From contig JASMDC010000027.1 in assembly GCA_030753015.1 (NCBI GenBank), positions 1 to 46,106 of the forward strand: a stretch of 46,106 nt of DNA, given 5' to 3'. This stretch comes from Candidatus Undinarchaeales archaeon (GTDB taxonomy: Archaea > SpSt-1190 > JASMDC01). Position 1 is the first letter of the stretch; each line of letters opens with the position of its first letter. This document shows, piece after piece, positions 1 to 46,106 of the stretch. The position numbers and the translations under genes are program-made. Below the pieces are notes generated by a model, which was not told the origin of the DNA, made no database searches, and saw only the letters and a program-made list of their open reading frames with translations.

Positions 1-595
1 CCTCTTGCACGGTGGAGGCCTCGGTCAAGTAGGATAATGCGATGAAGTCCACGTCATGTTCGAACCCGAACGCAAGGTCCTCGCGGTCCTTCCCGGTAAG
101 GTTGGGGAGGCTCATCTCCCTGCCCGGGACGATCACGCTCTTGTTGGATCCCAGGATGCAGTCGGACAAGACCCTGCACTTGACGTCGTCTCCTGAGATC
201 GAGGTCACCTTCAGCTGGACCGCGCCATCACTGATCAGGACGCGGTCACCGACCTTGATGTCCTTCGCCAATCCCGGGTGCGACTGCCGTATCATCCTCT
301 TGCCCGGATCGGTCCCCTTGTTGGTCAGGGTCAGTATCTCGCCCTTCGCAAGGTCCAGGGGATCGTCCAGCACATCGGTCCTGATTTCCGGACCTTTCGT
401 ATCCAGCATGACAGCGATCTCGGGGGATATCTTCCTGATCTTCCTGATGACATCCCCGTGATACTGATGGTCGCCGTGGGAAAGGTTCAACCTCGCTATG
501 TTGAGACCACCCTCGATCATCTTCTTCAGGGTCGTGGTGTCATCGCACGAGGGCCCTATGGTGCACACCAGCTTGGTGAACTCTAATGGTCTCAT
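1..595 (-). CDS. pyk: Pyruvate kinase, N-terminal part (cut by window edge)
   Basis: Converts phosphoenolpyruvate and ADP to pyruvate and ATP in the cytoplasm, the last step of glycolysis. Only about 198 N-terminal residues lie in the window; the rest runs off the left edge. Family motifs seen are KLVCTIGPSC near the N-terminus, ARLNLSHG (residues 34-41, substrate and metal-binding loop) and MLDTKGPEIR (63-72), followed by a beta-barrel B domain with LISDGAV and VPGREISLPN, and then DVDFIALSYL returning to the A domain. The ATG at 595 is chosen because a TATA-like box (TTAATATGG in gene orientation, centre about 621) sits 26 nt upstream, giving a leaderless mRNA. The start matches the normal family start, just before the KLVCTIGP strand. 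Nothing looks truncated other than by the window. Confidence 0.95.
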   Translation of the reverse strand, partial: MRPLEFTKLVCTIGPSCDDTTTLKKMIEGGLNIARLNLSHGDHQYHGDVIRKIRKISPEIAVMLDTKGPEIRTDVLDDPLDLAKGEILTLTNKGTDPGKRMIRQSHPGLAKDIKVGDRVLISDGAVQLKVTSISGDDVKCRVLSDCILGSNKSVIVPGREMSLPNLTGKDREDLAFGFEHDVDFIALSYLTEASTVQE

Positions 596-654
596 AGAAC
601 TGGCCTTGTCGTCTCCATATTAAGAGCTTTTCTTCAAGTGATGACGATCTGAGT

Positions 655-862
655 TCGAGATATCATCCCTGGTATCTTGAGGTGGACCAACTGCTGGGGG
701 ATACTCCCCCGCCAGGGAGTAACAGAACAATATCACCGCCGGGGACCATCCATCTGCGAAGGCCCCCGGGCGATGATGAACTCGTTACGAAGGTACGGGG
801 GTGCTGGCCCCCGATGACCGGACCCGGGTGCTGGGTCCGTGGGTCACCAGCGCTATAAATCT
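655..862 (-). repeat. Structured non-coding element, diverged copy 3 (downstream of the 887-1363 gene)
   Basis: This non-coding stretch lies between pyk and the 887-1363 gene. On the minus strand it begins with a good TATA box (GATTTATAG, 854-862) placed just after the upstream gene's stop codon. Several hairpins follow: TGACC/GGTCA enclosing GGACCC/GGGTCC, GGGGG/CCCCC, a 9-bp stem CCGGGGGCC/GGTCCCCGG with one G-U pair, and GGGGG/CCCCC again. It shares ordered blocks with the tandem copies at 4576-4849 and 4879-5150 (GGTCATCGGGG, TTCATCATC, GATGGTCCCCGG-GGTGA, TGTTAC). It may be a small RNA gene or a 3' UTR element; the TATA box favours an independent transcript. No open reading frame is conserved across the copies. 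Confidence 0.6.
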
Positions 863-886
863 TTCGCAGAGTGTCAGGTCGTCGCC

Positions 887-1363
887 TTACGCCCCTTCCT
901 GGTCCTTCTTCTGCACGATGTAGAGGTAGCTGTCGATGATCTCGGTGCTGTCCTCGTTCCGGAACAGGTACACGAAGCTCTGGCTCTCGCCCATGTCCTT
1001 TGAAGACCAGATGGCGGGCGCTGTACCGGGCAGGGCGAACCGCTTCCCGAACACCGAGTACGTCTTATCTACACGGAACTCCTTTTCCGTCTCTCTGAAC
1101 CTGTAACCGTGCATCTGGGCGGCCTCGGCGAGGGCCTCGGTATCAAGGTCGTTGACAATGAGCATGTCCAGCGCTGTGTCGCCGATCCGGTCGTTCCCGA
1201 GCGAGTCGAACGTGACCATCGCGATACCGCCCGGGTCCTCCTTGCCCAGGTTCGTGGGGAACACCATCTTCGAGCTCCGGTCGGCCGGGTCGCGGCCACC
1301 CTCGTACATACCGATCATACCGGCATAGTCCGTCGCGTCCTCGATGTCGTACATGATCTGCAT
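887..1363 (-). CDS. Hypothetical small acidic protein
   Basis: A 158-residue protein that I do not recognise. It has no signal peptide or TM segment. It is soluble, acidic and rich in Asp/Glu/Met, with mixed alpha/beta character: a central MVTFDSLGND segment, a helix around DTEALAEAAQMHGY, and a C-terminal strand pattern ending SYLYIVQKKD. The start follows the stop of the 1367-1768 gene by 3 nt, so the two form an operon. A GGAG motif directly abuts the ATG at 1363. A second in-frame ATG at 1354 would have better Shine-Dalgarno spacing (9 nt), so the protein may begin MYDIEDATDY. Its stop is followed within about 25 nt by the TATA box of the structured element at 655-862. Confidence 0.7.
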   Translation of the reverse strand: MQIMYDIEDATDYAGMIGMYEGGRDPADRSSKMVFPTNLGKEDPGGIAMVTFDSLGNDRIGDTALDMLIVNDLDTEALAEAAQMHGYRFRETEKEFRVDKTYSVFGKRFALPGTAPAIWSSKDMGESQSFVYLFRNEDSTEIIDSYLYIVQKKDQEGA

Positions 1364-1366
1364 CTC

Positions 1367-1768
1367 CTAGATATCGTACTCGGCCTCTAGCACACCGTCC
1401 CACAGCTCGTGGGTGGCGGACGAGGTGAAGTGCATGTTCAGGGCCAGCCCGGTGTCGTACTTGGCGTAGCCGGCGGGATCGTCCCTGGCCTGCTCGGGGT
1501 ACTTCTCTGTATGGGCTGCGATATCCTCGGCGTAGCCCTGCAGGAAGCTGGCGGCCTCGTCCTTGTCGTCGATGGTCCTGATGGCATAGATGACTATGTC
1601 CTCGAGCAGCTTGCCGGTCTCCTGGTCGGTGATTCGCGCCTTCAGCTGCTGGTACTTGTTCCCGCCCGCGGCAGCGACCTCCTCCTCGAGCTCCTTGCGA
1701 GCCCTGATCTTTTCGAAGATGCCATACCACGCGTCCGGTATCCTGCTTTCGCCATCGTCGGCGTCCAT
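1367..1768 (-). CDS. Hypothetical helical protein, first gene of a two-gene operon
   Basis: A 133-residue, mostly helical and charged protein with no recognised domain. The start at 1768 (MDADDGESRI) is preferred over upstream in-frame codons because a TATA box (ATATAAG, about 1795-1801 on the minus strand) lies 29-30 nt upstream, typical of a leaderless transcript. Visible features are a charged helix (ARKELEEEVAAAGG), a segment LLEDIVIYAIRTID, and a C-terminal SATHELWDG stretch. It has no TM segment or signal peptide. The next gene (887-1363) begins 3 nt after its stop and probably acts with it. Function is unknown. Confidence 0.7.
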   Translation of the reverse strand: MDADDGESRIPDAWYGIFEKIRARKELEEEVAAAGGNKYQQLKARITDQETGKLLEDIVIYAIRTIDDKDEAASFLQGYAEDIAAHTEKYPEQARDDPAGYAKYDTGLALNMHFTSSATHELWDGVLEAEYDI

Positions 1769-1866
1769 GACGCCCACGGCGCTAGGAAGGGTTCTTATAT
1801 CTGGACTTGGGGGCGGGCGGTCCGCGAATCCCAATCCATTAAAAGGAAAGGGTCCACAAGGTGTCC

Positions 1867-2577
1867 ATGGCGGGCAAGGGGCCGGGTCTGTTCAGGGCAC
1901 TAAAGCGAGCTGCGGGTATGGGGTCGGGGAGCACAAGTCGGGGCGCAGGCGGCCAGGACATGAGCGCCATCGGGCTCTACCACACGAGCACGAAGATCGG
2001 CTCCATGTCGTTCCGGAACGTGAAGGACGTCGCGTCGTTCAAGGGGAAGGTGCTTCTCATCGTGAAGCCCAAGAAGCCGCTCGGCCAGGCCGAGGTGCAG
2101 GCCATCGTCCAGCGGGTCCAGAACGGCCTGGGCGTCCTTCTGGTCGGCGACGGCGGCGAGGACAACTCGAACCTCAATCCTCTCGCCATCTGGTTCGGCG
2201 TCCAGTTCAACAACGACATCGTCTCGACGTTCGACAAGATGGGCGCCACCACCAACGCGGGGTACACCTACGTCCGTGAGCACGCCATCACCGAGCCGCT
2301 CCACATCTACACGATCGACAAGAGCTGCTCGCTCCGGCTGCGGGATTGGAACCGGCAGGTCCTGCTCTTCTCCAGCCAGGAGAGCTTCTCTGACGCGGAC
2401 GGGAACGAGACCTGGGATACAGGCGAGTACCTGGGCTCGTGTGCAGTCATGGCACAGGCGGAGTACGGCCGGGGACGCGCCATCTTCATCGGCGACGCCA
2501 TCATGTTCGAGCGGCGCAAGGCCCAGGACATGCAGCTTTTGAACCTCGTTGCCAAGTGGCTCGGCCACGAGATGTGA
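1867..2577 (+). CDS. DUF4350/GldG-like cytosolic protein with an EF-hand-type loop
   Basis: A 236-residue protein with the fold signature of the class-I GATase-like DUF4350/GldG family: VLLIVKPKKPL strand, a 'GVLLVGDGG' turn, NLNPLAIWFGVQFNNDIV, and a C-terminal GRAIFIGDAIMFER...LLNLVAKWLG helix. Residues 176-187 (DADGNETWDTGE) have Asp/Asn/Glu at every ligand position of a 12-residue EF-hand or dockerin calcium loop. The paralogue at 30909-31643 has an equivalent loop at 179-190. No signal peptide follows the basic, Gly-rich N-terminus. The start is set at ATG 1867, not GTG 1861, because the TATA-like box ATTAAAAG (1838-1845) is 25-26 nt away. Family members are poorly characterised; a role in a surface or transport complex is only a guess. 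Confidence 0.75.
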   Translation: MAGKGPGLFRALKRAAGMGSGSTSRGAGGQDMSAIGLYHTSTKIGSMSFRNVKDVASFKGKVLLIVKPKKPLGQAEVQAIVQRVQNGLGVLLVGDGGEDNSNLNPLAIWFGVQFNNDIVSTFDKMGATTNAGYTYVREHAITEPLHIYTIDKSCSLRLRDWNRQVLLFSSQESFSDADGNETWDTGEYLGSCAVMAQAEYGRGRAIFIGDAIMFERRKAQDMQLLNLVAKWLGHEM

Positions 2578-2608
2578 TCACCTTTCGTCGTCGCATTAAG
2601 AAACAATT

Positions 2609-2632
2609 GGTACTAAAGCATGCTTTAGTACC
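2609..2632. promoter_or_regulatory. Perfect 24-bp palindrome, candidate operator
   Basis: The half-site GGTACTAAAGCA is followed by its exact reverse complement. A near-identical palindrome (GGTACTAAAGCA then TGTTTCAGTACT) occurs at 4517-4540 between the TATA box and the start codon of the 4221-4514 gene. The perfect copy lies in the gap 2578-2803, 30 nt after a stop codon and about 25 nt downstream of a weak TATA-like CATTAAG (2594-2600). It may mark the promoter of a gene lost when the tnpB element inserted, or act as a second binding site for the same dimeric regulator. Nothing else recognisable lies between it and the tnpB right end. Confidence 0.55.
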
Positions 2633-2750
2633 CTCTGCCTATTCACCTTTGTTCCCTGTCAAATGAAGAGATGACCATCACGCGTCGTAGGACGCACAGG
2701 GGCCACCTGATCCGATTTCAGTCCCCTCATTTCGGCAGTGTCTTTTCCGT

Positions 2751-2900
2751 TGACACTCCCCCGAATGAATTCGGGGGATTCTTAGAAGCGCGAGCATGAA
2801 GGGTCATGCTGTTACCTCCAGGGGGTGTGCCAGCACCCTGTTAACGCGCCCTCCGAAGACGACGCCTATATTGATCGCACCCGCTGTGTCTCGGTGCGCT
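2751..2900 (-). ncRNA. Probable omega/reRNA scaffold at the tnpB right end
   Basis: TnpB nucleases use a guide RNA made from the 3' end of their own gene plus the right end of the element, with the guide copied from flanking DNA. Here the tnpB stop (2804) is followed by about 50 nt ending in a 9-bp hairpin (2758-2777) and GTGTCAA. The guide would then start at about 2750 and read leftward into host DNA (CGGAAAAGACACTGCC on the minus strand). The 5' boundary given is arbitrary. This is inferred from family knowledge and the hairpin position, not from a covariance search. Confidence 0.5.
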
Positions 2901-3982
2901 TCTATGCCGCATGATCTGCACTTCAGGAGACGACCCATCTTCGTCACAGATGTGCTGCCGCACCAAGGACACACGCTCGATGTGCCTCTCTCGTCGATTG
3001 TGGTCACCTTGATTCCATGCTCCTGGGCGACGCACTGAAGCCGTTCCAGGAGAAAGCGATGGCTCCAGAAATTGTGGACCATCGAATCCAACTTCCTGCT
3101 GAACCTGGCATCGTCCCTGATCCCCGTGAGATCGCCAGCGACGATCTCGCAGACACCTTTCTCCCAGAGCCGTTGGATCGCTCTCCTGACGATCGTGTTC
3201 ACATACTGCCGGAAGCGTAGCTTCCGCTTGCGGAACAGGGATCTGATCAGCCTTGTTGTCTTCCTACCGTTCGTCCTCTTCGCGATCGACTTCAGTCGGT
3301 TGATACGACGTGACAGGTACCACCAGTTGGAGAGTGCGGGCCGCCCGCTGTATGCGACCGATCGCCTCTCCCCTTCGATCACCACATCGAGCAGTACGAG
3401 CACGCCGAGGTCCACGAAGGCCCTCTTGTTCGAGAGCGGTTGATGCGGAGGATCGACCTCCACCGTCTGCCTGGCATACCACCTCCGCCTGATAGGATCA
3501 TAGAGAAGGGTCAGCAACCCTTGCCTTGTCCAGTTGTTCCATTTCGGCTTTCCTCTCCAATTCACCTCCAACTTTTTCGGCAGCTTCAATGTACTGCCTT
3601 CTATCGTATAGCAATCGCATCGGATGAGTATGAGCTGCTTTCTTTTCCCCGTTGACCTGTCCTTCCAGTATCCAGGAGGGCGCACTCTCTGGATGCGGGG
3701 CGGGAGCTTGCCCTTCTTCTCGAGTTCGAGCAACGCGAAGAACGAACGCCACGCCTCGCTGTTCTTCCTCTCGACCTGCTGAGCGGTCGCAGAGCCGATG
3801 ATGCACTTGTACCTATCGTACAGGTCCTTTGTGTTCCAGTCCACCTTGCCTGTGTTGAAGAAGCTCTGCCGTCGCCGATAGCATATCTCGTTCCAGAGAC
3901 GAGCACAACCATCCGCGATTTCATACAGTCGTTCGTCTTGTTCCAACGAAGGCGACAATGCAAAGGTGTTCGTTCTCCTCAT
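2804..3982 (-). CDS. tnpB: RNA-guided nuclease TnpB (IS605 OrfB family)
   Basis: A 392-residue TnpB, full length for the family. N-terminal helical and wedge region about 1-180; RuvC-I aspartate D191 in AFVDLGV; RuvC-II block IVAGDLTGIR (280-289), where the usual catalytic Glu is Gly283; zinc finger CPWC (338-341) and CRSC (355-358); RuvC-III D365 in AHRDTAGAINI. Glu332 in IDERGTSS just before the zinc finger is a candidate replacement for the missing acid. The family cleaves DNA next to a short TAM motif under guidance of an RNA from the element's right end, which helps retain the element. The start ATG 3982 gives the normal N-terminus. No tnpA is adjacent. The gene is intact and could be active. 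Confidence 0.92.
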   Translation of the reverse strand: MRRTNTFALSPSLEQDERLYEIADGCARLWNEICYRRRQSFFNTGKVDWNTKDLYDRYKCIIGSATAQQVERKNSEAWRSFFALLELEKKGKLPPRIQRVRPPGYWKDRSTGKRKQLILIRCDCYTIEGSTLKLPKKLEVNWRGKPKWNNWTRQGLLTLLYDPIRRRWYARQTVEVDPPHQPLSNKRAFVDLGVLVLLDVVIEGERRSVAYSGRPALSNWWYLSRRINRLKSIAKRTNGRKTTRLIRSLFRKRKLRFRQYVNTIVRRAIQRLWEKGVCEIVAGDLTGIRDDARFSRKLDSMVHNFWSHRFLLERLQCVAQEHGIKVTTIDERGTSSVCPWCGSTSVTKMGRLLKCRSCGIEAHRDTAGAINIGVVFGGRVNRVLAHPLEVTA

Positions 3983-4098
3983 GGTTAGACCTTCGGCTGC
4001 ATCTCAATGTTAGTCCACGATGCTCAAATAGTGTCCTTGGAGCTATAAAGTGGTATAGGGGGCGGCATACCGGTATTCAGATGGATCTTTTACCTTTC

Positions 4099-4205
4099 GG
4101 GTTTGGTTCCCTTCAGGGAAACACGTCATTCATCCCACCTATGAATCAGGTGGGCTTTCTGCCTCAAACCCGTTGTAAGCGCATGTCCTCCCGCTCCACT
4201 AAAAG
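4099..4205 (-). mobile_element. Right-end relic of a second IS605-type element
   Basis: On the minus strand this stretch reads as a short coding tail (NGFEAESPPDS then stop), the kind of C-terminus seen in IS605 OrfB proteins. It contains a hairpin CCCACCT/AGGTGGG (4134-4154) and ends in GATGAATGAC, a common 3' boundary of such elements. A second small hairpin (TTCCC TTCA GGGAA) lies just outside. No more of a transposase gene is present, so only the right end survives. It sits directly beside the intact tnpB element but has different ends, so it is a separate insertion. The identification rests on remembered family end sequences. Confidence 0.5.
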
Positions 4206-4220
4206 TCACGAACGTACGGC

Positions 4221-4514
4221 CTACATCCCCAACCGCACCCTGTCATCTTTGGAGAGTTTCACGTCCCGGACGCTTATCTCTCCACCATATTGCTCGATGA
4301 AGGCAATGACCCTCTGAGAGTCCCCTTTCCTGACTATCAGCATCGACCGGCCGAGCCTGATATATGGGAAGCCGTCGATGAACCCCTCTCGGATATACGT
4401 ATACCGGCCGTACTTCGACTTGTCGGTCCATCCCCAGAAGCGCCGAGAGAACTTGCTCCCCTGGCTCCGGGGGACATTGGTGAACGTGTAGATGATCTGG
4501 ACGCCTTCATCCAT
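4221..4514 (-). CDS. Small conserved-looking archaeal protein, operator-controlled
   Basis: A 97-residue basic protein, single domain, with no TM segment. The N-terminal half carries a compact block (NVPRSQGSKFSRRFWGWTD, then YGRYTYIREGFIDG) and the C-terminal half an alternating strand/helix pattern (SMLIVRKGDSQRVIAFIEQYGGEISVRDVKL). I recall similar short proteins from other archaea but no assigned function. The start at 4514 is supported by a TATA box (AGATATAAG, 4539-4547) 29 nt upstream. A 24-bp palindrome (4517-4540) fills the space between TATA and start codon, so a bound dimer would block transcription start. It may bind nucleic acid or be self-regulated; that is inference only. Confidence 0.75.
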   Translation of the reverse strand: MDEGVQIIYTFTNVPRSQGSKFSRRFWGWTDKSKYGRYTYIREGFIDGFPYIRLGRSMLIVRKGDSQRVIAFIEQYGGEISVRDVKLSKDDRVRLGM

Positions 4515-4516
4515 AT

Positions 4517-4540
4517 GGTACTAAAGCATGTTTCAGTACT
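4517..4540 (-). promoter_or_regulatory. Palindromic operator over the transcription start of the 4221-4514 gene
   Basis: An imperfect 24-bp palindrome, the second copy of the perfect one at 2609-2632 (three substitutions, all in the right half). It begins against the TATA box (4539-4547) and ends 2 nt before the ATG, covering the predicted +1 site. This placement is typical of archaeal repressor operators. The regulator is not identified; the short basic gene product itself is one candidate. Confidence 0.6.
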
Positions 4541-4575
4541 TATATCTTCCGATTTCAACGTTCCACAAGATCATT

Positions 4576-4849
4576 TCACGCCCCACCGAACACCGGATAC
4601 TAGCAGCCGGGTACAGAGATGACGGGGACTCCTCCCGGTCGTAACAAATCGATTTCACCCCCGGGGACCATTACACTGATGGCCCACCCCGGGGATGATG
4701 AATGGATTCTGGAGGTAGGGGATACCTGACGGGTGCCCCCGATGACCGAAGCCAACCAGCTGACCCGGTGGGGCCACCCAACCTTATCAACCTTTTGTGC
4801 CCGGTGGCGCTTTCAGGTGCTCAGCAGTCGTAGGACCGGCCGCCAATGG
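4576..4849 (-). repeat. Tandem repeat copy 1: structured element plus remnant of a gene 3' end
   Basis: This copy matches 4879-5150 at roughly nine bases in ten with an offset of 301-303 nt. On the minus strand it starts with the last codons of the 5122-5382 gene in altered form (GGRSYDC then stop, against GGWFYDC), then a TATA-like TTGATAAGG, GGTCATCGGGG, a long hairpin around GGGCCAT...ATGGTCC, and the GTTACGACCGGGAGGAGTC block. The upstream body of the gene is missing, so this is a partial duplication. It fills most of the gap 4515-5121, in which I see no intact gene. Confidence 0.8.
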
Positions 4850-4878
4850 AGGTCGGACCACACAATGACATGCAGGCA

Positions 4879-5150
4879 TCACACTCCACCGAACACCGGA
4901 TCCCAAGAGCCGGGCACAGAGATGACGGGGACTCCTCCCGGTCGTAACAAAATAGTTTCACCCCCGGGGACCATTACACTGATGGCCCCCCGGGGATGAT
5001 GAATGGATTCTGGAGGTAGGGGATTCCTGACGGGTGTCCCCGATGACCGTACCCACCTAACCGACCCGGTGGGGCCACCCAACCTTATCAACCTTTTGCG
5101 CCCGGTGGCGCTTTCAGGTGCTCAGCAGTCGTAGAACCAGCCGCCGATGG
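4879..5150 (-). repeat. Tandem repeat copy 2: structured element downstream of the 5122-5382 gene
   Basis: The parent copy of the duplication, still joined to the intact small gene on its right. In minus-strand order: the stop of the gene, GCACCTGAAAGCGCCACC, a TATA-like TTGATAAGG, GGTCATCGGGG, CCCCTACCTCC, TTCATCATC, a 13-bp hairpin with one bulge formed by CCCC-G-GGGGGCCAT and ATGGTCCCCGGGG, then TTGTTACGACCGGGAGGAGTC. The same blocks in the same order occur after the unrelated gene at 887-1363, so the conserved unit is the non-coding element, not the gene. Confidence 0.8.
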
Positions 5151-5382
5151 CGCCCACACCGGCGAATCCGACCTCGATGGAGTAGTCCACCGTCTGCAGC
5201 TCGGCATCGGTGAGGTAGGCGATCTTCTCGTCAATCCCGGTGTAGTGTGTGATGAGCATGCCCAGCCCGTAGCCGACGAGACCGCCCGCAGCGACCTCCA
5301 GCACGCGCATGTCCTCGGCAGCAGCGTATCCGTCGACAGATGCAGCCTCTGAGGTCCCGATGGTGTCAAGCTCGATGTCCAT
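5122..5382 (-). CDS. Small Gly-rich hydrophobic protein ending in Cys
   Basis: An 86-residue protein of unknown function. An acidic N-terminal 30 residues precedes a hydrophobic, Gly-rich stretch (VAAGGLVGYGLGMLITHY), an acidic middle (TGIDEKIAYLTDAEL), and a second Gly-rich hydrophobic segment ending GWFYDC. It is the type of layout seen in small secreted or membrane-active peptides with a leader, and a Gly-Gly pair at residues 33-34 could be a leader boundary, but nothing proves processing. The ATG at 5382 has a GAGG motif 9 nt upstream; ATG 5391 is an alternative. A TATA-like TTATTAAA lies at 5423-5430. The 3' end is duplicated in the tandem repeat at 4576-4849. Confidence 0.6.
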   Translation of the reverse strand: MDIELDTIGTSEAASVDGYAAAEDMRVLEVAAGGLVGYGLGMLITHYTGIDEKIAYLTDAELQTVDYSIEVGFAGVGAIGGWFYDC

Positions 5383-5573
5383 GATGATCATCCTCGATGT
5401 GGGCAACCGGCAGGGGGACGCGTTTAATAATCTTTGTCCGGCTCGGAGCGGGCGACCTGCGTCGCCGATATGCATCCTTTAATTTCTGATGGTCCCGATA
5501 TCGAACAATACCAGCACGTTCGGATGCCGTACCGGTCTCGCATCACCTGCTCACCGCCCTCGGATGCGTCCTG

Positions 5574-5786
5574 ATGGCGATAGGTCTGCAGATTGCGTTG
5601 TTCATCCTGCAGATGGTCTTTTCCACAAAGGATTCAGACCTTAGGCCCATCTCCATGTTCAGTGTCCTGTTGGTACTCTTCTTCTCTGGACCGGGGCTCG
5701 GCCTCATCCTCTTTCAGTCCAAGCGTCAAGGCCTGAACGGCGTGGCCTCCGGGAGGTACTCCGACCGAGGGCCGTTAATGCAATGA
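5574..5786 (+). CDS. Possible small two-helix membrane protein
   Basis: A 70-residue product with two hydrophobic segments (about residues 2-16 and 27-47) separated by a short polar loop and followed by a basic tail, as in a hairpin membrane protein. In-frame sequence upstream of the ATG, back to a stop at 5487, continues the hydrophobic pattern (HHLLTALGCVLMAIGLQ) but has no ATG, GTG or TTG, so either the start is rare, the 5' end is damaged, or the ATG at 5574 is correct with a leader of about 70 nt. A TATA-like CCTTTAATT lies at about 5477-5485. There is no recognisable family. Confidence 0.35.
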   Translation: MAIGLQIALFILQMVFSTKDSDLRPISMFSVLLVLFFSGPGLGLILFQSKRQGLNGVASGRYSDRGPLMQ

Positions 5787-5816
5787 TTTATCAAGCAAGA
5801 GCGACTCCACGCATCC

Positions 5817-6536
5817 GTGGCCGAGGACAAGAAGGGTCCGGTGGCGCTGCTCTTCTCGGGCGGCCTCGACTCGACGACCGCTGCCCTGCGCCTGTCGGAG
5901 ACGCACGAGCGGGTACATCTTCTCACGTTCTCCCGCGGGTACGGCCACTATTTCCTGGACACGCCCGGGCGAAGGGCCGATGAGCTGCGGAAGGCTGTCG
6001 GCGACCGGTTCGAGTACGAGCTCGTCGACATCAGACCGCTGTTCGAGAAGGTGGTGCTCCCGACGATAGTGGAGGACTACAAGAAGTACCGCTCCGGATT
6101 CGTGTTCTGCCTGGGCTGCAAGGTGTGCATGCACGCACAAGCGGCCGCCTGGTGCCGCGAGCACGACGTGCGCTTGGTGGCCGACGGTTCCTCGGGAGAC
6201 ACCTCCGTGTTCGTGGAGCAGCGACCGTCGACGCTCAAGCTCATCATCGACTTCTACCGTGAGCACGGGATCGAGTTCTTCACCCCTGTGTTCGAGCAGA
6301 CCCGGGAGGAGAAGCGCCGGTTCCTCAAGACCAAGGGTGTCGGCATGGGCACGCGCATCGGCGACAGGCACGTAGGCGTCCAGCCCAAGTGTGTGCCCGG
6401 TGAGCTCTACTACCTGCCCACCGTGCTGTTCGGCATCGCGCCCAAACACGAGAACGAGGCGATCGCCGAGTTCTTCGCCGAGAAGGCCGCTCTGGCACGG
6501 GAGGTCCTCGGGCTCGATGTGGACGAGGGACCTTAG
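5817..6536 (+). CDS. PP-loop ATPase with Cys-rich metal site
   Basis: A 239-residue member of the PP-loop (N-type) ATP pyrophosphatase superfamily, which adenylates a substrate before sulfur or amine transfer. The PP-loop SGGLDST lies at residues 14-20. A cluster CLGCKVCMHA (C-x2-C-x2-C, about residues 102-108) and later Cys residues (AAWC, QPKC) could hold zinc or an Fe-S cluster, as in QueC-like or tRNA-thiolation enzymes. The substrate is not evident. The GTG start at 5817 is supported by a TATA box (ATTTATC, 5786-5792) 27-28 nt upstream. It converges on the GT gene at 6533 with a 4-nt overlap of stops. It may serve the neighbouring glycan island, but tRNA modification is equally possible. 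Confidence 0.75.
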   Translation: MAEDKKGPVALLFSGGLDSTTAALRLSETHERVHLLTFSRGYGHYFLDTPGRRADELRKAVGDRFEYELVDIRPLFEKVVLPTIVEDYKKYRSGFVFCLGCKVCMHAQAAAWCREHDVRLVADGSSGDTSVFVEQRPSTLKLIIDFYREHGIEFFTPVFEQTREEKRRFLKTKGVGMGTRIGDRHVGVQPKCVPGELYYLPTVLFGIAPKHENEAIAEFFAEKAALAREVLGLDVDEGP

Positions 6537-8311
6537 CCCCGCGGCGGAGATACCTGGTAGAGGGCGTGCTCGCGCACGTTGCCCGCAGGCTCAACGAGCT
6601 CTGGTGGCACGATGACCCTGTCCAGGAGCATGAGCTCGAACTCATCGCGCATCGCCACCGCGCCCGGATCGCTCCCGCCGCTGTTGTCGTAGAGGTACAC
6701 GCAATTTTCTCGGGCGAGCAGCGAGGTCACGTCACTGCGGAGGCCCGCCTCGGTCCCCTCGAGGAAAGAGTGAGTGCCGGGGACCACGGGATACCTCCCC
6801 CACAGGGTGCGCGTGCGCATGGCCTGGGGGCCCACCAGGTAGCACCCTCTGCCCACCATGCGATCCCATCCATCGAACGTGCTCTCCTCCAGGGCAACGG
6901 CCTTCCGAATGGATCGTGGGATATCGTCAAAGGGGGCCACGTGAGGGTAGAGCACGGTGATGACCACGGCACAAGTGATGGCCAGGGCGACCAACCTGCG
7001 GCGACAGGCACTCTCTGTGCGCCATGCGGCCCAGAGGAGGGTGAGCAGGGGCAGGATCAAGTGGAGGGTCGAGAGCACCGACCTGGTGCTGTCGGGCAGC
7101 TCGTGCCCGAACATCGGCCCGTATGCGAATGGCAGGTGCGCCAGGCCCGACAGGACCACGACGGCCTCCAGATGGAAGAGGCGTCCGGGGAGCGCGAGCG
7201 CACCCGCACCGCAGGCCAGGGCGAAGGGTACCGAGAGCCCGAGCATGTACCGGGGGGTGAACGCGGGCATGTTTGTTAGGAGGTAGAGGATGAGCCGTGT
7301 CCCCATCCAGCAGGCCACGAGCAGGCCTCCGGGCGCGTGCATCCGCAGCAAGAGCATCCCGCCCATCAGGGCCAGAGCGGTGAACAGCCAGGGCTGGAAG
7401 TAGCCGTCGAACCAGTAGGTGATGTACCAGACGTTGCGGGGGACCGAGCTGGGATCGAGCAGGCTGGAGGCGTTCTCGCCACCAAACCGCGTCTCGCCCC
7501 AGTCGGTGAAATGCGGGGCGATGAGCACGAGAATCAGGAGCCAGGGCACAAGCGGCGGTCGAGCGCGCTTGCGTCCCCACCAGTACACCACAGACAGGGG
7601 GGCAAGCGCCAGCAGGTTCTCGTTCTTGATGGTGACGTGAAGAGCGATGGACGCTGCCGCCAGCCATGCCGGCCCTCTCCTTCCCGTCCTTACGTGGAGC
7701 ACGGCCGCCAGCACTGCGAGCACCTCGGTGAGGATGGAGAGCACCTCGGAGAGCCCCTTCGCACCGAAACGGACGTGCATGGGTAGGAGCGCGATCACCA
7801 GTCCGGCCACGAGGGCCGAGCGCCTGTCCTTCGTGAGCAGGTAGGCGAGCATGTACACACAAGCAACGGTGGCCGTCCCGCCCAACACACCCACCGCCCT
7901 CACCGCCATCCCAGAGAACCCTAGGAGCACAGAGGCAAGGGACAGGACCAGGGGGTAGCCCACTGGAAAGTACGTAGCGAACTGCTGACATTCCCCCCTC
8001 TCCCCGATAGGGTAGTAAAGGTCGAACAGGAGGCGCTGGCCCATGCTACCGGTGGAGCAGATGGCGTTGAGCCGGTGGTGGACCAGGCCGTCCGCCTGGT
8101 CGAGGAAGAACCCCTCCTCCATCCCGGGCACGGCATGGTAGGGATTCCCGGCACGCACCGTGAAGGCGAGTAACAGGAGCAGGAACAGGGCGCGTCGCTC
8201 CCCGTGCCCCCTGGGAAGGATCGAGCGCAGCTCCCGGCGGGAGGCCGCCAGCGCCCCGGCGAGCAGGAGAAGGTTCCCTAGGGCGAACGGGAGCGCTAGG
8301 GGCGACGGCAT
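6533..8311 (-). CDS. Polytopic GT-C-type glycosyltransferase, class A paralogue 1
   Basis: A 592-residue membrane protein with about a dozen hydrophobic segments and a C-terminal extracytoplasmic part, resembling the ArnT/PMT (GT39/GT83) families that move sugars from polyprenyl-phosphate donors. After the first TM comes the acidic pair of the GT-C catalytic loop (GMEEGFF, then DQADGLVHH). ALLPMHVRF, IALHVTIKNEN and YMLGLSVPFALACG are shared with the paralogues at 12298-14067 and 14326-16089, and all three start MPSPLAL. The ATG at 8311 is about 30 nt from the shared promoter box. It lies downstream of the radical SAM/GT operon but has its own promoter. Sugar and acceptor are unknown. Confidence 0.82.
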   Translation of the reverse strand: MPSPLALPFALGNLLLLAGALAASRRELRSILPRGHGERRALFLLLLLAFTVRAGNPYHAVPGMEEGFFLDQADGLVHHRLNAICSTGSMGQRLLFDLYYPIGERGECQQFATYFPVGYPLVLSLASVLLGFSGMAVRAVGVLGGTATVACVYMLAYLLTKDRRSALVAGLVIALLPMHVRFGAKGLSEVLSILTEVLAVLAAVLHVRTGRRGPAWLAAASIALHVTIKNENLLALAPLSVVYWWGRKRARPPLVPWLLILVLIAPHFTDWGETRFGGENASSLLDPSSVPRNVWYITYWFDGYFQPWLFTALALMGGMLLLRMHAPGGLLVACWMGTRLILYLLTNMPAFTPRYMLGLSVPFALACGAGALALPGRLFHLEAVVVLSGLAHLPFAYGPMFGHELPDSTRSVLSTLHLILPLLTLLWAAWRTESACRRRLVALAITCAVVITVLYPHVAPFDDIPRSIRKAVALEESTFDGWDRMVGRGCYLVGPQAMRTRTLWGRYPVVPGTHSFLEGTEAGLRSDVTSLLARENCVYLYDNSGGSDPGAVAMRDEFELMLLDRVIVPPELVEPAGNVREHALYQVSPPRG

Positions 8312-8333
8312 GGTCAGTGGGACGGGCCTGAAC

Positions 8334-8350
8334 CTTCAAAAAGCTTCTGT
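8334..8350 (-). promoter_or_regulatory. Promoter box shared by class A GT genes (copy 1)
   Basis: On the minus strand GAAGCTTTTTGAAGG is centred about 30 nt before the ATG at 8311. Nearly the same box is found at the same distance before the two paralogues (14091-14105 and 16111-16127), so it is the likely TATA/BRE region of leaderless transcripts and suggests common control or recent duplication. Confidence 0.6.
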
Positions 8351-8369
8351 ACACCGGTCCCCGGCCCGC

Positions 8370-11105
8370 TCACCCGCCATTCGACGAGAATGAGAGCCTG
8401 CCGACCAGGGCGTCGCCGGACATGATGGAGAGGGCGTCCGTGCCCAGCTTCATGTCGCGGGGATCCCCGCCATCCACCGTGACCCGGGCCCCGGCGGTCC
8501 CGGGTGGCAGGACGAGGACCAGTCCGTCCTCCCCAGCATCATCCGGGACGAGGTGGAGCGTGCTCACGACGTGGTCGGGCACGGCGGAGTTGGACCGGGT
8601 GGCGATGTCCACGGTCAGCACGTCGCCCTGTCGCCCGAGGGAGAGGTGCACGGGAGGGCCCTTGACCCGGGCGATCACCTCGTTGAGCACCGCGGTCGCT
8701 TTCCGTTCATCTCTCCGGTCCAGGAGCGCGTTGAGGAACCACACCTCCCGTCCCCCCACCTTCCGCCGTAGCAGCAGCGGGATCCCGTCGCCGTAGATCC
8801 AGACCACCTCGGCACCCCGCATGAGCCCGGGTACGGTCCTGCCGGCTATGCCCTCGGGGCGCGATGGCACGTCACCCTCCAGCATGAAGGGGCCAGGCAG
8901 CACCTCGCCCGTGGGGAGCCGGACCGCGGACAGCCCGCCGAGCACGCTGGCCAATTCCGGGCTCTCAGAAACGTCACCGAGGACGAGGAGGATGGGCACG
9001 TGCGGACCCGTGGCCTCCAGCACCGCAGTGAGCCGTTCTTCAATCTCCTCCGGCGCCCTCCCGTGGACACTCTCGAGCAGGATGAGGTTCGGTGGCGGCC
9101 TGTCCCGGTCGTACGGCGGATCGGCCTGGCAGTGCTGGTTGAGGGTGAGCAGGGTGGTCCACTGCCAGATGTAATCTGCGTTCATCACGAGCCCGTCAGG
9201 TCCGTCCACGCCCAGCACCACCTCGGCACGATCGGGCCCGGCGCTTCCCAGGGCCTCCCCCACGAAGATCCGGCAGGAGAAATGCTGGTGCCGGTCGTCA
9301 TTGAAGGTGAGGATGTCGTCCCACCTGAACAGGCGGAGGTCCGGGTCCCAGACCCGGTGCTTTGTGAAGAAGGCCTGAAATGGCCGGGTCCCGCCCGGGA
9401 GGAGCGATACTCCCGTCCACAGGGCACGCTCCCGTGCGCGCTCGGCGTCGTCGAGTTCGAACTGGGGACGCGCGGACCGTCGGTCGTCAGCAGGGAATTC
9501 CGTCCCTGCCAGCGTATTGAGGGACGCCGCGACGAGGATGGACGCCACGCATACCACGGCCAGGTCCCGCCGTCGGTCCCCGTCCGCCGCCAGCCTGGTG
9601 AGGCCGGCGACCACCCACACCGCAGGGATGAACAGGAGCAGGAAGGAATAGGTCGTCCTGTCAGCGTCCCAGTCGGTGATGAGCCCCATGAACGAGAACG
9701 CTGGTACGAACCACAGGAGGAGCAGGAGCGACGCCCGCCGCCTGGCCGTTAGCAGGGAGAGAAGGCCGAGGAGGCCGACGGCGGACAGCACGATGCCGAA
9801 CACGTTCAGGAATACGAGGCCGAGCAGTACGAACGTGGGATAGGGCATCCCGATGGCACTGACGAGCGTGTGGTGGAAGGGCCAGTTGAGGAGGAGATAC
9901 GTGCTGAACGACCTCCCGAGGAGGGGGAGGGTGTGCTCCGTGAGCACAGCAATGTCACCGAAATGCAGCTCGTTGGCCAGGATGTCGCCGAACACGTACT
10001 GGTGCCAGAACAAGTACGGGAAGAGCGCGATAGTGGCGCCGACAACGAGGAGGGCGATTTGTGTTGCCCTGCGGTCTGATGGTCGCGAGATGAGGAGGTA
10101 TGCAACAAGGGCGGGCGCCGACACGACGGTCATGTGCCGCACTCCCAGCAATGCACCGAGCACGAGCCCCGACGCGAAGGCCCTCCTCCCTGCCCAAGGT
10201 CCTTCGTCGAGCACCAGGAGGACCGCTGTCACCGACAGGAACAGACCAGCGAGGTTCTCGTTGTGAGTGATGGCATAGCTGACCACCGGGTTGAGCACGA
10301 TGATGGCCGAGACGAGGAGCGAGGACCAGTGGCTGTCGGAAAAACGGCGCAGGAGGATGTAGGTCCCGAGCATGCAGAGAGCGCGTGTTAGGAGGAAGAA
10401 CACATGGAAGCCGAAGTAGCGTAGCGCCCGGGCATAGGGCGCCATCAGGACGGGATAGCCCAGGTGCGCGTTGAGGAAGTAGGCTATGCGGAAGGGCTCG
10501 TCCCCCCGGTCCATCCTTTCCTGCATGAGCCCGGGGATGACCGAACGGATGAACGGGCACTCATCCTCGCCCGGGCACGTGGTGACGATGTCGCCGGGTA
10601 GCGACCGCGGTGGGGGGAGCTCCGCGATGACATCACCGTTGACACGACAGCGCTGGGGCAGGCCCAAGAGATAGCGCTCCCCTTGGAACGAGCACCGGCT
10701 GTGGAGCATCGAGTACGATGCGTCGTACAGTGACCAGTGGACGCCCACAACGATGAGGAGCGCCACCAGGAGGGTGGCGCCGTGCACAACATCGTCGTAC
10801 CCAAGTGACCCGGATCCCGCAGTCGCTCTGCCGGAGGATGCCGGGATGTACCATGCGGTCACCGCGATGATTGCGGCGGCGGCGAGCATGAGAAGCATAC
10901 CCGAGACGTACGTGTCGGTCAGGAAGGCCAGTGATGCTGCCAGGGTGGCCACAGTGACGGTGCCGAGGACGGGGACGAGGAACACGGCCTCTGCGCGGGT
11001 GCGCGAGCGGGCGAGCGATCGCTCCAGGAGGATCCCTGGGATCAGAACGGTCCAGAGGAGGAACAGCGCACCCCGGACCAGCTCGGTCAGCACGGCCGCG
11101 CTCAT
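8370..11105 (-). CDS. Large GT-C-type glycosyltransferase with C-terminal soluble domain (class B)
   Basis: A 911-residue protein. About the first 520 residues are polytopic membrane sequence with long loops; the rest is soluble and probably extracytoplasmic. LLGVRHMTVV and FPYLFWHQYVFGDILANEL match LLGVRDVSVL and LPWLYWHQYAYGALF in the protein at 24165-26327, so the two are paralogues. The loop after the third TM has several Cys residues (SRCSFQG, QRCRV, TTCPGEDEC). The soluble part includes a Rossmann-like segment (PNLILLESVHG, VPILLVLGDVSE) that may be GATase- or DUF4350-like. Start ATG 11105 overlaps the stop of the radical SAM gene (ATGA), so the two are translationally coupled and probably act in one pathway. 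No substrate can be assigned. Confidence 0.78.
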   Translation of the reverse strand: MSAAVLTELVRGALFLLWTVLIPGILLERSLARSRTRAEAVFLVPVLGTVTVATLAASLAFLTDTYVSGMLLMLAAAAIIAVTAWYIPASSGRATAGSGSLGYDDVVHGATLLVALLIVVGVHWSLYDASYSMLHSRCSFQGERYLLGLPQRCRVNGDVIAELPPPRSLPGDIVTTCPGEDECPFIRSVIPGLMQERMDRGDEPFRIAYFLNAHLGYPVLMAPYARALRYFGFHVFFLLTRALCMLGTYILLRRFSDSHWSSLLVSAIIVLNPVVSYAITHNENLAGLFLSVTAVLLVLDEGPWAGRRAFASGLVLGALLGVRHMTVVSAPALVAYLLISRPSDRRATQIALLVVGATIALFPYLFWHQYVFGDILANELHFGDIAVLTEHTLPLLGRSFSTYLLLNWPFHHTLVSAIGMPYPTFVLLGLVFLNVFGIVLSAVGLLGLLSLLTARRRASLLLLLWFVPAFSFMGLITDWDADRTTYSFLLLFIPAVWVVAGLTRLAADGDRRRDLAVVCVASILVAASLNTLAGTEFPADDRRSARPQFELDDAERARERALWTGVSLLPGGTRPFQAFFTKHRVWDPDLRLFRWDDILTFNDDRHQHFSCRIFVGEALGSAGPDRAEVVLGVDGPDGLVMNADYIWQWTTLLTLNQHCQADPPYDRDRPPPNLILLESVHGRAPEEIEERLTAVLEATGPHVPILLVLGDVSESPELASVLGGLSAVRLPTGEVLPGPFMLEGDVPSRPEGIAGRTVPGLMRGAEVVWIYGDGIPLLLRRKVGGREVWFLNALLDRRDERKATAVLNEVIARVKGPPVHLSLGRQGDVLTVDIATRSNSAVPDHVVSTLHLVPDDAGEDGLVLVLPPGTAGARVTVDGGDPRDMKLGTDALSIMSGDALVGRLSFSSNGG

Positions 11106-12211
11106 GGCCCTCTCACGTCCCGCCCGTCGTCGCATTCCCTAGCACCGAAGGCGAGCCATGGGTAGAGAGGGGGCCAGAACCGGCAGGCATTGGACAGGTC
11201 CGTCTCGTGAGTGCACCAACACTCGCCGCGGGCGATCTCCTCGCACACCTCTATCGCCTTTTCGCTCATCCACACCCGACCGAAGTCGTACCCCTCCTCC
11301 CGCAGGTCGCCCAGGGGCCGGTCCAGCATCTCACAGGGGTACACGACGCCCCGCTCGGTGAGCACCGCCTCCAGGAGACCGGCGCGACAGGGGGCCACAC
11401 GCTTGTGTTCGCTGTACGCCCAGGTCACCGCGCGTGAGAGCAGGTCAGGTCGGTGGCCGAAACCGCGGGGGTACCGACCCTGCTCGCGCACCAGGGTGAA
11501 GGCCCGCTCCACCTCCTCGGGCGACAGGCCCAGCACCTCCGGATCTCGAGGGTGGGGCCGGGCGAGGGTCACCGAGAAGGTGGGGCTGTTCCACGGCGGA
11601 CGGGACAGGAGCTGCAGAGTATCCTCCACGACGTGGACGTTGAGGCGAGAGAGAGTTAGGTTGACGGCCACGTCGAGGCGCGGTTCGCGGCGCGCGAGCT
11701 CGTCGAGGCGCCAGCGGGTGTGAAGGAGCTTGGAGTAGGCGCCCGTGCCGCGGATGGCATCGTGCACCTCCTCCGGTCCGTCCAGAGAGAGGTTCACCCG
11801 GAGCCGTGCGGGACGACATGTGTCAAGCACCTCGGACACGGACCGTTCCACGCGATCTGGGAGCAGACCGTTGGTCGGGAGGTTGATTACCTCGGTGCTG
11901 CACGATCGGACGAAAGGCTCCACCAGCCCGGCCAGGTCGTCGCGGAGCGTGGGCTCACCACCGCTGAGCAGGAGGAGCGGGAGCCGGGGAATGGTAGCAG
12001 CGATTCGCTCGACCTCGTCCGGCGTGAGCTCCTTGGACGTGTCGGCCGCATCGGCCTCTCTCCAGTAGAAGCAGTGAGGGCACCGTGCATTGCATCGTGC
12101 GGTAACGAAGAACGTGAGGTACACGGGCCACGACGTGGTCAGAAGCCGAGAGTAGCCGAGCGCGAGGTAGCGCAGGCCAAGGGTGCGTCGGACCAGCTCC
12201 TCACCGAGCAT
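11102..12211 (-). CDS. Radical SAM protein with SPASM-like C-terminus
   Basis: A 369-residue radical SAM enzyme. The [4Fe-4S] motif C40-x3-C44-x2-C47 (RCNARCPHC) is followed by LLLSGGEPTLRDDL (SAM-binding GGE) and VNLSLDGPEEVHDAIRG. The C-terminal third carries further cysteines (APCRAG, VYPCEML, ECWCTHE, NACRFWP) suited to an auxiliary cluster, as in SPASM/twitch proteins. Such enzymes do radical chemistry on peptides, lipids or sugars; the substrate here is unknown. A TATA box (GGTTTAAATG, centre 12238) is 27 nt upstream of the ATG, giving a leaderless start. It is coupled by ATGA overlap to the large GT at 8370-11105, suggesting a role in making or modifying the sugar donor or acceptor. 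Organisation resembles the second radical SAM at 29760-30860. Confidence 0.88.
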   Translation of the reverse strand: MLGEELVRRTLGLRYLALGYSRLLTTSWPVYLTFFVTARCNARCPHCFYWREADAADTSKELTPDEVERIAATIPRLPLLLLSGGEPTLRDDLAGLVEPFVRSCSTEVINLPTNGLLPDRVERSVSEVLDTCRPARLRVNLSLDGPEEVHDAIRGTGAYSKLLHTRWRLDELARREPRLDVAVNLTLSRLNVHVVEDTLQLLSRPPWNSPTFSVTLARPHPRDPEVLGLSPEEVERAFTLVREQGRYPRGFGHRPDLLSRAVTWAYSEHKRVAPCRAGLLEAVLTERGVVYPCEMLDRPLGDLREEGYDFGRVWMSEKAIEVCEEIARGECWCTHETDLSNACRFWPPLYPWLAFGARECDDGRDVRGP

Positions 12212-12297
12212 GGTGACGGTTGTGTGCCGCGATCATTTAAACCTGTTGTCGGCGCCCGGGCGAACCATCGCCTGTGAGCGACTGGAGATAGATATGA

Positions 12298-14067
12298 CTA
12301 TTGTTCGCGGGGGGATGATACGCGATAGAGGGCAAGGCCCTTGAACACGGTCATCTCCCCGGCGAACTCCATGGGAGCTGTGAGGTATTCGATCGTCTCC
12401 AGCCGGAAGGATCCGTGCATCATCAACGAGGTGCTCGGCTCATTTCCCTTCTCCCATACCTGCTCGTATAGGTAGACGCAATGGTCCTTGGCCAGAAGGG
12501 AAGCGACGTCCTCGCGCAGCTCGGCATCCACGTTGGGGACGGACCGGGGGGATTCGCCCGACTTGCCCCGGGAGTCGGCCACGATGCGCCGGCCCCACGC
12601 GGATCGGGTGTGGCCGGGGGCGATGACCACCATATAGCACTCCCTGCCCACCAGATGTTCCCACTCCTCGATGGTCCGTCCCTCTAGGGATATGGCCTCC
12701 CTCATGAGGCGGCCAGCACCGTCCGTCACGGTGACGGCCGGGTATAGGGTGGGGACGAGCAGGGCCCCCGCGGCGATGGTCGCGAACAGTACGGCCCGCT
12801 CCCGCCCCCGTGCCATCCACGCGGCGCACATTAGTATCCCCATGGGGATGGCCAGGTGGAGCGCGTAGAGCAGCGACCGTGTCCCGGCCGGGAGCTCCAG
12901 CCCGAACACCGGTGCGTAGGCGAACGGCAGGTGCGCCGCGCCGGACAGGAGCACGGCGGCCACCACGGACCCGGCGGCGAGGGACCGCCCACGCGCCCCC
13001 GCGCCACATGCCATTGCGAAGGGCACGGAGAGCGGCAGCATGTACCGGGGAACGAAGGCGCCGAAAGTGTGGAGTAGGTGGAGCGCCAGACGCACCCCCC
13101 ACCACGCGGCCACCAACCGGGCGAACGGCGGCGGCAGGCACCACATAGCGATGCAGCCGAGCAATGCCAAGGCGGTGAACAGGTAAGGATTGAAGTAGCC
13201 GTTGAACCAGTACTCAACGTAGTGGAAGTTCGCAGTGATCGACATGGGATCCATCCTTGTCGAGATGGGCTGGTCGCCATAGGTGGTCACCCCCAGGTCG
13301 GCGAAATGCGGCACGACGAGCACCAGCGCCACCAGCCAAGGGAGCGGGGACGGACGCGTGCGGACGTGCTCCCTCCCCCACCAGTAGACCACGAGCATGG
13401 GCACGATGGCCAGTGGATTCTCCACCCTGACGGTGACGTGGAGGGCGAGGCTGGATGCGGCCAGCCATCCAAGGGCGGACCTGCCCGTCCGGACGTGGAC
13501 CACCGCTGCCAGCACAGCAAGGCACTCCGTCAGTACGGAGGGGACCTCGGCGAGGGTCACCGACGCGAACCGCACATGCATGGGAAGGAGGGCGAGCACC
13601 AAGGCCGCCACTAACGCTTCGTCGTGGTCCCGGTCGAGCTGACGCATGAGAAGGTAGACGCACGCCACGGTCGCCGTCCCACCCACCACTCCGATCAGCC
13701 GAGCCGCGACATCGGAGAACCCGAGGAGGACGTATGCCAGGGAGAGGATCAGCGGATAGCCGATGGACTTGAAACCACCGAACCGTTGGCAATCGCCCAT
13801 CTCCCCCAGGGCGCATATGACGTTTAGATGGTGATGGACGAGGCCCTCGGCCTGGTCGCGGAAGAAGGTGTCGTCCATCCTGGGGACGGGGCGGTAGGGA
13901 TTGAGAGAGCGCACTCCGAAGGCCAGCAGGAGGATGAGGAGGAGGGCGCGACGCTTCCGGCCAGAGCGCGGGAAACGGTCCGCCAGCTCCCGGCGCGACG
14001 CGGCCAGCGCCACGGCGAGGACGAGGAGGTTCGCCAGGGCGAACGTGAGCGCCAGTGGCGAAGGCAT
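12298..14067 (-). CDS. Polytopic GT-C-type glycosyltransferase, class A paralogue 2
   Basis: A 589-residue membrane protein, close paralogue of the 6533-8311 and 14326-16089 products. It shares the start MPSPLAL, the acidic first-loop motif (RMDDTFF then DQAEGLVHHHLNV), LALLPMHVRF, the ALHVTVRVEN segment, FNGYFNPYLFTALAL and the ending ALYRVSSPRE. The reading frame is open further upstream to 14220, but the start is set at ATG 14067 because the paralogues begin there and the shared promoter box lies 24-38 nt upstream. It is expected to transfer a lipid-linked sugar on the outer face of the membrane; donor and acceptor are not known. Tandem arrangement of the copies suggests duplication followed by specificity changes in the soluble tail. 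Confidence 0.82.
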   Translation of the reverse strand: MPSPLALTFALANLLVLAVALAASRRELADRFPRSGRKRRALLLILLLAFGVRSLNPYRPVPRMDDTFFRDQAEGLVHHHLNVICALGEMGDCQRFGGFKSIGYPLILSLAYVLLGFSDVAARLIGVVGGTATVACVYLLMRQLDRDHDEALVAALVLALLPMHVRFASVTLAEVPSVLTECLAVLAAVVHVRTGRSALGWLAASSLALHVTVRVENPLAIVPMLVVYWWGREHVRTRPSPLPWLVALVLVVPHFADLGVTTYGDQPISTRMDPMSITANFHYVEYWFNGYFNPYLFTALALLGCIAMWCLPPPFARLVAAWWGVRLALHLLHTFGAFVPRYMLPLSVPFAMACGAGARGRSLAAGSVVAAVLLSGAAHLPFAYAPVFGLELPAGTRSLLYALHLAIPMGILMCAAWMARGRERAVLFATIAAGALLVPTLYPAVTVTDGAGRLMREAISLEGRTIEEWEHLVGRECYMVVIAPGHTRSAWGRRIVADSRGKSGESPRSVPNVDAELREDVASLLAKDHCVYLYEQVWEKGNEPSTSLMMHGSFRLETIEYLTAPMEFAGEMTVFKGLALYRVSSPREQ

Positions 14068-14090
14068 GGCCTCTGGTGACACTCGAACAT

Positions 14091-14105
14091 TCAAAAAGCT
14101 TCTCC
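14091..14105 (-). promoter_or_regulatory. Promoter box shared by class A GT genes (copy 2)
   Basis: GAGAAGCTTTTTGA on the minus strand, centred 29-30 nt before the ATG at 14067. It matches the boxes before the two paralogous GT genes in sequence and spacing. Confidence 0.6.
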
Positions 14106-14157
14106 ATGTCCGCGCTTCCTGGGAACCGGTGCCGGGGAAGGGGGAGAGCGGACGCCT

Positions 14158-14304
14158 ATGTCGGTCATCCTCACTAACCAGCGCAACTTCGAATGTGTCT
14201 GCCGCTCCATCAGGTCCCACTCCGAGCCAGAGAAGGCCACCGATGAGCTGTTCGGCCTCCGGTTGGAGGCGGTCCTCAACACCCTACGCATCGCCCTCAG
14301 GTGA
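14158..14304 (+). CDS. Possible 48-residue protein between two GT genes
   Basis: A short plus-strand frame (MSVILTNQRN...LNTLRIALR) in the gap 14068-14325, on the opposite strand to its neighbours. It predicts a mostly helical, charged peptide with two Cys residues and no TM segment. Codon choice is GC-rich in the third position like real genes here, and a GGGGGAGAG purine run lies about 9 nt upstream of the ATG. No family is recognised and it may be chance or a remnant. The rest of the gap holds only the promoter of the 12298-14067 gene. Confidence 0.3.
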   Translation: MSVILTNQRNFECVCRSIRSHSEPEKATDELFGLRLEAVLNTLRIALR

Positions 14305-14325
14305 TGCAGGGGTGCGGCAGGCCTG

Positions 14326-16089
14326 TTACAACTTGGGGGCTACGACCCGGTACAGGGCAAGCTTCTGGAGCATGCCTGTTGCCTCTGCCTCTTCGGGCGG
14401 CACCGACACGCTGTCCAGGTGCTCGAGTACGAAGGTGTCATGCACCATCCGTCCGTCGATGTCGGGCATCCGTTGTGTCTCATAGAGGAACACACAGGCA
14501 CCGTCGTCCAGGAGGCCGACCACGTCGTCATGCAGTTGCGCAACGGTGGCGGGGAGGGCGAGGTGCGAGGCGCGCATCACCAGCGGGCGCTGCCACAGAG
14601 CGCGGTAGGGCACTGGGCTGGGCACAACGACGAAGCACTCCTCCCCCACGAGTACGCGCCATCCATCGATGGTGGATGACTCCAGGGCGAAAGCCCTGTG
14701 GAAGGCTCCTGGGAGCCCGTCGGTCCTTGTTACACGGGAGTAGAGCGCGGGCACCAGCACAAGGCACGCCACCAGCGCGACGGCCACCACCCTCCGCTCG
14801 CGTCCCGCAGCACGCGTCGCCCCCCACAGGAGCAGTGTGATAGGCACGACCGCGTGGAGGAGCCCCAGGACCCACCGCTGCGTTCCAGGGAGCTCCAGCC
14901 CGAACAGCGGTCCGTATGCGAATGGTAGATGGAGGGCTCCGGACACGAGCAAGGCGGCCGTCAGGGTCTCGGCTGGCCAGGACAGCACCGCTGCCGCCGC
15001 GCCGCAGGCCAGGGCGAAGGGCACAGAGAGGGCGAGCATGTACCGGGGGATGAACACGGTGTAGGAGTGGAGGAGGTACGGGGCGATCCGGCTGACGAAC
15101 CACAGCGCGGTTACCGATGCGAAGGGCCCGGCTAGGCGGGCCATGGCAGCGCAGCCCGCCAGGGCCATGGCGGTGAACAGGAAGGGCTGGAAGTACCCGT
15201 CCACCCAGTAGGAGATGTATTGGAGGTTGCTTGCGATATGGCGCGGGTGGAGCCGGTAGGTGAAGTCCTCGTACTCCTTCACGGACTCAGTGTACATCTG
15301 GTTCCAGAACCGCTCCGGTGTCTCGGCGATGTGAGGGACGAGGAGGGCAAAAGCCACCACCCACGGGAGCAGCGAGGGCCACACCCCGCGCTTGCCACCC
15401 CAGCGGTAGACCACTGCTATCGGTACCAGCACCAGGAGCGCCTCGCGGCGTACCGTGGCTGCGAAGGCGAACGACAGGGCCGCGAGCCACCCCGACGCAT
15501 CGCGCCTGCTGCGCACGTGCATGACCGCAGCCAGCACAGCCAGACACTCTGCGAATGCGCCAAGGACGTCGGAGCGAACCTCGACCGCGTACCGCACGTG
15601 CATGGGCAGGAGCGCGATGACCAGGGCAGCGGTCAGGGCGGCGCGATCGTCCCGGATCAGGAGGCGGGCCAAGAGGTAAGTGACAGCGACCGTGGCGGTC
15701 CCCGCGAGCACCCCTACCAGTCGGGCGGCCGTTCCCGCAGAGCCGGTCAACGACATCCCTAGGGAGAGGACCAGCGGGTAGCCGATAGGATAGAACATGG
15801 CAGGACTCCGACAGGTGCTGGGCTCACCAAACGTGCAGAATGTGTTGAGGCGATCGACCATGAGCGACTCCGCCTGGTCGTGGTAGAACCACTCATCGTT
15901 CCACATGAGAGGCTCGTATGGGCTGAATGCACGTACGCCGAACGCCAGGACGAGCATCAGGAGAAGGGCATGACGTCCGCCGGGGGCGCGGGGAATGGCA
16001 GCGGCAAACTGCCGCCGCGACGCGATGAGAGCAACAGCCGCGAACAGAAGGTTGAGGAGGGCCGCGGACAGCGCCAGGGGCGACGGCAT
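14326..16089 (-). CDS. Polytopic GT-C-type glycosyltransferase, class A paralogue 3
   Basis: A 587-residue paralogue of the two preceding class A enzymes. It starts MPSPLALS; the acidic loop is MWNDEWFYHDQAESLMVD, followed by PIGYPLVLSLGM, LALLPMHVRY-like sequence, YWVDGYFQPFLFTAMALAG and YMLALSVPFALACGAAAA, and it ends ALYRVVAPKL. Start ATG 16089 is supported by the shared promoter box about 28 nt upstream; a longer in-frame extension to 16155 is rejected. It is predicted to act in the cytoplasmic membrane on a polyprenyl-linked sugar. It is the most diverged of the three in the acidic loop, suggesting a different donor or acceptor. Confidence 0.82.
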   Translation of the reverse strand: MPSPLALSAALLNLLFAAVALIASRRQFAAAIPRAPGGRHALLLMLVLAFGVRAFSPYEPLMWNDEWFYHDQAESLMVDRLNTFCTFGEPSTCRSPAMFYPIGYPLVLSLGMSLTGSAGTAARLVGVLAGTATVAVTYLLARLLIRDDRAALTAALVIALLPMHVRYAVEVRSDVLGAFAECLAVLAAVMHVRSRRDASGWLAALSFAFAATVRREALLVLVPIAVVYRWGGKRGVWPSLLPWVVAFALLVPHIAETPERFWNQMYTESVKEYEDFTYRLHPRHIASNLQYISYWVDGYFQPFLFTAMALAGCAAMARLAGPFASVTALWFVSRIAPYLLHSYTVFIPRYMLALSVPFALACGAAAAVLSWPAETLTAALLVSGALHLPFAYGPLFGLELPGTQRWVLGLLHAVVPITLLLWGATRAAGRERRVVAVALVACLVLVPALYSRVTRTDGLPGAFHRAFALESSTIDGWRVLVGEECFVVVPSPVPYRALWQRPLVMRASHLALPATVAQLHDDVVGLLDDGACVFLYETQRMPDIDGRMVHDTFVLEHLDSVSVPPEEAEATGMLQKLALYRVVAPKL

Positions 16090-16110
16090 GACGGTAAGAT
16101 GAGCCTGAAC

Positions 16111-16127
16111 CTTCAAATAGGCTTCGG
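16111..16127 (-). promoter_or_regulatory. Promoter box shared by class A GT genes (copy 3)
   Basis: CCGAAGCCTATTTGAAG on the minus strand, centred about 29 nt before the ATG at 16089. It is a slightly altered form of the GAAGCTTTTTGAAGG box in the two other class A genes. Confidence 0.5.
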
Positions 16128-16132
16128 CGACA

Positions 16133-16696
16133 TCACGTCCTGTCCTCGTCCCCATGTTGCGAGAACCGCATCATGATGACGTCCGGACCGACCCGGCGCT
16201 CCTCGAGCACGTATCCGTGGTCCTGGAGCACGCCGGTGATGTAACCCGCGAGGAAGTTGGCGAACACGGATTCCTCCACGGCGGTCTGGGCGGTTATCTC
16301 CAGGATTCCCTCCTCGCGTTTCCATGAGAGGAGTGGGAACCATCCGGCGAACTTGTAGGCGTCCCGGAACACCTCCAGGCAGTGCTTGACGTTGTGCACG
16401 TTCGGGAACACTGTCTTGTAGAAGGAGAGGAAGTTCGAGCTCTTGCGCGTACCTAGCTTGAAGGCCCCGTCCTCATCGATCCCCTCGCGGTAGGCCTCTA
16501 AGATGTCACGCACGTCCGAGGCACGGAGCGTGACCCCGTGCTGGAGCTTCATCCACTGCTGGTAACACACTGTGTCCCCGAGCGAGGAGGTCAGGGCCCT
16601 GTGCCGGTTGGAGAGGTTGAACGCCTCGATGAGGACGTCGAGGATATCAACCGCTCGCTTGTCGGCCGAGAAATTTAATTGTATGCGTGCCGCCAC
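16133..16696 (-). CDS. V4R-like small-molecule-binding domain protein (tentative)
   Basis: A 187-residue cytosolic protein. The C-terminal half (VFANFLAGYITGVLQDHGYVLEERR, split here: VFANFLAGYITG, then VLEERRVGPDVIMMRF) has the pattern of V4R/heme-NO-binding-like domains, where a helix with a small-residue GxxxG is followed by a strand pair. The N-terminal half is helical with segments such as DILDVLIEAFNL and DVRDILEAYREG. These domains usually bind a hydrophobic ligand and often act in regulation or metabolism of lipids. The GTG start at 16696 has a TATA box (GTATTAAAG, centre about 16725) 29 nt upstream. It sits between the last class A GT and the first U32 pair. The family call is from pattern only. 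Confidence 0.6.
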   Translation of the reverse strand: MAARIQLNFSADKRAVDILDVLIEAFNLSNRHRALTSSLGDTVCYQQWMKLQHGVTLRASDVRDILEAYREGIDEDGAFKLGTRKSSNFLSFYKTVFPNVHNVKHCLEVFRDAYKFAGWFPLLSWKREEGILEITAQTAVEESVFANFLAGYITGVLQDHGYVLEERRVGPDVIMMRFSQHGDEDRT

Positions 16697-16892
16697 CAGT
16701 ATACGAACAGTCCGCCCAGGCTTTAATACTTTTCCATCCTATACGGAGGATGTAGCGGCGTTATCAAGGCATATAACCAGCATTCCATTAGTTTAATAGA
16801 AAAATACAATAATTTCTTTATATTCTACACATTTTGTTGTAATTGAGGCTTAATTGGTCGCTCTAATGCGTAATGCTCGTTTTAGAGAACCC

Positions 16893-17723
16893 TTAATCCT
16901 CAATACCCTTCGGGAAGCCCTTCCGTCCCTCGGCTACGGAGGCGCACGGTGGCGGGGCAGGCTGGACGACCATCCGGTCGAAGCCGCGGTCCTCAAGGTC
17001 ACGAGGGAGCTTCTCATTGCGGTAGAAGACCGTGTTCCCTCGGAGCAGGAGCGGGATTGGCATGCTCTTGTGGGTTAGGGTGAAGGCCATGTCCTGACAC
17101 TCACGCTCGCAGGGGAGGATCCCGAGCTCGTCCCGGGCCTCAGGCTTTGTACAGGCACGGGAGAGGCACAGACGGGTCGTGGTGACGTACACCCACGGCG
17201 TGTAAATGCTGCCTTTCAGGGGCGCCTCGTCCTCCGACAGGGAGAAACCGATACCTTGGAGGGGATTGTCGAACTCCGCGCGGGAGATCCCCCGCTCGTT
17301 CAGGAACTGCCGATAGCTCTCCTGGGAGAGCGGCGAATCGCGCAGATATGCCTGCGCCTCCTCGGGAAGGCGCTCGATCACGTTAATGAGGCGGGGGCCG
17401 CGACGCTGGTAGGTGAGAATCCGGCCCATGATGGGGACGTAGTCCTTCAGGGACGCCAGCAATCCCCAGTCATTGAACACTACCTCAGAACCGGAGGGAA
17501 GGACGTCCATGAGCTTTCGCACCTTCGACAGCCCTATGTCCGTGAGGTAGGGAGTGACCAGTGTGAGGGGGACGCTCGCGTCCTTGGCCGCATCCAGTCC
17601 TCGCGTGAGCTCCTCCGGAGTGGGGAGGTTGCGCTCGCAGAACTCGTTTCCGAGGTACACACGTTCATAGCCCTCGGGGACTCCACCGGTAGGGACCGTT
17701 GCGAGGAGCACGGCGCGCTCCAT
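16893..17723 (-). CDS. UbiV-like U32 protein, pair A
   Basis: A 276-residue U32-family protein resembling UbiV, the small partner in the O2-independent hydroxylase UbiUV. Like UbiV it has YLGNEFCERN near the N-terminus (C29), a VTPYLTD strand and FNDWGLLASL, then a C-terminal Cys set (RLCLSRAC, and PCEREC giving C-x3-C). In E. coli UbiV the Fe-S ligands are one N-terminal Cys plus three C-terminal ones with C-x3-C, so the ligand pattern is compatible. Start ATG 17723 overlaps the stop of the UbiU-like gene (TGATG). The paralogue at 23358-24158 starts the same way (MERxVL). Substrate unknown; ubiquinone is not expected in archaea. The gap 16697-16892 upstream of its 3' end is AT-rich with no gene seen. 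Confidence 0.7.
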   Translation of the reverse strand: MERAVLLATVPTGGVPEGYERVYLGNEFCERNLPTPEELTRGLDAAKDASVPLTLVTPYLTDIGLSKVRKLMDVLPSGSEVVFNDWGLLASLKDYVPIMGRILTYQRRGPRLINVIERLPEEAQAYLRDSPLSQESYRQFLNERGISRAEFDNPLQGIGFSLSEDEAPLKGSIYTPWVYVTTTRLCLSRACTKPEARDELGILPCERECQDMAFTLTHKSMPIPLLLRGNTVFYRNEKLPRDLEDRGFDRMVVQPAPPPCASVAEGRKGFPKGIED

Positions 17724-18859
17724 CAGCGCCCTACCCCCTTGCACCAGTCAACCTCAGGGTAGTAGCAGGAATCAATGTCGCATGACATACCAAAACGCCT
17801 CCTGTAATCTTTCTTGACGCGGGTGAAGAACGTATCCCGGTCAGGTTCATCCTCTATTAAGTATTTAATCAGATCGGCGACGAACCGCGTGTCCGCCACC
17901 TTCCGGGCCGTGGGGAACACACGGCCAACGACCTTGAAGCTGTCCACACCGGCCTGCCATAGGTCGTAGAGGGCACATGCTCCGCAGTTGGCCTGCACCT
18001 TGCGGCCGAGGATCGACCGCACCCTATCGGACGCAGATCCGGCCACGGGGCCTTTGCCAGTCACGGAATAGGTGTACCGACAGGGATTGTAGACATGTGC
18101 GATAGCGCGCTCGACGGGACCTGTCTCGATTGTCTTTCGGGGGAGCCGGGCACCAAGGGCGAGGGCGTGGGGATGGTACAGCACACGGATGAGCATCCGG
18201 CCAAGGATGGGATGGATCGGGTGGAGGACGTCCTCGTGGCCGTGCTGGAAGGTGCAGTAACCCTCGACATTGCGGCAGCGGCCGTTGAGCACGAACGCTT
18301 CCATCTCGATATCAGGTACCTTCTGGCGGATGTTGGTGATCTCATCAGTGGTGAGCTGTCGTTCGAGGATGATGCGCGAGAGACCAAGCTCCTTGAGGAA
18401 GACCACGCTCTCGCTGTTGAATGTTGACAGACCGGTGCTCGCGCAGATCCGAGCGTCCGGATATGCCTCCCGTGCCGCGAGTATGAGCCCGAGATCGGAG
18501 ATGATCACCGAGTCGAGGTCACATGCCAGGGCATCACCGAGCCAGTCGAGGACACGCTCGTGCTCACCGGCCACGTACACATGGGCGTTGAGGGCGAGGT
18601 ACACCTTCACGTCCCGGTCATGGGCATCCCGGATCACCTTGCGGAGCTCGTCGAGCCCGTTGAGGGAGGCGAAATCCATGTACCGGCGGTTGAAAGCTAT
18701 GACGGTGGAGAAGTCACGCTTCCACGTACGAGGGAGCACACCACAGTATAGCTCGGTCGCACCTGCGTCGACCAGAGGCCCCACCTCTGAGGGATCGCTC
18801 AGGGGTGCAGCGAGGGCGGGCCCTTGTAGGCGTGTATCCCTTCCGTGCCCCGGCGGCAT
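17723..18859 (-). CDS. UbiU-like U32 protein, pair A
   Basis: A 378-residue U32-family (formerly peptidase U32) TIM-barrel protein. U32 signatures: DAGATELYCGVLP near the N-terminus, ASTGLSTFNSE, MEAFVLNGRC-x6-C (NGRCRNVEGYC, spacing as in the UbiU ligands), NPCRY, ANCGACALYDLWQAGVDSFKVVGR and C-terminal Cys residues. In UbiU the cluster cysteines are C-x6-C plus two more, so a [4Fe-4S] cluster is likely. The start ATG 18859 is chosen because the symmetric TATA box at 18881-18890 lies 26-27 nt upstream; an upstream TTG is rejected. It is coupled to the UbiV-like gene by a TGATG overlap. It may hydroxylate a lipid or sugar made by the surrounding island without O2; this is inference. Confidence 0.72.
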   Translation of the reverse strand: MPPGHGRDTRLQGPALAAPLSDPSEVGPLVDAGATELYCGVLPRTWKRDFSTVIAFNRRYMDFASLNGLDELRKVIRDAHDRDVKVYLALNAHVYVAGEHERVLDWLGDALACDLDSVIISDLGLILAAREAYPDARICASTGLSTFNSESVVFLKELGLSRIILERQLTTDEITNIRQKVPDIEMEAFVLNGRCRNVEGYCTFQHGHEDVLHPIHPILGRMLIRVLYHPHALALGARLPRKTIETGPVERAIAHVYNPCRYTYSVTGKGPVAGSASDRVRSILGRKVQANCGACALYDLWQAGVDSFKVVGRVFPTARKVADTRFVADLIKYLIEDEPDRDTFFTRVKKDYRRRFGMSCDIDSCYYPEVDWCKGVGR

Positions 18860-18880
18860 GCGCTGCCATCGTAGTAGCAA

Positions 18881-18890
18881 TTATTTAAAT
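18881..18890. promoter_or_regulatory. Shared bidirectional TATA box
   Basis: TTATTTAAAT, nearly self-complementary (ATTTAAATAA on the other strand). Its centre (18885.5) is 26.5 nt from the ATG of the minus gene (18859) and 27.5 nt from an in-frame ATG of the plus gene (18913). Both distances fit leaderless transcription from one TATA box read in both directions. No second TATA-like box is seen in this 53-nt spacer. Confidence 0.6.
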
Positions 18891-18912
18891 CAAGCTCATG
18901 GTTGATGAAAGG

Positions 18913-19776
18913 ATGTCCTCGTCCTGGGGGATGCTCTACTGCCCCCGTGACCACTCACACCTCGAGGAGGTGAACGAAGGGTTACGGTGCCCATCCTGCT
19001 CGTGCACCTATCCAGTGGTGGACGGCGTGCCCGACCTCCTTGTGGACGATCCCGGTAATGAACTGGACGACTACTTCCGCCGTTGGCGTACCAAGAGCAT
19101 CGAGGACGCCAACACCGACGACTTCGCCCGAGCGCAGCAAGGCACTTTCCTGGAGCGTACATTCCACAATCGGCGCCTGGCCAGCTACCGTCGACTGCTG
19201 GCAAGGGCAATCCATGGGCGCGAACTGGGGCTCGTGGTTGACCTGGGGTTCGGCACAGGCTACACGATCGACATCCATCCTCCGTGCGAGCGGCTCATTG
19301 GCTTGGAGATCAGCCTGGACAACATCGCCACCTGCCGCAAGAACATGGGAGACAGGTGCCCTTCGTTGGTTCGCAGTGACGTGTACTCCCTGCCCTTCGA
19401 CGACGGTTCCGTTGACATGCTCACCATGTTCTACGTGTTCCATCGCCTCCAGCAGGACATGCTGATGCGCGAGGTGAAGCGGGTTTTACGCCCCGGTGGC
19501 GTCTTCGTGTTCAGCGCACCCTGGCAATACGCCTATCTCTGGCACCAGGGCGTCCGGCGCATGTTCCATCGTCTAGGCATCTTCTCCGACTCACCGGAGA
19601 TGCGTATCTCGTTCGATGTCCCCATCATGCGGTTCAGCACGTCGGACGTGCGCTTCCTGGCCTACGAGGTGCCGGGCATACGGTGCAAGGAGGCCTACGT
19701 GGTCCCCTCGCTCATGGAGATCCATGTAGTGTTCGTCAAGGAGGACAAGCCCGGGACGAGCGCGTGCCCTGGTTGA
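18913..19776 (+). CDS. Zinc-ribbon SAM methyltransferase
   Basis: A 287-residue protein. The N-terminal zinc ribbon CPRD...CPSCSCTYP with GVPDLL matches the Trm112-like or UPF0434 type found fused to class I methyltransferases. Then comes the SAM-binding Rossmann domain: VVDLGFGTGYT (motif I), LIGLEISLDNI (motif II acid), SLPFDDGSVDMLTMFYVFHRL (motif IV) and EVKRVLRPGGVFVFSAP. It is likely to methylate a small molecule or glycan in the cytoplasm. The start is set at ATG 18913 rather than 18898, because 18913 is 27-28 nt from the shared TATA box and 18898 only 12. It is divergent from the UbiU/V-like pair A and followed by asnB, so these may be one pathway. Confidence 0.82.
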   Translation: MSSSWGMLYCPRDHSHLEEVNEGLRCPSCSCTYPVVDGVPDLLVDDPGNELDDYFRRWRTKSIEDANTDDFARAQQGTFLERTFHNRRLASYRRLLARAIHGRELGLVVDLGFGTGYTIDIHPPCERLIGLEISLDNIATCRKNMGDRCPSLVRSDVYSLPFDDGSVDMLTMFYVFHRLQQDMLMREVKRVLRPGGVFVFSAPWQYAYLWHQGVRRMFHRLGIFSDSPEMRISFDVPIMRFSTSDVRFLAYEVPGIRCKEAYVVPSLMEIHVVFVKEDKPGTSACPG

Positions 19777-19923
19777 AGTCCATCATCCCCTGGTAGGTCC
19801 CACCGAGTAGTGGGCTAGTTCGGCGGAGGCGACACCATGGGGCGATGAGAGTGTTGAACCTTTTCAGAGGTTCTGCGCGACGGCCCGCGAAGCCTTATAA
19901 CGCTTTACGACCGAGTATCCGCC

Positions 19924-21588
19924 GTGTGCGGTATCGCCGGGATCGCCGGGTTCCAGGACGACGGTCTCCTCGACAAGATGGTGGCATCGCTCACGCACCG
20001 CGGTTCCGATGATGTAGGCACGTTCCACGCAAGGGACGTCTCACTGGGGGCACGCCGACTGGCGGTCATCGATCCGGCCGGGGGGCACCAGCCCATGGTG
20101 GGCGAGGACGGCGACACCGCTGTAGTGCTCAACGGCGAGATCTACAACCACATGCAGCTTCGTGCATGGCTGGAGGAACGGGGCCACCAGTTCACCTCGG
20201 TTTGTGACACCGAGGTGGTCCTCCACGGCATCGAGGAGGAGGGAGTGGCCTTCCTCTCGCGCATGGAGGGGATGTTCGCCCTGGCCATGTGGGACGGACC
20301 GCGACTGTTGCTTGCCCGTGATCGCCTGGGGATCAAGCCCTTACTGTACGCCCAGCGCGGCGGCGATCTTCTCTTCGCATCTGAGGCCAAAGCACTGTTC
20401 AGGGATCCCGAGCTCCCCCGGGATGTCGACCGCGATGCGCTGGGACAGCGGTTCGTGCTCGGTTACCCCCTCGAGGGGCGCACGATGTTCGCTGGCGTCC
20501 GCTCGCTCGTTCCGGGCACGGTGCTGGTGTGGGACGCCCGCTCCGGATCCGTCGTGGAGGAGACACCGTTCTGGGAACTGCCCAAAAGGACCATTGAGCT
20601 CACCGATCCTGCCAACGCAGCAAGTGAGCTGACAACGGTTTTGGAGGATGCCGTACGCTCACAGCTCGTGGCGGACGTGCCCTTGGGTGCCTTCCTCTCC
20701 GGTGGTGTTGACTCCGCCCTCATCGCGGTACTGGCGAACGAGCAGATGGACGCGCCGCTGCGCACCTTCACACTGGGTGAGAGCCACAACGATCCAGATG
20801 TCATCGCTGCGCGGGCCGTGGCCGAGACAGTCGGCACCGACCACACCGAGCTGGTCGTCGCTCCCGAGGACGTCGCTGCCCTAGTTCCGCGGTTCGTGCT
20901 CCACATGGAGCAGCCCAACTACGAGTCCGTGTTCTTCCTGGCGCTCGCCGAGGTCGTGCGCCGCCGCATGACCGTTGCACTTTGCGGCCAAGGCGCCGAT
21001 GAGCTCTTCGGCGGCTACCCTCGTTACTCCTCGCCCCGACGCTACGGTGCCGATGTGCGATGCACTCTCCGCCGGATAGTCTCCAAAGCGTCATGGGTGA
21101 ACGCCCTACATACCAAGATGTCGCTCATGCGCACCTCCGGCGACCTGATGGACCACGAACTGGGGCCCCAGCTCACCGCGTTCCAGCTCAGTGTCGTGGA
21201 CCGAGCTTCCATGGCAGCAGGGCTCGAGGTCCGCGTCCCCTACCTCGCGACACCCGTCGTGGAACTCTCGCGACGGATGGACACGCGTCTCCTGTTCGAG
21301 AGTGGCGCGGCGAAAGCGGTGCTGCGGCGTGTGGCTCGGAAAAAGCTCCCTGCAGAGATCGCTGACCGGCCGAAGCGCGGCGCAGGGCCGTTCACCACGC
21401 CCCGAGGTGCCCTCATCTTCGAGCAGGAGGCGTGCGAGCTCATGGACGACAGACGCGTTGCCCGTCACCCCTACAGCGGATTCTTTCGCAGGCGGAGCGA
21501 GCTGGTGTGCATGGACATCCTCGTCCACTCGTTGGTTGAAGGCGACGGCCGGTTGCCCGAAAAGTTCACACCAGGCGACCTGTACTGA
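19924..21588 (+). CDS. asnB: Asparagine synthase (glutamine-hydrolysing) or related amidotransferase
   Basis: A 554-residue two-domain enzyme: N-terminal class II glutaminase (Cys2 nucleophile after Met removal in MCGIAGI; LTHRGSDD; VVLNGEIYNH) and C-terminal synthetase with PP-loop SGGVDS (about 258-263) and GQGADELFGGYPRY. AsnB makes asparagine from aspartate, glutamine and ATP; relatives in polysaccharide clusters amidate sugars or lipids. Here it is inside a glycan island, flanked by a methyltransferase and U32 proteins, so a specialised role is possible, but the motifs fit ordinary AsnB. Start GTG 19924 is required to expose Cys2 and lies 27-28 nt from a TATA box (CTTATAAC, about 19892-19900). 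The 147-nt gap before it also has a small CCCAC/GTGGG hairpin. Confidence 0.9.
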   Translation: MCGIAGIAGFQDDGLLDKMVASLTHRGSDDVGTFHARDVSLGARRLAVIDPAGGHQPMVGEDGDTAVVLNGEIYNHMQLRAWLEERGHQFTSVCDTEVVLHGIEEEGVAFLSRMEGMFALAMWDGPRLLLARDRLGIKPLLYAQRGGDLLFASEAKALFRDPELPRDVDRDALGQRFVLGYPLEGRTMFAGVRSLVPGTVLVWDARSGSVVEETPFWELPKRTIELTDPANAASELTTVLEDAVRSQLVADVPLGAFLSGGVDSALIAVLANEQMDAPLRTFTLGESHNDPDVIAARAVAETVGTDHTELVVAPEDVAALVPRFVLHMEQPNYESVFFLALAEVVRRRMTVALCGQGADELFGGYPRYSSPRRYGADVRCTLRRIVSKASWVNALHTKMSLMRTSGDLMDHELGPQLTAFQLSVVDRASMAAGLEVRVPYLATPVVELSRRMDTRLLFESGAAKAVLRRVARKKLPAEIADRPKRGAGPFTTPRGALIFEQEACELMDDRRVARHPYSGFFRRRSELVCMDILVHSLVEGDGRLPEKFTPGDLY

Positions 21589-21612
21589 TCAGTCTGGAGG
21601 GTGGGTGTCCCG

Positions 21613-21628
21613 GGGACGTCGAGGTCCC
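21613..21628. terminator. Hairpin between convergent genes
   Basis: GGGAC-GTCGAG-GTCCC, a 5-bp stem in the 41-nt gap between the converging asnB and 21630-22106 genes. Possible bidirectional terminator or spacer structure; there is no long T-run on either side, so the call is weak. Confidence 0.3.
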
Positions 21629-21629
21629 G

Positions 21630-22106
21630 TTACATCAGATAGCCGCTGTTCGCAGCGAGGAATGGTGCTTCGTACTGGAGGAAGTAGTCATGGACCTCGT
21701 TGCCCATGCCCATGACGTGGTAGCCTTCGTGCATGAGCACCTCTGCGATGGCCGATGCACCATACCCGAGCATGACGGGTGACACAACGACCTCACCGGG
21801 TGTTGCTGTCGTTGTCTGACCTCCAACGTAGGTATGGGCGAGACCACCGGAGGCACCGAGGCTGGGATTGTACGTGGGCAGCCCTTTCTGGCAGGCGATG
21901 TCCCTGTACATCTCGCAGGCCTTCTCCCAGGTCCTGAGCGGCTCGAGCGACCTGTCATGGAAGAATGCCGCCGTGACATCTTCGTACGCGGTCGAGGCGC
22001 TGTAACGATCGTTGAGATCGAAGGATTCGCCGTCGGTGTAGGAAAGGACCTTCTCAAGGTCGTCCCCGTCCCGATAGCTGGATCTCTCGAAATCTTCGTT
22101 ATGCAT
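21630..22106 (-). CDS. Hypothetical protein with HExxH-type metal motif
   Basis: A 158-residue acidic protein without signal peptide or TM segment. Near the C-terminus VLMHEGYHVMGMGNEVHDYF contains HEGYH, the zinc-binding HExxH pattern, and a further His and Glu (NEVHDY) that could be the third ligand. The middle (SLGASGGLAHTYVGG) is Gly-rich. It may be a small metallopeptidase or a relic of one; the family is not recognised. The start MHNEDFE at 22106 is preferred over upstream frame because a TATA box (GGTTTTTATAGG, centre about 22138) is about 32 nt away. The gene converges on asnB, 41 nt apart. Confidence 0.65.
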   Translation of the reverse strand: MHNEDFERSSYRDGDDLEKVLSYTDGESFDLNDRYSASTAYEDVTAAFFHDRSLEPLRTWEKACEMYRDIACQKGLPTYNPSLGASGGLAHTYVGGQTTTATPGEVVVSPVMLGYGASAIAEVLMHEGYHVMGMGNEVHDYFLQYEAPFLAANSGYLM

Positions 22107-22260
22107 GCTCGTGCCGGATTTTGTGCCCTTCCCCCTATAAAAACCTTTCCCCGGGAACCGCCGTGCGAACAATATACTGATGTATAACAAGTTGCAGGCA
22201 GGAACGCTCGCGCCGAGGGCTTCAGAAGTTCTAAAAAGCTATCCCTCGTAGTACTGCCCG

Positions 22261-23358
22261 ATGGAGATCCTTGCCCCCATCAACAGGGTAGATGAGGTCG
22301 ACCAGCTTATCCATGCTGGGACCGCGGAGGTCTACTGCTCGGTGCTCTCACACCAATGGCGGGATCGCTATACTAATGTTGGGAGCATCAGTCGGGAGGA
22401 GTTCACCCTCTCGTCCCTTCGCTCCTATAAGGAGCTGGAGCAGGTCACGTCCATCGCCCACGACCTCGGAGCCCGTGTTTCCGTGGCGTTCAACCAGGAC
22501 TTCTACTCTTCCAAGCAGTTGCCCTTCGTTCTCAAGGAGGTCGACCAGGCCGTCGAGGCCGGGATCGATAGCCTCATCATAGCCGACGTAGCGCTCATGG
22601 CAACGCTTCGTGACCGGGGCGTTGACTGCGATGTGCATGCCAGTTCCATCGGGGCCGTGTTCAACGCTCGCGCGGCCAGGTTCTTCCAGCGCCTAGGCGT
22701 TTCCCGGCTCATCCTCCCGCACCATCTCACCCTGGACGAGGTGCGAACGCTCGCCGAACGGGTGCCCGACATCCCCCTCGAGGCCTTTGTGCTCAACGCC
22801 AGATGCCCCAACGTGGAGGGTTTCTGCGGCTACCTCCATGGACTACTTGAGATCGCATACCCGCGACGTGCAGGAGCCCTCTTCGGCCTCCTCGGGAGCA
22901 GGCGTGGGGCTACCCGGAGCACGATCGTCGGTACGCTCCTTCGGCTTCCCCGCTGGGCACAGCGTTTTGGTCCACTGGCCCATCACGCATCACTCCACCT
23001 CTGTCCCAACGGCGCCGCTGTGAGCGTGTCCTGCCGTGAAGGAGATTCTGCCCTCACTCCCGCTGTCGAGGAGCGTTTTGGGATGAACTGGTGCCCCAAT
23101 GTGGGTGGCATCGGGTGCGGCGTATGCTCCCTGGGGATGCTGCGCGAGGCGGGGATCAGCGTGGTGAAGGTGCAGGGCCGCAACTACCCGACCGCCAAGA
23201 AGCTGGCGGACGTCCGGTTCCTGCGCTCGGCGCTCGATGCTCTAGAGGATATGGGGGACGGGGACGCTTTCCACGAGCGTTGTCGCGCCCTGTACTCCGA
23301 AATCTACGACCGATCGTGCACACCCGCCGAGTGCTACTGGCCCGAGGAGGTGCGGTGA
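22261..23358 (+). CDS. UbiU-like U32 protein, pair B
   Basis: A 365-residue paralogue of the 17723-18859 product. It has the N-terminal barrel strand MEILAPINRVDEV, HAGTAEVYCSVLS, DVHASSIGAVFNAR, LEAFVLNARC (C182) x6 C189, LHLCPN, NWCPNVGGIGCGVCS and AGISVVKVQGRNYPTAKKLADVRF. The C-x6-C spacing and later cysteines match the cluster-ligand pattern of UbiU. A basic insert at about 195-235 (RRAGALFGLLGSRRG...LLRLPRW) may form a membrane or lipid contact. A TATA-like TTCTAAAAAGC (22228-22240) lies about 27 nt before the ATG. The stop overlaps the next start (TGATG), exactly as in pair A. Together with its partner it is predicted to form a Fe-S heterodimer of unknown substrate. Confidence 0.72.
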   Translation: MEILAPINRVDEVDQLIHAGTAEVYCSVLSHQWRDRYTNVGSISREEFTLSSLRSYKELEQVTSIAHDLGARVSVAFNQDFYSSKQLPFVLKEVDQAVEAGIDSLIIADVALMATLRDRGVDCDVHASSIGAVFNARAARFFQRLGVSRLILPHHLTLDEVRTLAERVPDIPLEAFVLNARCPNVEGFCGYLHGLLEIAYPRRAGALFGLLGSRRGATRSTIVGTLLRLPRWAQRFGPLAHHASLHLCPNGAAVSVSCREGDSALTPAVEERFGMNWCPNVGGIGCGVCSLGMLREAGISVVKVQGRNYPTAKKLADVRFLRSALDALEDMGDGDAFHERCRALYSEIYDRSCTPAECYWPEEVR

Positions 23359-24158
23359 TGGAACGGGGAGTACTCATCCCCCGCGTGCCGCTCCTCGACA
23401 CGCTCGACTGGACCGGGTACGACCGGCTCTACCTGGGTAACGGTTACTGCCAGCGGCTCATTCCCACACCTGACCAGTTGCGGTCCGCGCTGGACCGTGC
23501 GGACGACGCCCACCTCCCGCTCACCCTCGTCACACCGCCCGTGACCGATGAGGGGCTCGATGATCTGGCGCCTGTCCTCGATCTCCTCCCCAAGGGCGTC
23601 GAGGTCGTGGCCAACGACTGGGGCGTCATCGACCTGATCGCCGAGGAGGGACGGCTCGAGCCTGTTGTCGGCGGTCTGCTACATAAGCAGAAGCGCGGGC
23701 CGCGTCTCATGATGGCGAAGGATCTCCTCACTCACGAGGCGTGGGAGCGCTTTCGCACATCGAACATGGACGTTGCCGCAATGCGCGGCCTCCTGGCCTC
23801 GTACGGTGTCCGGCGGATCGAGGTCGAGAATCCCTTCCAGGGCGTCTCGCTCGACCTCTCCGGAGGCGATACGCCTCTCCTCGGCTCGCTCCATCATCCC
23901 TATGTCTGTGTCACAATGTCCCGGTACTGCATCATAGCACTGGCCTCGACCAGGCAGGGCCGCCCGGAATGGGGCGTTTATCCCTGCTCCCGCGCATGCA
24001 TCAACTCCAGCTTCCAGCTCGACCATCCTACAATGGGTGTGCCCCTCTACCTCCAGGGATGTGCGGTGTTCGCAAAGAACGACGTCCTCCCCAGTGAGAA
24101 GGAGCTCAAGGGCATGGGCATCGACCGGACCGTGGAATCGCCGGTACCACCCGCGTGA
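23358..24158 (+). CDS. UbiV-like U32 protein, pair B
   Basis: A 266-residue partner of the upstream U32 protein. C31 (YLGNGYCQRL), C191 (SRYC), C210 and C214 (YPCSRAC, C-x3-C) reproduce the spacing of the four UbiV cluster ligands (Cys39, 176, 193, 197 in E. coli). Other shared features are TLVTPPVTDEGL, VVANDWGVIDL and IEVENPFQGVSLDLS. The start ATG 23358 overlaps the TGA of the UbiU-like gene; a longer frame back to 23091 is a shadow. It ends 6 nt before the converging GT gene at 24165. Closely related to the 16893-17723 protein, so the UbiU/UbiV-like module exists twice within 8 kb. Function is inferred, not shown. Confidence 0.72.
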   Translation: MERGVLIPRVPLLDTLDWTGYDRLYLGNGYCQRLIPTPDQLRSALDRADDAHLPLTLVTPPVTDEGLDDLAPVLDLLPKGVEVVANDWGVIDLIAEEGRLEPVVGGLLHKQKRGPRLMMAKDLLTHEAWERFRTSNMDVAAMRGLLASYGVRRIEVENPFQGVSLDLSGGDTPLLGSLHHPYVCVTMSRYCIIALASTRQGRPEWGVYPCSRACINSSFQLDHPTMGVPLYLQGCAVFAKNDVLPSEKELKGMGIDRTVESPVPPA

Positions 24159-24164
24159 GCCCGC

Positions 24165-26327
24165 TCAAGTAGCCCGGGAGAGCGCCAGTCGTCGGTCACC
24201 ATCGTTCGTGCGTAGGACGAGCGTTCGTGCGTCCTCTCCCGGGAGGACACGGAGAGCGCCCGTCGAAGTCGCCAGGAGCGAGGCGCCGCAGTGAACACGG
24301 CAGCTGGCCCCCGGTGCAGCGCGCACCTCGATCACGAGCTCGCCGTCGGACTCCGATACGCTCAGATGGAGCAGCGTGCACGCTCCCGGCGCACTCGTTC
24401 CGAACCTGATGATGGGCGAGCCCGCGACAGGACCGGGGAGGATAAGGGGCGTCCCCGTCCATCTCGTTGTGAGGAGCGAGAACCGCCAGGGACCTTCGTC
24501 ACCACTGCGCAGGTCGAGGATTATATCGCTGGCGTCCACGTTGAACCGCGGCCGGTAGCAGTCGAGGTCCTCGATCCTGCGGGAAGGACCGGCCGCTCCC
24601 AGTTCTGCCAGGACGGCTGCAGGATCGTACTCCAGGTCGGCCGGCTGGAGGGGGAGTAGATGAGGGGATGTCAGAGCTAGCTTGTGATGCGTGAGCGTAT
24701 GGGGGTCCGGCGGAGTGATGATGCGGTTGAGCTTGCTCCACCGGGGATCGGGCGGGACGTCATAGTTCTGGACCACGGCAGCGAAGGTAGCGATGGCAAC
24801 TAGTCCAACGACGACCAGCTCGGGCCACCGGCCGGCCCGACGCAGACCACCCAGCATGAGCGCGGTCAGTGCCGGCATGACCATCAGCAACAACCCCATC
24901 CGCGGCTCGTTCCAGTTCTCCTGGACGCTGAGAAATATCCAGAGCGGGAGCACCCAGAGGATGAGCACTTTCAATGCCCTGCGGTCCGAGCCGACCAGCT
25001 CCTTTATGCCCGGGAGGACCATGGCAATCAGTGGCCAGCCCAGGGTCGCGGCCACCACCAGCGGGAGGAGGACGAACACCGGGAATGGGTAGAGCGGGGT
25101 TCTGACAACGCTGTCGTGGAGGGGCCAGTTCATAAGCACTGGGAGCTTGAAGCCCACCCCGAGTATGCTGTAGTCGAAAGGCTCGATATAGGTATGCTTC
25201 GTAACGGCCTCGGTCGTGAAAAGTGCGCCGTAGGCGTATTGGTGCCAGTACAGCCAAGGGAGGGCCGAGAGCAGCGTCCCGATGGCGAGGGCGATGACCG
25301 CAGCACGCCACCGCCGTTGGCCCGTGATGGCGTAGAGGACAGCAGGGACGAGGAGCACGGACACGTCCCGCACGCCCAGCAGCATCCCGAGGAGGAGACC
25401 GGCTACGAGGGTGGGTCGCACTCCCCTCTCGAATAGCACGAGGTGGAGCGCCGCAGCCGACAGCACGAAGGCGAAGAGCGGATCGGTGAGCAGGTACACG
25501 AAGGAGATGTTCAGGAGTCCGAGACCGAGCACGGGGAACGCGAGAAGGGGTGTGAGGGTGCCGCCGAAGAGACGACGGGTGATTATGTACCCCCAGGAGC
25601 AGATGAGGGCGCCGAAAAGGGAGAAGGCGTACCGAACTCCGAAGATGCCCAAGAAGGACACGAACAGGCTGAAGATGGCAGTGTTACCGAGCCGCTGGTC
25701 CTTGGTGGCCACACGACCATAGGCAATGAAGTTGTCAGGGAGCGTCCGTGGTGGGACCGTCAGGTAATATGTGTTCTCCACTCCAGGAGAGCGGTCCGCC
25801 GTCGGCAACGGCTCCGGAGTGCGGGGGTAGTAGTACACGGAACCAGGGTGCTCGATAACGGATGACGCGAGCCAAGTAATGCGTCCGAGCCCCATGGCAT
25901 GGTACATCGCCTCTTGGGTACAGGTCTGCCAGTAGCTCTCTGCCAGTGGGGTGGGGATGTCACGGACGACGGTCAGGTAGAGGAGGAATATACCGGCGGC
26001 GAGGGCAAGGGCCACCAGCCCCAGGTGGCCGGGAGGTGGTACGTGACCCAGGCCATGGTGTGCCGGGCCGTGCCGGTCGACGTGGAGCGCGTGCGGGAGG
26101 ATGAAGAGTACGAGTGCTGCTGCGAGGAACGGGACCGGGCCTACGAGGACACCCCACATAAGAGCGATGGCCATGGCGAGAGCGGGGACCACTGTGGCCG
26201 ATATCGTGAAGGCGAGGACGACCTCCTCGGCGTCCCGGCCGGGACCGAGGACCCAGCGTGCCAGCGGACGGCCTGTGAACCACAAGGCCAGGGTGAACGC
26301 CACCACGGCCGCCATATCGAGCAGCAT
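24165..26327 (-). CDS. Large GT-C-type glycosyltransferase with soluble tail (class B paralogue)
   Basis: A 720-residue polytopic protein (about residues 1-540) with a soluble beta-rich C-terminal domain of about 170 residues. The shared class B motifs are LLGMLLGVRDVSVLL and PWLYWHQYAYGALFTTEAV, like those in the 8370-11105 product. The long loop after the early TM helices (TPLAESYWQTCTQEAMYHAMG) contains the acidic and aromatic residues expected in the GT-C catalytic loop. The tail (LHLSVSESDGELVIEVRAAPG) looks like a carbohydrate-binding type beta-sandwich. A TATA box (GGTTTTATTG, centre 26355) is 28-29 nt before the ATG. It converges on UbiV-like pair B and diverges from the DUF362 gene. 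Donor and acceptor are unknown. Confidence 0.78.
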   Translation of the reverse strand: MLLDMAAVVAFTLALWFTGRPLARWVLGPGRDAEEVVLAFTISATVVPALAMAIALMWGVLVGPVPFLAAALVLFILPHALHVDRHGPAHHGLGHVPPPGHLGLVALALAAGIFLLYLTVVRDIPTPLAESYWQTCTQEAMYHAMGLGRITWLASSVIEHPGSVYYYPRTPEPLPTADRSPGVENTYYLTVPPRTLPDNFIAYGRVATKDQRLGNTAIFSLFVSFLGIFGVRYAFSLFGALICSWGYIITRRLFGGTLTPLLAFPVLGLGLLNISFVYLLTDPLFAFVLSAAALHLVLFERGVRPTLVAGLLLGMLLGVRDVSVLLVPAVLYAITGQRRWRAAVIALAIGTLLSALPWLYWHQYAYGALFTTEAVTKHTYIEPFDYSILGVGFKLPVLMNWPLHDSVVRTPLYPFPVFVLLPLVVAATLGWPLIAMVLPGIKELVGSDRRALKVLILWVLPLWIFLSVQENWNEPRMGLLLMVMPALTALMLGGLRRAGRWPELVVVGLVAIATFAAVVQNYDVPPDPRWSKLNRIITPPDPHTLTHHKLALTSPHLLPLQPADLEYDPAAVLAELGAAGPSRRIEDLDCYRPRFNVDASDIILDLRSGDEGPWRFSLLTTRWTGTPLILPGPVAGSPIIRFGTSAPGACTLLHLSVSESDGELVIEVRAAPGASCRVHCGASLLATSTGALRVLPGEDARTLVLRTNDGDRRLALSRAT

Positions 26328-26429
26328 ACGGCCCCGGTCTCGCGGTGCAACAATAAAACCTTATGCCACTGGGCCCTATGGCGGGGACCGAGGCAAACGT
26401 TTTTCAAGTGATGTGACAGACCAGCTCCC

Positions 26430-27587
26430 ATGGGTGAGACTGGGAGCGGGAAGAGCACCGTTGCCCTTCTCAAGTGCGAGGAGTATGATGAAGAGAACGT
26501 GCTCTCGACGGTCCGCCGTTCCGTGGACCTCTTGGGAGGGATGAAGACCTTCGTCGGGAACGGCCAGCGGGTGCTCCTCAAGGTCAATCTCCTCCGCGGG
26601 GACCTACCTGAGCGGGCGATCACCACACATCCTGCAGTGGTCCGTGCCGTGACACTCCTTGTCCAGGAGGCTGGTGGGGAGGTCGTCATCGGCGACAGCC
26701 CCGCGGGGCCCAACAGCGTCATGCTCCTGCGACGTGCCTACAAGCAGAGCGGATACGAGAGGGTCGCAAAGGAGACGGGCGCCTCCCTGAACGAGGACCT
26801 CTCCTACGGGCTGGTACCCTGTCGGGGCGGGCACCTGATCAAGGAGCTGGACATCCTCAATGCTGTGGAGAGCGCTGATGTGGTCATCCCCCTCCCCAAG
26901 CTCAAGACCCACGTGCTCACGGGATTCACCGGCGCCACCAAGATCCTGTTCGGAGTGGTCCCCGGTGTCACAAAGGGAGCCTACCACCTTAAGCTCAAGG
27001 ACGTGGACCAGTTCTCCCATATGCTACTGGACATCGTGGCCCATGTACAGGCGCCCCTGTACATCATGGATGGCGTCGTGGCCATGCATGGGGACGGCCC
27101 CGGCGCAGGTGATCCGTTCCCCGTAGGTGCGATTCTCGCCGCTGCCGATCCCGTGGCCATGGACCGAACGGCCGTCGCGCTGGTGGGTCTGGTCCCGGAC
27201 CGGGTCTCGACCCTGACCGTTGCCGCTGACCGCGGGATGGGTCCCGCGTCACTGGACGACATCGATGTGTTGGGCGACGGGCTGGACGCGTTCTCGATCA
27301 CGGGGTTCCGCCCCGCTTCCGCGACCTCGAAACTAGGTAGCAGGCTCCCAGGCATCGTGCGTCGGTTTGTCCTTAGACAGACCGTTGCCTCGCCCTACGC
27401 CGGCCCCAAATGCATCGGATGCGGCGTGTGCGCAGCTGCTTGCCCCGTCAAGGCCATCACCATCACCGACAAGCGTGCGCACATGGACCTGTCGACGTGC
27501 ATCAGGTGCTACTGTTGCCATGAGACCTGTCCCGAGCAGGCGGTGGAGCTGGACCGACCACTGCTGTCACGCGTTCTAGGTTGGTAG
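26430..27587 (+). CDS. DUF362 protein with two 4Fe-4S ferredoxin motifs
   Basis: A 385-residue protein. The DUF362 domain (about 1-310) has LLKVNLLRGDLPERAITTHP, GDSPAG and the PLPKLKTHVLTGFTGATK core. The C-terminal bacterial-type ferredoxin has C328IGCGVCAAACP and C357IRCYCCHETCP, which bind two [4Fe-4S] clusters. Family members are cytosolic redox proteins of unknown substrate, common in anaerobes and often near cofactor or lipid pathways. It could supply electrons to the radical SAM or UbiU/V-like enzymes in the island; that is inference. Start ATG 26430 lies 26-27 nt after a TATA-like GTTTTTCAAG (26399-26408). The N-terminal GETGSGKST resembles a P-loop by chance, but no Walker B or NTPase fold follows. 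Confidence 0.88.
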   Translation: MGETGSGKSTVALLKCEEYDEENVLSTVRRSVDLLGGMKTFVGNGQRVLLKVNLLRGDLPERAITTHPAVVRAVTLLVQEAGGEVVIGDSPAGPNSVMLLRRAYKQSGYERVAKETGASLNEDLSYGLVPCRGGHLIKELDILNAVESADVVIPLPKLKTHVLTGFTGATKILFGVVPGVTKGAYHLKLKDVDQFSHMLLDIVAHVQAPLYIMDGVVAMHGDGPGAGDPFPVGAILAAADPVAMDRTAVALVGLVPDRVSTLTVAADRGMGPASLDDIDVLGDGLDAFSITGFRPASATSKLGSRLPGIVRRFVLRQTVASPYAGPKCIGCGVCAAACPVKAITITDKRAHMDLSTCIRCYCCHETCPEQAVELDRPLLSRVLGW

Positions 27588-27590
27588 GGC

Positions 27591-28049
27591 TCACGGGGCA
27601 CGGTCCCGGGCAACAGCGACCGCCGCGGCGATGATGAGAACCCACCCGATCGTAGCCATCGAGTCGGCCAGTGGGATACCCACGGTCCGCCACGAGAAGG
27701 GCCAGAGGAGGAAGAAGTGGTGAGGCCTGACCCACGGATATTGGAGCGAGTCGATGAGGATGTTGGATAGGGCGCCTATGTACAGGAGCCCGAAGGCCCT
27801 CCACAGGTCCCGGTCGATAAAGGACGCGGCCACAAGGCAGAGGAACAGTGCGCCGACGGGTGTGTGGAGGAAGAACGATACGGCCATCGCTACTTCAGCG
27901 CCACGTGCGGCGAGGGCTGCTATTGCGATGAAGAGCTGCAGGTCAGGCAGGAGCGCACCGAACATGACCACCCAGCGGTCCCGACGCTCGATCCCCAAGA
28001 GACGGGTCAGGAGTATGGCCAGTGACATATGGACGAGGAGATCAGGCAT
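27591..28049 (-). CDS. Membrane metal-dependent hydrolase-like protein (YdjM/DUF457 type)
   Basis: A 152-residue protein with four or five TM segments. It begins MPDLLVHMSLAILLTRLLG and has conserved-looking polar residues inside the membrane region: H near the N-terminus, GALLPDLQ, FFLHTPVG, SNILIDSLQYPW and HHFFLLWP. This pattern (PD..., H, D) matches the YdjM/DUF457 family of inner-membrane proteins annotated as metal-dependent hydrolases. A role in membrane lipid turnover is plausible but unproven. The start ATG 28049 overlaps the end of the 28042-28506 gene by 8 nt, so the two are translationally coupled. An in-frame extension to 28115 lies inside the upstream gene and is rejected. Confidence 0.7.
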   Translation of the reverse strand: MPDLLVHMSLAILLTRLLGIERRDRWVVMFGALLPDLQLFIAIAALAARGAEVAMAVSFFLHTPVGALFLCLVAASFIDRDLWRAFGLLYIGALSNILIDSLQYPWVRPHHFFLLWPFSWRTVGIPLADSMATIGWVLIIAAAVAVARDRAP

Positions 28050-28506
28050 TGTCCTCACCCCCCAGTGGCTCAAGGCCAGAGGGCACAGTCGCGCCGATGG
28101 AGTGGCGGGCAGCATCGCGCCAGGCCCAAAGGAGGAGGAGCACGCCCAGTGTGTTCCAGATCATGAAGATGAACCTACGGCCGAGCACGTGGAGCCCGGT
28201 GGCCTCGATACGGCCCTGGGCGTACACACCGTGCACGGTGACGGCGTCATCGGACCTGAGCTGAGTGAAGTTCCCGTACACGTCCACCCGCCTGTCGTCC
28301 ATTATATCAGTGAAAAGCACGAAGTGCCCGGGGACCACCTCTTGTGCGAGCCCGAAGAAGTAGCCTTGACGGCGCTCAGCATCGAAGAAGGGGAACTTCT
28401 GGGGCCAACGTTCCTCGATGACAAGGGCGTTGTGGTACATCGCGGCCAAGATGACGATGAGCCCCAAGATCAGGGGCAGCGGTCTCGGGTCGCGAACACC
28501 GTACAT
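28042..28506 (-). CDS. Membrane-anchored OB-fold-like protein
   Basis: A 154-residue protein with a TM helix near the N-terminus (LPLILGLIVILAAMYHN) and one near the C-terminus (FIFMIWNTLGVLLLLWAW). Between them a beta-rich part with RVDVYGNFTQLRSDDAVTVHG and YAQGRIEATGLHVL looks like a small OB-fold domain, as in CcmE- or NfeD-like anchored domains. The topology places this domain on one face of the membrane. Function is unknown. The ATG at 28506 has a TATA box (GCATTTATC, centre about 28534) 28 nt upstream. It is the first gene of a two-gene operon with 27591-28049. Confidence 0.65.
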   Translation of the reverse strand: MYGVRDPRPLPLILGLIVILAAMYHNALVIEERWPQKFPFFDAERRQGYFFGLAQEVVPGHFVLFTDIMDDRRVDVYGNFTQLRSDDAVTVHGVYAQGRIEATGLHVLGRRFIFMIWNTLGVLLLLWAWRDAARHSIGATVPSGLEPLGGEDNA

Positions 28507-28551
28507 GCACGTTGGCCTACAGGTGAAAACTAGATAAATGCAAGGGTCGGG

Positions 28552-29706
28552 TCATGGCAGAGCACCCGTGTCGCGCAGGATCGCATCCTCACGCTCGAAC
28601 ACCGCCTCGCGCCCATAAGGTGCTGCAGCCTGGCGGTTCACCGCGCCCATCCTGGCTGCGAGCTCCGGATTATCGGCCACACGGGCCAATGCCGTCCGTA
28701 GCTTTCGCGGCGATCGCGGTTGCACAAGAATACCCCCTTCGCGGGGGAGCACGTTTGCGATGCCCTCGACGTCAGTGGCCACCACCGGCAGCCCTGCGCC
28801 CATGGCCTCGATGAGGGCGAAGGGCATCCCTTCCTCCTCGGAGGCCATGGCGAACACGTCGCCTGCGGCGAGCACGTCGGGCACCTCGCTGGAGGGGACG
28901 GCGCCCAGGAAAGTTACGTCCGCGCCCTTCTTATCGGCCAAGGCCACGAGGGCATCGCGCTCCGGACCGTCGCCGCACGCGACCAGCCGGATGCCTGAGA
29001 GCCCGGCCACGGCGCTGACGAGGTCGTCCACTCGCTTGATCTCGGCCAATCGGCCAACGAACACCACAAGGCGACCGTCCTCTGGAACGCCGTGGCGCTC
29101 GACCAGCCGATTCCGCGCTGCTGCGCGGTCGGGTGCTTTGTCGGGGATGTCGACCCAGTTGGGGAGGACCTCGACCTGGCCCGGGCGGGCGCCCTGGGCC
29201 TCGAGCCGCTGACGCATCAGGTCGGTGCTGGTGACGATGCGGTCAGAATGCCGCACGACCATCCCGTACACCAGTGAGGCGAACGGACCCAGGAGAGGGG
29301 ACCGGTGTCGGCGCATCTGGCCCAACCAATCGTACTCCAGGGAGAGCACCACTGGAGGGTGTGAGCGGACACTGGCGAGCCCCAATGCCACGGGGACGAT
29401 GCCCACGGGACCGTACACACGAACGGCGGTGAGGGTGGACGCCAGCCGACGCACGGCCGCAGCACCGCTGAGCACGAAACCGGGGTGTGAAGGGCCCACG
29501 GGCAGGTGGATCACGCCTTCTCCGAGCTCGTCGCTCATGTCCCGCTCGTCCGCGCTGAGGAGCACCACACGGTCGTACAGTTTCCGGTAATGGTCGACCC
29601 GCGCGCGTACAAGCTTGTCGAACACGCCACGCTCGCATCCCTCCTCGAGGCGGCAGTCGGTGGAGTACACCAGGAGCAGTGTCGAGGTCGACGACGTACC
29701 GGCCAT
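28552..29706 (-). CDS. GT4-family glycosyltransferase
   Basis: A 384-residue GT-B-fold glycosyltransferase. C-terminal donor domain: LVVFVGRLAEIKRVDDLV, LVACGDGPERDAL, VTFLGAVPSSEVPDVLAAGDVFAMASEEEGMPFALIEAMGAGLPVVATDVEGI, which includes the E-x7-E motif. The N-terminal acceptor domain begins STSTLLLVYSTDC. These enzymes transfer a sugar from a nucleotide-sugar to a lipid or glycan at the cytoplasmic face, usually before export. Start ATG 29706 is preferred to the GTG at 29724, because the shared TATA box at 29729-29737 is about 27 nt from the ATG. It is divergent from the second radical SAM gene, likely co-expressed with it. Confidence 0.9.
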   Translation of the reverse strand: MAGTSSTSTLLLVYSTDCRLEEGCERGVFDKLVRARVDHYRKLYDRVVLLSADERDMSDELGEGVIHLPVGPSHPGFVLSGAAAVRRLASTLTAVRVYGPVGIVPVALGLASVRSHPPVVLSLEYDWLGQMRRHRSPLLGPFASLVYGMVVRHSDRIVTSTDLMRQRLEAQGARPGQVEVLPNWVDIPDKAPDRAAARNRLVERHGVPEDGRLVVFVGRLAEIKRVDDLVSAVAGLSGIRLVACGDGPERDALVALADKKGADVTFLGAVPSSEVPDVLAAGDVFAMASEEEGMPFALIEAMGAGLPVVATDVEGIANVLPREGGILVQPRSPRKLRTALARVADNPELAARMGAVNRQAAAPYGREAVFEREDAILRDTGALP

Positions 29707-29728
29707 CACGGGCACATGTCCCACGAAG

Positions 29729-29737
29729 ATTTATATT
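29729..29737. promoter_or_regulatory. Shared bidirectional TATA box
   Basis: ATTTATATT (AATATAAAT on the other strand). The TTTATATT core is centred at about 29733.5, which is 26.5 nt from the plus-strand ATG at 29760 and 27.5 nt from the minus-strand ATG at 29706. Only 53 nt separate the two start codons and no other TATA-like sequence is present, so one box must serve both leaderless genes. Confidence 0.65.
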
Positions 29738-29759
29738 GCCTTCGCGGCCAGTTGGTTGC

Positions 29760-30860
29760 ATGGCCAGGCCCGCCAGCGGTGTCGACCGGCTCGGTACCCT
29801 CGAGAAAGCCCGCTTCCTCGCTAGCGGCCTTGTCGAGTCCTCGCGTGTGGGCCTTGACCGTCTGAAAGGATGGGAGCGCCCACGATTCCTTATGAACGTG
29901 GTCACCTGGCGGTGCAACGCCCGATGCGTGATGTGCAACATCCCCCGCCGTCACGACCCGAATGAGGAGCTCGGGCTGGACGACTACCGCCATATCCTCG
30001 AGGACCGGCGGTTCTGGCGGGGTCTGCGGGCCATGAACGTCACCGGTGGCGAACCGTTCCTGCGCGAGGACCTGCCCGACCTGGTGGCGCTGTTCGCCGA
30101 GGGCTGTCCCGGTCTGGAACGTATCGCCTTTTCCACCAATGGTATGCTAACCGACCGTGTCTCGTCCACCGTGAAGGAGGTGCTTGAGCGGGTGCGTGTA
30201 CCCATTGACGTCACAGTGAGCCTCGATGGCGTGGGCGAGGTCCACGACCGCATCCGTGGAGTGGAAGGTGCCTTCGATCGGGTGATGGCCACCGTGGACG
30301 CGCTCCTACCCCTTGAAGAGCCCGGACGGTTCCACCTCTACGGCCAGTGCACTCTCTCCCAGGCTAACATCTCAGGCTGGCGCGAGCTGGAGACTTTCGC
30401 TGGTGAGCGGGGATTCCACGTATCGCCGGGTATCTCGGCGTTCCAGGACTCCTACTTCGATAACGCCGACAAGGAGGCCGAGCTGGCGCTCACCTCCGAG
30501 CAGGTGCTCGACGTGTTTGACCGACCGACCGCACGCAACCACTTCATCCGCCGTCAGGTGCGCGAGCGTGAGCGGTCACTCCCATGTGGGTGCGGCGCCG
30601 GGTCTTTCGAGCTCTACCCCAACGGCGACGTCTACCTCTGCTACCAGACGAAGCCGGTGGGGAACGCCCTCGAGCAGGGCATCACGGAGGCGTGGACGTC
30701 CCCCGAGGCGGCGAAGGTGCGCAAAGCCATCGGTACCAGGAAGATGTGCGGTGCATGCTTCTGGTCGTGCGACCTGGCCACCGCGGTGAAGGGGGACCTC
30801 GGTTCGCTGGTACACATGGGCACCGCCCACATCCGAGCGAAGCTCGGTCCCAAGGCGTGA
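29760..30860 (+). CDS. Radical SAM protein with SPASM-like C-terminus
   Basis: A 366-residue radical SAM enzyme: [4Fe-4S] motif C52-x3-C56-x2-C59 (RCNARCVMC), MNVTGGEPFLREDL, IAFSTNGMLTD and VTVSLDGVGEVHDRIRG. C-terminal cysteines (LPCGCGAGS, VYLCYQTK, KMCGACFWSCD) are suited to auxiliary Fe-S clusters as in SPASM proteins. The product is unknown; family members modify peptides, sugars or lipid head groups. The start ATG 29760 is set by the shared TATA box; the frame upstream to 29679 lies in the divergent gene. It is a distant relative of the 11102-12211 protein. Its position next to a GT4 supports a role in making a modified sugar or lipid. Confidence 0.88.
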   Translation: MARPASGVDRLGTLEKARFLASGLVESSRVGLDRLKGWERPRFLMNVVTWRCNARCVMCNIPRRHDPNEELGLDDYRHILEDRRFWRGLRAMNVTGGEPFLREDLPDLVALFAEGCPGLERIAFSTNGMLTDRVSSTVKEVLERVRVPIDVTVSLDGVGEVHDRIRGVEGAFDRVMATVDALLPLEEPGRFHLYGQCTLSQANISGWRELETFAGERGFHVSPGISAFQDSYFDNADKEAELALTSEQVLDVFDRPTARNHFIRRQVRERERSLPCGCGAGSFELYPNGDVYLCYQTKPVGNALEQGITEAWTSPEAAKVRKAIGTRKMCGACFWSCDLATAVKGDLGSLVHMGTAHIRAKLGPKA

Positions 30861-30908
30861 GGTTTTTATTTTCATTGGGCTAATAGCTCACTCGGAAGGT
30901 GTATCCAC

Positions 30909-31643
30909 ATGAAGATAGCATTCGACGAGTTCCATAAGGACAAGAAGTATTTTTCTATCGACGATGATGACCAGAACGGGTACGAGCAGCTGGGAGATTT
31001 CCTCAAGGGAAAGGGTATCGAATGTATCCAGTCCACGAATCCCTTAACGTCCATTCCCGCTGATGTGGACGTGCTCGTTATCCCCTTCCCCAAGCGGAGG
31101 TTCGACGGGTCCGAGGTCAAAGAGATCACCGCCTTCATCAAGGAGCGGGGCAAGGGACTGTTGATGCTCTCCGAGTGGGGGGGTATCTTCGACAACGTCG
31201 AGAACCTCAACCAGATGGCTATCAACTTCGAGATCAAGTTCAATCCCGACCGGGTATGCGATTGGGAGAACCGGATCCAGATCCCCTTCAAGTCCAAGGC
31301 ACACGCGTTCTACATCAAGGGTTTCTCGCAGCACTACCCGTTCACCAAGGACCTCAAGGAGCTCGTGTGCATCTCCGGCAGCTCCCTCAAGCCCGCCAAC
31401 CAGGGCATGATCGCCGCTTGGGCGGGCGAGCGCTCTTGGAGCGACGAGGACGGTGACTCATCCTATGACGAGGGCGAAGCGTTCGGGTACGTGCCCATCG
31501 TCGTCGCCAATGTGTGTGGTGACGCACAGGGACGTGTTGTCTGCTGTGGCGATGCGTCGCTCCTGGCCAATGCCCAGTTCAAGGAGTCCGAGCACCAGAA
31601 GTTCGCCCATTCCCTCTTCCAGTGGCTTGGCAAGGAGCTTTGA
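30909..31643 (+). CDS. DUF4350/GldG-like protein, second paralogue with EF-hand-type loop
   Basis: A 244-residue paralogue of the 1867-2577 product, lacking a signal peptide. Shared blocks: FDEFHKDKKYFSIDD opening, VDVLVIPFPKRR, GKGLLMLSEWGG, NLNQMAINFEIKFNPDRV, and GRVVCCGDASLLANAQ with SLFQWLG at the end. Residues 179-190 (DEDGDSSYDEGE) again fit a 12-residue EF-hand/dockerin loop, between the strand and a VPIVVAN segment. A strong GGAAGGTG Shine-Dalgarno sits about 9 nt before the ATG, and a TATA-like GGTTTTTATT (30861-30870) lies 40-odd nt upstream, so this transcript has a short leader, unlike most neighbours. The next gene (31655) begins 11 nt after its stop; probably one operon. Confidence 0.78.
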   Translation: MKIAFDEFHKDKKYFSIDDDDQNGYEQLGDFLKGKGIECIQSTNPLTSIPADVDVLVIPFPKRRFDGSEVKEITAFIKERGKGLLMLSEWGGIFDNVENLNQMAINFEIKFNPDRVCDWENRIQIPFKSKAHAFYIKGFSQHYPFTKDLKELVCISGSSLKPANQGMIAAWAGERSWSDEDGDSSYDEGEAFGYVPIVVANVCGDAQGRVVCCGDASLLANAQFKESEHQKFAHSLFQWLGKEL

Positions 31644-31654
31644 ACGCTCCACCC

Positions 31655-32185
31655 ATGGACGTTGGCCGCGATGCCGAGCGGCGGATGCTGCTCGAACTGT
31701 CGCCCGAGAGGCTCATCGACCTGCTTCTAGCTCAGACGCGGGACCTCTGGGCAGTGGACGGACTGTATTTTCTGGGCATCGAGGAGCGGTACGGTACTGA
31801 GGCCGCGACCGATGTGGACCGCCAGGTGTGGGGAGCAATGGGACGCATCGAGGCATCACGGCTCCGGCGGGCGCTCGGTATCGAGGGCAACGACCTGGCG
31901 ACCATGCTGACCGCGCTCCGGTACACCAGCTGGATGCTGGACCTCGAGCACAAGGAGCTCGAGGTCGAGGAGGACCGTGCTGTGCTCCGGATCACTTCTT
32001 GTCGCACTCAGCTCACGCGACGGAACAAGGGCCTTGGGGAGTTCCCGTGCAAGCCTGTCCGCTACGGGTACCTTGCGGCCTTCGCGGGCGCGTTCTCGTC
32101 GGACATCGAGGTACGGTGCCTCCAATGCCCACCCGGTGAGCACGACGACGACCTATGGTGCGCATGGGAGTTCGTGCAGAGATAG
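31655..32185 (+). CDS. DUF6125-like cytosolic protein
   Basis: A 176-residue protein with a pattern I recognise from the DUF6125-type family common in methanogens and other anaerobes: LWAVDGLYFLGIEERYGTEAA, DRQVWGAMGRIEASRLRR, a central ALRYTSWML region, then the Cys-containing C-terminus RITSCRTQLTRRNKGLGEFPCKPV and CLQCPPGEHDDDLWCAWEF. The cysteines and the CPP-H segment suggest a metal site. Function is not known; a ligand-binding or regulatory role is guessed for relatives. The start ATG 31655 follows the DUF4350-like stop by 11 nt. An upstream in-frame start at 31622 would overlap the previous gene and adds no conserved-looking sequence. Confidence 0.75.
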   Translation: MDVGRDAERRMLLELSPERLIDLLLAQTRDLWAVDGLYFLGIEERYGTEAATDVDRQVWGAMGRIEASRLRRALGIEGNDLATMLTALRYTSWMLDLEHKELEVEEDRAVLRITSCRTQLTRRNKGLGEFPCKPVRYGYLAAFAGAFSSDIEVRCLQCPPGEHDDDLWCAWEFVQR

Positions 32186-32232
32186 TAGGTCCCACAGGAG
32201 CCCTTTAGAGCAGCAACGAGAAGAAGAGAGAG

Positions 32233-32255
32233 CGGGTCCCCGTTGGGGGGACCCG
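32233..32255. terminator. Strong hairpin between convergent genes
   Basis: CGGGTCCCC, loop GTTGG, GGGGACCCG: a perfect 9-bp GC stem in the 91-nt gap between the 31655-32185 (plus) and 32277-32522 (minus) genes. Likely bidirectional terminator or mRNA-end structure. There is no adjacent T-tract, so it may act by stabilising 3' ends rather than by intrinsic termination. Confidence 0.45.
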
Positions 32256-32276
32256 ACGCGAAGCCATCGACCTAGT

Positions 32277-32522
32277 TCAACCAGTGAGGACGGCGTGGGA
32301 CACGATCCCCAGGGTGATGACCACGGAAGCGAGCACGATGGCGACAGCCATGTTGCCCTTCTCCAGCTCCTTCATCTCCTCGAGACCGGGTGTGGCGGCG
32401 TCAAAGATCTTGAACGTTGCCGGGATGCAGAGACCGAGAGCGATACCACCCACGAGCACCCACGCGACCGCGAGGACCATCTGGGTGACGGTCTGTACTA
32501 TGTCAATATTTCCAACGACCAT
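32277..32522 (-). CDS. DUF350-like small membrane protein
   Basis: An 81-residue protein with two TM helices: about 8-36 (VTQMVLAVAWVLVGGIALGL) and 58-78. The motif EKGNMAVAIVLASVVITLGI is the DUF350 signature (a single DUF350 repeat rather than the usual two or more). DUF350 proteins are membrane proteins of unknown function, often near envelope stress or SPFH-type genes. A TATA-like GGCTTTAAAGG (centre about 32560) lies 38 nt upstream of the ATG at 32522, implying a leader of about 12 nt. It is divergent from the class C GT gene at 32658 and convergent with the DUF6125-like gene. Confidence 0.75.
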   Translation of the reverse strand: MVVGNIDIVQTVTQMVLAVAWVLVGGIALGLCIPATFKIFDAATPGLEEMKELEKGNMAVAIVLASVVITLGIVSHAVLTG

Positions 32523-32657
32523 TTTAATGACCTTAGAAGCAGGTGGGATAGGTATCCTTTAAAGCCTTTTGCCCTCCGGTCGACGAATCGGGTCTATTCA
32601 ACATATAACGTTTGGGTGACATCTCTACCACGCGGCCCCGATATAGATGGTGACCTC

Positions 32658-34196
32658 ATGGGACTCCCCTTCCTCGTACCCCGTGTCCTCTCCCTCGCGC
32701 TCGTTCTTCTAATCTCCCTCCTCGTCCACCTCCGCCGTGAGATCGAGGCCGCCCTGCCCCGCACGGCCAAGGGCCATCGCTCCCTCCTGGCTGTGGTGCT
32801 CGTGCTCGGCCTAGTGCTCCGGCTCAACGGTCCCTTCGCCCACGCGGTGTACATGGACGAGTGGAGCTATCTCGAGGGTGCTCGCACCCTCCTCCTCACG
32901 GGACGCCATGAGCTCTGTCGGGACGGTATCGTGCTCCAGTGCGCTGTGACCGGGGGAACATCAGATCCAACTGGCTACCCACTGGCAGCTGCTATGACGT
33001 TCTCCCTGGCGGGAGTGGGTGCAGGCCAAGCGATGGTGCTCAATCTGGCTGCAGGGATCGCTACCATTGGTGCGGTCTATCTCCTCGCTCTTGTCCTCCT
33101 TCGTCGCCCTTGGGCCGCATTGGCCGCCGCCATCCTCATGGCGACGCTCCCTCTCCACGTGCGCCACTCGTCCACCGCCGGCACCGAGGTAGTGTCCCTT
33201 TTCATGGTCACGGTGGCGCTCCTATGCGCCGCTCTCGTCCCCCTGATACCGCGTAGGACCACCCTTGGTGCGGCCATACTCACCGCCATACTCGCAGTGT
33301 CCGTCCGGCCCGAGAATCTCCTCGTCCTCCCCCTGGCCGCCCTCTTCGCTGCGAGGGGGTCAGGCCGTCGTCTGGTCCGCAGTCCGGTCGCCGTGCTGGC
33401 GACAATAGTTCTCGTGCTGCCCTTGGTCAGCAGTCGAGCGGGGGCCGCTGAAGCCTGGTCGTTCTCCCTGGCGTACGTAGCGGGGAAGATCAATTACCTT
33501 TACTTCTGGGCAGGGCTCACCACCCACCTCACCCCACTATTCCATACACCCGTGCTCGCCATCCTGGCCCTGGGTGGCGTCTGGGAACTTCGACGTCGGG
33601 ACCGGGCAACCCTGGGTCTTCTCACGACGTGGTTCGGCTCGTTCTTCGTGGTGTACCTTGCATACGTGCTCTCCGCGTCGTACCGCTTCATGCTGACCTG
33701 CTATCCCCCCATCCTCCTCCTGGCCGGCCTGGGAGCGGAGGGTGTTGCCAATCGAGCAGGTGGTTCAAAGGGTGGCGCCCTTGCACTGGCCGCCCTCCTC
33801 GTGGCGGTCGTGCCCGCCCTACCAACGGGGCTCGATCCCGGGGACCAGCACCACGTGTTCCAGCCCGAGGTGGACTTCCTCGTGGCCGCAACACGGCACC
33901 TCCCGCCGGGGTGCACAATCGTCACGTTCAATCCCTTCCTGGTGACCTTTGTTACGGATCGTCCGGCCTTGGACATCGGCTTGGGAGAGGTCGCCTTTGA
34001 TCGGTCCAGCCGGGGTGGATGCCTGGCGCTCTTCGAGGACTCCTTCTGCTCCTGGCGCCCCAACGAGAATTCCGATCCTGAACGTTGCGATTTCTACCAT
34101 CGTAACTTCGAGCTGGAGGAAGTGCGTAGTGCCGTTAACTCACGAACGAAAACGTCGGTCAGCCTTTCTATCCTTAGCCCTAGGACGGGAAGCTAA
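32658..34196 (+). CDS. GT-C-type glycosyltransferase, short form (class C)
   Basis: A 512-residue polytopic membrane protein of the ArnT/PMT-like superfamily. After the first TM the acidic motif is YMDEWSYLEGARTLL, the equivalent of the MDDTFF/MEEGFF loop in the class A enzymes. LMATLPLHVRHSS matches LALLPMHVRF of class A, and the SVRPENLLVL segment matches VTVRVEN. The C-terminal soluble tail is short. The frame is open upstream to 31977, but the ATG at 32658 with a GGTGA Shine-Dalgarno and a TATA box (ACATATAACG, about 32600-32609) is the sensible start. It is the sixth GT-C-like gene of the island. Its stop overlaps the converging 34193-34858 gene by 4 nt. Confidence 0.8.
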   Translation: MGLPFLVPRVLSLALVLLISLLVHLRREIEAALPRTAKGHRSLLAVVLVLGLVLRLNGPFAHAVYMDEWSYLEGARTLLLTGRHELCRDGIVLQCAVTGGTSDPTGYPLAAAMTFSLAGVGAGQAMVLNLAAGIATIGAVYLLALVLLRRPWAALAAAILMATLPLHVRHSSTAGTEVVSLFMVTVALLCAALVPLIPRRTTLGAAILTAILAVSVRPENLLVLPLAALFAARGSGRRLVRSPVAVLATIVLVLPLVSSRAGAAEAWSFSLAYVAGKINYLYFWAGLTTHLTPLFHTPVLAILALGGVWELRRRDRATLGLLTTWFGSFFVVYLAYVLSASYRFMLTCYPPILLLAGLGAEGVANRAGGSKGGALALAALLVAVVPALPTGLDPGDQHHVFQPEVDFLVAATRHLPPGCTIVTFNPFLVTFVTDRPALDIGLGEVAFDRSSRGGCLALFEDSFCSWRPNENSDPERCDFYHRNFELEEVRSAVNSRTKTSVSLSILSPRTGS

Positions 34197-34858
34197 TACT
34201 GTTGCTGCTGGTAGTAGTTGTAATAGGACTGGCCGCCGTACCCGCGCCCGTAGTAGTACGGCATTGACTGGGGTTGGGCCATGGCCGCGGCCTTCTCCTC
34301 CTTCTGCTGCTTGATAAGGAGAACGACTGAGCCGATGAACACAACGGCGGCAATGCCTCCGACGACCATGAGCAGGCTCTCGTTCGGCCCCGTTCCCTCG
34401 GGGATCGGGAGCTCGATCGGTTCGGGCGTGGGTGTCGGAGTGAGGGTGATGCCGGCGGTGGCGGGAGTGTCGGCCATGCAGTCCTTGACCGTGATGTCGG
34501 CGGTCTTGGTGGCCTTGTAACCGGGCGCGGTCGACGTAGTGGCCGTGATCGTGAGCTCGTGCGAACCCGCGGAGACCATTGGCGGGATTACGAACTGTAT
34601 GCGGTTGACGGCGGCCACTCCCATACCGAGGTTGAACTCCCACGCCTTGCGAAGACAGAAGTCGGACGCAGGCCCATCGAGTTTGATTGTGAAGAGGGCG
34701 TTACCATCGAGTTTGTTGGTAAGTGTCACGTCCATGGACTTGTCCTCGCCACGACAGGCGTCCCAGCCCTCGTTCGCGACATCGATCTCCATTATCTTGA
34801 GAGCGGTCGAACTGGTGACGAGTAAAAGCACCAGAAACGCCGCGAACCTCACTCTCAT
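34193..34858 (-). CDS. Secreted membrane-anchored protein with Gln/Tyr-rich cytoplasmic tail
   Basis: A 221-residue protein. Signal peptide 1-19 (RVRFAAFLVLLLVTSSTA); extracellular part with three Cys residues (WDACRG, DFCLRK, VKDCMA) and an Ig-like/CARDB-type beta pattern (SMDVTLTNKLDGNALFTIKL, FVIPPMVSAGSHELTITA); Thr-Pro linker (TLTPTPTPEP, 139-148); one TM (161-182); cytoplasmic tail rich in Gln and Tyr ending YYQQQQY. It is divergent from the giant VWA gene at 34938, which has the same linker-TM-Gln/Tyr tail order. The two may form one envelope complex. The start ATG 34858 is chosen for the signal peptide; the TATA (TATATAAAA, 34886-34894) is about 32 nt upstream. Confidence 0.75.
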   Translation of the reverse strand: MRVRFAAFLVLLLVTSSTALKIMEIDVANEGWDACRGEDKSMDVTLTNKLDGNALFTIKLDGPASDFCLRKAWEFNLGMGVAAVNRIQFVIPPMVSAGSHELTITATTSTAPGYKATKTADITVKDCMADTPATAGITLTPTPTPEPIELPIPEGTGPNESLLMVVGGIAAVVFIGSVVLLIKQQKEEKAAAMAQPQSMPYYYGRGYGGQSYYNYYQQQQY

Positions 34859-34937
34859 GGCTGTATGACCAAAGGTGCTAATTGTTTTTATATATTGGCA
34901 GGTGTTATATATTACGCAGTACTTAGAGGTGAATATC

Positions 34938-37900
34938 ATGCGCGCGGCCACTGCCTTGCTAATCATTATCATTCTGCTCGCACCCTCTGCCCTGGCTGAG
35001 AACAACCATGTCTGGTTCGATACCAAGGACGGTCCCGAAACAAAGAGCGTGACTGTGTACTGGGGTGAGACAGAGCGCGTCCCGATCTACCTCCGCCATA
35101 ATTACACTTTCATCAAGAAGCTTGACGTGGTGTTCGCCATCGACATCTCCGGCTCCATGGTGGACGATCTTCAGCAGCTACGCACCCAATGGAACAGCAT
35201 CCTCTCCATGTTCTCCCGGTTCTCCCAGAACGACTACCGCATCGCTTTCGTCCCTTACTCGGGGAAGCAGACGTTGCGTGTGGACGAGAGCCTCGTCACC
35301 GCCTTCCTCTCAAGCCAGACCCAGGTCAACGATATCACCCAGTACATGGAGCAGCTACCCACCTCCTCGAGCGTGGGTGGGGGCGGTGGGTGCCGCGAGT
35401 ACACCTATGACGCTCTCTACTTCATCGCCAACAGCGGCTGGACCACCATCCCCCGGCTGAACTGCTACCCGGTCGGAGAGGCGTGCGAGTGGCGTGAGGA
35501 CGCCCTCAAGGTCGTGTACGTCATCACCGACGCTGGTGTGGAGGCGGACCAGTACGATATGCTCAAGCGTCTTGTCACCAACGCCTACATGAACGCGGGC
35601 GTCTACCTGTTCGGCATCACGCCCGGCGATAAGTCGGCATGCCCACCCACATGCGAGTGCAAGAGCGGTGGCTCCCTGTGCTCGGTCAACGAGGACTGTT
35701 GCTCGGATGAGTGCAACGGTGGTTCGTGCTCTTCGCCCATGGACCCGTGCTATGACCTCGTCCACGCGGCCCCCGCCACGGGCGGCCAGTATTACAGCGG
35801 CTTCCATCTCTCCTTCCTTGAGCAGCAGCTGGCAAAGGCGTTCGAGGACATCGATTACAACACCTTCAAGGTTACCCTGAGCCACGCGGGCGCGCTCATG
35901 ACCATCGTCGACGGTCTGGAGAACTGCCCCAGCGGCGAGGGGAAGTGCATCGACCTCGAGGTGGGCGAGTGCAAGACCCCGGAGGCACACCCGTGCGGTA
36001 AGCTCTTCTATCTCGATGTCACGGCTCCCGATAACACCGATCCCCAGAGCTACAGCCAGTCCATTACCACCGAGATCCAGGGCACAGCGATCAAGGAATC
36101 CATCGAGCTCACCGTCGATGTCAAGGTCCCGGCCGACCTGACAACGGACATACGTGCCGTGTACGACGAGGGCAAGACCTACGTGTTCTTCAACGTGAAG
36201 AACACCGGGAAAAGCCGTGTGACGCCCCGGTTCGACCAGTTCGGGCTCACCTGCCAGACCGTGGAGGCGCGCCTGTCCTTCCCCATGCAGCTCACGGACC
36301 TTGATCCGGGAGAGTCGTTCCTGGGCATCGGAGTGTGCACCGACGTGTTCGGTGTGGACGAGGACGTGAACGTCGAGCTCACAATGAGCTTCGGCGATGC
36401 CGAGCAGGACAAAGCGGTCGAGGAGAAGTTGCTGAAGGTCACCGCTAATCCTGACATATTCTCGGGTCAGGCCACCTACTACCCCGTGGGGCAACGGATC
36501 GATATCCAGGTCTCGGGCAGCGGGCTTGAGTACGCCCTGGTCCGCGTGGCCAACAAGAACACCGATAACGACGAGGTGACGCCCAAGAAGCGCACGACCA
36601 TGCTACAGAACATCTCCCTCCCGGGCATCTCACCGGAGGTCATGGACCGCAGCGACATCATCGTGTACGCCAAGGCTGGCGGAGCCATCTCCCGGCGGCG
36701 CATCTCGCCCGGCCATGCTTACTTCGACGTTGAGGCCCCCGGGACGGCTTTGGGCGACCTGACCGGTTGGGACAAGGGCACCTTCTGGATCACCAGTCCC
36801 TATGAGCATACCATGTACTCCAACGCCAGTCTCCCGATCGTCATCAACACGGTCATGGGCGACACCTTCACCCTCACCGTGAACAACGTGACGGCCTCGG
36901 CCCCCATCAAGTCCACGGACGAGACCAAGAAGTTCACAATGAAGGGCGCCAAAGTCCACGCCAGCCGGCAGAATGGTACCTACGACCGGCGCATCGCGAT
37001 CGACCTGCTCCTGGAGGACGTCAAGGGGACAGCCGAGATCAGCCTACTGGGCACGAAGAGCTCGGGGCTCAAGGTCACCATCAAGTACGAGATCAAGTAC
37101 CCCTATATCGTCGATGTGCTCCCCACGCTCGCCATCATCCCCCGACGCTCAGCGTCCTTCTCCGCTGCGATCACCAACAACCAGGATATCGACGCGCCCA
37201 TGGAACTGTGCACCTGGGGTGAGAAACTGACCGTGACCGTCGACGGCCAGGCGGTGTCCGACAAGACCTGCATCACGGTGCCTTCCATGGTGCCCGGTAC
37301 GCCCAAGAACGTCAACGTCACGGTGACGCTGGACGGCGAGGAGGCCACCTCCCTCACGATGGTGGCGCGCCATCCCTCGGATATCTCGAACAAGCGTACC
37401 ATGACGGTGGCGATCCGCCCCGCCTCCTTCACCGAGTCCACTATGTCGGCCTCGTGCAAGCGGAGCGAGTCACAGATCAAGTGCACCATGCAGTTCACCA
37501 ACTCGGGCAACCTCCCGACCTCGTACTATTACGGATTCGTCGCCGACGGATTCACCACGGATATACCCTTCGCGGAGGTCACCGGCGTCAAGCCACGTGA
37601 CACCCAGGTCAAGACCGTGTCCACCGAGTTCCTCCCTTACGAGATCACTACGCCCCAGCGGGACATCATCAAGGGTCTTGGCAAGATGGTGTTCCTGGCC
37701 AACCTCGTGCTCAAGGACGAGAACTTCACAAAGACGGACGTGTTCGGGGACTCATTGGACGTGTCCTCACTGGTGGGGGCGCTGGAGGGCATGGGTGAGA
37801 TGGGGCTGGCCACCAAGGTCAAGGCTCTCAAGGACACGCCCGGCCAAGCGGTCGCCACCTCGGTTATCCAAGAGACAAAGACCTTCATCGACGCCATCAA

Positions 37901-39296
37901 GGAGAGCGCTGCCACCTCCATGAAGCTCACGACGCGCTCGTCCATCACCGTCCTCCCCTTCATCGCGGACAAGCCCGTGATGGTGGAGGGGAAGACCAAC
38001 GTGACCTTCCGGGAGGACCGGACGAACGTACCCTTCTCGCTCCAGCTTGATACCGAACTTGAAGTGCCCGAACGTATTCCTGCCATGGAGGGCGAGGAGG
38101 TGACATTCACCGCATCGGTCACGAGCCTGGCCCCCTTTGCGGCCTCGTTCGACATCCTTCTCACCAGCTCTGATCCCGACCACCCCACGGTCAAGCTGCT
38201 GGAGAACCAGCGTCTCGAGCCGCGGGGGACGCTCCCCTTGAGCATTCCCATCCCCGCCGGCCTGTCCTCTGGCGAGTACAAGCTCTACCTCAAGACCAGG
38301 CCCCACGGCACCCAGAGCTATACCAAGAGCGCCAGCTCCGTGCTCGAGATATCCCAGGTGCGGCTCATCGACATGGACGTCACGGCCGTCAACACCAGCG
38401 TCAAGGGCCTAGCAGACGCATTACCGCCATTCGTGTTCACCATCACCAATACAGGGAACAGCGAGGAGACCTTCACCGTGACGGCCACATCCGCCACGGA
38501 CAAGGTGATCATTGATCCAGACAAACCCCTGATAAAGCCCGGTGAGGCCAAGGACATCACAGTGACCCTCGTAGTACCGCCCGAGCAGACCGAGGACTTC
38601 CAGGTGGCGCTCGATGTGGCGCCCCGGTCCGACGCTTCGAAGACCAAGCCTCTCATGTTCGACGTGTACGTGGTCTCGCCCGACATCCGTGTTCTGGACT
38701 TCCCTACCAACATCACCGAAGAGGGGACCATCACCTTCGTCAACGAGGGCGACGGTGAGGGCACAGTGTCCGTCCAGCTGGAGGGCCTCAACGCCGAATG
38801 CGTGACCTTGGAGAACGCCACGATCAAACTAGGTCCCGGTGAGCGTGGTACGGTGAAGCTGACGAACGCGTGCCCCGATGCAGGGGACATCAAGGTGCGG
38901 GCCGAGGCTCCGGGATTGTCCGACAGCCGCGACCTCACTCTCAAGCCCAAGCCCACACCCACGCCCGAGCCCACCCCCGTGCCCACACCGACACCCATCC
39001 CAGAGCCGAGTTCCATGTCCAAGGCACCGATCATCGTCCTCGTACTCCTTGCTCTTGGTTCGGTGGGCCTGGTACTGTCCAAGAAGAAGAAGAAGATGAA
39101 GCCCGGGGCCAAGGGTGGCGCCGCGGCGGGCGCCGCCGCCAAGGGCGCGAAAGCAGCCTATGCGCAGCAGTACCCCTACAAGTCCGCGTACATGAACAGC
39201 AAGTATGCCGCCTACTACCGCCAGCAGCAGGCCGGGGGTCAGGCGCAGCAACAACAGCAGGCCATGGCGCGACAGCAACAGATGCAGCGACGGTGA
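34938..39296 (+). CDS. Giant secreted VWA protein with knottin-like patch and Gln/Tyr-rich tail
   Basis: A 1452-residue surface protein. Signal peptide 1-20; VWA domain from about 60 to 290 with MIDAS D69-x-S71-x-S73 (DISGSM) and VVYVITDAG; within it a 37-residue patch (235-271) with nine cysteines (pattern C-x3-C-x-C, then DCC, C, C, C) like a disulfide knot. Then a long run of beta-sandwich/CARDB-like modules (KNTGKSRVTP, TNSGNLPTSYYYG, TNTGNSEETFTV), Thr-Pro linker about 1338-1356, TM about 1363-1381, a basic KKKKKMK stop-transfer, and a cytoplasmic tail rich in Gln, Tyr and Ala. Start ATG 34938 is set by the signal peptide, a GAGGTGA Shine-Dalgarno and TATA TTATATAT (34905-34912). Likely adhesion or cell-envelope scaffold. 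Confidence 0.85.
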   Translation: MRAATALLIIIILLAPSALAENNHVWFDTKDGPETKSVTVYWGETERVPIYLRHNYTFIKKLDVVFAIDISGSMVDDLQQLRTQWNSILSMFSRFSQNDYRIAFVPYSGKQTLRVDESLVTAFLSSQTQVNDITQYMEQLPTSSSVGGGGGCREYTYDALYFIANSGWTTIPRLNCYPVGEACEWREDALKVVYVITDAGVEADQYDMLKRLVTNAYMNAGVYLFGITPGDKSACPPTCECKSGGSLCSVNEDCCSDECNGGSCSSPMDPCYDLVHAAPATGGQYYSGFHLSFLEQQLAKAFEDIDYNTFKVTLSHAGALMTIVDGLENCPSGEGKCIDLEVGECKTPEAHPCGKLFYLDVTAPDNTDPQSYSQSITTEIQGTAIKESIELTVDVKVPADLTTDIRAVYDEGKTYVFFNVKNTGKSRVTPRFDQFGLTCQTVEARLSFPMQLTDLDPGESFLGIGVCTDVFGVDEDVNVELTMSFGDAEQDKAVEEKLLKVTANPDIFSGQATYYPVGQRIDIQVSGSGLEYALVRVANKNTDNDEVTPKKRTTMLQNISLPGISPEVMDRSDIIVYAKAGGAISRRRISPGHAYFDVEAPGTALGDLTGWDKGTFWITSPYEHTMYSNASLPIVINTVMGDTFTLTVNNVTASAPIKSTDETKKFTMKGAKVHASRQNGTYDRRIAIDLLLEDVKGTAEISLLGTKSSGLKVTIKYEIKYPYIVDVLPTLAIIPRRSASFSAAITNNQDIDAPMELCTWGEKLTVTVDGQAVSDKTCITVPSMVPGTPKNVNVTVTLDGEEATSLTMVARHPSDISNKRTMTVAIRPASFTESTMSASCKRSESQIKCTMQFTNSGNLPTSYYYGFVADGFTTDIPFAEVTGVKPRDTQVKTVSTEFLPYEITTPQRDIIKGLGKMVFLANLVLKDENFTKTDVFGDSLDVSSLVGALEGMGEMGLATKVKALKDTPGQAVATSVIQETKTFIDAIKESAATSMKLTTRSSITVLPFIADKPVMVEGKTNVTFREDRTNVPFSLQLDTELEVPERIPAMEGEEVTFTASVTSLAPFAASFDILLTSSDPDHPTVKLLENQRLEPRGTLPLSIPIPAGLSSGEYKLYLKTRPHGTQSYTKSASSVLEISQVRLIDMDVTAVNTSVKGLADALPPFVFTITNTGNSEETFTVTATSATDKVIIDPDKPLIKPGEAKDITVTLVVPPEQTEDFQVALDVAPRSDASKTKPLMFDVYVVSPDIRVLDFPTNITEEGTITFVNEGDGEGTVSVQLEGLNAECVTLENATIKLGPGERGTVKLTNACPDAGDIKVRAEAPGLSDSRDLTLKPKPTPTPEPTPVPTPTPIPEPSSMSKAPIIVLVLLALGSVGLVLSKKKKKMKPGAKGGAAAGAAAKGAKAAYAQQYPYKSAYMNSKYAAYYRQQQAGGQAQQQQQAMARQQQMQRR

Positions 39297-39315
39297 ACGA
39301 TGCAGGGCGCTATCT

Positions 39316-40863
39316 CTACTCGACCGGCTGCCACACAACGTCCAGCACCGTACCGTCGCGGTTCTCCACCACGGCGATGATGCGGTCCGTGGTCGCAAGG
39401 GGCGGCAGCGTGTTCGCCTCCTCCAGCGCAATGTGGTGGAGCTCGTCGATTTTAACGATGGGCAGCTTGGAATGTCGGTAGTGCTCGATGAGATCATGTC
39501 GCCGGGGATTGATGGCAATGCCTCGGTCGGTGACCACTACGTCCACGGTCTCGCCCGGGGTGCTCACTGTCGTCACGCGGTTCACGATCGGCGTGATACG
39601 CCGGCGGCCGCGGACCAGAGGAACGGTGATTATGGTCGTGTCCGCTCCTGACGCCACGTCCTGGTGCCCGCCGATGCCGTGGAGGAGCATGCCGTCGGAA
39701 TGGGTCACGACGTTGACATTGAAGTCCAGGTCCACCTCGGTGGCACCAAGGATACCGAAGTCCAGGAGGTCGACAACGTTGCCCCGGTTGTGGACGTTTG
39801 CGTAAAAGTCCACGGGGATCTCCACGTGGCAGGGATTGTCACGGAGCGAGTCGATGGCCGCCGTGTCGAAGGCCTGGCCATCCAGCACCTTCTTGGTGGT
39901 GCCGTCGCGCAGCATTTCTACGATGACCCGCGTGGTGCCGCCCACGATGTAGTCCGCGGTGATCTTGCGCTTCTTCATGGCGGCGTTGATGTAGTCCATG
40001 GCGGCGAGCGACATCCCACCGGAGCCCGCTTGGAACGAGACCCCGTCCCGGAACAAGGGGTGCTCCTGGATGAAGTCGGCCGCCAGCTTGGCGATGGAGA
40101 GCTTGAGCGGGTCCGTAGTGATGCTGGTAGTGCCCGAGACGATCTTCTTCGGATCGCCGATGACGTCCACCTGGACCACGTAGTCGACGAAGGTCTGCGA
40201 AATGACGATGGGCGTCGCTGGGTATGGAACGAGGTTGTCGGTGACGGCGACCACCCAGTCGGCGTACCGCGCGTCGATGTCCGCGCATCCCAGCGGGCCG
40301 CAGGCAGAGGGGCCGTTCACTCCGTTCACGTTCCCGTATGGATCGCATTCGGGTGCAGCGATGAAGGCCACGTCGATGTGCAGTTCGCCATCGTGGACGG
40401 CGCGAACACGACCGCCGTGCGAGCGAAGGACCACGGGATTAGGGACTATCCCCTTTGACACGCCTGCGCCGACGGGACCGTTACAGCTGCCGACGAGTCG
40501 AGTGACAACGCCGCTGCGGACGTGGTCGAGGATGGGCTCGTGCACGGGGAAAAAAGCGCTGGGTGCCACCGTGAGCCCCTTGATACCCTTCCTCGCGATG
40601 CGGTCGAGCACCATATTGAGGAGGATGTCGCCGTCGCGGAAGTGGTGGTGGAAGGTTACGGTCATCCCGTCGGCCAGCCCTGTTCGCTCGATGGCCTCGT
40701 CGATGGAGGCGAGCAGCTTGTCCCGTCGAGGGTGACAGACCTTGAGCGGGGGAGCATGACGGGTGCCCGTCGGGGTCTCTACATCCTGGCCGTTGTAGGG
40801 CCGCACCGGGCCGTAGCCTGGTATCTCGTCGGGGAGCTCTCTGCCCAGCGTGTTGACCGGCAT
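39316..40863 (-). CDS. citF: Citrate lyase alpha subunit (citrate CoA-transferase)
   Basis: A 515-residue protein of the CitF family, full length. It opens with NTLGRELPDEIPGYG and has TVTFHHHFRDGD, FFPVHEPILDHVRSG, APECDPYGNVNGVNGPSACG, SGTTSITTDPL, GVSFQAGSGGMSLA and DLDFNVNVVTHSDGMLLHGIGGHQD, all typical. CitF transfers the acyl carrier from acetyl-ACP (or CoA) to citrate to give citryl thioester and acetate. The partners CitE and CitD are not in the window. It is the third gene of an operon with the two ATP-citrate lyase subunits; its ATG is 3 nt after the AclA stop. It may act as a CoA-transferase feeding or draining citryl-CoA, but that is inference. Confidence 0.9.
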   Translation of the reverse strand: MPVNTLGRELPDEIPGYGPVRPYNGQDVETPTGTRHAPPLKVCHPRRDKLLASIDEAIERTGLADGMTVTFHHHFRDGDILLNMVLDRIARKGIKGLTVAPSAFFPVHEPILDHVRSGVVTRLVGSCNGPVGAGVSKGIVPNPVVLRSHGGRVRAVHDGELHIDVAFIAAPECDPYGNVNGVNGPSACGPLGCADIDARYADWVVAVTDNLVPYPATPIVISQTFVDYVVQVDVIGDPKKIVSGTTSITTDPLKLSIAKLAADFIQEHPLFRDGVSFQAGSGGMSLAAMDYINAAMKKRKITADYIVGGTTRVIVEMLRDGTTKKVLDGQAFDTAAIDSLRDNPCHVEIPVDFYANVHNRGNVVDLLDFGILGATEVDLDFNVNVVTHSDGMLLHGIGGHQDVASGADTTIITVPLVRGRRRITPIVNRVTTVSTPGETVDVVVTDRGIAINPRRHDLIEHYRHSKLPIVKIDELHHIALEEANTLPPLATTDRIIAVVENRDGTVLDVVWQPVE

Positions 40864-40866
40864 GTC

Positions 40867-43023
40867 TCACTCCTCTAGGTGCCTTTCTGCTGGTCCCTTG
40901 TACACCGCGTCGGAGAAGTTGATCCGGCGCATCTTGTTCTGGGAGAGGACCTCCTCGAAGTAATGGGCCGACAGGCCCGCTACCCGGCCATATATGAACA
41001 CGGCCTTTGCAAGAGCGGGATCCAGTCCCATGTCCGCGATGACGGCGCCTATGACACCATCGACGTTGATGGGTAGGTTCAACCCACGAACTTGGGACAA
41101 CACCTCGGTGATGAGCTTCGAGGCCGCGACATGGTCGCCGGCCACACCAGCGTCCCCTGACATGGTCCACAAGGCGTCCCTGCGGGGATCCTTGGTGTGG
41201 ACACGGTGGCCCATGCCCTCGATACGACGTCCCGCGTTGATGGCTTCCTTGGTCCTACGCCGGAGCGCCTCGGGGAGGTCGATGCCCTCCTCAGCAGCGA
41301 GCTCCACCGACGAGCGGAAGAACGCGGCCGCCTTGGCACCGGCTCCACCGTGCACGTCCGTGATAGCACCAACGCCGTGGGCTACTGAGACCTCGTAGGC
41401 GGCCCGTGTCGAGGCAGCGATGAGAGTGGCCTGCGCCGAGGGCGGGGTCACGCCGTGGTCCACGCAGGCCACGACCATGGCCTCGACCAGTTCGGCAAGA
41501 GCGGGCTCAACGTCCTTGCGTCCGCTCACCGCACGCCAGATGAGTTCCCTGGGCGATGCTTTGGGGGTCGCGCCGTCCAGTGCGTCCCCGGTCTCAAGGA
41601 TGACTGCAAGGTACCGGGACATGCGGCCCAACGCGAACACGGTCTTCTCGACCTGGGCGGCGGCTCCTTTCTCGGGAAGAGCGGCCAGGCCATCGTCTAG
41701 CAATAGGCACTTGGCCAGCGTCTTGGAGATGTCCTCATCCTTGGAACGTTTGACTTCAGGGCCGGGGCTGGCCGCGGCCTCGCGGAACACCTGCTCCAGG
41801 AAGGTGCGCTCCTCGTCGGTGGGGAAGCGCTGCCGGACCAGCAGCGAGGCCATCTCCACGATGCCAATCCTGCCGATGAGCTCCTGGAGCGGATACCCGG
41901 CTATCACCAGGTTGTTGGGCTCGACCTTGGTGATAAGCGTGCCCCATGCGGCCTTGCTGGGAGGATTCTCCCACGTATTGCGCATGCGCTCGTAATAATG
42001 GTCGACGTCAAAGTACGACTTCCCGCCCAGCTGCTCCTTCACCGCCTCGATGAGGTCATGCTGGCTGTTCACAACGGTGACACCCGCCGCCTCAAGCGCT
42101 CCCTTCTTGGACGCAAAGGTGCCGTAGGCCGTACCCGGCGAGACGATGGCACCGGCATGGCCCATGGTCTTGCCCTCCGGCGCGTTGGCACCAGAGATGA
42201 GGGCCACGATGGGCTTGGGATAGCGCTCGGGGTGCTTCGTGATGTCCTCGGCCAGGAGCTCCTCCTGGCATCCGCCTATCTCGCCAGCTACGACCACGAG
42301 GTCAGTGTTGGGATACGACTGGGCCAGTGGTACCATGGTGGGGAAGGGCGCGCCGATAGCACCGTCCCCGCCCACACCGAGCACGGCGTTCTGGGCGATA
42401 CCCGCCGACGCAAGTGCGTCGGACATGTGGTAGAGGATCGCACCGCTGCGTGAGATGATCGTGACCCCGTGGGCTCCGGCCTTACCGGGCGAGGGCTCCG
42501 CGGGATGGAACACGTCTGGGAGCATCCCCGCCTTGATCCCCTCGGGGGGAAAGATGATGCCCGGGGTGTTCCCTCCGAGGAGCAGGGTGTTGTGCTCGCG
42601 GGCCGTAACGAGTATATCGCGGACGTCACGCAGGGGGATGCCCTCGCTTATGAGCACGACGACGGGGACGCCCGCCTTGATGACCTCAAGGGTCGCGTCC
42701 TTGGCGGTGGAGTAGTGCCTCCAGATGCTGGCCACGGCCACGTCCGGGTTGTCGGCCAAGCACTCGGTGACTGTGTCGTACACGGGGACTATCTCGTGGA
42801 CCCGCGTCCCACCACGGCCGGGGGCAATGCCTGCGACGATGTCCGTACCATAATCCATCATGAGCCCCGCGTGTCGGGTTCCCTGACGGCCGAGGCCGAT
42901 TATGATCGACTCGATGCGCTTCGACTCCTTGATGCGCTCGGCCAGCTCAGGCCGCCGCTCCTTGATGATGTGGAACAGGAAGCCCTGGTCGGCGGGAAGC
43001 CGTTCGAGGGGAGTGACGCTCAC
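40867..43023 (-). CDS. aclA: ATP-citrate lyase, large subunit (CoA ligase + citrate synthase-like)
   Basis: A 718-residue enzyme subunit. Residues about 20-330 are the succinyl-CoA-synthetase-alpha-like CoA-binding and ligase part: GLGRQGTRHAG, NTPGIIFPP, and the phospho-histidine loop MGHAGAIVSPG (H289). About 440-718 is citrate-synthase-like, cleaving citryl-CoA: DHG (H523), TDVHGGAGAK (H558), GMGHRVHTKDPRRD (H606) and NVDGVIGAVIADMG (D655). With AclB it converts citrate + CoA + ATP to acetyl-CoA, oxaloacetate, ADP and Pi, in reductive TCA cycle or acetyl-CoA supply. It is about 100 residues longer than the well-known bacterial AclA. GTG start overlaps AclB's stop by 4 nt (GTGA). An ordinary succinyl-CoA ligase is excluded by the citrate synthase fusion. 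Confidence 0.92.
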   Translation of the reverse strand: MSVTPLERLPADQGFLFHIIKERRPELAERIKESKRIESIIIGLGRQGTRHAGLMMDYGTDIVAGIAPGRGGTRVHEIVPVYDTVTECLADNPDVAVASIWRHYSTAKDATLEVIKAGVPVVVLISEGIPLRDVRDILVTAREHNTLLLGGNTPGIIFPPEGIKAGMLPDVFHPAEPSPGKAGAHGVTIISRSGAILYHMSDALASAGIAQNAVLGVGGDGAIGAPFPTMVPLAQSYPNTDLVVVAGEIGGCQEELLAEDITKHPERYPKPIVALISGANAPEGKTMGHAGAIVSPGTAYGTFASKKGALEAAGVTVVNSQHDLIEAVKEQLGGKSYFDVDHYYERMRNTWENPPSKAAWGTLITKVEPNNLVIAGYPLQELIGRIGIVEMASLLVRQRFPTDEERTFLEQVFREAAASPGPEVKRSKDEDISKTLAKCLLLDDGLAALPEKGAAAQVEKTVFALGRMSRYLAVILETGDALDGATPKASPRELIWRAVSGRKDVEPALAELVEAMVVACVDHGVTPPSAQATLIAASTRAAYEVSVAHGVGAITDVHGGAGAKAAAFFRSSVELAAEEGIDLPEALRRRTKEAINAGRRIEGMGHRVHTKDPRRDALWTMSGDAGVAGDHVAASKLITEVLSQVRGLNLPINVDGVIGAVIADMGLDPALAKAVFIYGRVAGLSAHYFEEVLSQNKMRRINFSDAVYKGPAERHLEE

Positions 43024-44297
43024 GCCCTCACCCCCTTGGCCTCGAGCGCCTCCTTTAGACCGAACCGGATGACGTCGGCCATGATGCGCTCGTTGCCCAC
43101 CACGAGGTGAAGCTCGCGCAGCTCGTCCGGCGTCTCGATGATCGCCTTCTCGAGGAAGGTGCGGGCGGCGGGCAGGTCGGTCCCCACCATCCTCCCGTAC
43201 ACCGGAAGGAGGCGCTTGTTGTCGCGGTGCCGGTCGCGCAGGGCCAGGACTAGCCCGCGGATGAACACGTCACATGAGGAGATGCCGCCGAACCGCGAGG
43301 TGATGACCACATCGACACGAGGATCATCCATGAGCAGGTGGAACATCTCCGCCACCTTCTTCTGACTGGGGCCCCCTCCGCTATCCATGAAGTTCACTGG
43401 GACGGCCCGGTCGTCCAGGTACCGTTTGCTGACGTTCACGACCTCGTCGATCGAGAATATGCCGTATCCGGCGCCGCCGGGCACAATGCCAACATAGATC
43501 TTCTCAGGGTCCTTCTCCAGGTCCACGGTCAACAGGTCGACGTAGGGGAAGCCAGCGTCACGGGCCCGGCGCTCGTTGGCGGTGGGCTCGGCGACGTCGT
43601 GACGCACGGTCCCGATGCCGAGCTGGTCGAGGAGCGCCTTCTGGCGATAGAGAGCGTTATCGTCAATCACGAGCTTCGCGTCCACGGCCAACGGACCGTC
43701 CGGTGTGATGAGGAGGGGATTGATCTCGCACACCTTGGCATCGACGTCCTGGTAGAGTGCGTACACCTTGGCCACGACATCGGCCAGCTGGTCGACGTCG
43801 GCGTCGGGGAGGTCCTTGGCGAGGAACTCGGCCAGTTTCCGGACCGTCTCTACGGGAAGTTCGGAGCTGTTGGACGTGATGGGCACCTTCATGATCGCCT
43901 CGGGCCGTGTGCGCGACACCTCTTCGATGTCGACACCCCCGGAGGCGCTCACCATCATCACGTTGGTGTAGGTCGCAGGTTCCATGGTAGCGCCCACGTA
44001 GCAGGCGCCCTTCTCCTCGGCCATGGCCTCTACGGCAACGGTCTCTACCGGGTAGCCCTTGATACTCAGCGAGAATAGCTCGGTGACCGCGGCCTTGGCC
44101 TCCTCAGGGGCCTTTGCCCGCTTGATACCGCCGGCCTTCCCCCTACCGCCCACGAGCACCATCGACTTTAGCATGACCGGGTACTTGACATCCAGCGATC
44201 CGAACTCCTCGGGTTTGTGAATGACACCGTAGAGAGCGGGCACCTTGATGCCCTTGCTCACGAAAACCTTCTTTGCCTCGTGCTCATAAAGACGCAT
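43020..44297 (-). CDS. aclB: ATP-citrate lyase, small subunit (ATP-grasp)
   Basis: A 425-residue ATP-grasp protein of the succinyl-CoA-synthetase-beta/AclB type. N-terminal RLYEHEAKKVFVSKGI, LVGGRGKAGGIKRA (ATP-grasp Lys and Gly loop), VCEINPLLITPDGPLAVDAKLVIDDNA (metal and ATP ligands), then the CoA-ligase domain with FMDSGGGPS and VVITSRFGGISSCD. It phosphorylates the histidine of AclA. It is the first gene of the aclB-aclA-citF operon. Start ATG 44297 has a strong GGAGGT Shine-Dalgarno 8 nt upstream, and the promoter box (CCTTTTTATTTCC, centre about 44354) gives a leader of about 30 nt. In-frame extension to 44435 overlaps the divergent gene and is rejected. Order matches the aclBA operon known from green sulfur bacteria. 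Confidence 0.92.
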   Translation of the reverse strand: MRLYEHEAKKVFVSKGIKVPALYGVIHKPEEFGSLDVKYPVMLKSMVLVGGRGKAGGIKRAKAPEEAKAAVTELFSLSIKGYPVETVAVEAMAEEKGACYVGATMEPATYTNVMMVSASGGVDIEEVSRTRPEAIMKVPITSNSSELPVETVRKLAEFLAKDLPDADVDQLADVVAKVYALYQDVDAKVCEINPLLITPDGPLAVDAKLVIDDNALYRQKALLDQLGIGTVRHDVAEPTANERRARDAGFPYVDLLTVDLEKDPEKIYVGIVPGGAGYGIFSIDEVVNVSKRYLDDRAVPVNFMDSGGGPSQKKVAEMFHLLMDDPRVDVVITSRFGGISSCDVFIRGLVLALRDRHRDNKRLLPVYGRMVGTDLPAARTFLEKAIIETPDELRELHLVVGNERIMADVIRFGLKEALEAKGVRA

Positions 44298-44409
44298 GAT
44301 CTGTAACCTCCGTTCTCGGGCGTGCGCGCCCACTGGCCACATAGAAGGAGGAAATAAAAAGGTTGGCAAGGAACGCAGACCCACACCACCACGGGACCGG
44401 GATGGCACC

Positions 44410-44670
44410 ATGATACGTCTGCGCACCGCTTTCAAGGTCGAGGAGCTGATCCCCTACGAGGTGGACTGCGCCGACCACTATTTCCTCCCCGGCCCGGACC
44501 GACGCATGCAGCGCCCCGCACCATTCTGGGTGTACGAGGTGCCGGCAGAGGTGCTCCTGGGCAACACCCTGGACGACGACGTGGACCTCGGGAGCATCCC
44601 GGACAAGAAGGCCTTCTTCGAGGCGGTCAATCAGCTCAAGGAGCGTATTACCGGAGGCGAACGAGCATGA
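44410..44670 (+). CDS. Small hypothetical protein, first gene of a three-gene operon
   Basis: An 86-residue acidic protein of unknown family. Visible: RLRTAFKVEELIPYEVDC, WVYEVPAEVLLGNTLDDD and a helix FFEAVNQLKERITGGE at the end. No TM or signal. The ATG at 44410 is the first reasonable start in frame; the promoter TATA is likely the AAATAAAAAGG segment near 44350-44360, also used in reverse by aclB. The stop overlaps the next ATG (ATGA at 44667-44670), so translation is coupled to the wHTH/REase-like gene. Confidence 0.6.
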   Translation: MIRLRTAFKVEELIPYEVDCADHYFLPGPDRRMQRPAPFWVYEVPAEVLLGNTLDDDVDLGSIPDKKAFFEAVNQLKERITGGERA

Positions 44671-45578
44671 AGGACATGATCCTGACCTATCTCCAGCAGC
44701 ACGGCCCGAGCCTGCCCGTGGAGGTGAGCTCGGACATGGAGGAGGACTCTCTCATCGTTTCCGCAATGCTCTCGGAGCTTACGCATCAGAAGCTGCTCAT
44801 CCACTCCAGGATGCATATCGGCTCGGTCTCCCTGTACGCGCTCCCATCGCAGGCGGACGCCCTCCGCGAAAGGTTGCGAAGTGAGTTCATCCAGGAGCCG
44901 GCCCAAGGCGCGATAGCCCGGTTGGAGCGCGAGCATCTCATCATGGAGGATGAGGCCCGGGGACCCGAGCGGAAGGCGTTCGACACGGCACCGGACTTCG
45001 CCGAACCGTTGCGCATCCGCGTCGAGGGACGCGAGGTTCTATGCTGGGCGTGGCACGGGCTCACCGACGACGAGGTCCGCACGCTGGTGGAGCGCAAGCT
45101 CATGCCCGCGGTGGATGAGCCCAAGGCACCCGAACCGCAGCTGACGGCGCCAGTCCCGGCACCTGCCCAGACCACCCTCCCAGTACAGCGGCCCCCGCCC
45201 AGGCCGGGACTGGCGCCCGCACCACCCCCGCCGAAGGAAGGCGCTCCGGGCGAGGTCACGCCGTCGGCAGCACCCCTGTTCTCCCTGCTCAAGGGCTGGG
45301 GGCTGGACGTGCTCTCCCTGGAGGAGGAGCGAAAGGGGACCGCGTACGGCGGACTGGTCGGTGCCGCGACTCCCGCCGGGGTCCAGACGTATATCCTGCG
45401 CTACCGGAACCTCAAGAAGCAAGTGGGCCCCACCGACCTCATGGAGGCCTATGTCCAGGGTGTCGAGTCCAAGACCCCAGTGCTCTTCATCTCGGCCTCC
45501 GGCTTCTCCGACAAAGCGCGCAAGTATCACCAGGAGAACTTCCCCAACTTCATCCTCCTGGTCGAGGGGGGGGTCTGA
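44667..45578 (+). CDS. wHTH plus degenerate restriction-endonuclease-like protein
   Basis: A 303-residue protein. N-terminal winged-helix-like region (about 1-62: MKDMILTYLQQHGPSLPVEV, SMLSELTHQKLLIH-type helices, RMHIGSVSLYAL wing); a middle region with a long acidic/Pro-rich linker (about 152-195, ending PPPRPGLAPAPPPPKEG); a C-terminal domain (about 205-303) with AYGGLVGAATPAGVQTYILRYRNL, KKQVGPTDLMEAYVQGV, TPVLFISASGFSDKARKY. That last part looks like a restriction-endonuclease-type fold of the Mrr kind, but the D/E-x-K catalytic residues are not apparent. It might be a transcription factor or a DNA-binding sensor. It overlaps the previous gene by 4 nt and lies 2 nt before the PqqD-like gene. 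Confidence 0.65.
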   Translation: MKDMILTYLQQHGPSLPVEVSSDMEEDSLIVSAMLSELTHQKLLIHSRMHIGSVSLYALPSQADALRERLRSEFIQEPAQGAIARLEREHLIMEDEARGPERKAFDTAPDFAEPLRIRVEGREVLCWAWHGLTDDEVRTLVERKLMPAVDEPKAPEPQLTAPVPAPAQTTLPVQRPPPRPGLAPAPPPPKEGAPGEVTPSAAPLFSLLKGWGLDVLSLEEERKGTAYGGLVGAATPAGVQTYILRYRNLKKQVGPTDLMEAYVQGVESKTPVLFISASGFSDKARKYHQENFPNFILLVEGGV

Positions 45579-45580
45579 CC

Positions 45581-45865
45581 ATGGCGCGGTTCCGCTGGGC
45601 CGAAGGCGTGGTGTCGGGCAAGGACGACCACGGCATGTACCTCCTCAACGAGAAGAGCGGGGAGACCAGCCGGTTGGACGAGGCGATGTTCTTCGTGTGG
45701 GCCCTCTGCGACGGTACCAGGAGCATCGAGGAGATGGCGCATCAACTGGCCGACGAGACAGGGGACCCGTACGAGGAGATGCTGTCGCTGGTGGCCAACA
45801 TGCTCCGGTCGCTGGTGAACCTCCGTCTCGTGGCGCAGGTGGAAGAGGCTCCTCCTGCCGCCTGA
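45581..45865 (+). CDS. PqqD-like peptide-binding (RRE-type) protein
   Basis: A 94-residue protein with the PqqD fold pattern: GMYLLNEKSGETSRLDE, FFVWALCDGTRSIEEMAHQLAD, and the C-terminal MLRSLVNLRLVAQVEE helices. PqqD-like proteins bind precursor peptides in RiPP pathways and in some radical SAM systems; many archaeal ones are orphan with no known peptide. No obvious RiPP precursor or radical SAM gene is adjacent, but the window's two SPASM-like radical SAM proteins lie at 11102-12211 and 29760-30860. ATG 45581 lies 2 nt after the preceding stop; GGGGGG immediately upstream can serve as Shine-Dalgarno. Last gene of the operon. Confidence 0.8.
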   Translation: MARFRWAEGVVSGKDDHGMYLLNEKSGETSRLDEAMFFVWALCDGTRSIEEMAHQLADETGDPYEEMLSLVANMLRSLVNLRLVAQVEEAPPAA

Positions 45866-45881
45866 GGGATGGTTCTGTGAA

Positions 45882-46001
45882 CTACCCCTCTCCAAGTAGA
45901 GGGGCTTCCCGCTTCGACGCTGTTTCCAGCTCCACGGGCGCATCGGGTGGTCCCCACCCTGAGCTATCCTGAATGTTGATCGTAGCGTTCTTATAAGCAT
46001 C
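45882..46001 (-). pseudogene. 3' remnant of a tnpB gene and right end
   Basis: The minus strand of the last 225 nt encodes DAYKNATINIQDSS, then PPDAPVELETASKREAPLL and a stop (TAG at 45882-45884). This matches the usual IS605 TnpB C-terminus (D-x-N-A-A-I-N-I, then PVE...EA-P). Immediately upstream the frame is broken by a stop and does not match TnpB. The stop overlaps a hairpin CCCCTC/GAGGGG (45885-45904) and AGTTCAC, a typical right-end/guide RNA structure of these elements. The sequence 46002-46106 is not recognisable; no other gene is seen between 45866 and the edge. Confidence 0.65.
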
Positions 46002-46106
46002 CATCACCCTGCCCCTGAAAAATCCCTATTTCAACCGATCAGCCAGCATTCTCAGCTTTGCTCATCGTTGGCAGGATTCAGGTCTCCAGGACGCGACCGT
46101 TGTCGC

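Follow-up and report, generated by a model that had tools for sequence, protein, structure and literature searches.

A candidate heterodimeric branch of U32 hydroxylases in a Candidatus Undinarchaeales genome and in bacterial amine dehydrogenase operons

The window analysed here, a 46,106-nucleotide stretch of DNA, carries two gene pairs that represent a real and new form of heterodimeric U32 enzyme, likely performing O2-independent hydroxylation. A preliminary description of this DNA had read them as U32 heterodimers of UbiUV-like layout, plausibly O2-independent hydroxylases, in an archaeon that is not expected to make ubiquinone. Our analysis upholds that reading but not a specific kinship with UbiUV. 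The pairs are UbiUV-like in build, not UbiUV by membership, and a sister subfamily located in bacterial quinohemoprotein amine dehydrogenase (QHNDH) operons is a better functional clue to them than UbiUV.

The U32 gene pairs of the window and their paralogues

Pair A, on the reverse strand, consists of a large U32 subunit (17723..18880; start uncertain, either ATG at about 18859 or TTG at 18880) with invariant C-x6-C, C, CGAC and Cx4C cysteines, and a UbiV-like small subunit of 276 aa (16893..17723; Cys 29, 186, 205 and 209). Pair B, on the forward strand, consists of a large U32 subunit of 365 aa (22261..23358; Cys 182, 189, 248, 286, 289, 353 and 358) and a UbiV-like small subunit of 266 aa (23358..24158; Cys 31, 191, 210 and 214). 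Open reading frames were present as first described, with large and small genes adjacent and joined in both pairs by a TGATG stop/start overlap. Pfam family PF01136 matched both large subunits (E = 1.8e-29 for pair A and 1.8e-28 for pair B), and a Pfam search returned no match for either small subunit.

Between the pairs are genes for a SAM methyltransferase with a Trm112p-like zinc ribbon (18931..19776, +; Methyltransf_11, E = 2.7e-16), an asparagine synthase B-like protein recognised in its translation by a CGIAGI start and an SGGVDS motif (19924..21588, +), and a small protein with an HEGYH motif and no Pfam match (21630..22106, -). The flanks encode a PMT_2-type GT-C protein (14326..16089, -) and two paralogues of it (12298-14067 and 6533-8311), a group for which PMT_2 gave E = 1.3e-12 and 3.3e-6 and a whole-genome PMT_2 search also matched C37, a large polytopic GT-C-like membrane protein with no Pfam match (24165..26327, -), a protein with DUF362 and ferredoxin-type 4Fe-4S domains (26430..27587, +; DUF362, E = 5.3e-53), and two radical SAM proteins (11102..12211, -; PF04055, E = 3.2e-15; and 29760-30860, +; PF04055 plus SPASM). 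The locus had been described as a glycan island. PMT_2 GT-C and radical SAM genes were not enriched within 5 kb of the eight U32 sites in the host genome (p = 0.21 and 0.29, respectively), and enrichment at that distance was rejected, but within 10 kb there was a modest enrichment of both (p = 0.04 and 0.007, uncorrected for gene clustering). A functional link with the glycan and radical SAM neighbours is thus suggestive only. Elsewhere in the window we noted a TnpB/OrfB IS605-type gene with a Cas12f-like TNB domain (2804-3844, -) and, at the contig end, a gene for a PqqD-like peptide-binding protein (45581-45865, +), beyond which a peptide-modifying system may continue.

The host assembly comprises 3.85 Mb in 117 contigs (98.9% complete, 5% contaminated), the window being contig C37. 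It contains four TFB genes, and the TFIIB family was matched among the control genomes only by archaeal ones; the host is therefore archaeal, as had been claimed. A 16S gene was not found in the assembly. Each of the nine other genomes of its phylum that were examined measures 0.6-1.1 Mb, less than a third of the host's size, and the small-subunit family was absent from all nine.

A U32 search combined with gene calling identified seven large/small pairs in the host genome, two on C37 and one each on C29, C26, C42, C62 and C32, together with four further large subunits on C29 that lack an adjacent small gene (locus L016, positions 9637-10722 and 14481-16691; locus L018, positions 4215-5354). 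The window pairs thus belong to a genome-wide expansion and are not single-locus oddities. Seven pairs in the same genome, along with close relatives across several bacterial phyla, place them far beyond chance. Two of the solo large subunits, C29s1 and C29s4, have Asp at the position of His193 in the pairs. One separate RlhA/TrhP-like protein of 746 aa is encoded on C56. Beside the pair on C62 (locus L021, positions 136-2298) we read RuvB-, RuvA- and RuvC-like genes, which are unusual for an archaeon; contamination is possible there. In an Eremiobacterota MAG (G044, locus L078) the large-subunit profile matched nine times, twice strongly, indicating that the expansion is not unique to the archaeon.

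The two subunits co-evolve: large and small distances were correlated both across 53 pairs (r = 0.79, p = 5e-4) and among the host's own seven (r = 0.86, p = 0.002). The predicted structure of the pair B large subunit (pLDDT 82.5) had as its top solved match the U32 protein 5D88 (Z = 17.8, rmsd 3.0, 198 residues aligned). The small-subunit model of the same pair (pLDDT 90.6, pTM 0.89) matched 5D88 with Z = 12.0 over 199 residues, tied with CutC and other TIM barrels, and Foldseek likewise returned generic TIM-barrel matches only for the small subunit. A sequence search of solved structures with one large subunit gave chance matches only.

Cysteine signature and placement among U32 hydroxylases

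The preliminary description had pointed to a C-x6-C motif in the large subunits and to an N-terminal Cys plus C-x3-C in the small ones. Both are present and invariant across all paralogues. The small subunits keep four cysteines in all seven host paralogues, and these align with the UbiV ligands; the second ligand is, however, C180 and not the residue 176 first given, the published set being C39, C180, C193 and C197 (PMC6747719), in agreement with the E. coli sequence. For the large subunits the earlier account was correct but incomplete, since all host paralogues keep seven cysteines, five beyond the C-x6-C: one single C, a CGxC and a C-terminal Cx4C. This set was invariant in 56/56 large subunits, drawn from the host's pairs and solos, the bacterial and MAG loci of the first setting described below, and the QHNDH loci. 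UbiU, TrhP and RlhA have no cysteine where the last four of the seven align, and the canonical third U32 cysteine (C193 in both UbiU and TrhP) has no counterpart in the large subunits. C248 of pair B aligned with the fourth TrhP/RlhA ligand in one alignment and with UbiU C232 in another. The extra invariant residues may mean that the large subunit holds an additional cluster.

The U32 core is retained. The C-x6-C cysteines and the Arg of K-x-x-G-R occur in 56/56 large subunits, and its Lys in 55/56; all three features are also present in each of four reference proteins. Conserved Asn, Asp and Ser positions are common to the large subunits, UbiU, TrhP and RlhA. That the pairs are U32 proteases is hardly credible: the name of the Pfam family is all that speaks for it, while the cysteine signature is that of Fe-S U32 proteins, and members of this type are treated as Fe-S proteins and oxidases (PMC6747719, PMC11574389).

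In the HMM comparison with UbiU, UbiV and TrhP that had been proposed as a check, the large subunits scored about equally against UbiU and TrhP and far below either cut-off. The NCBIfam UbiU model gave 77.6 and 85.2 bits versus a cut-off of 440, the TrhP model gave 89 and 70 bits versus 534, and the UbiV model did not match the small subunits. In a maximum-likelihood tree UbiU, TrhP, RlhA and the C56 protein of the host grouped together (100/100), apart from the large subunits of the pairs. Eight UbiU sequences were monophyletic within this tree (97.8/100), and the QHNDH large subunits lay between the UbiU/TrhP/RlhA clade and the archaeal family; the trees are unrooted, and UbiU may be an outside sister of the large-subunit family. 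Profile-profile comparison matched UbiU to the large subunits with E = 4e-42. For the small subunits, hhalign with a profile of eight UbiV sequences gave E = 9e-4 with the four cysteines aligned, and E. coli UbiV alone gave no significant match to the small-subunit profile.

The likeness to UbiU/UbiV thus holds for the heterodimer-type layout and does not extend to specific kinship, given the separate clade, the low scores and the remote homology of the small subunit. We consider it very improbable that the archaeon makes a ubiquinone-like quinone whose ring is hydroxylated by the pairs as true UbiUV-type enzymes. The host does encode three UbiA-family prenyltransferases, which along with the shared layout and the UbiV-matching cysteines would be in keeping with such a role, but the UbiA family is also found in 14/14 control genomes and no quinone genes adjoin the window pairs. 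SCP2 (UbiT, PF02036) had no match in the host genome, whereas the E. coli control matched, and the position outside the UbiU clade argues in the same direction.

Bacterial relatives and the amine dehydrogenase operons

We scanned 84,980 species genomes for the small subunit with a query built from three paralogues, the alignment of all seven being too divergent, and found 83 relatives, all of them bacterial among the 80 matches listed. Viral contigs gave no match. The survey of genomic context, which had also been suggested, showed the same subfamily in bacteria in three gene settings. The first comprises Omnitrophota, Chloroflexi, Elusimicrobia, Actinobacteria, Eremiobacterota and deltaproteobacterial MAGs, where neighbours are often B12-type and other radical SAM, PaaK/CapK-like, DegT and GT-C genes (partly read from sequence). 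The second is formed by QHNDH operons of Bacillales, Pseudomonadota, Sericytochromatia and Desulfobacterota, at about 29 loci; an assignment of the Pseudomonadota matches as UbiUV was rejected, as most are QHNDH operons. The third is found in Desulfuromonadales, where the small gene stands alone and a single unlinked large gene lies elsewhere. Wherever the small gene is unlinked in this order (nine of nine genomes), one such strong large gene is retained (272-298 bits), implying that both are needed together.

In the Desulfuromonadales the large gene follows TlyA-like and tetrapyrrole-methylase-like genes (L136-L138, L140 and L141; read from sequence). The tight order behind a TlyA-like gene would suit RNA hydroxylases that act on tRNA or rRNA bases in the manner of TrhP1/TrhP2 or RlhA, as would the slightly greater closeness to TrhP than to UbiU of the pair A large subunit (89 vs 78 bits) and of the large-subunit profile (113 vs 101 bits); B. 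subtilis TrhP1/TrhP2 is likewise a heterodimer (PMC11574389). We nevertheless judge this explanation improbable. The host already has a protein of the RlhA/TrhP clade on C56, its seven pairs lie among radical SAM, aminotransferase, acetyltransferase and GT genes, which is not an RNA-modification pattern, and the sister pairs reside in QHNDH operons.

Within these operons a small/large U32 pair was located at L052, L057, L073, L081, L083, L076 and about 23 other loci. QHNDH needs a dihydroxylated Trp; work on Paracoccus and Pseudomonas proteins showed that it is made by QhpG, a peptidyl-Trp dihydroxylase using FAD and O2 (PMC7876137). Using Cupriavidus QhpG as the query, which matches 7CTQ at 3e-153, we found QhpG to be missing genome-wide from 23 of the 25 genomes whose QHNDH operon has a U32 pair. 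It was present in Thauera and in an alphaproteobacterium (E below 1e-70), and one other genome of the 25 gave weak FAD-protein matches only. In the reciprocal direction, 21 plasmid records with QhpG were found, many from Leisingera and most on plasmids carrying QHNDH, and the QH-type small subunit was in none of them. As the pair occurs in QHNDH operons nearly always without QhpG, it probably supplies the hydroxyls without O2, like UbiUV beside the O2-dependent ubiquinone hydroxylases, and this U32 pair is a candidate O2-independent route to the CTQ cofactor. The complementarity of QhpG and the U32 pair is phylogenetically uneven, and it bears on the bacterial sister group rather than on the archaeal proteins. 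The QHNDH gamma subunit had no match in the window or the host genome, but it had none in any control genome either. We found no paper in the open literature that joins QHNDH and peptidase U32.

On C32 of the host, and at an Omnitrophota (L034) and a Chloroflexi locus (L039), the gene immediately upstream of the pair encodes a TrsS/Tes-like radical SAM protein (31-43% identity), an association that spans both domains. These radical SAM neighbours were rejected as Tes itself: TrsS scored best at 165-206 bits (cut-off 490) and Tes reached 121-173 of 450. Such neighbours, along with the missing canonical cysteine and the extra Cys set, would be in keeping with pairs that were not hydroxylases and served instead as Fe-S proteins with another redox role, as radical SAM partners or in dehydroxylation, or as scaffolds. 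This alternative seems unlikely to us, since the pairs retain the motifs common to every known U32 hydroxylase, and the sister group in QHNDH operons occupies the place of a missing hydroxylase.

Proposed function and relation to known systems

We favour, with somewhat better than even confidence, the interpretation that the two TIM-barrel U32 proteins of each pair form an obligate heterodimer, predicted to act as an O2-independent hydroxylase; the large subunit without an equivalent of UbiU/TrhP C193 and the four solo large paralogues count against it. Among U32 O2-independent hydroxylases the pairs probably form a new branch, heterodimeric and with a prephenate-type oxygen donor. In the known U32 hydroxylases, prephenate is the oxygen source or is otherwise required, and Fe-S cysteines are needed as well (PMC11574389). 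By this model the large subunit would hold the catalytic Fe-S cluster and would receive oxygen from prephenate or a related organic donor, while its four extra cysteines and the four-Cys small subunit may provide additional Fe-S (or metal) sites through which two electrons leave. On C42 the small and large genes are followed by those for an FMN reductase and chorismate synthase, each gap being shorter than 40 bp (locus L020, positions 7474-11030). This arrangement agrees with a prephenate-type donor and with electron transfer by way of a flavin, the chorismate synthase link being observed at one locus of the seven pairs. Chorismate mutase is also present in the host genome. Since all known U32 hydroxylases act on ring or other sp2 carbons, the substrates are likely to be of this kind and to differ between the seven pairs; in the archaeon they could be peptide side chains, lipid-linked glycans or aromatic head groups.

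To our knowledge, O2-independent U32 hydroxylation is known from only three activities, on the ubiquinone ring, tRNA U34 and 23S C2501. A more tentative proposal, to which we give less than even odds, is that heterodimeric Fe-S hydroxylases dependent on prephenate make up an undescribed branch that has come to act on several substrates, namely peptidyl Trp in CTQ biogenesis, as an O2-independent counterpart of QhpG, and at least seven different lipid, glycan or peptide targets in this archaeon, and that it provides anaerobic archaea with a general toolkit for C-H hydroxylation. A sister branch with its own Cys signature, seven archaeal copies and an arm at the QhpG step would widen U32 chemistry to protein residues and archaeal compounds, and the bacterial arm can be tested in cultivated Bacillales and Thauera.

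With UbiU/UbiV (PMC6747719) the archaeal pairs share two adjacent U32 genes, the heterodimer layout, the core motifs and C-x6-C in the large protein, and with UbiV in particular the small subunit shares one cysteine far toward the N terminus and three others that end in C-x3-C. They differ in their separate clade and in that no counterpart of UbiT was found in the archaeon. Whereas UbiU has ligands spaced CX6CX16CX38C, the archaeal large subunit keeps CX6C, lacks the C193 equivalent and adds four cysteines (CGxC, Cx4C); similarity to UbiV is only remote, with a spacing of X12 in UbiV versus X13-18 in the small subunits. TrhP and RlhA, the tRNA and rRNA base hydroxylases, share with the large subunit the U32 core, C-x6-C, K-x-x-G-R and profile scores similar to those of UbiU, but their CX6CX15CX3C arrangement is not kept in it, and they cluster with UbiU and the host C56 protein. 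The QHNDH (qhp) operon pairs have the same seven cysteines in the large subunit (34/34) and the same four in the small one as the archaeal pairs, with profile-profile matches of E = 2e-77 (large) and 3e-63 (small), and differ in that the small gene comes first and QHNDH genes are adjacent. QhpG (7CTQ, PMC7876137) has the role proposed for these bacterial sister pairs, but is an unrelated FAD- and O2-dependent enzyme.
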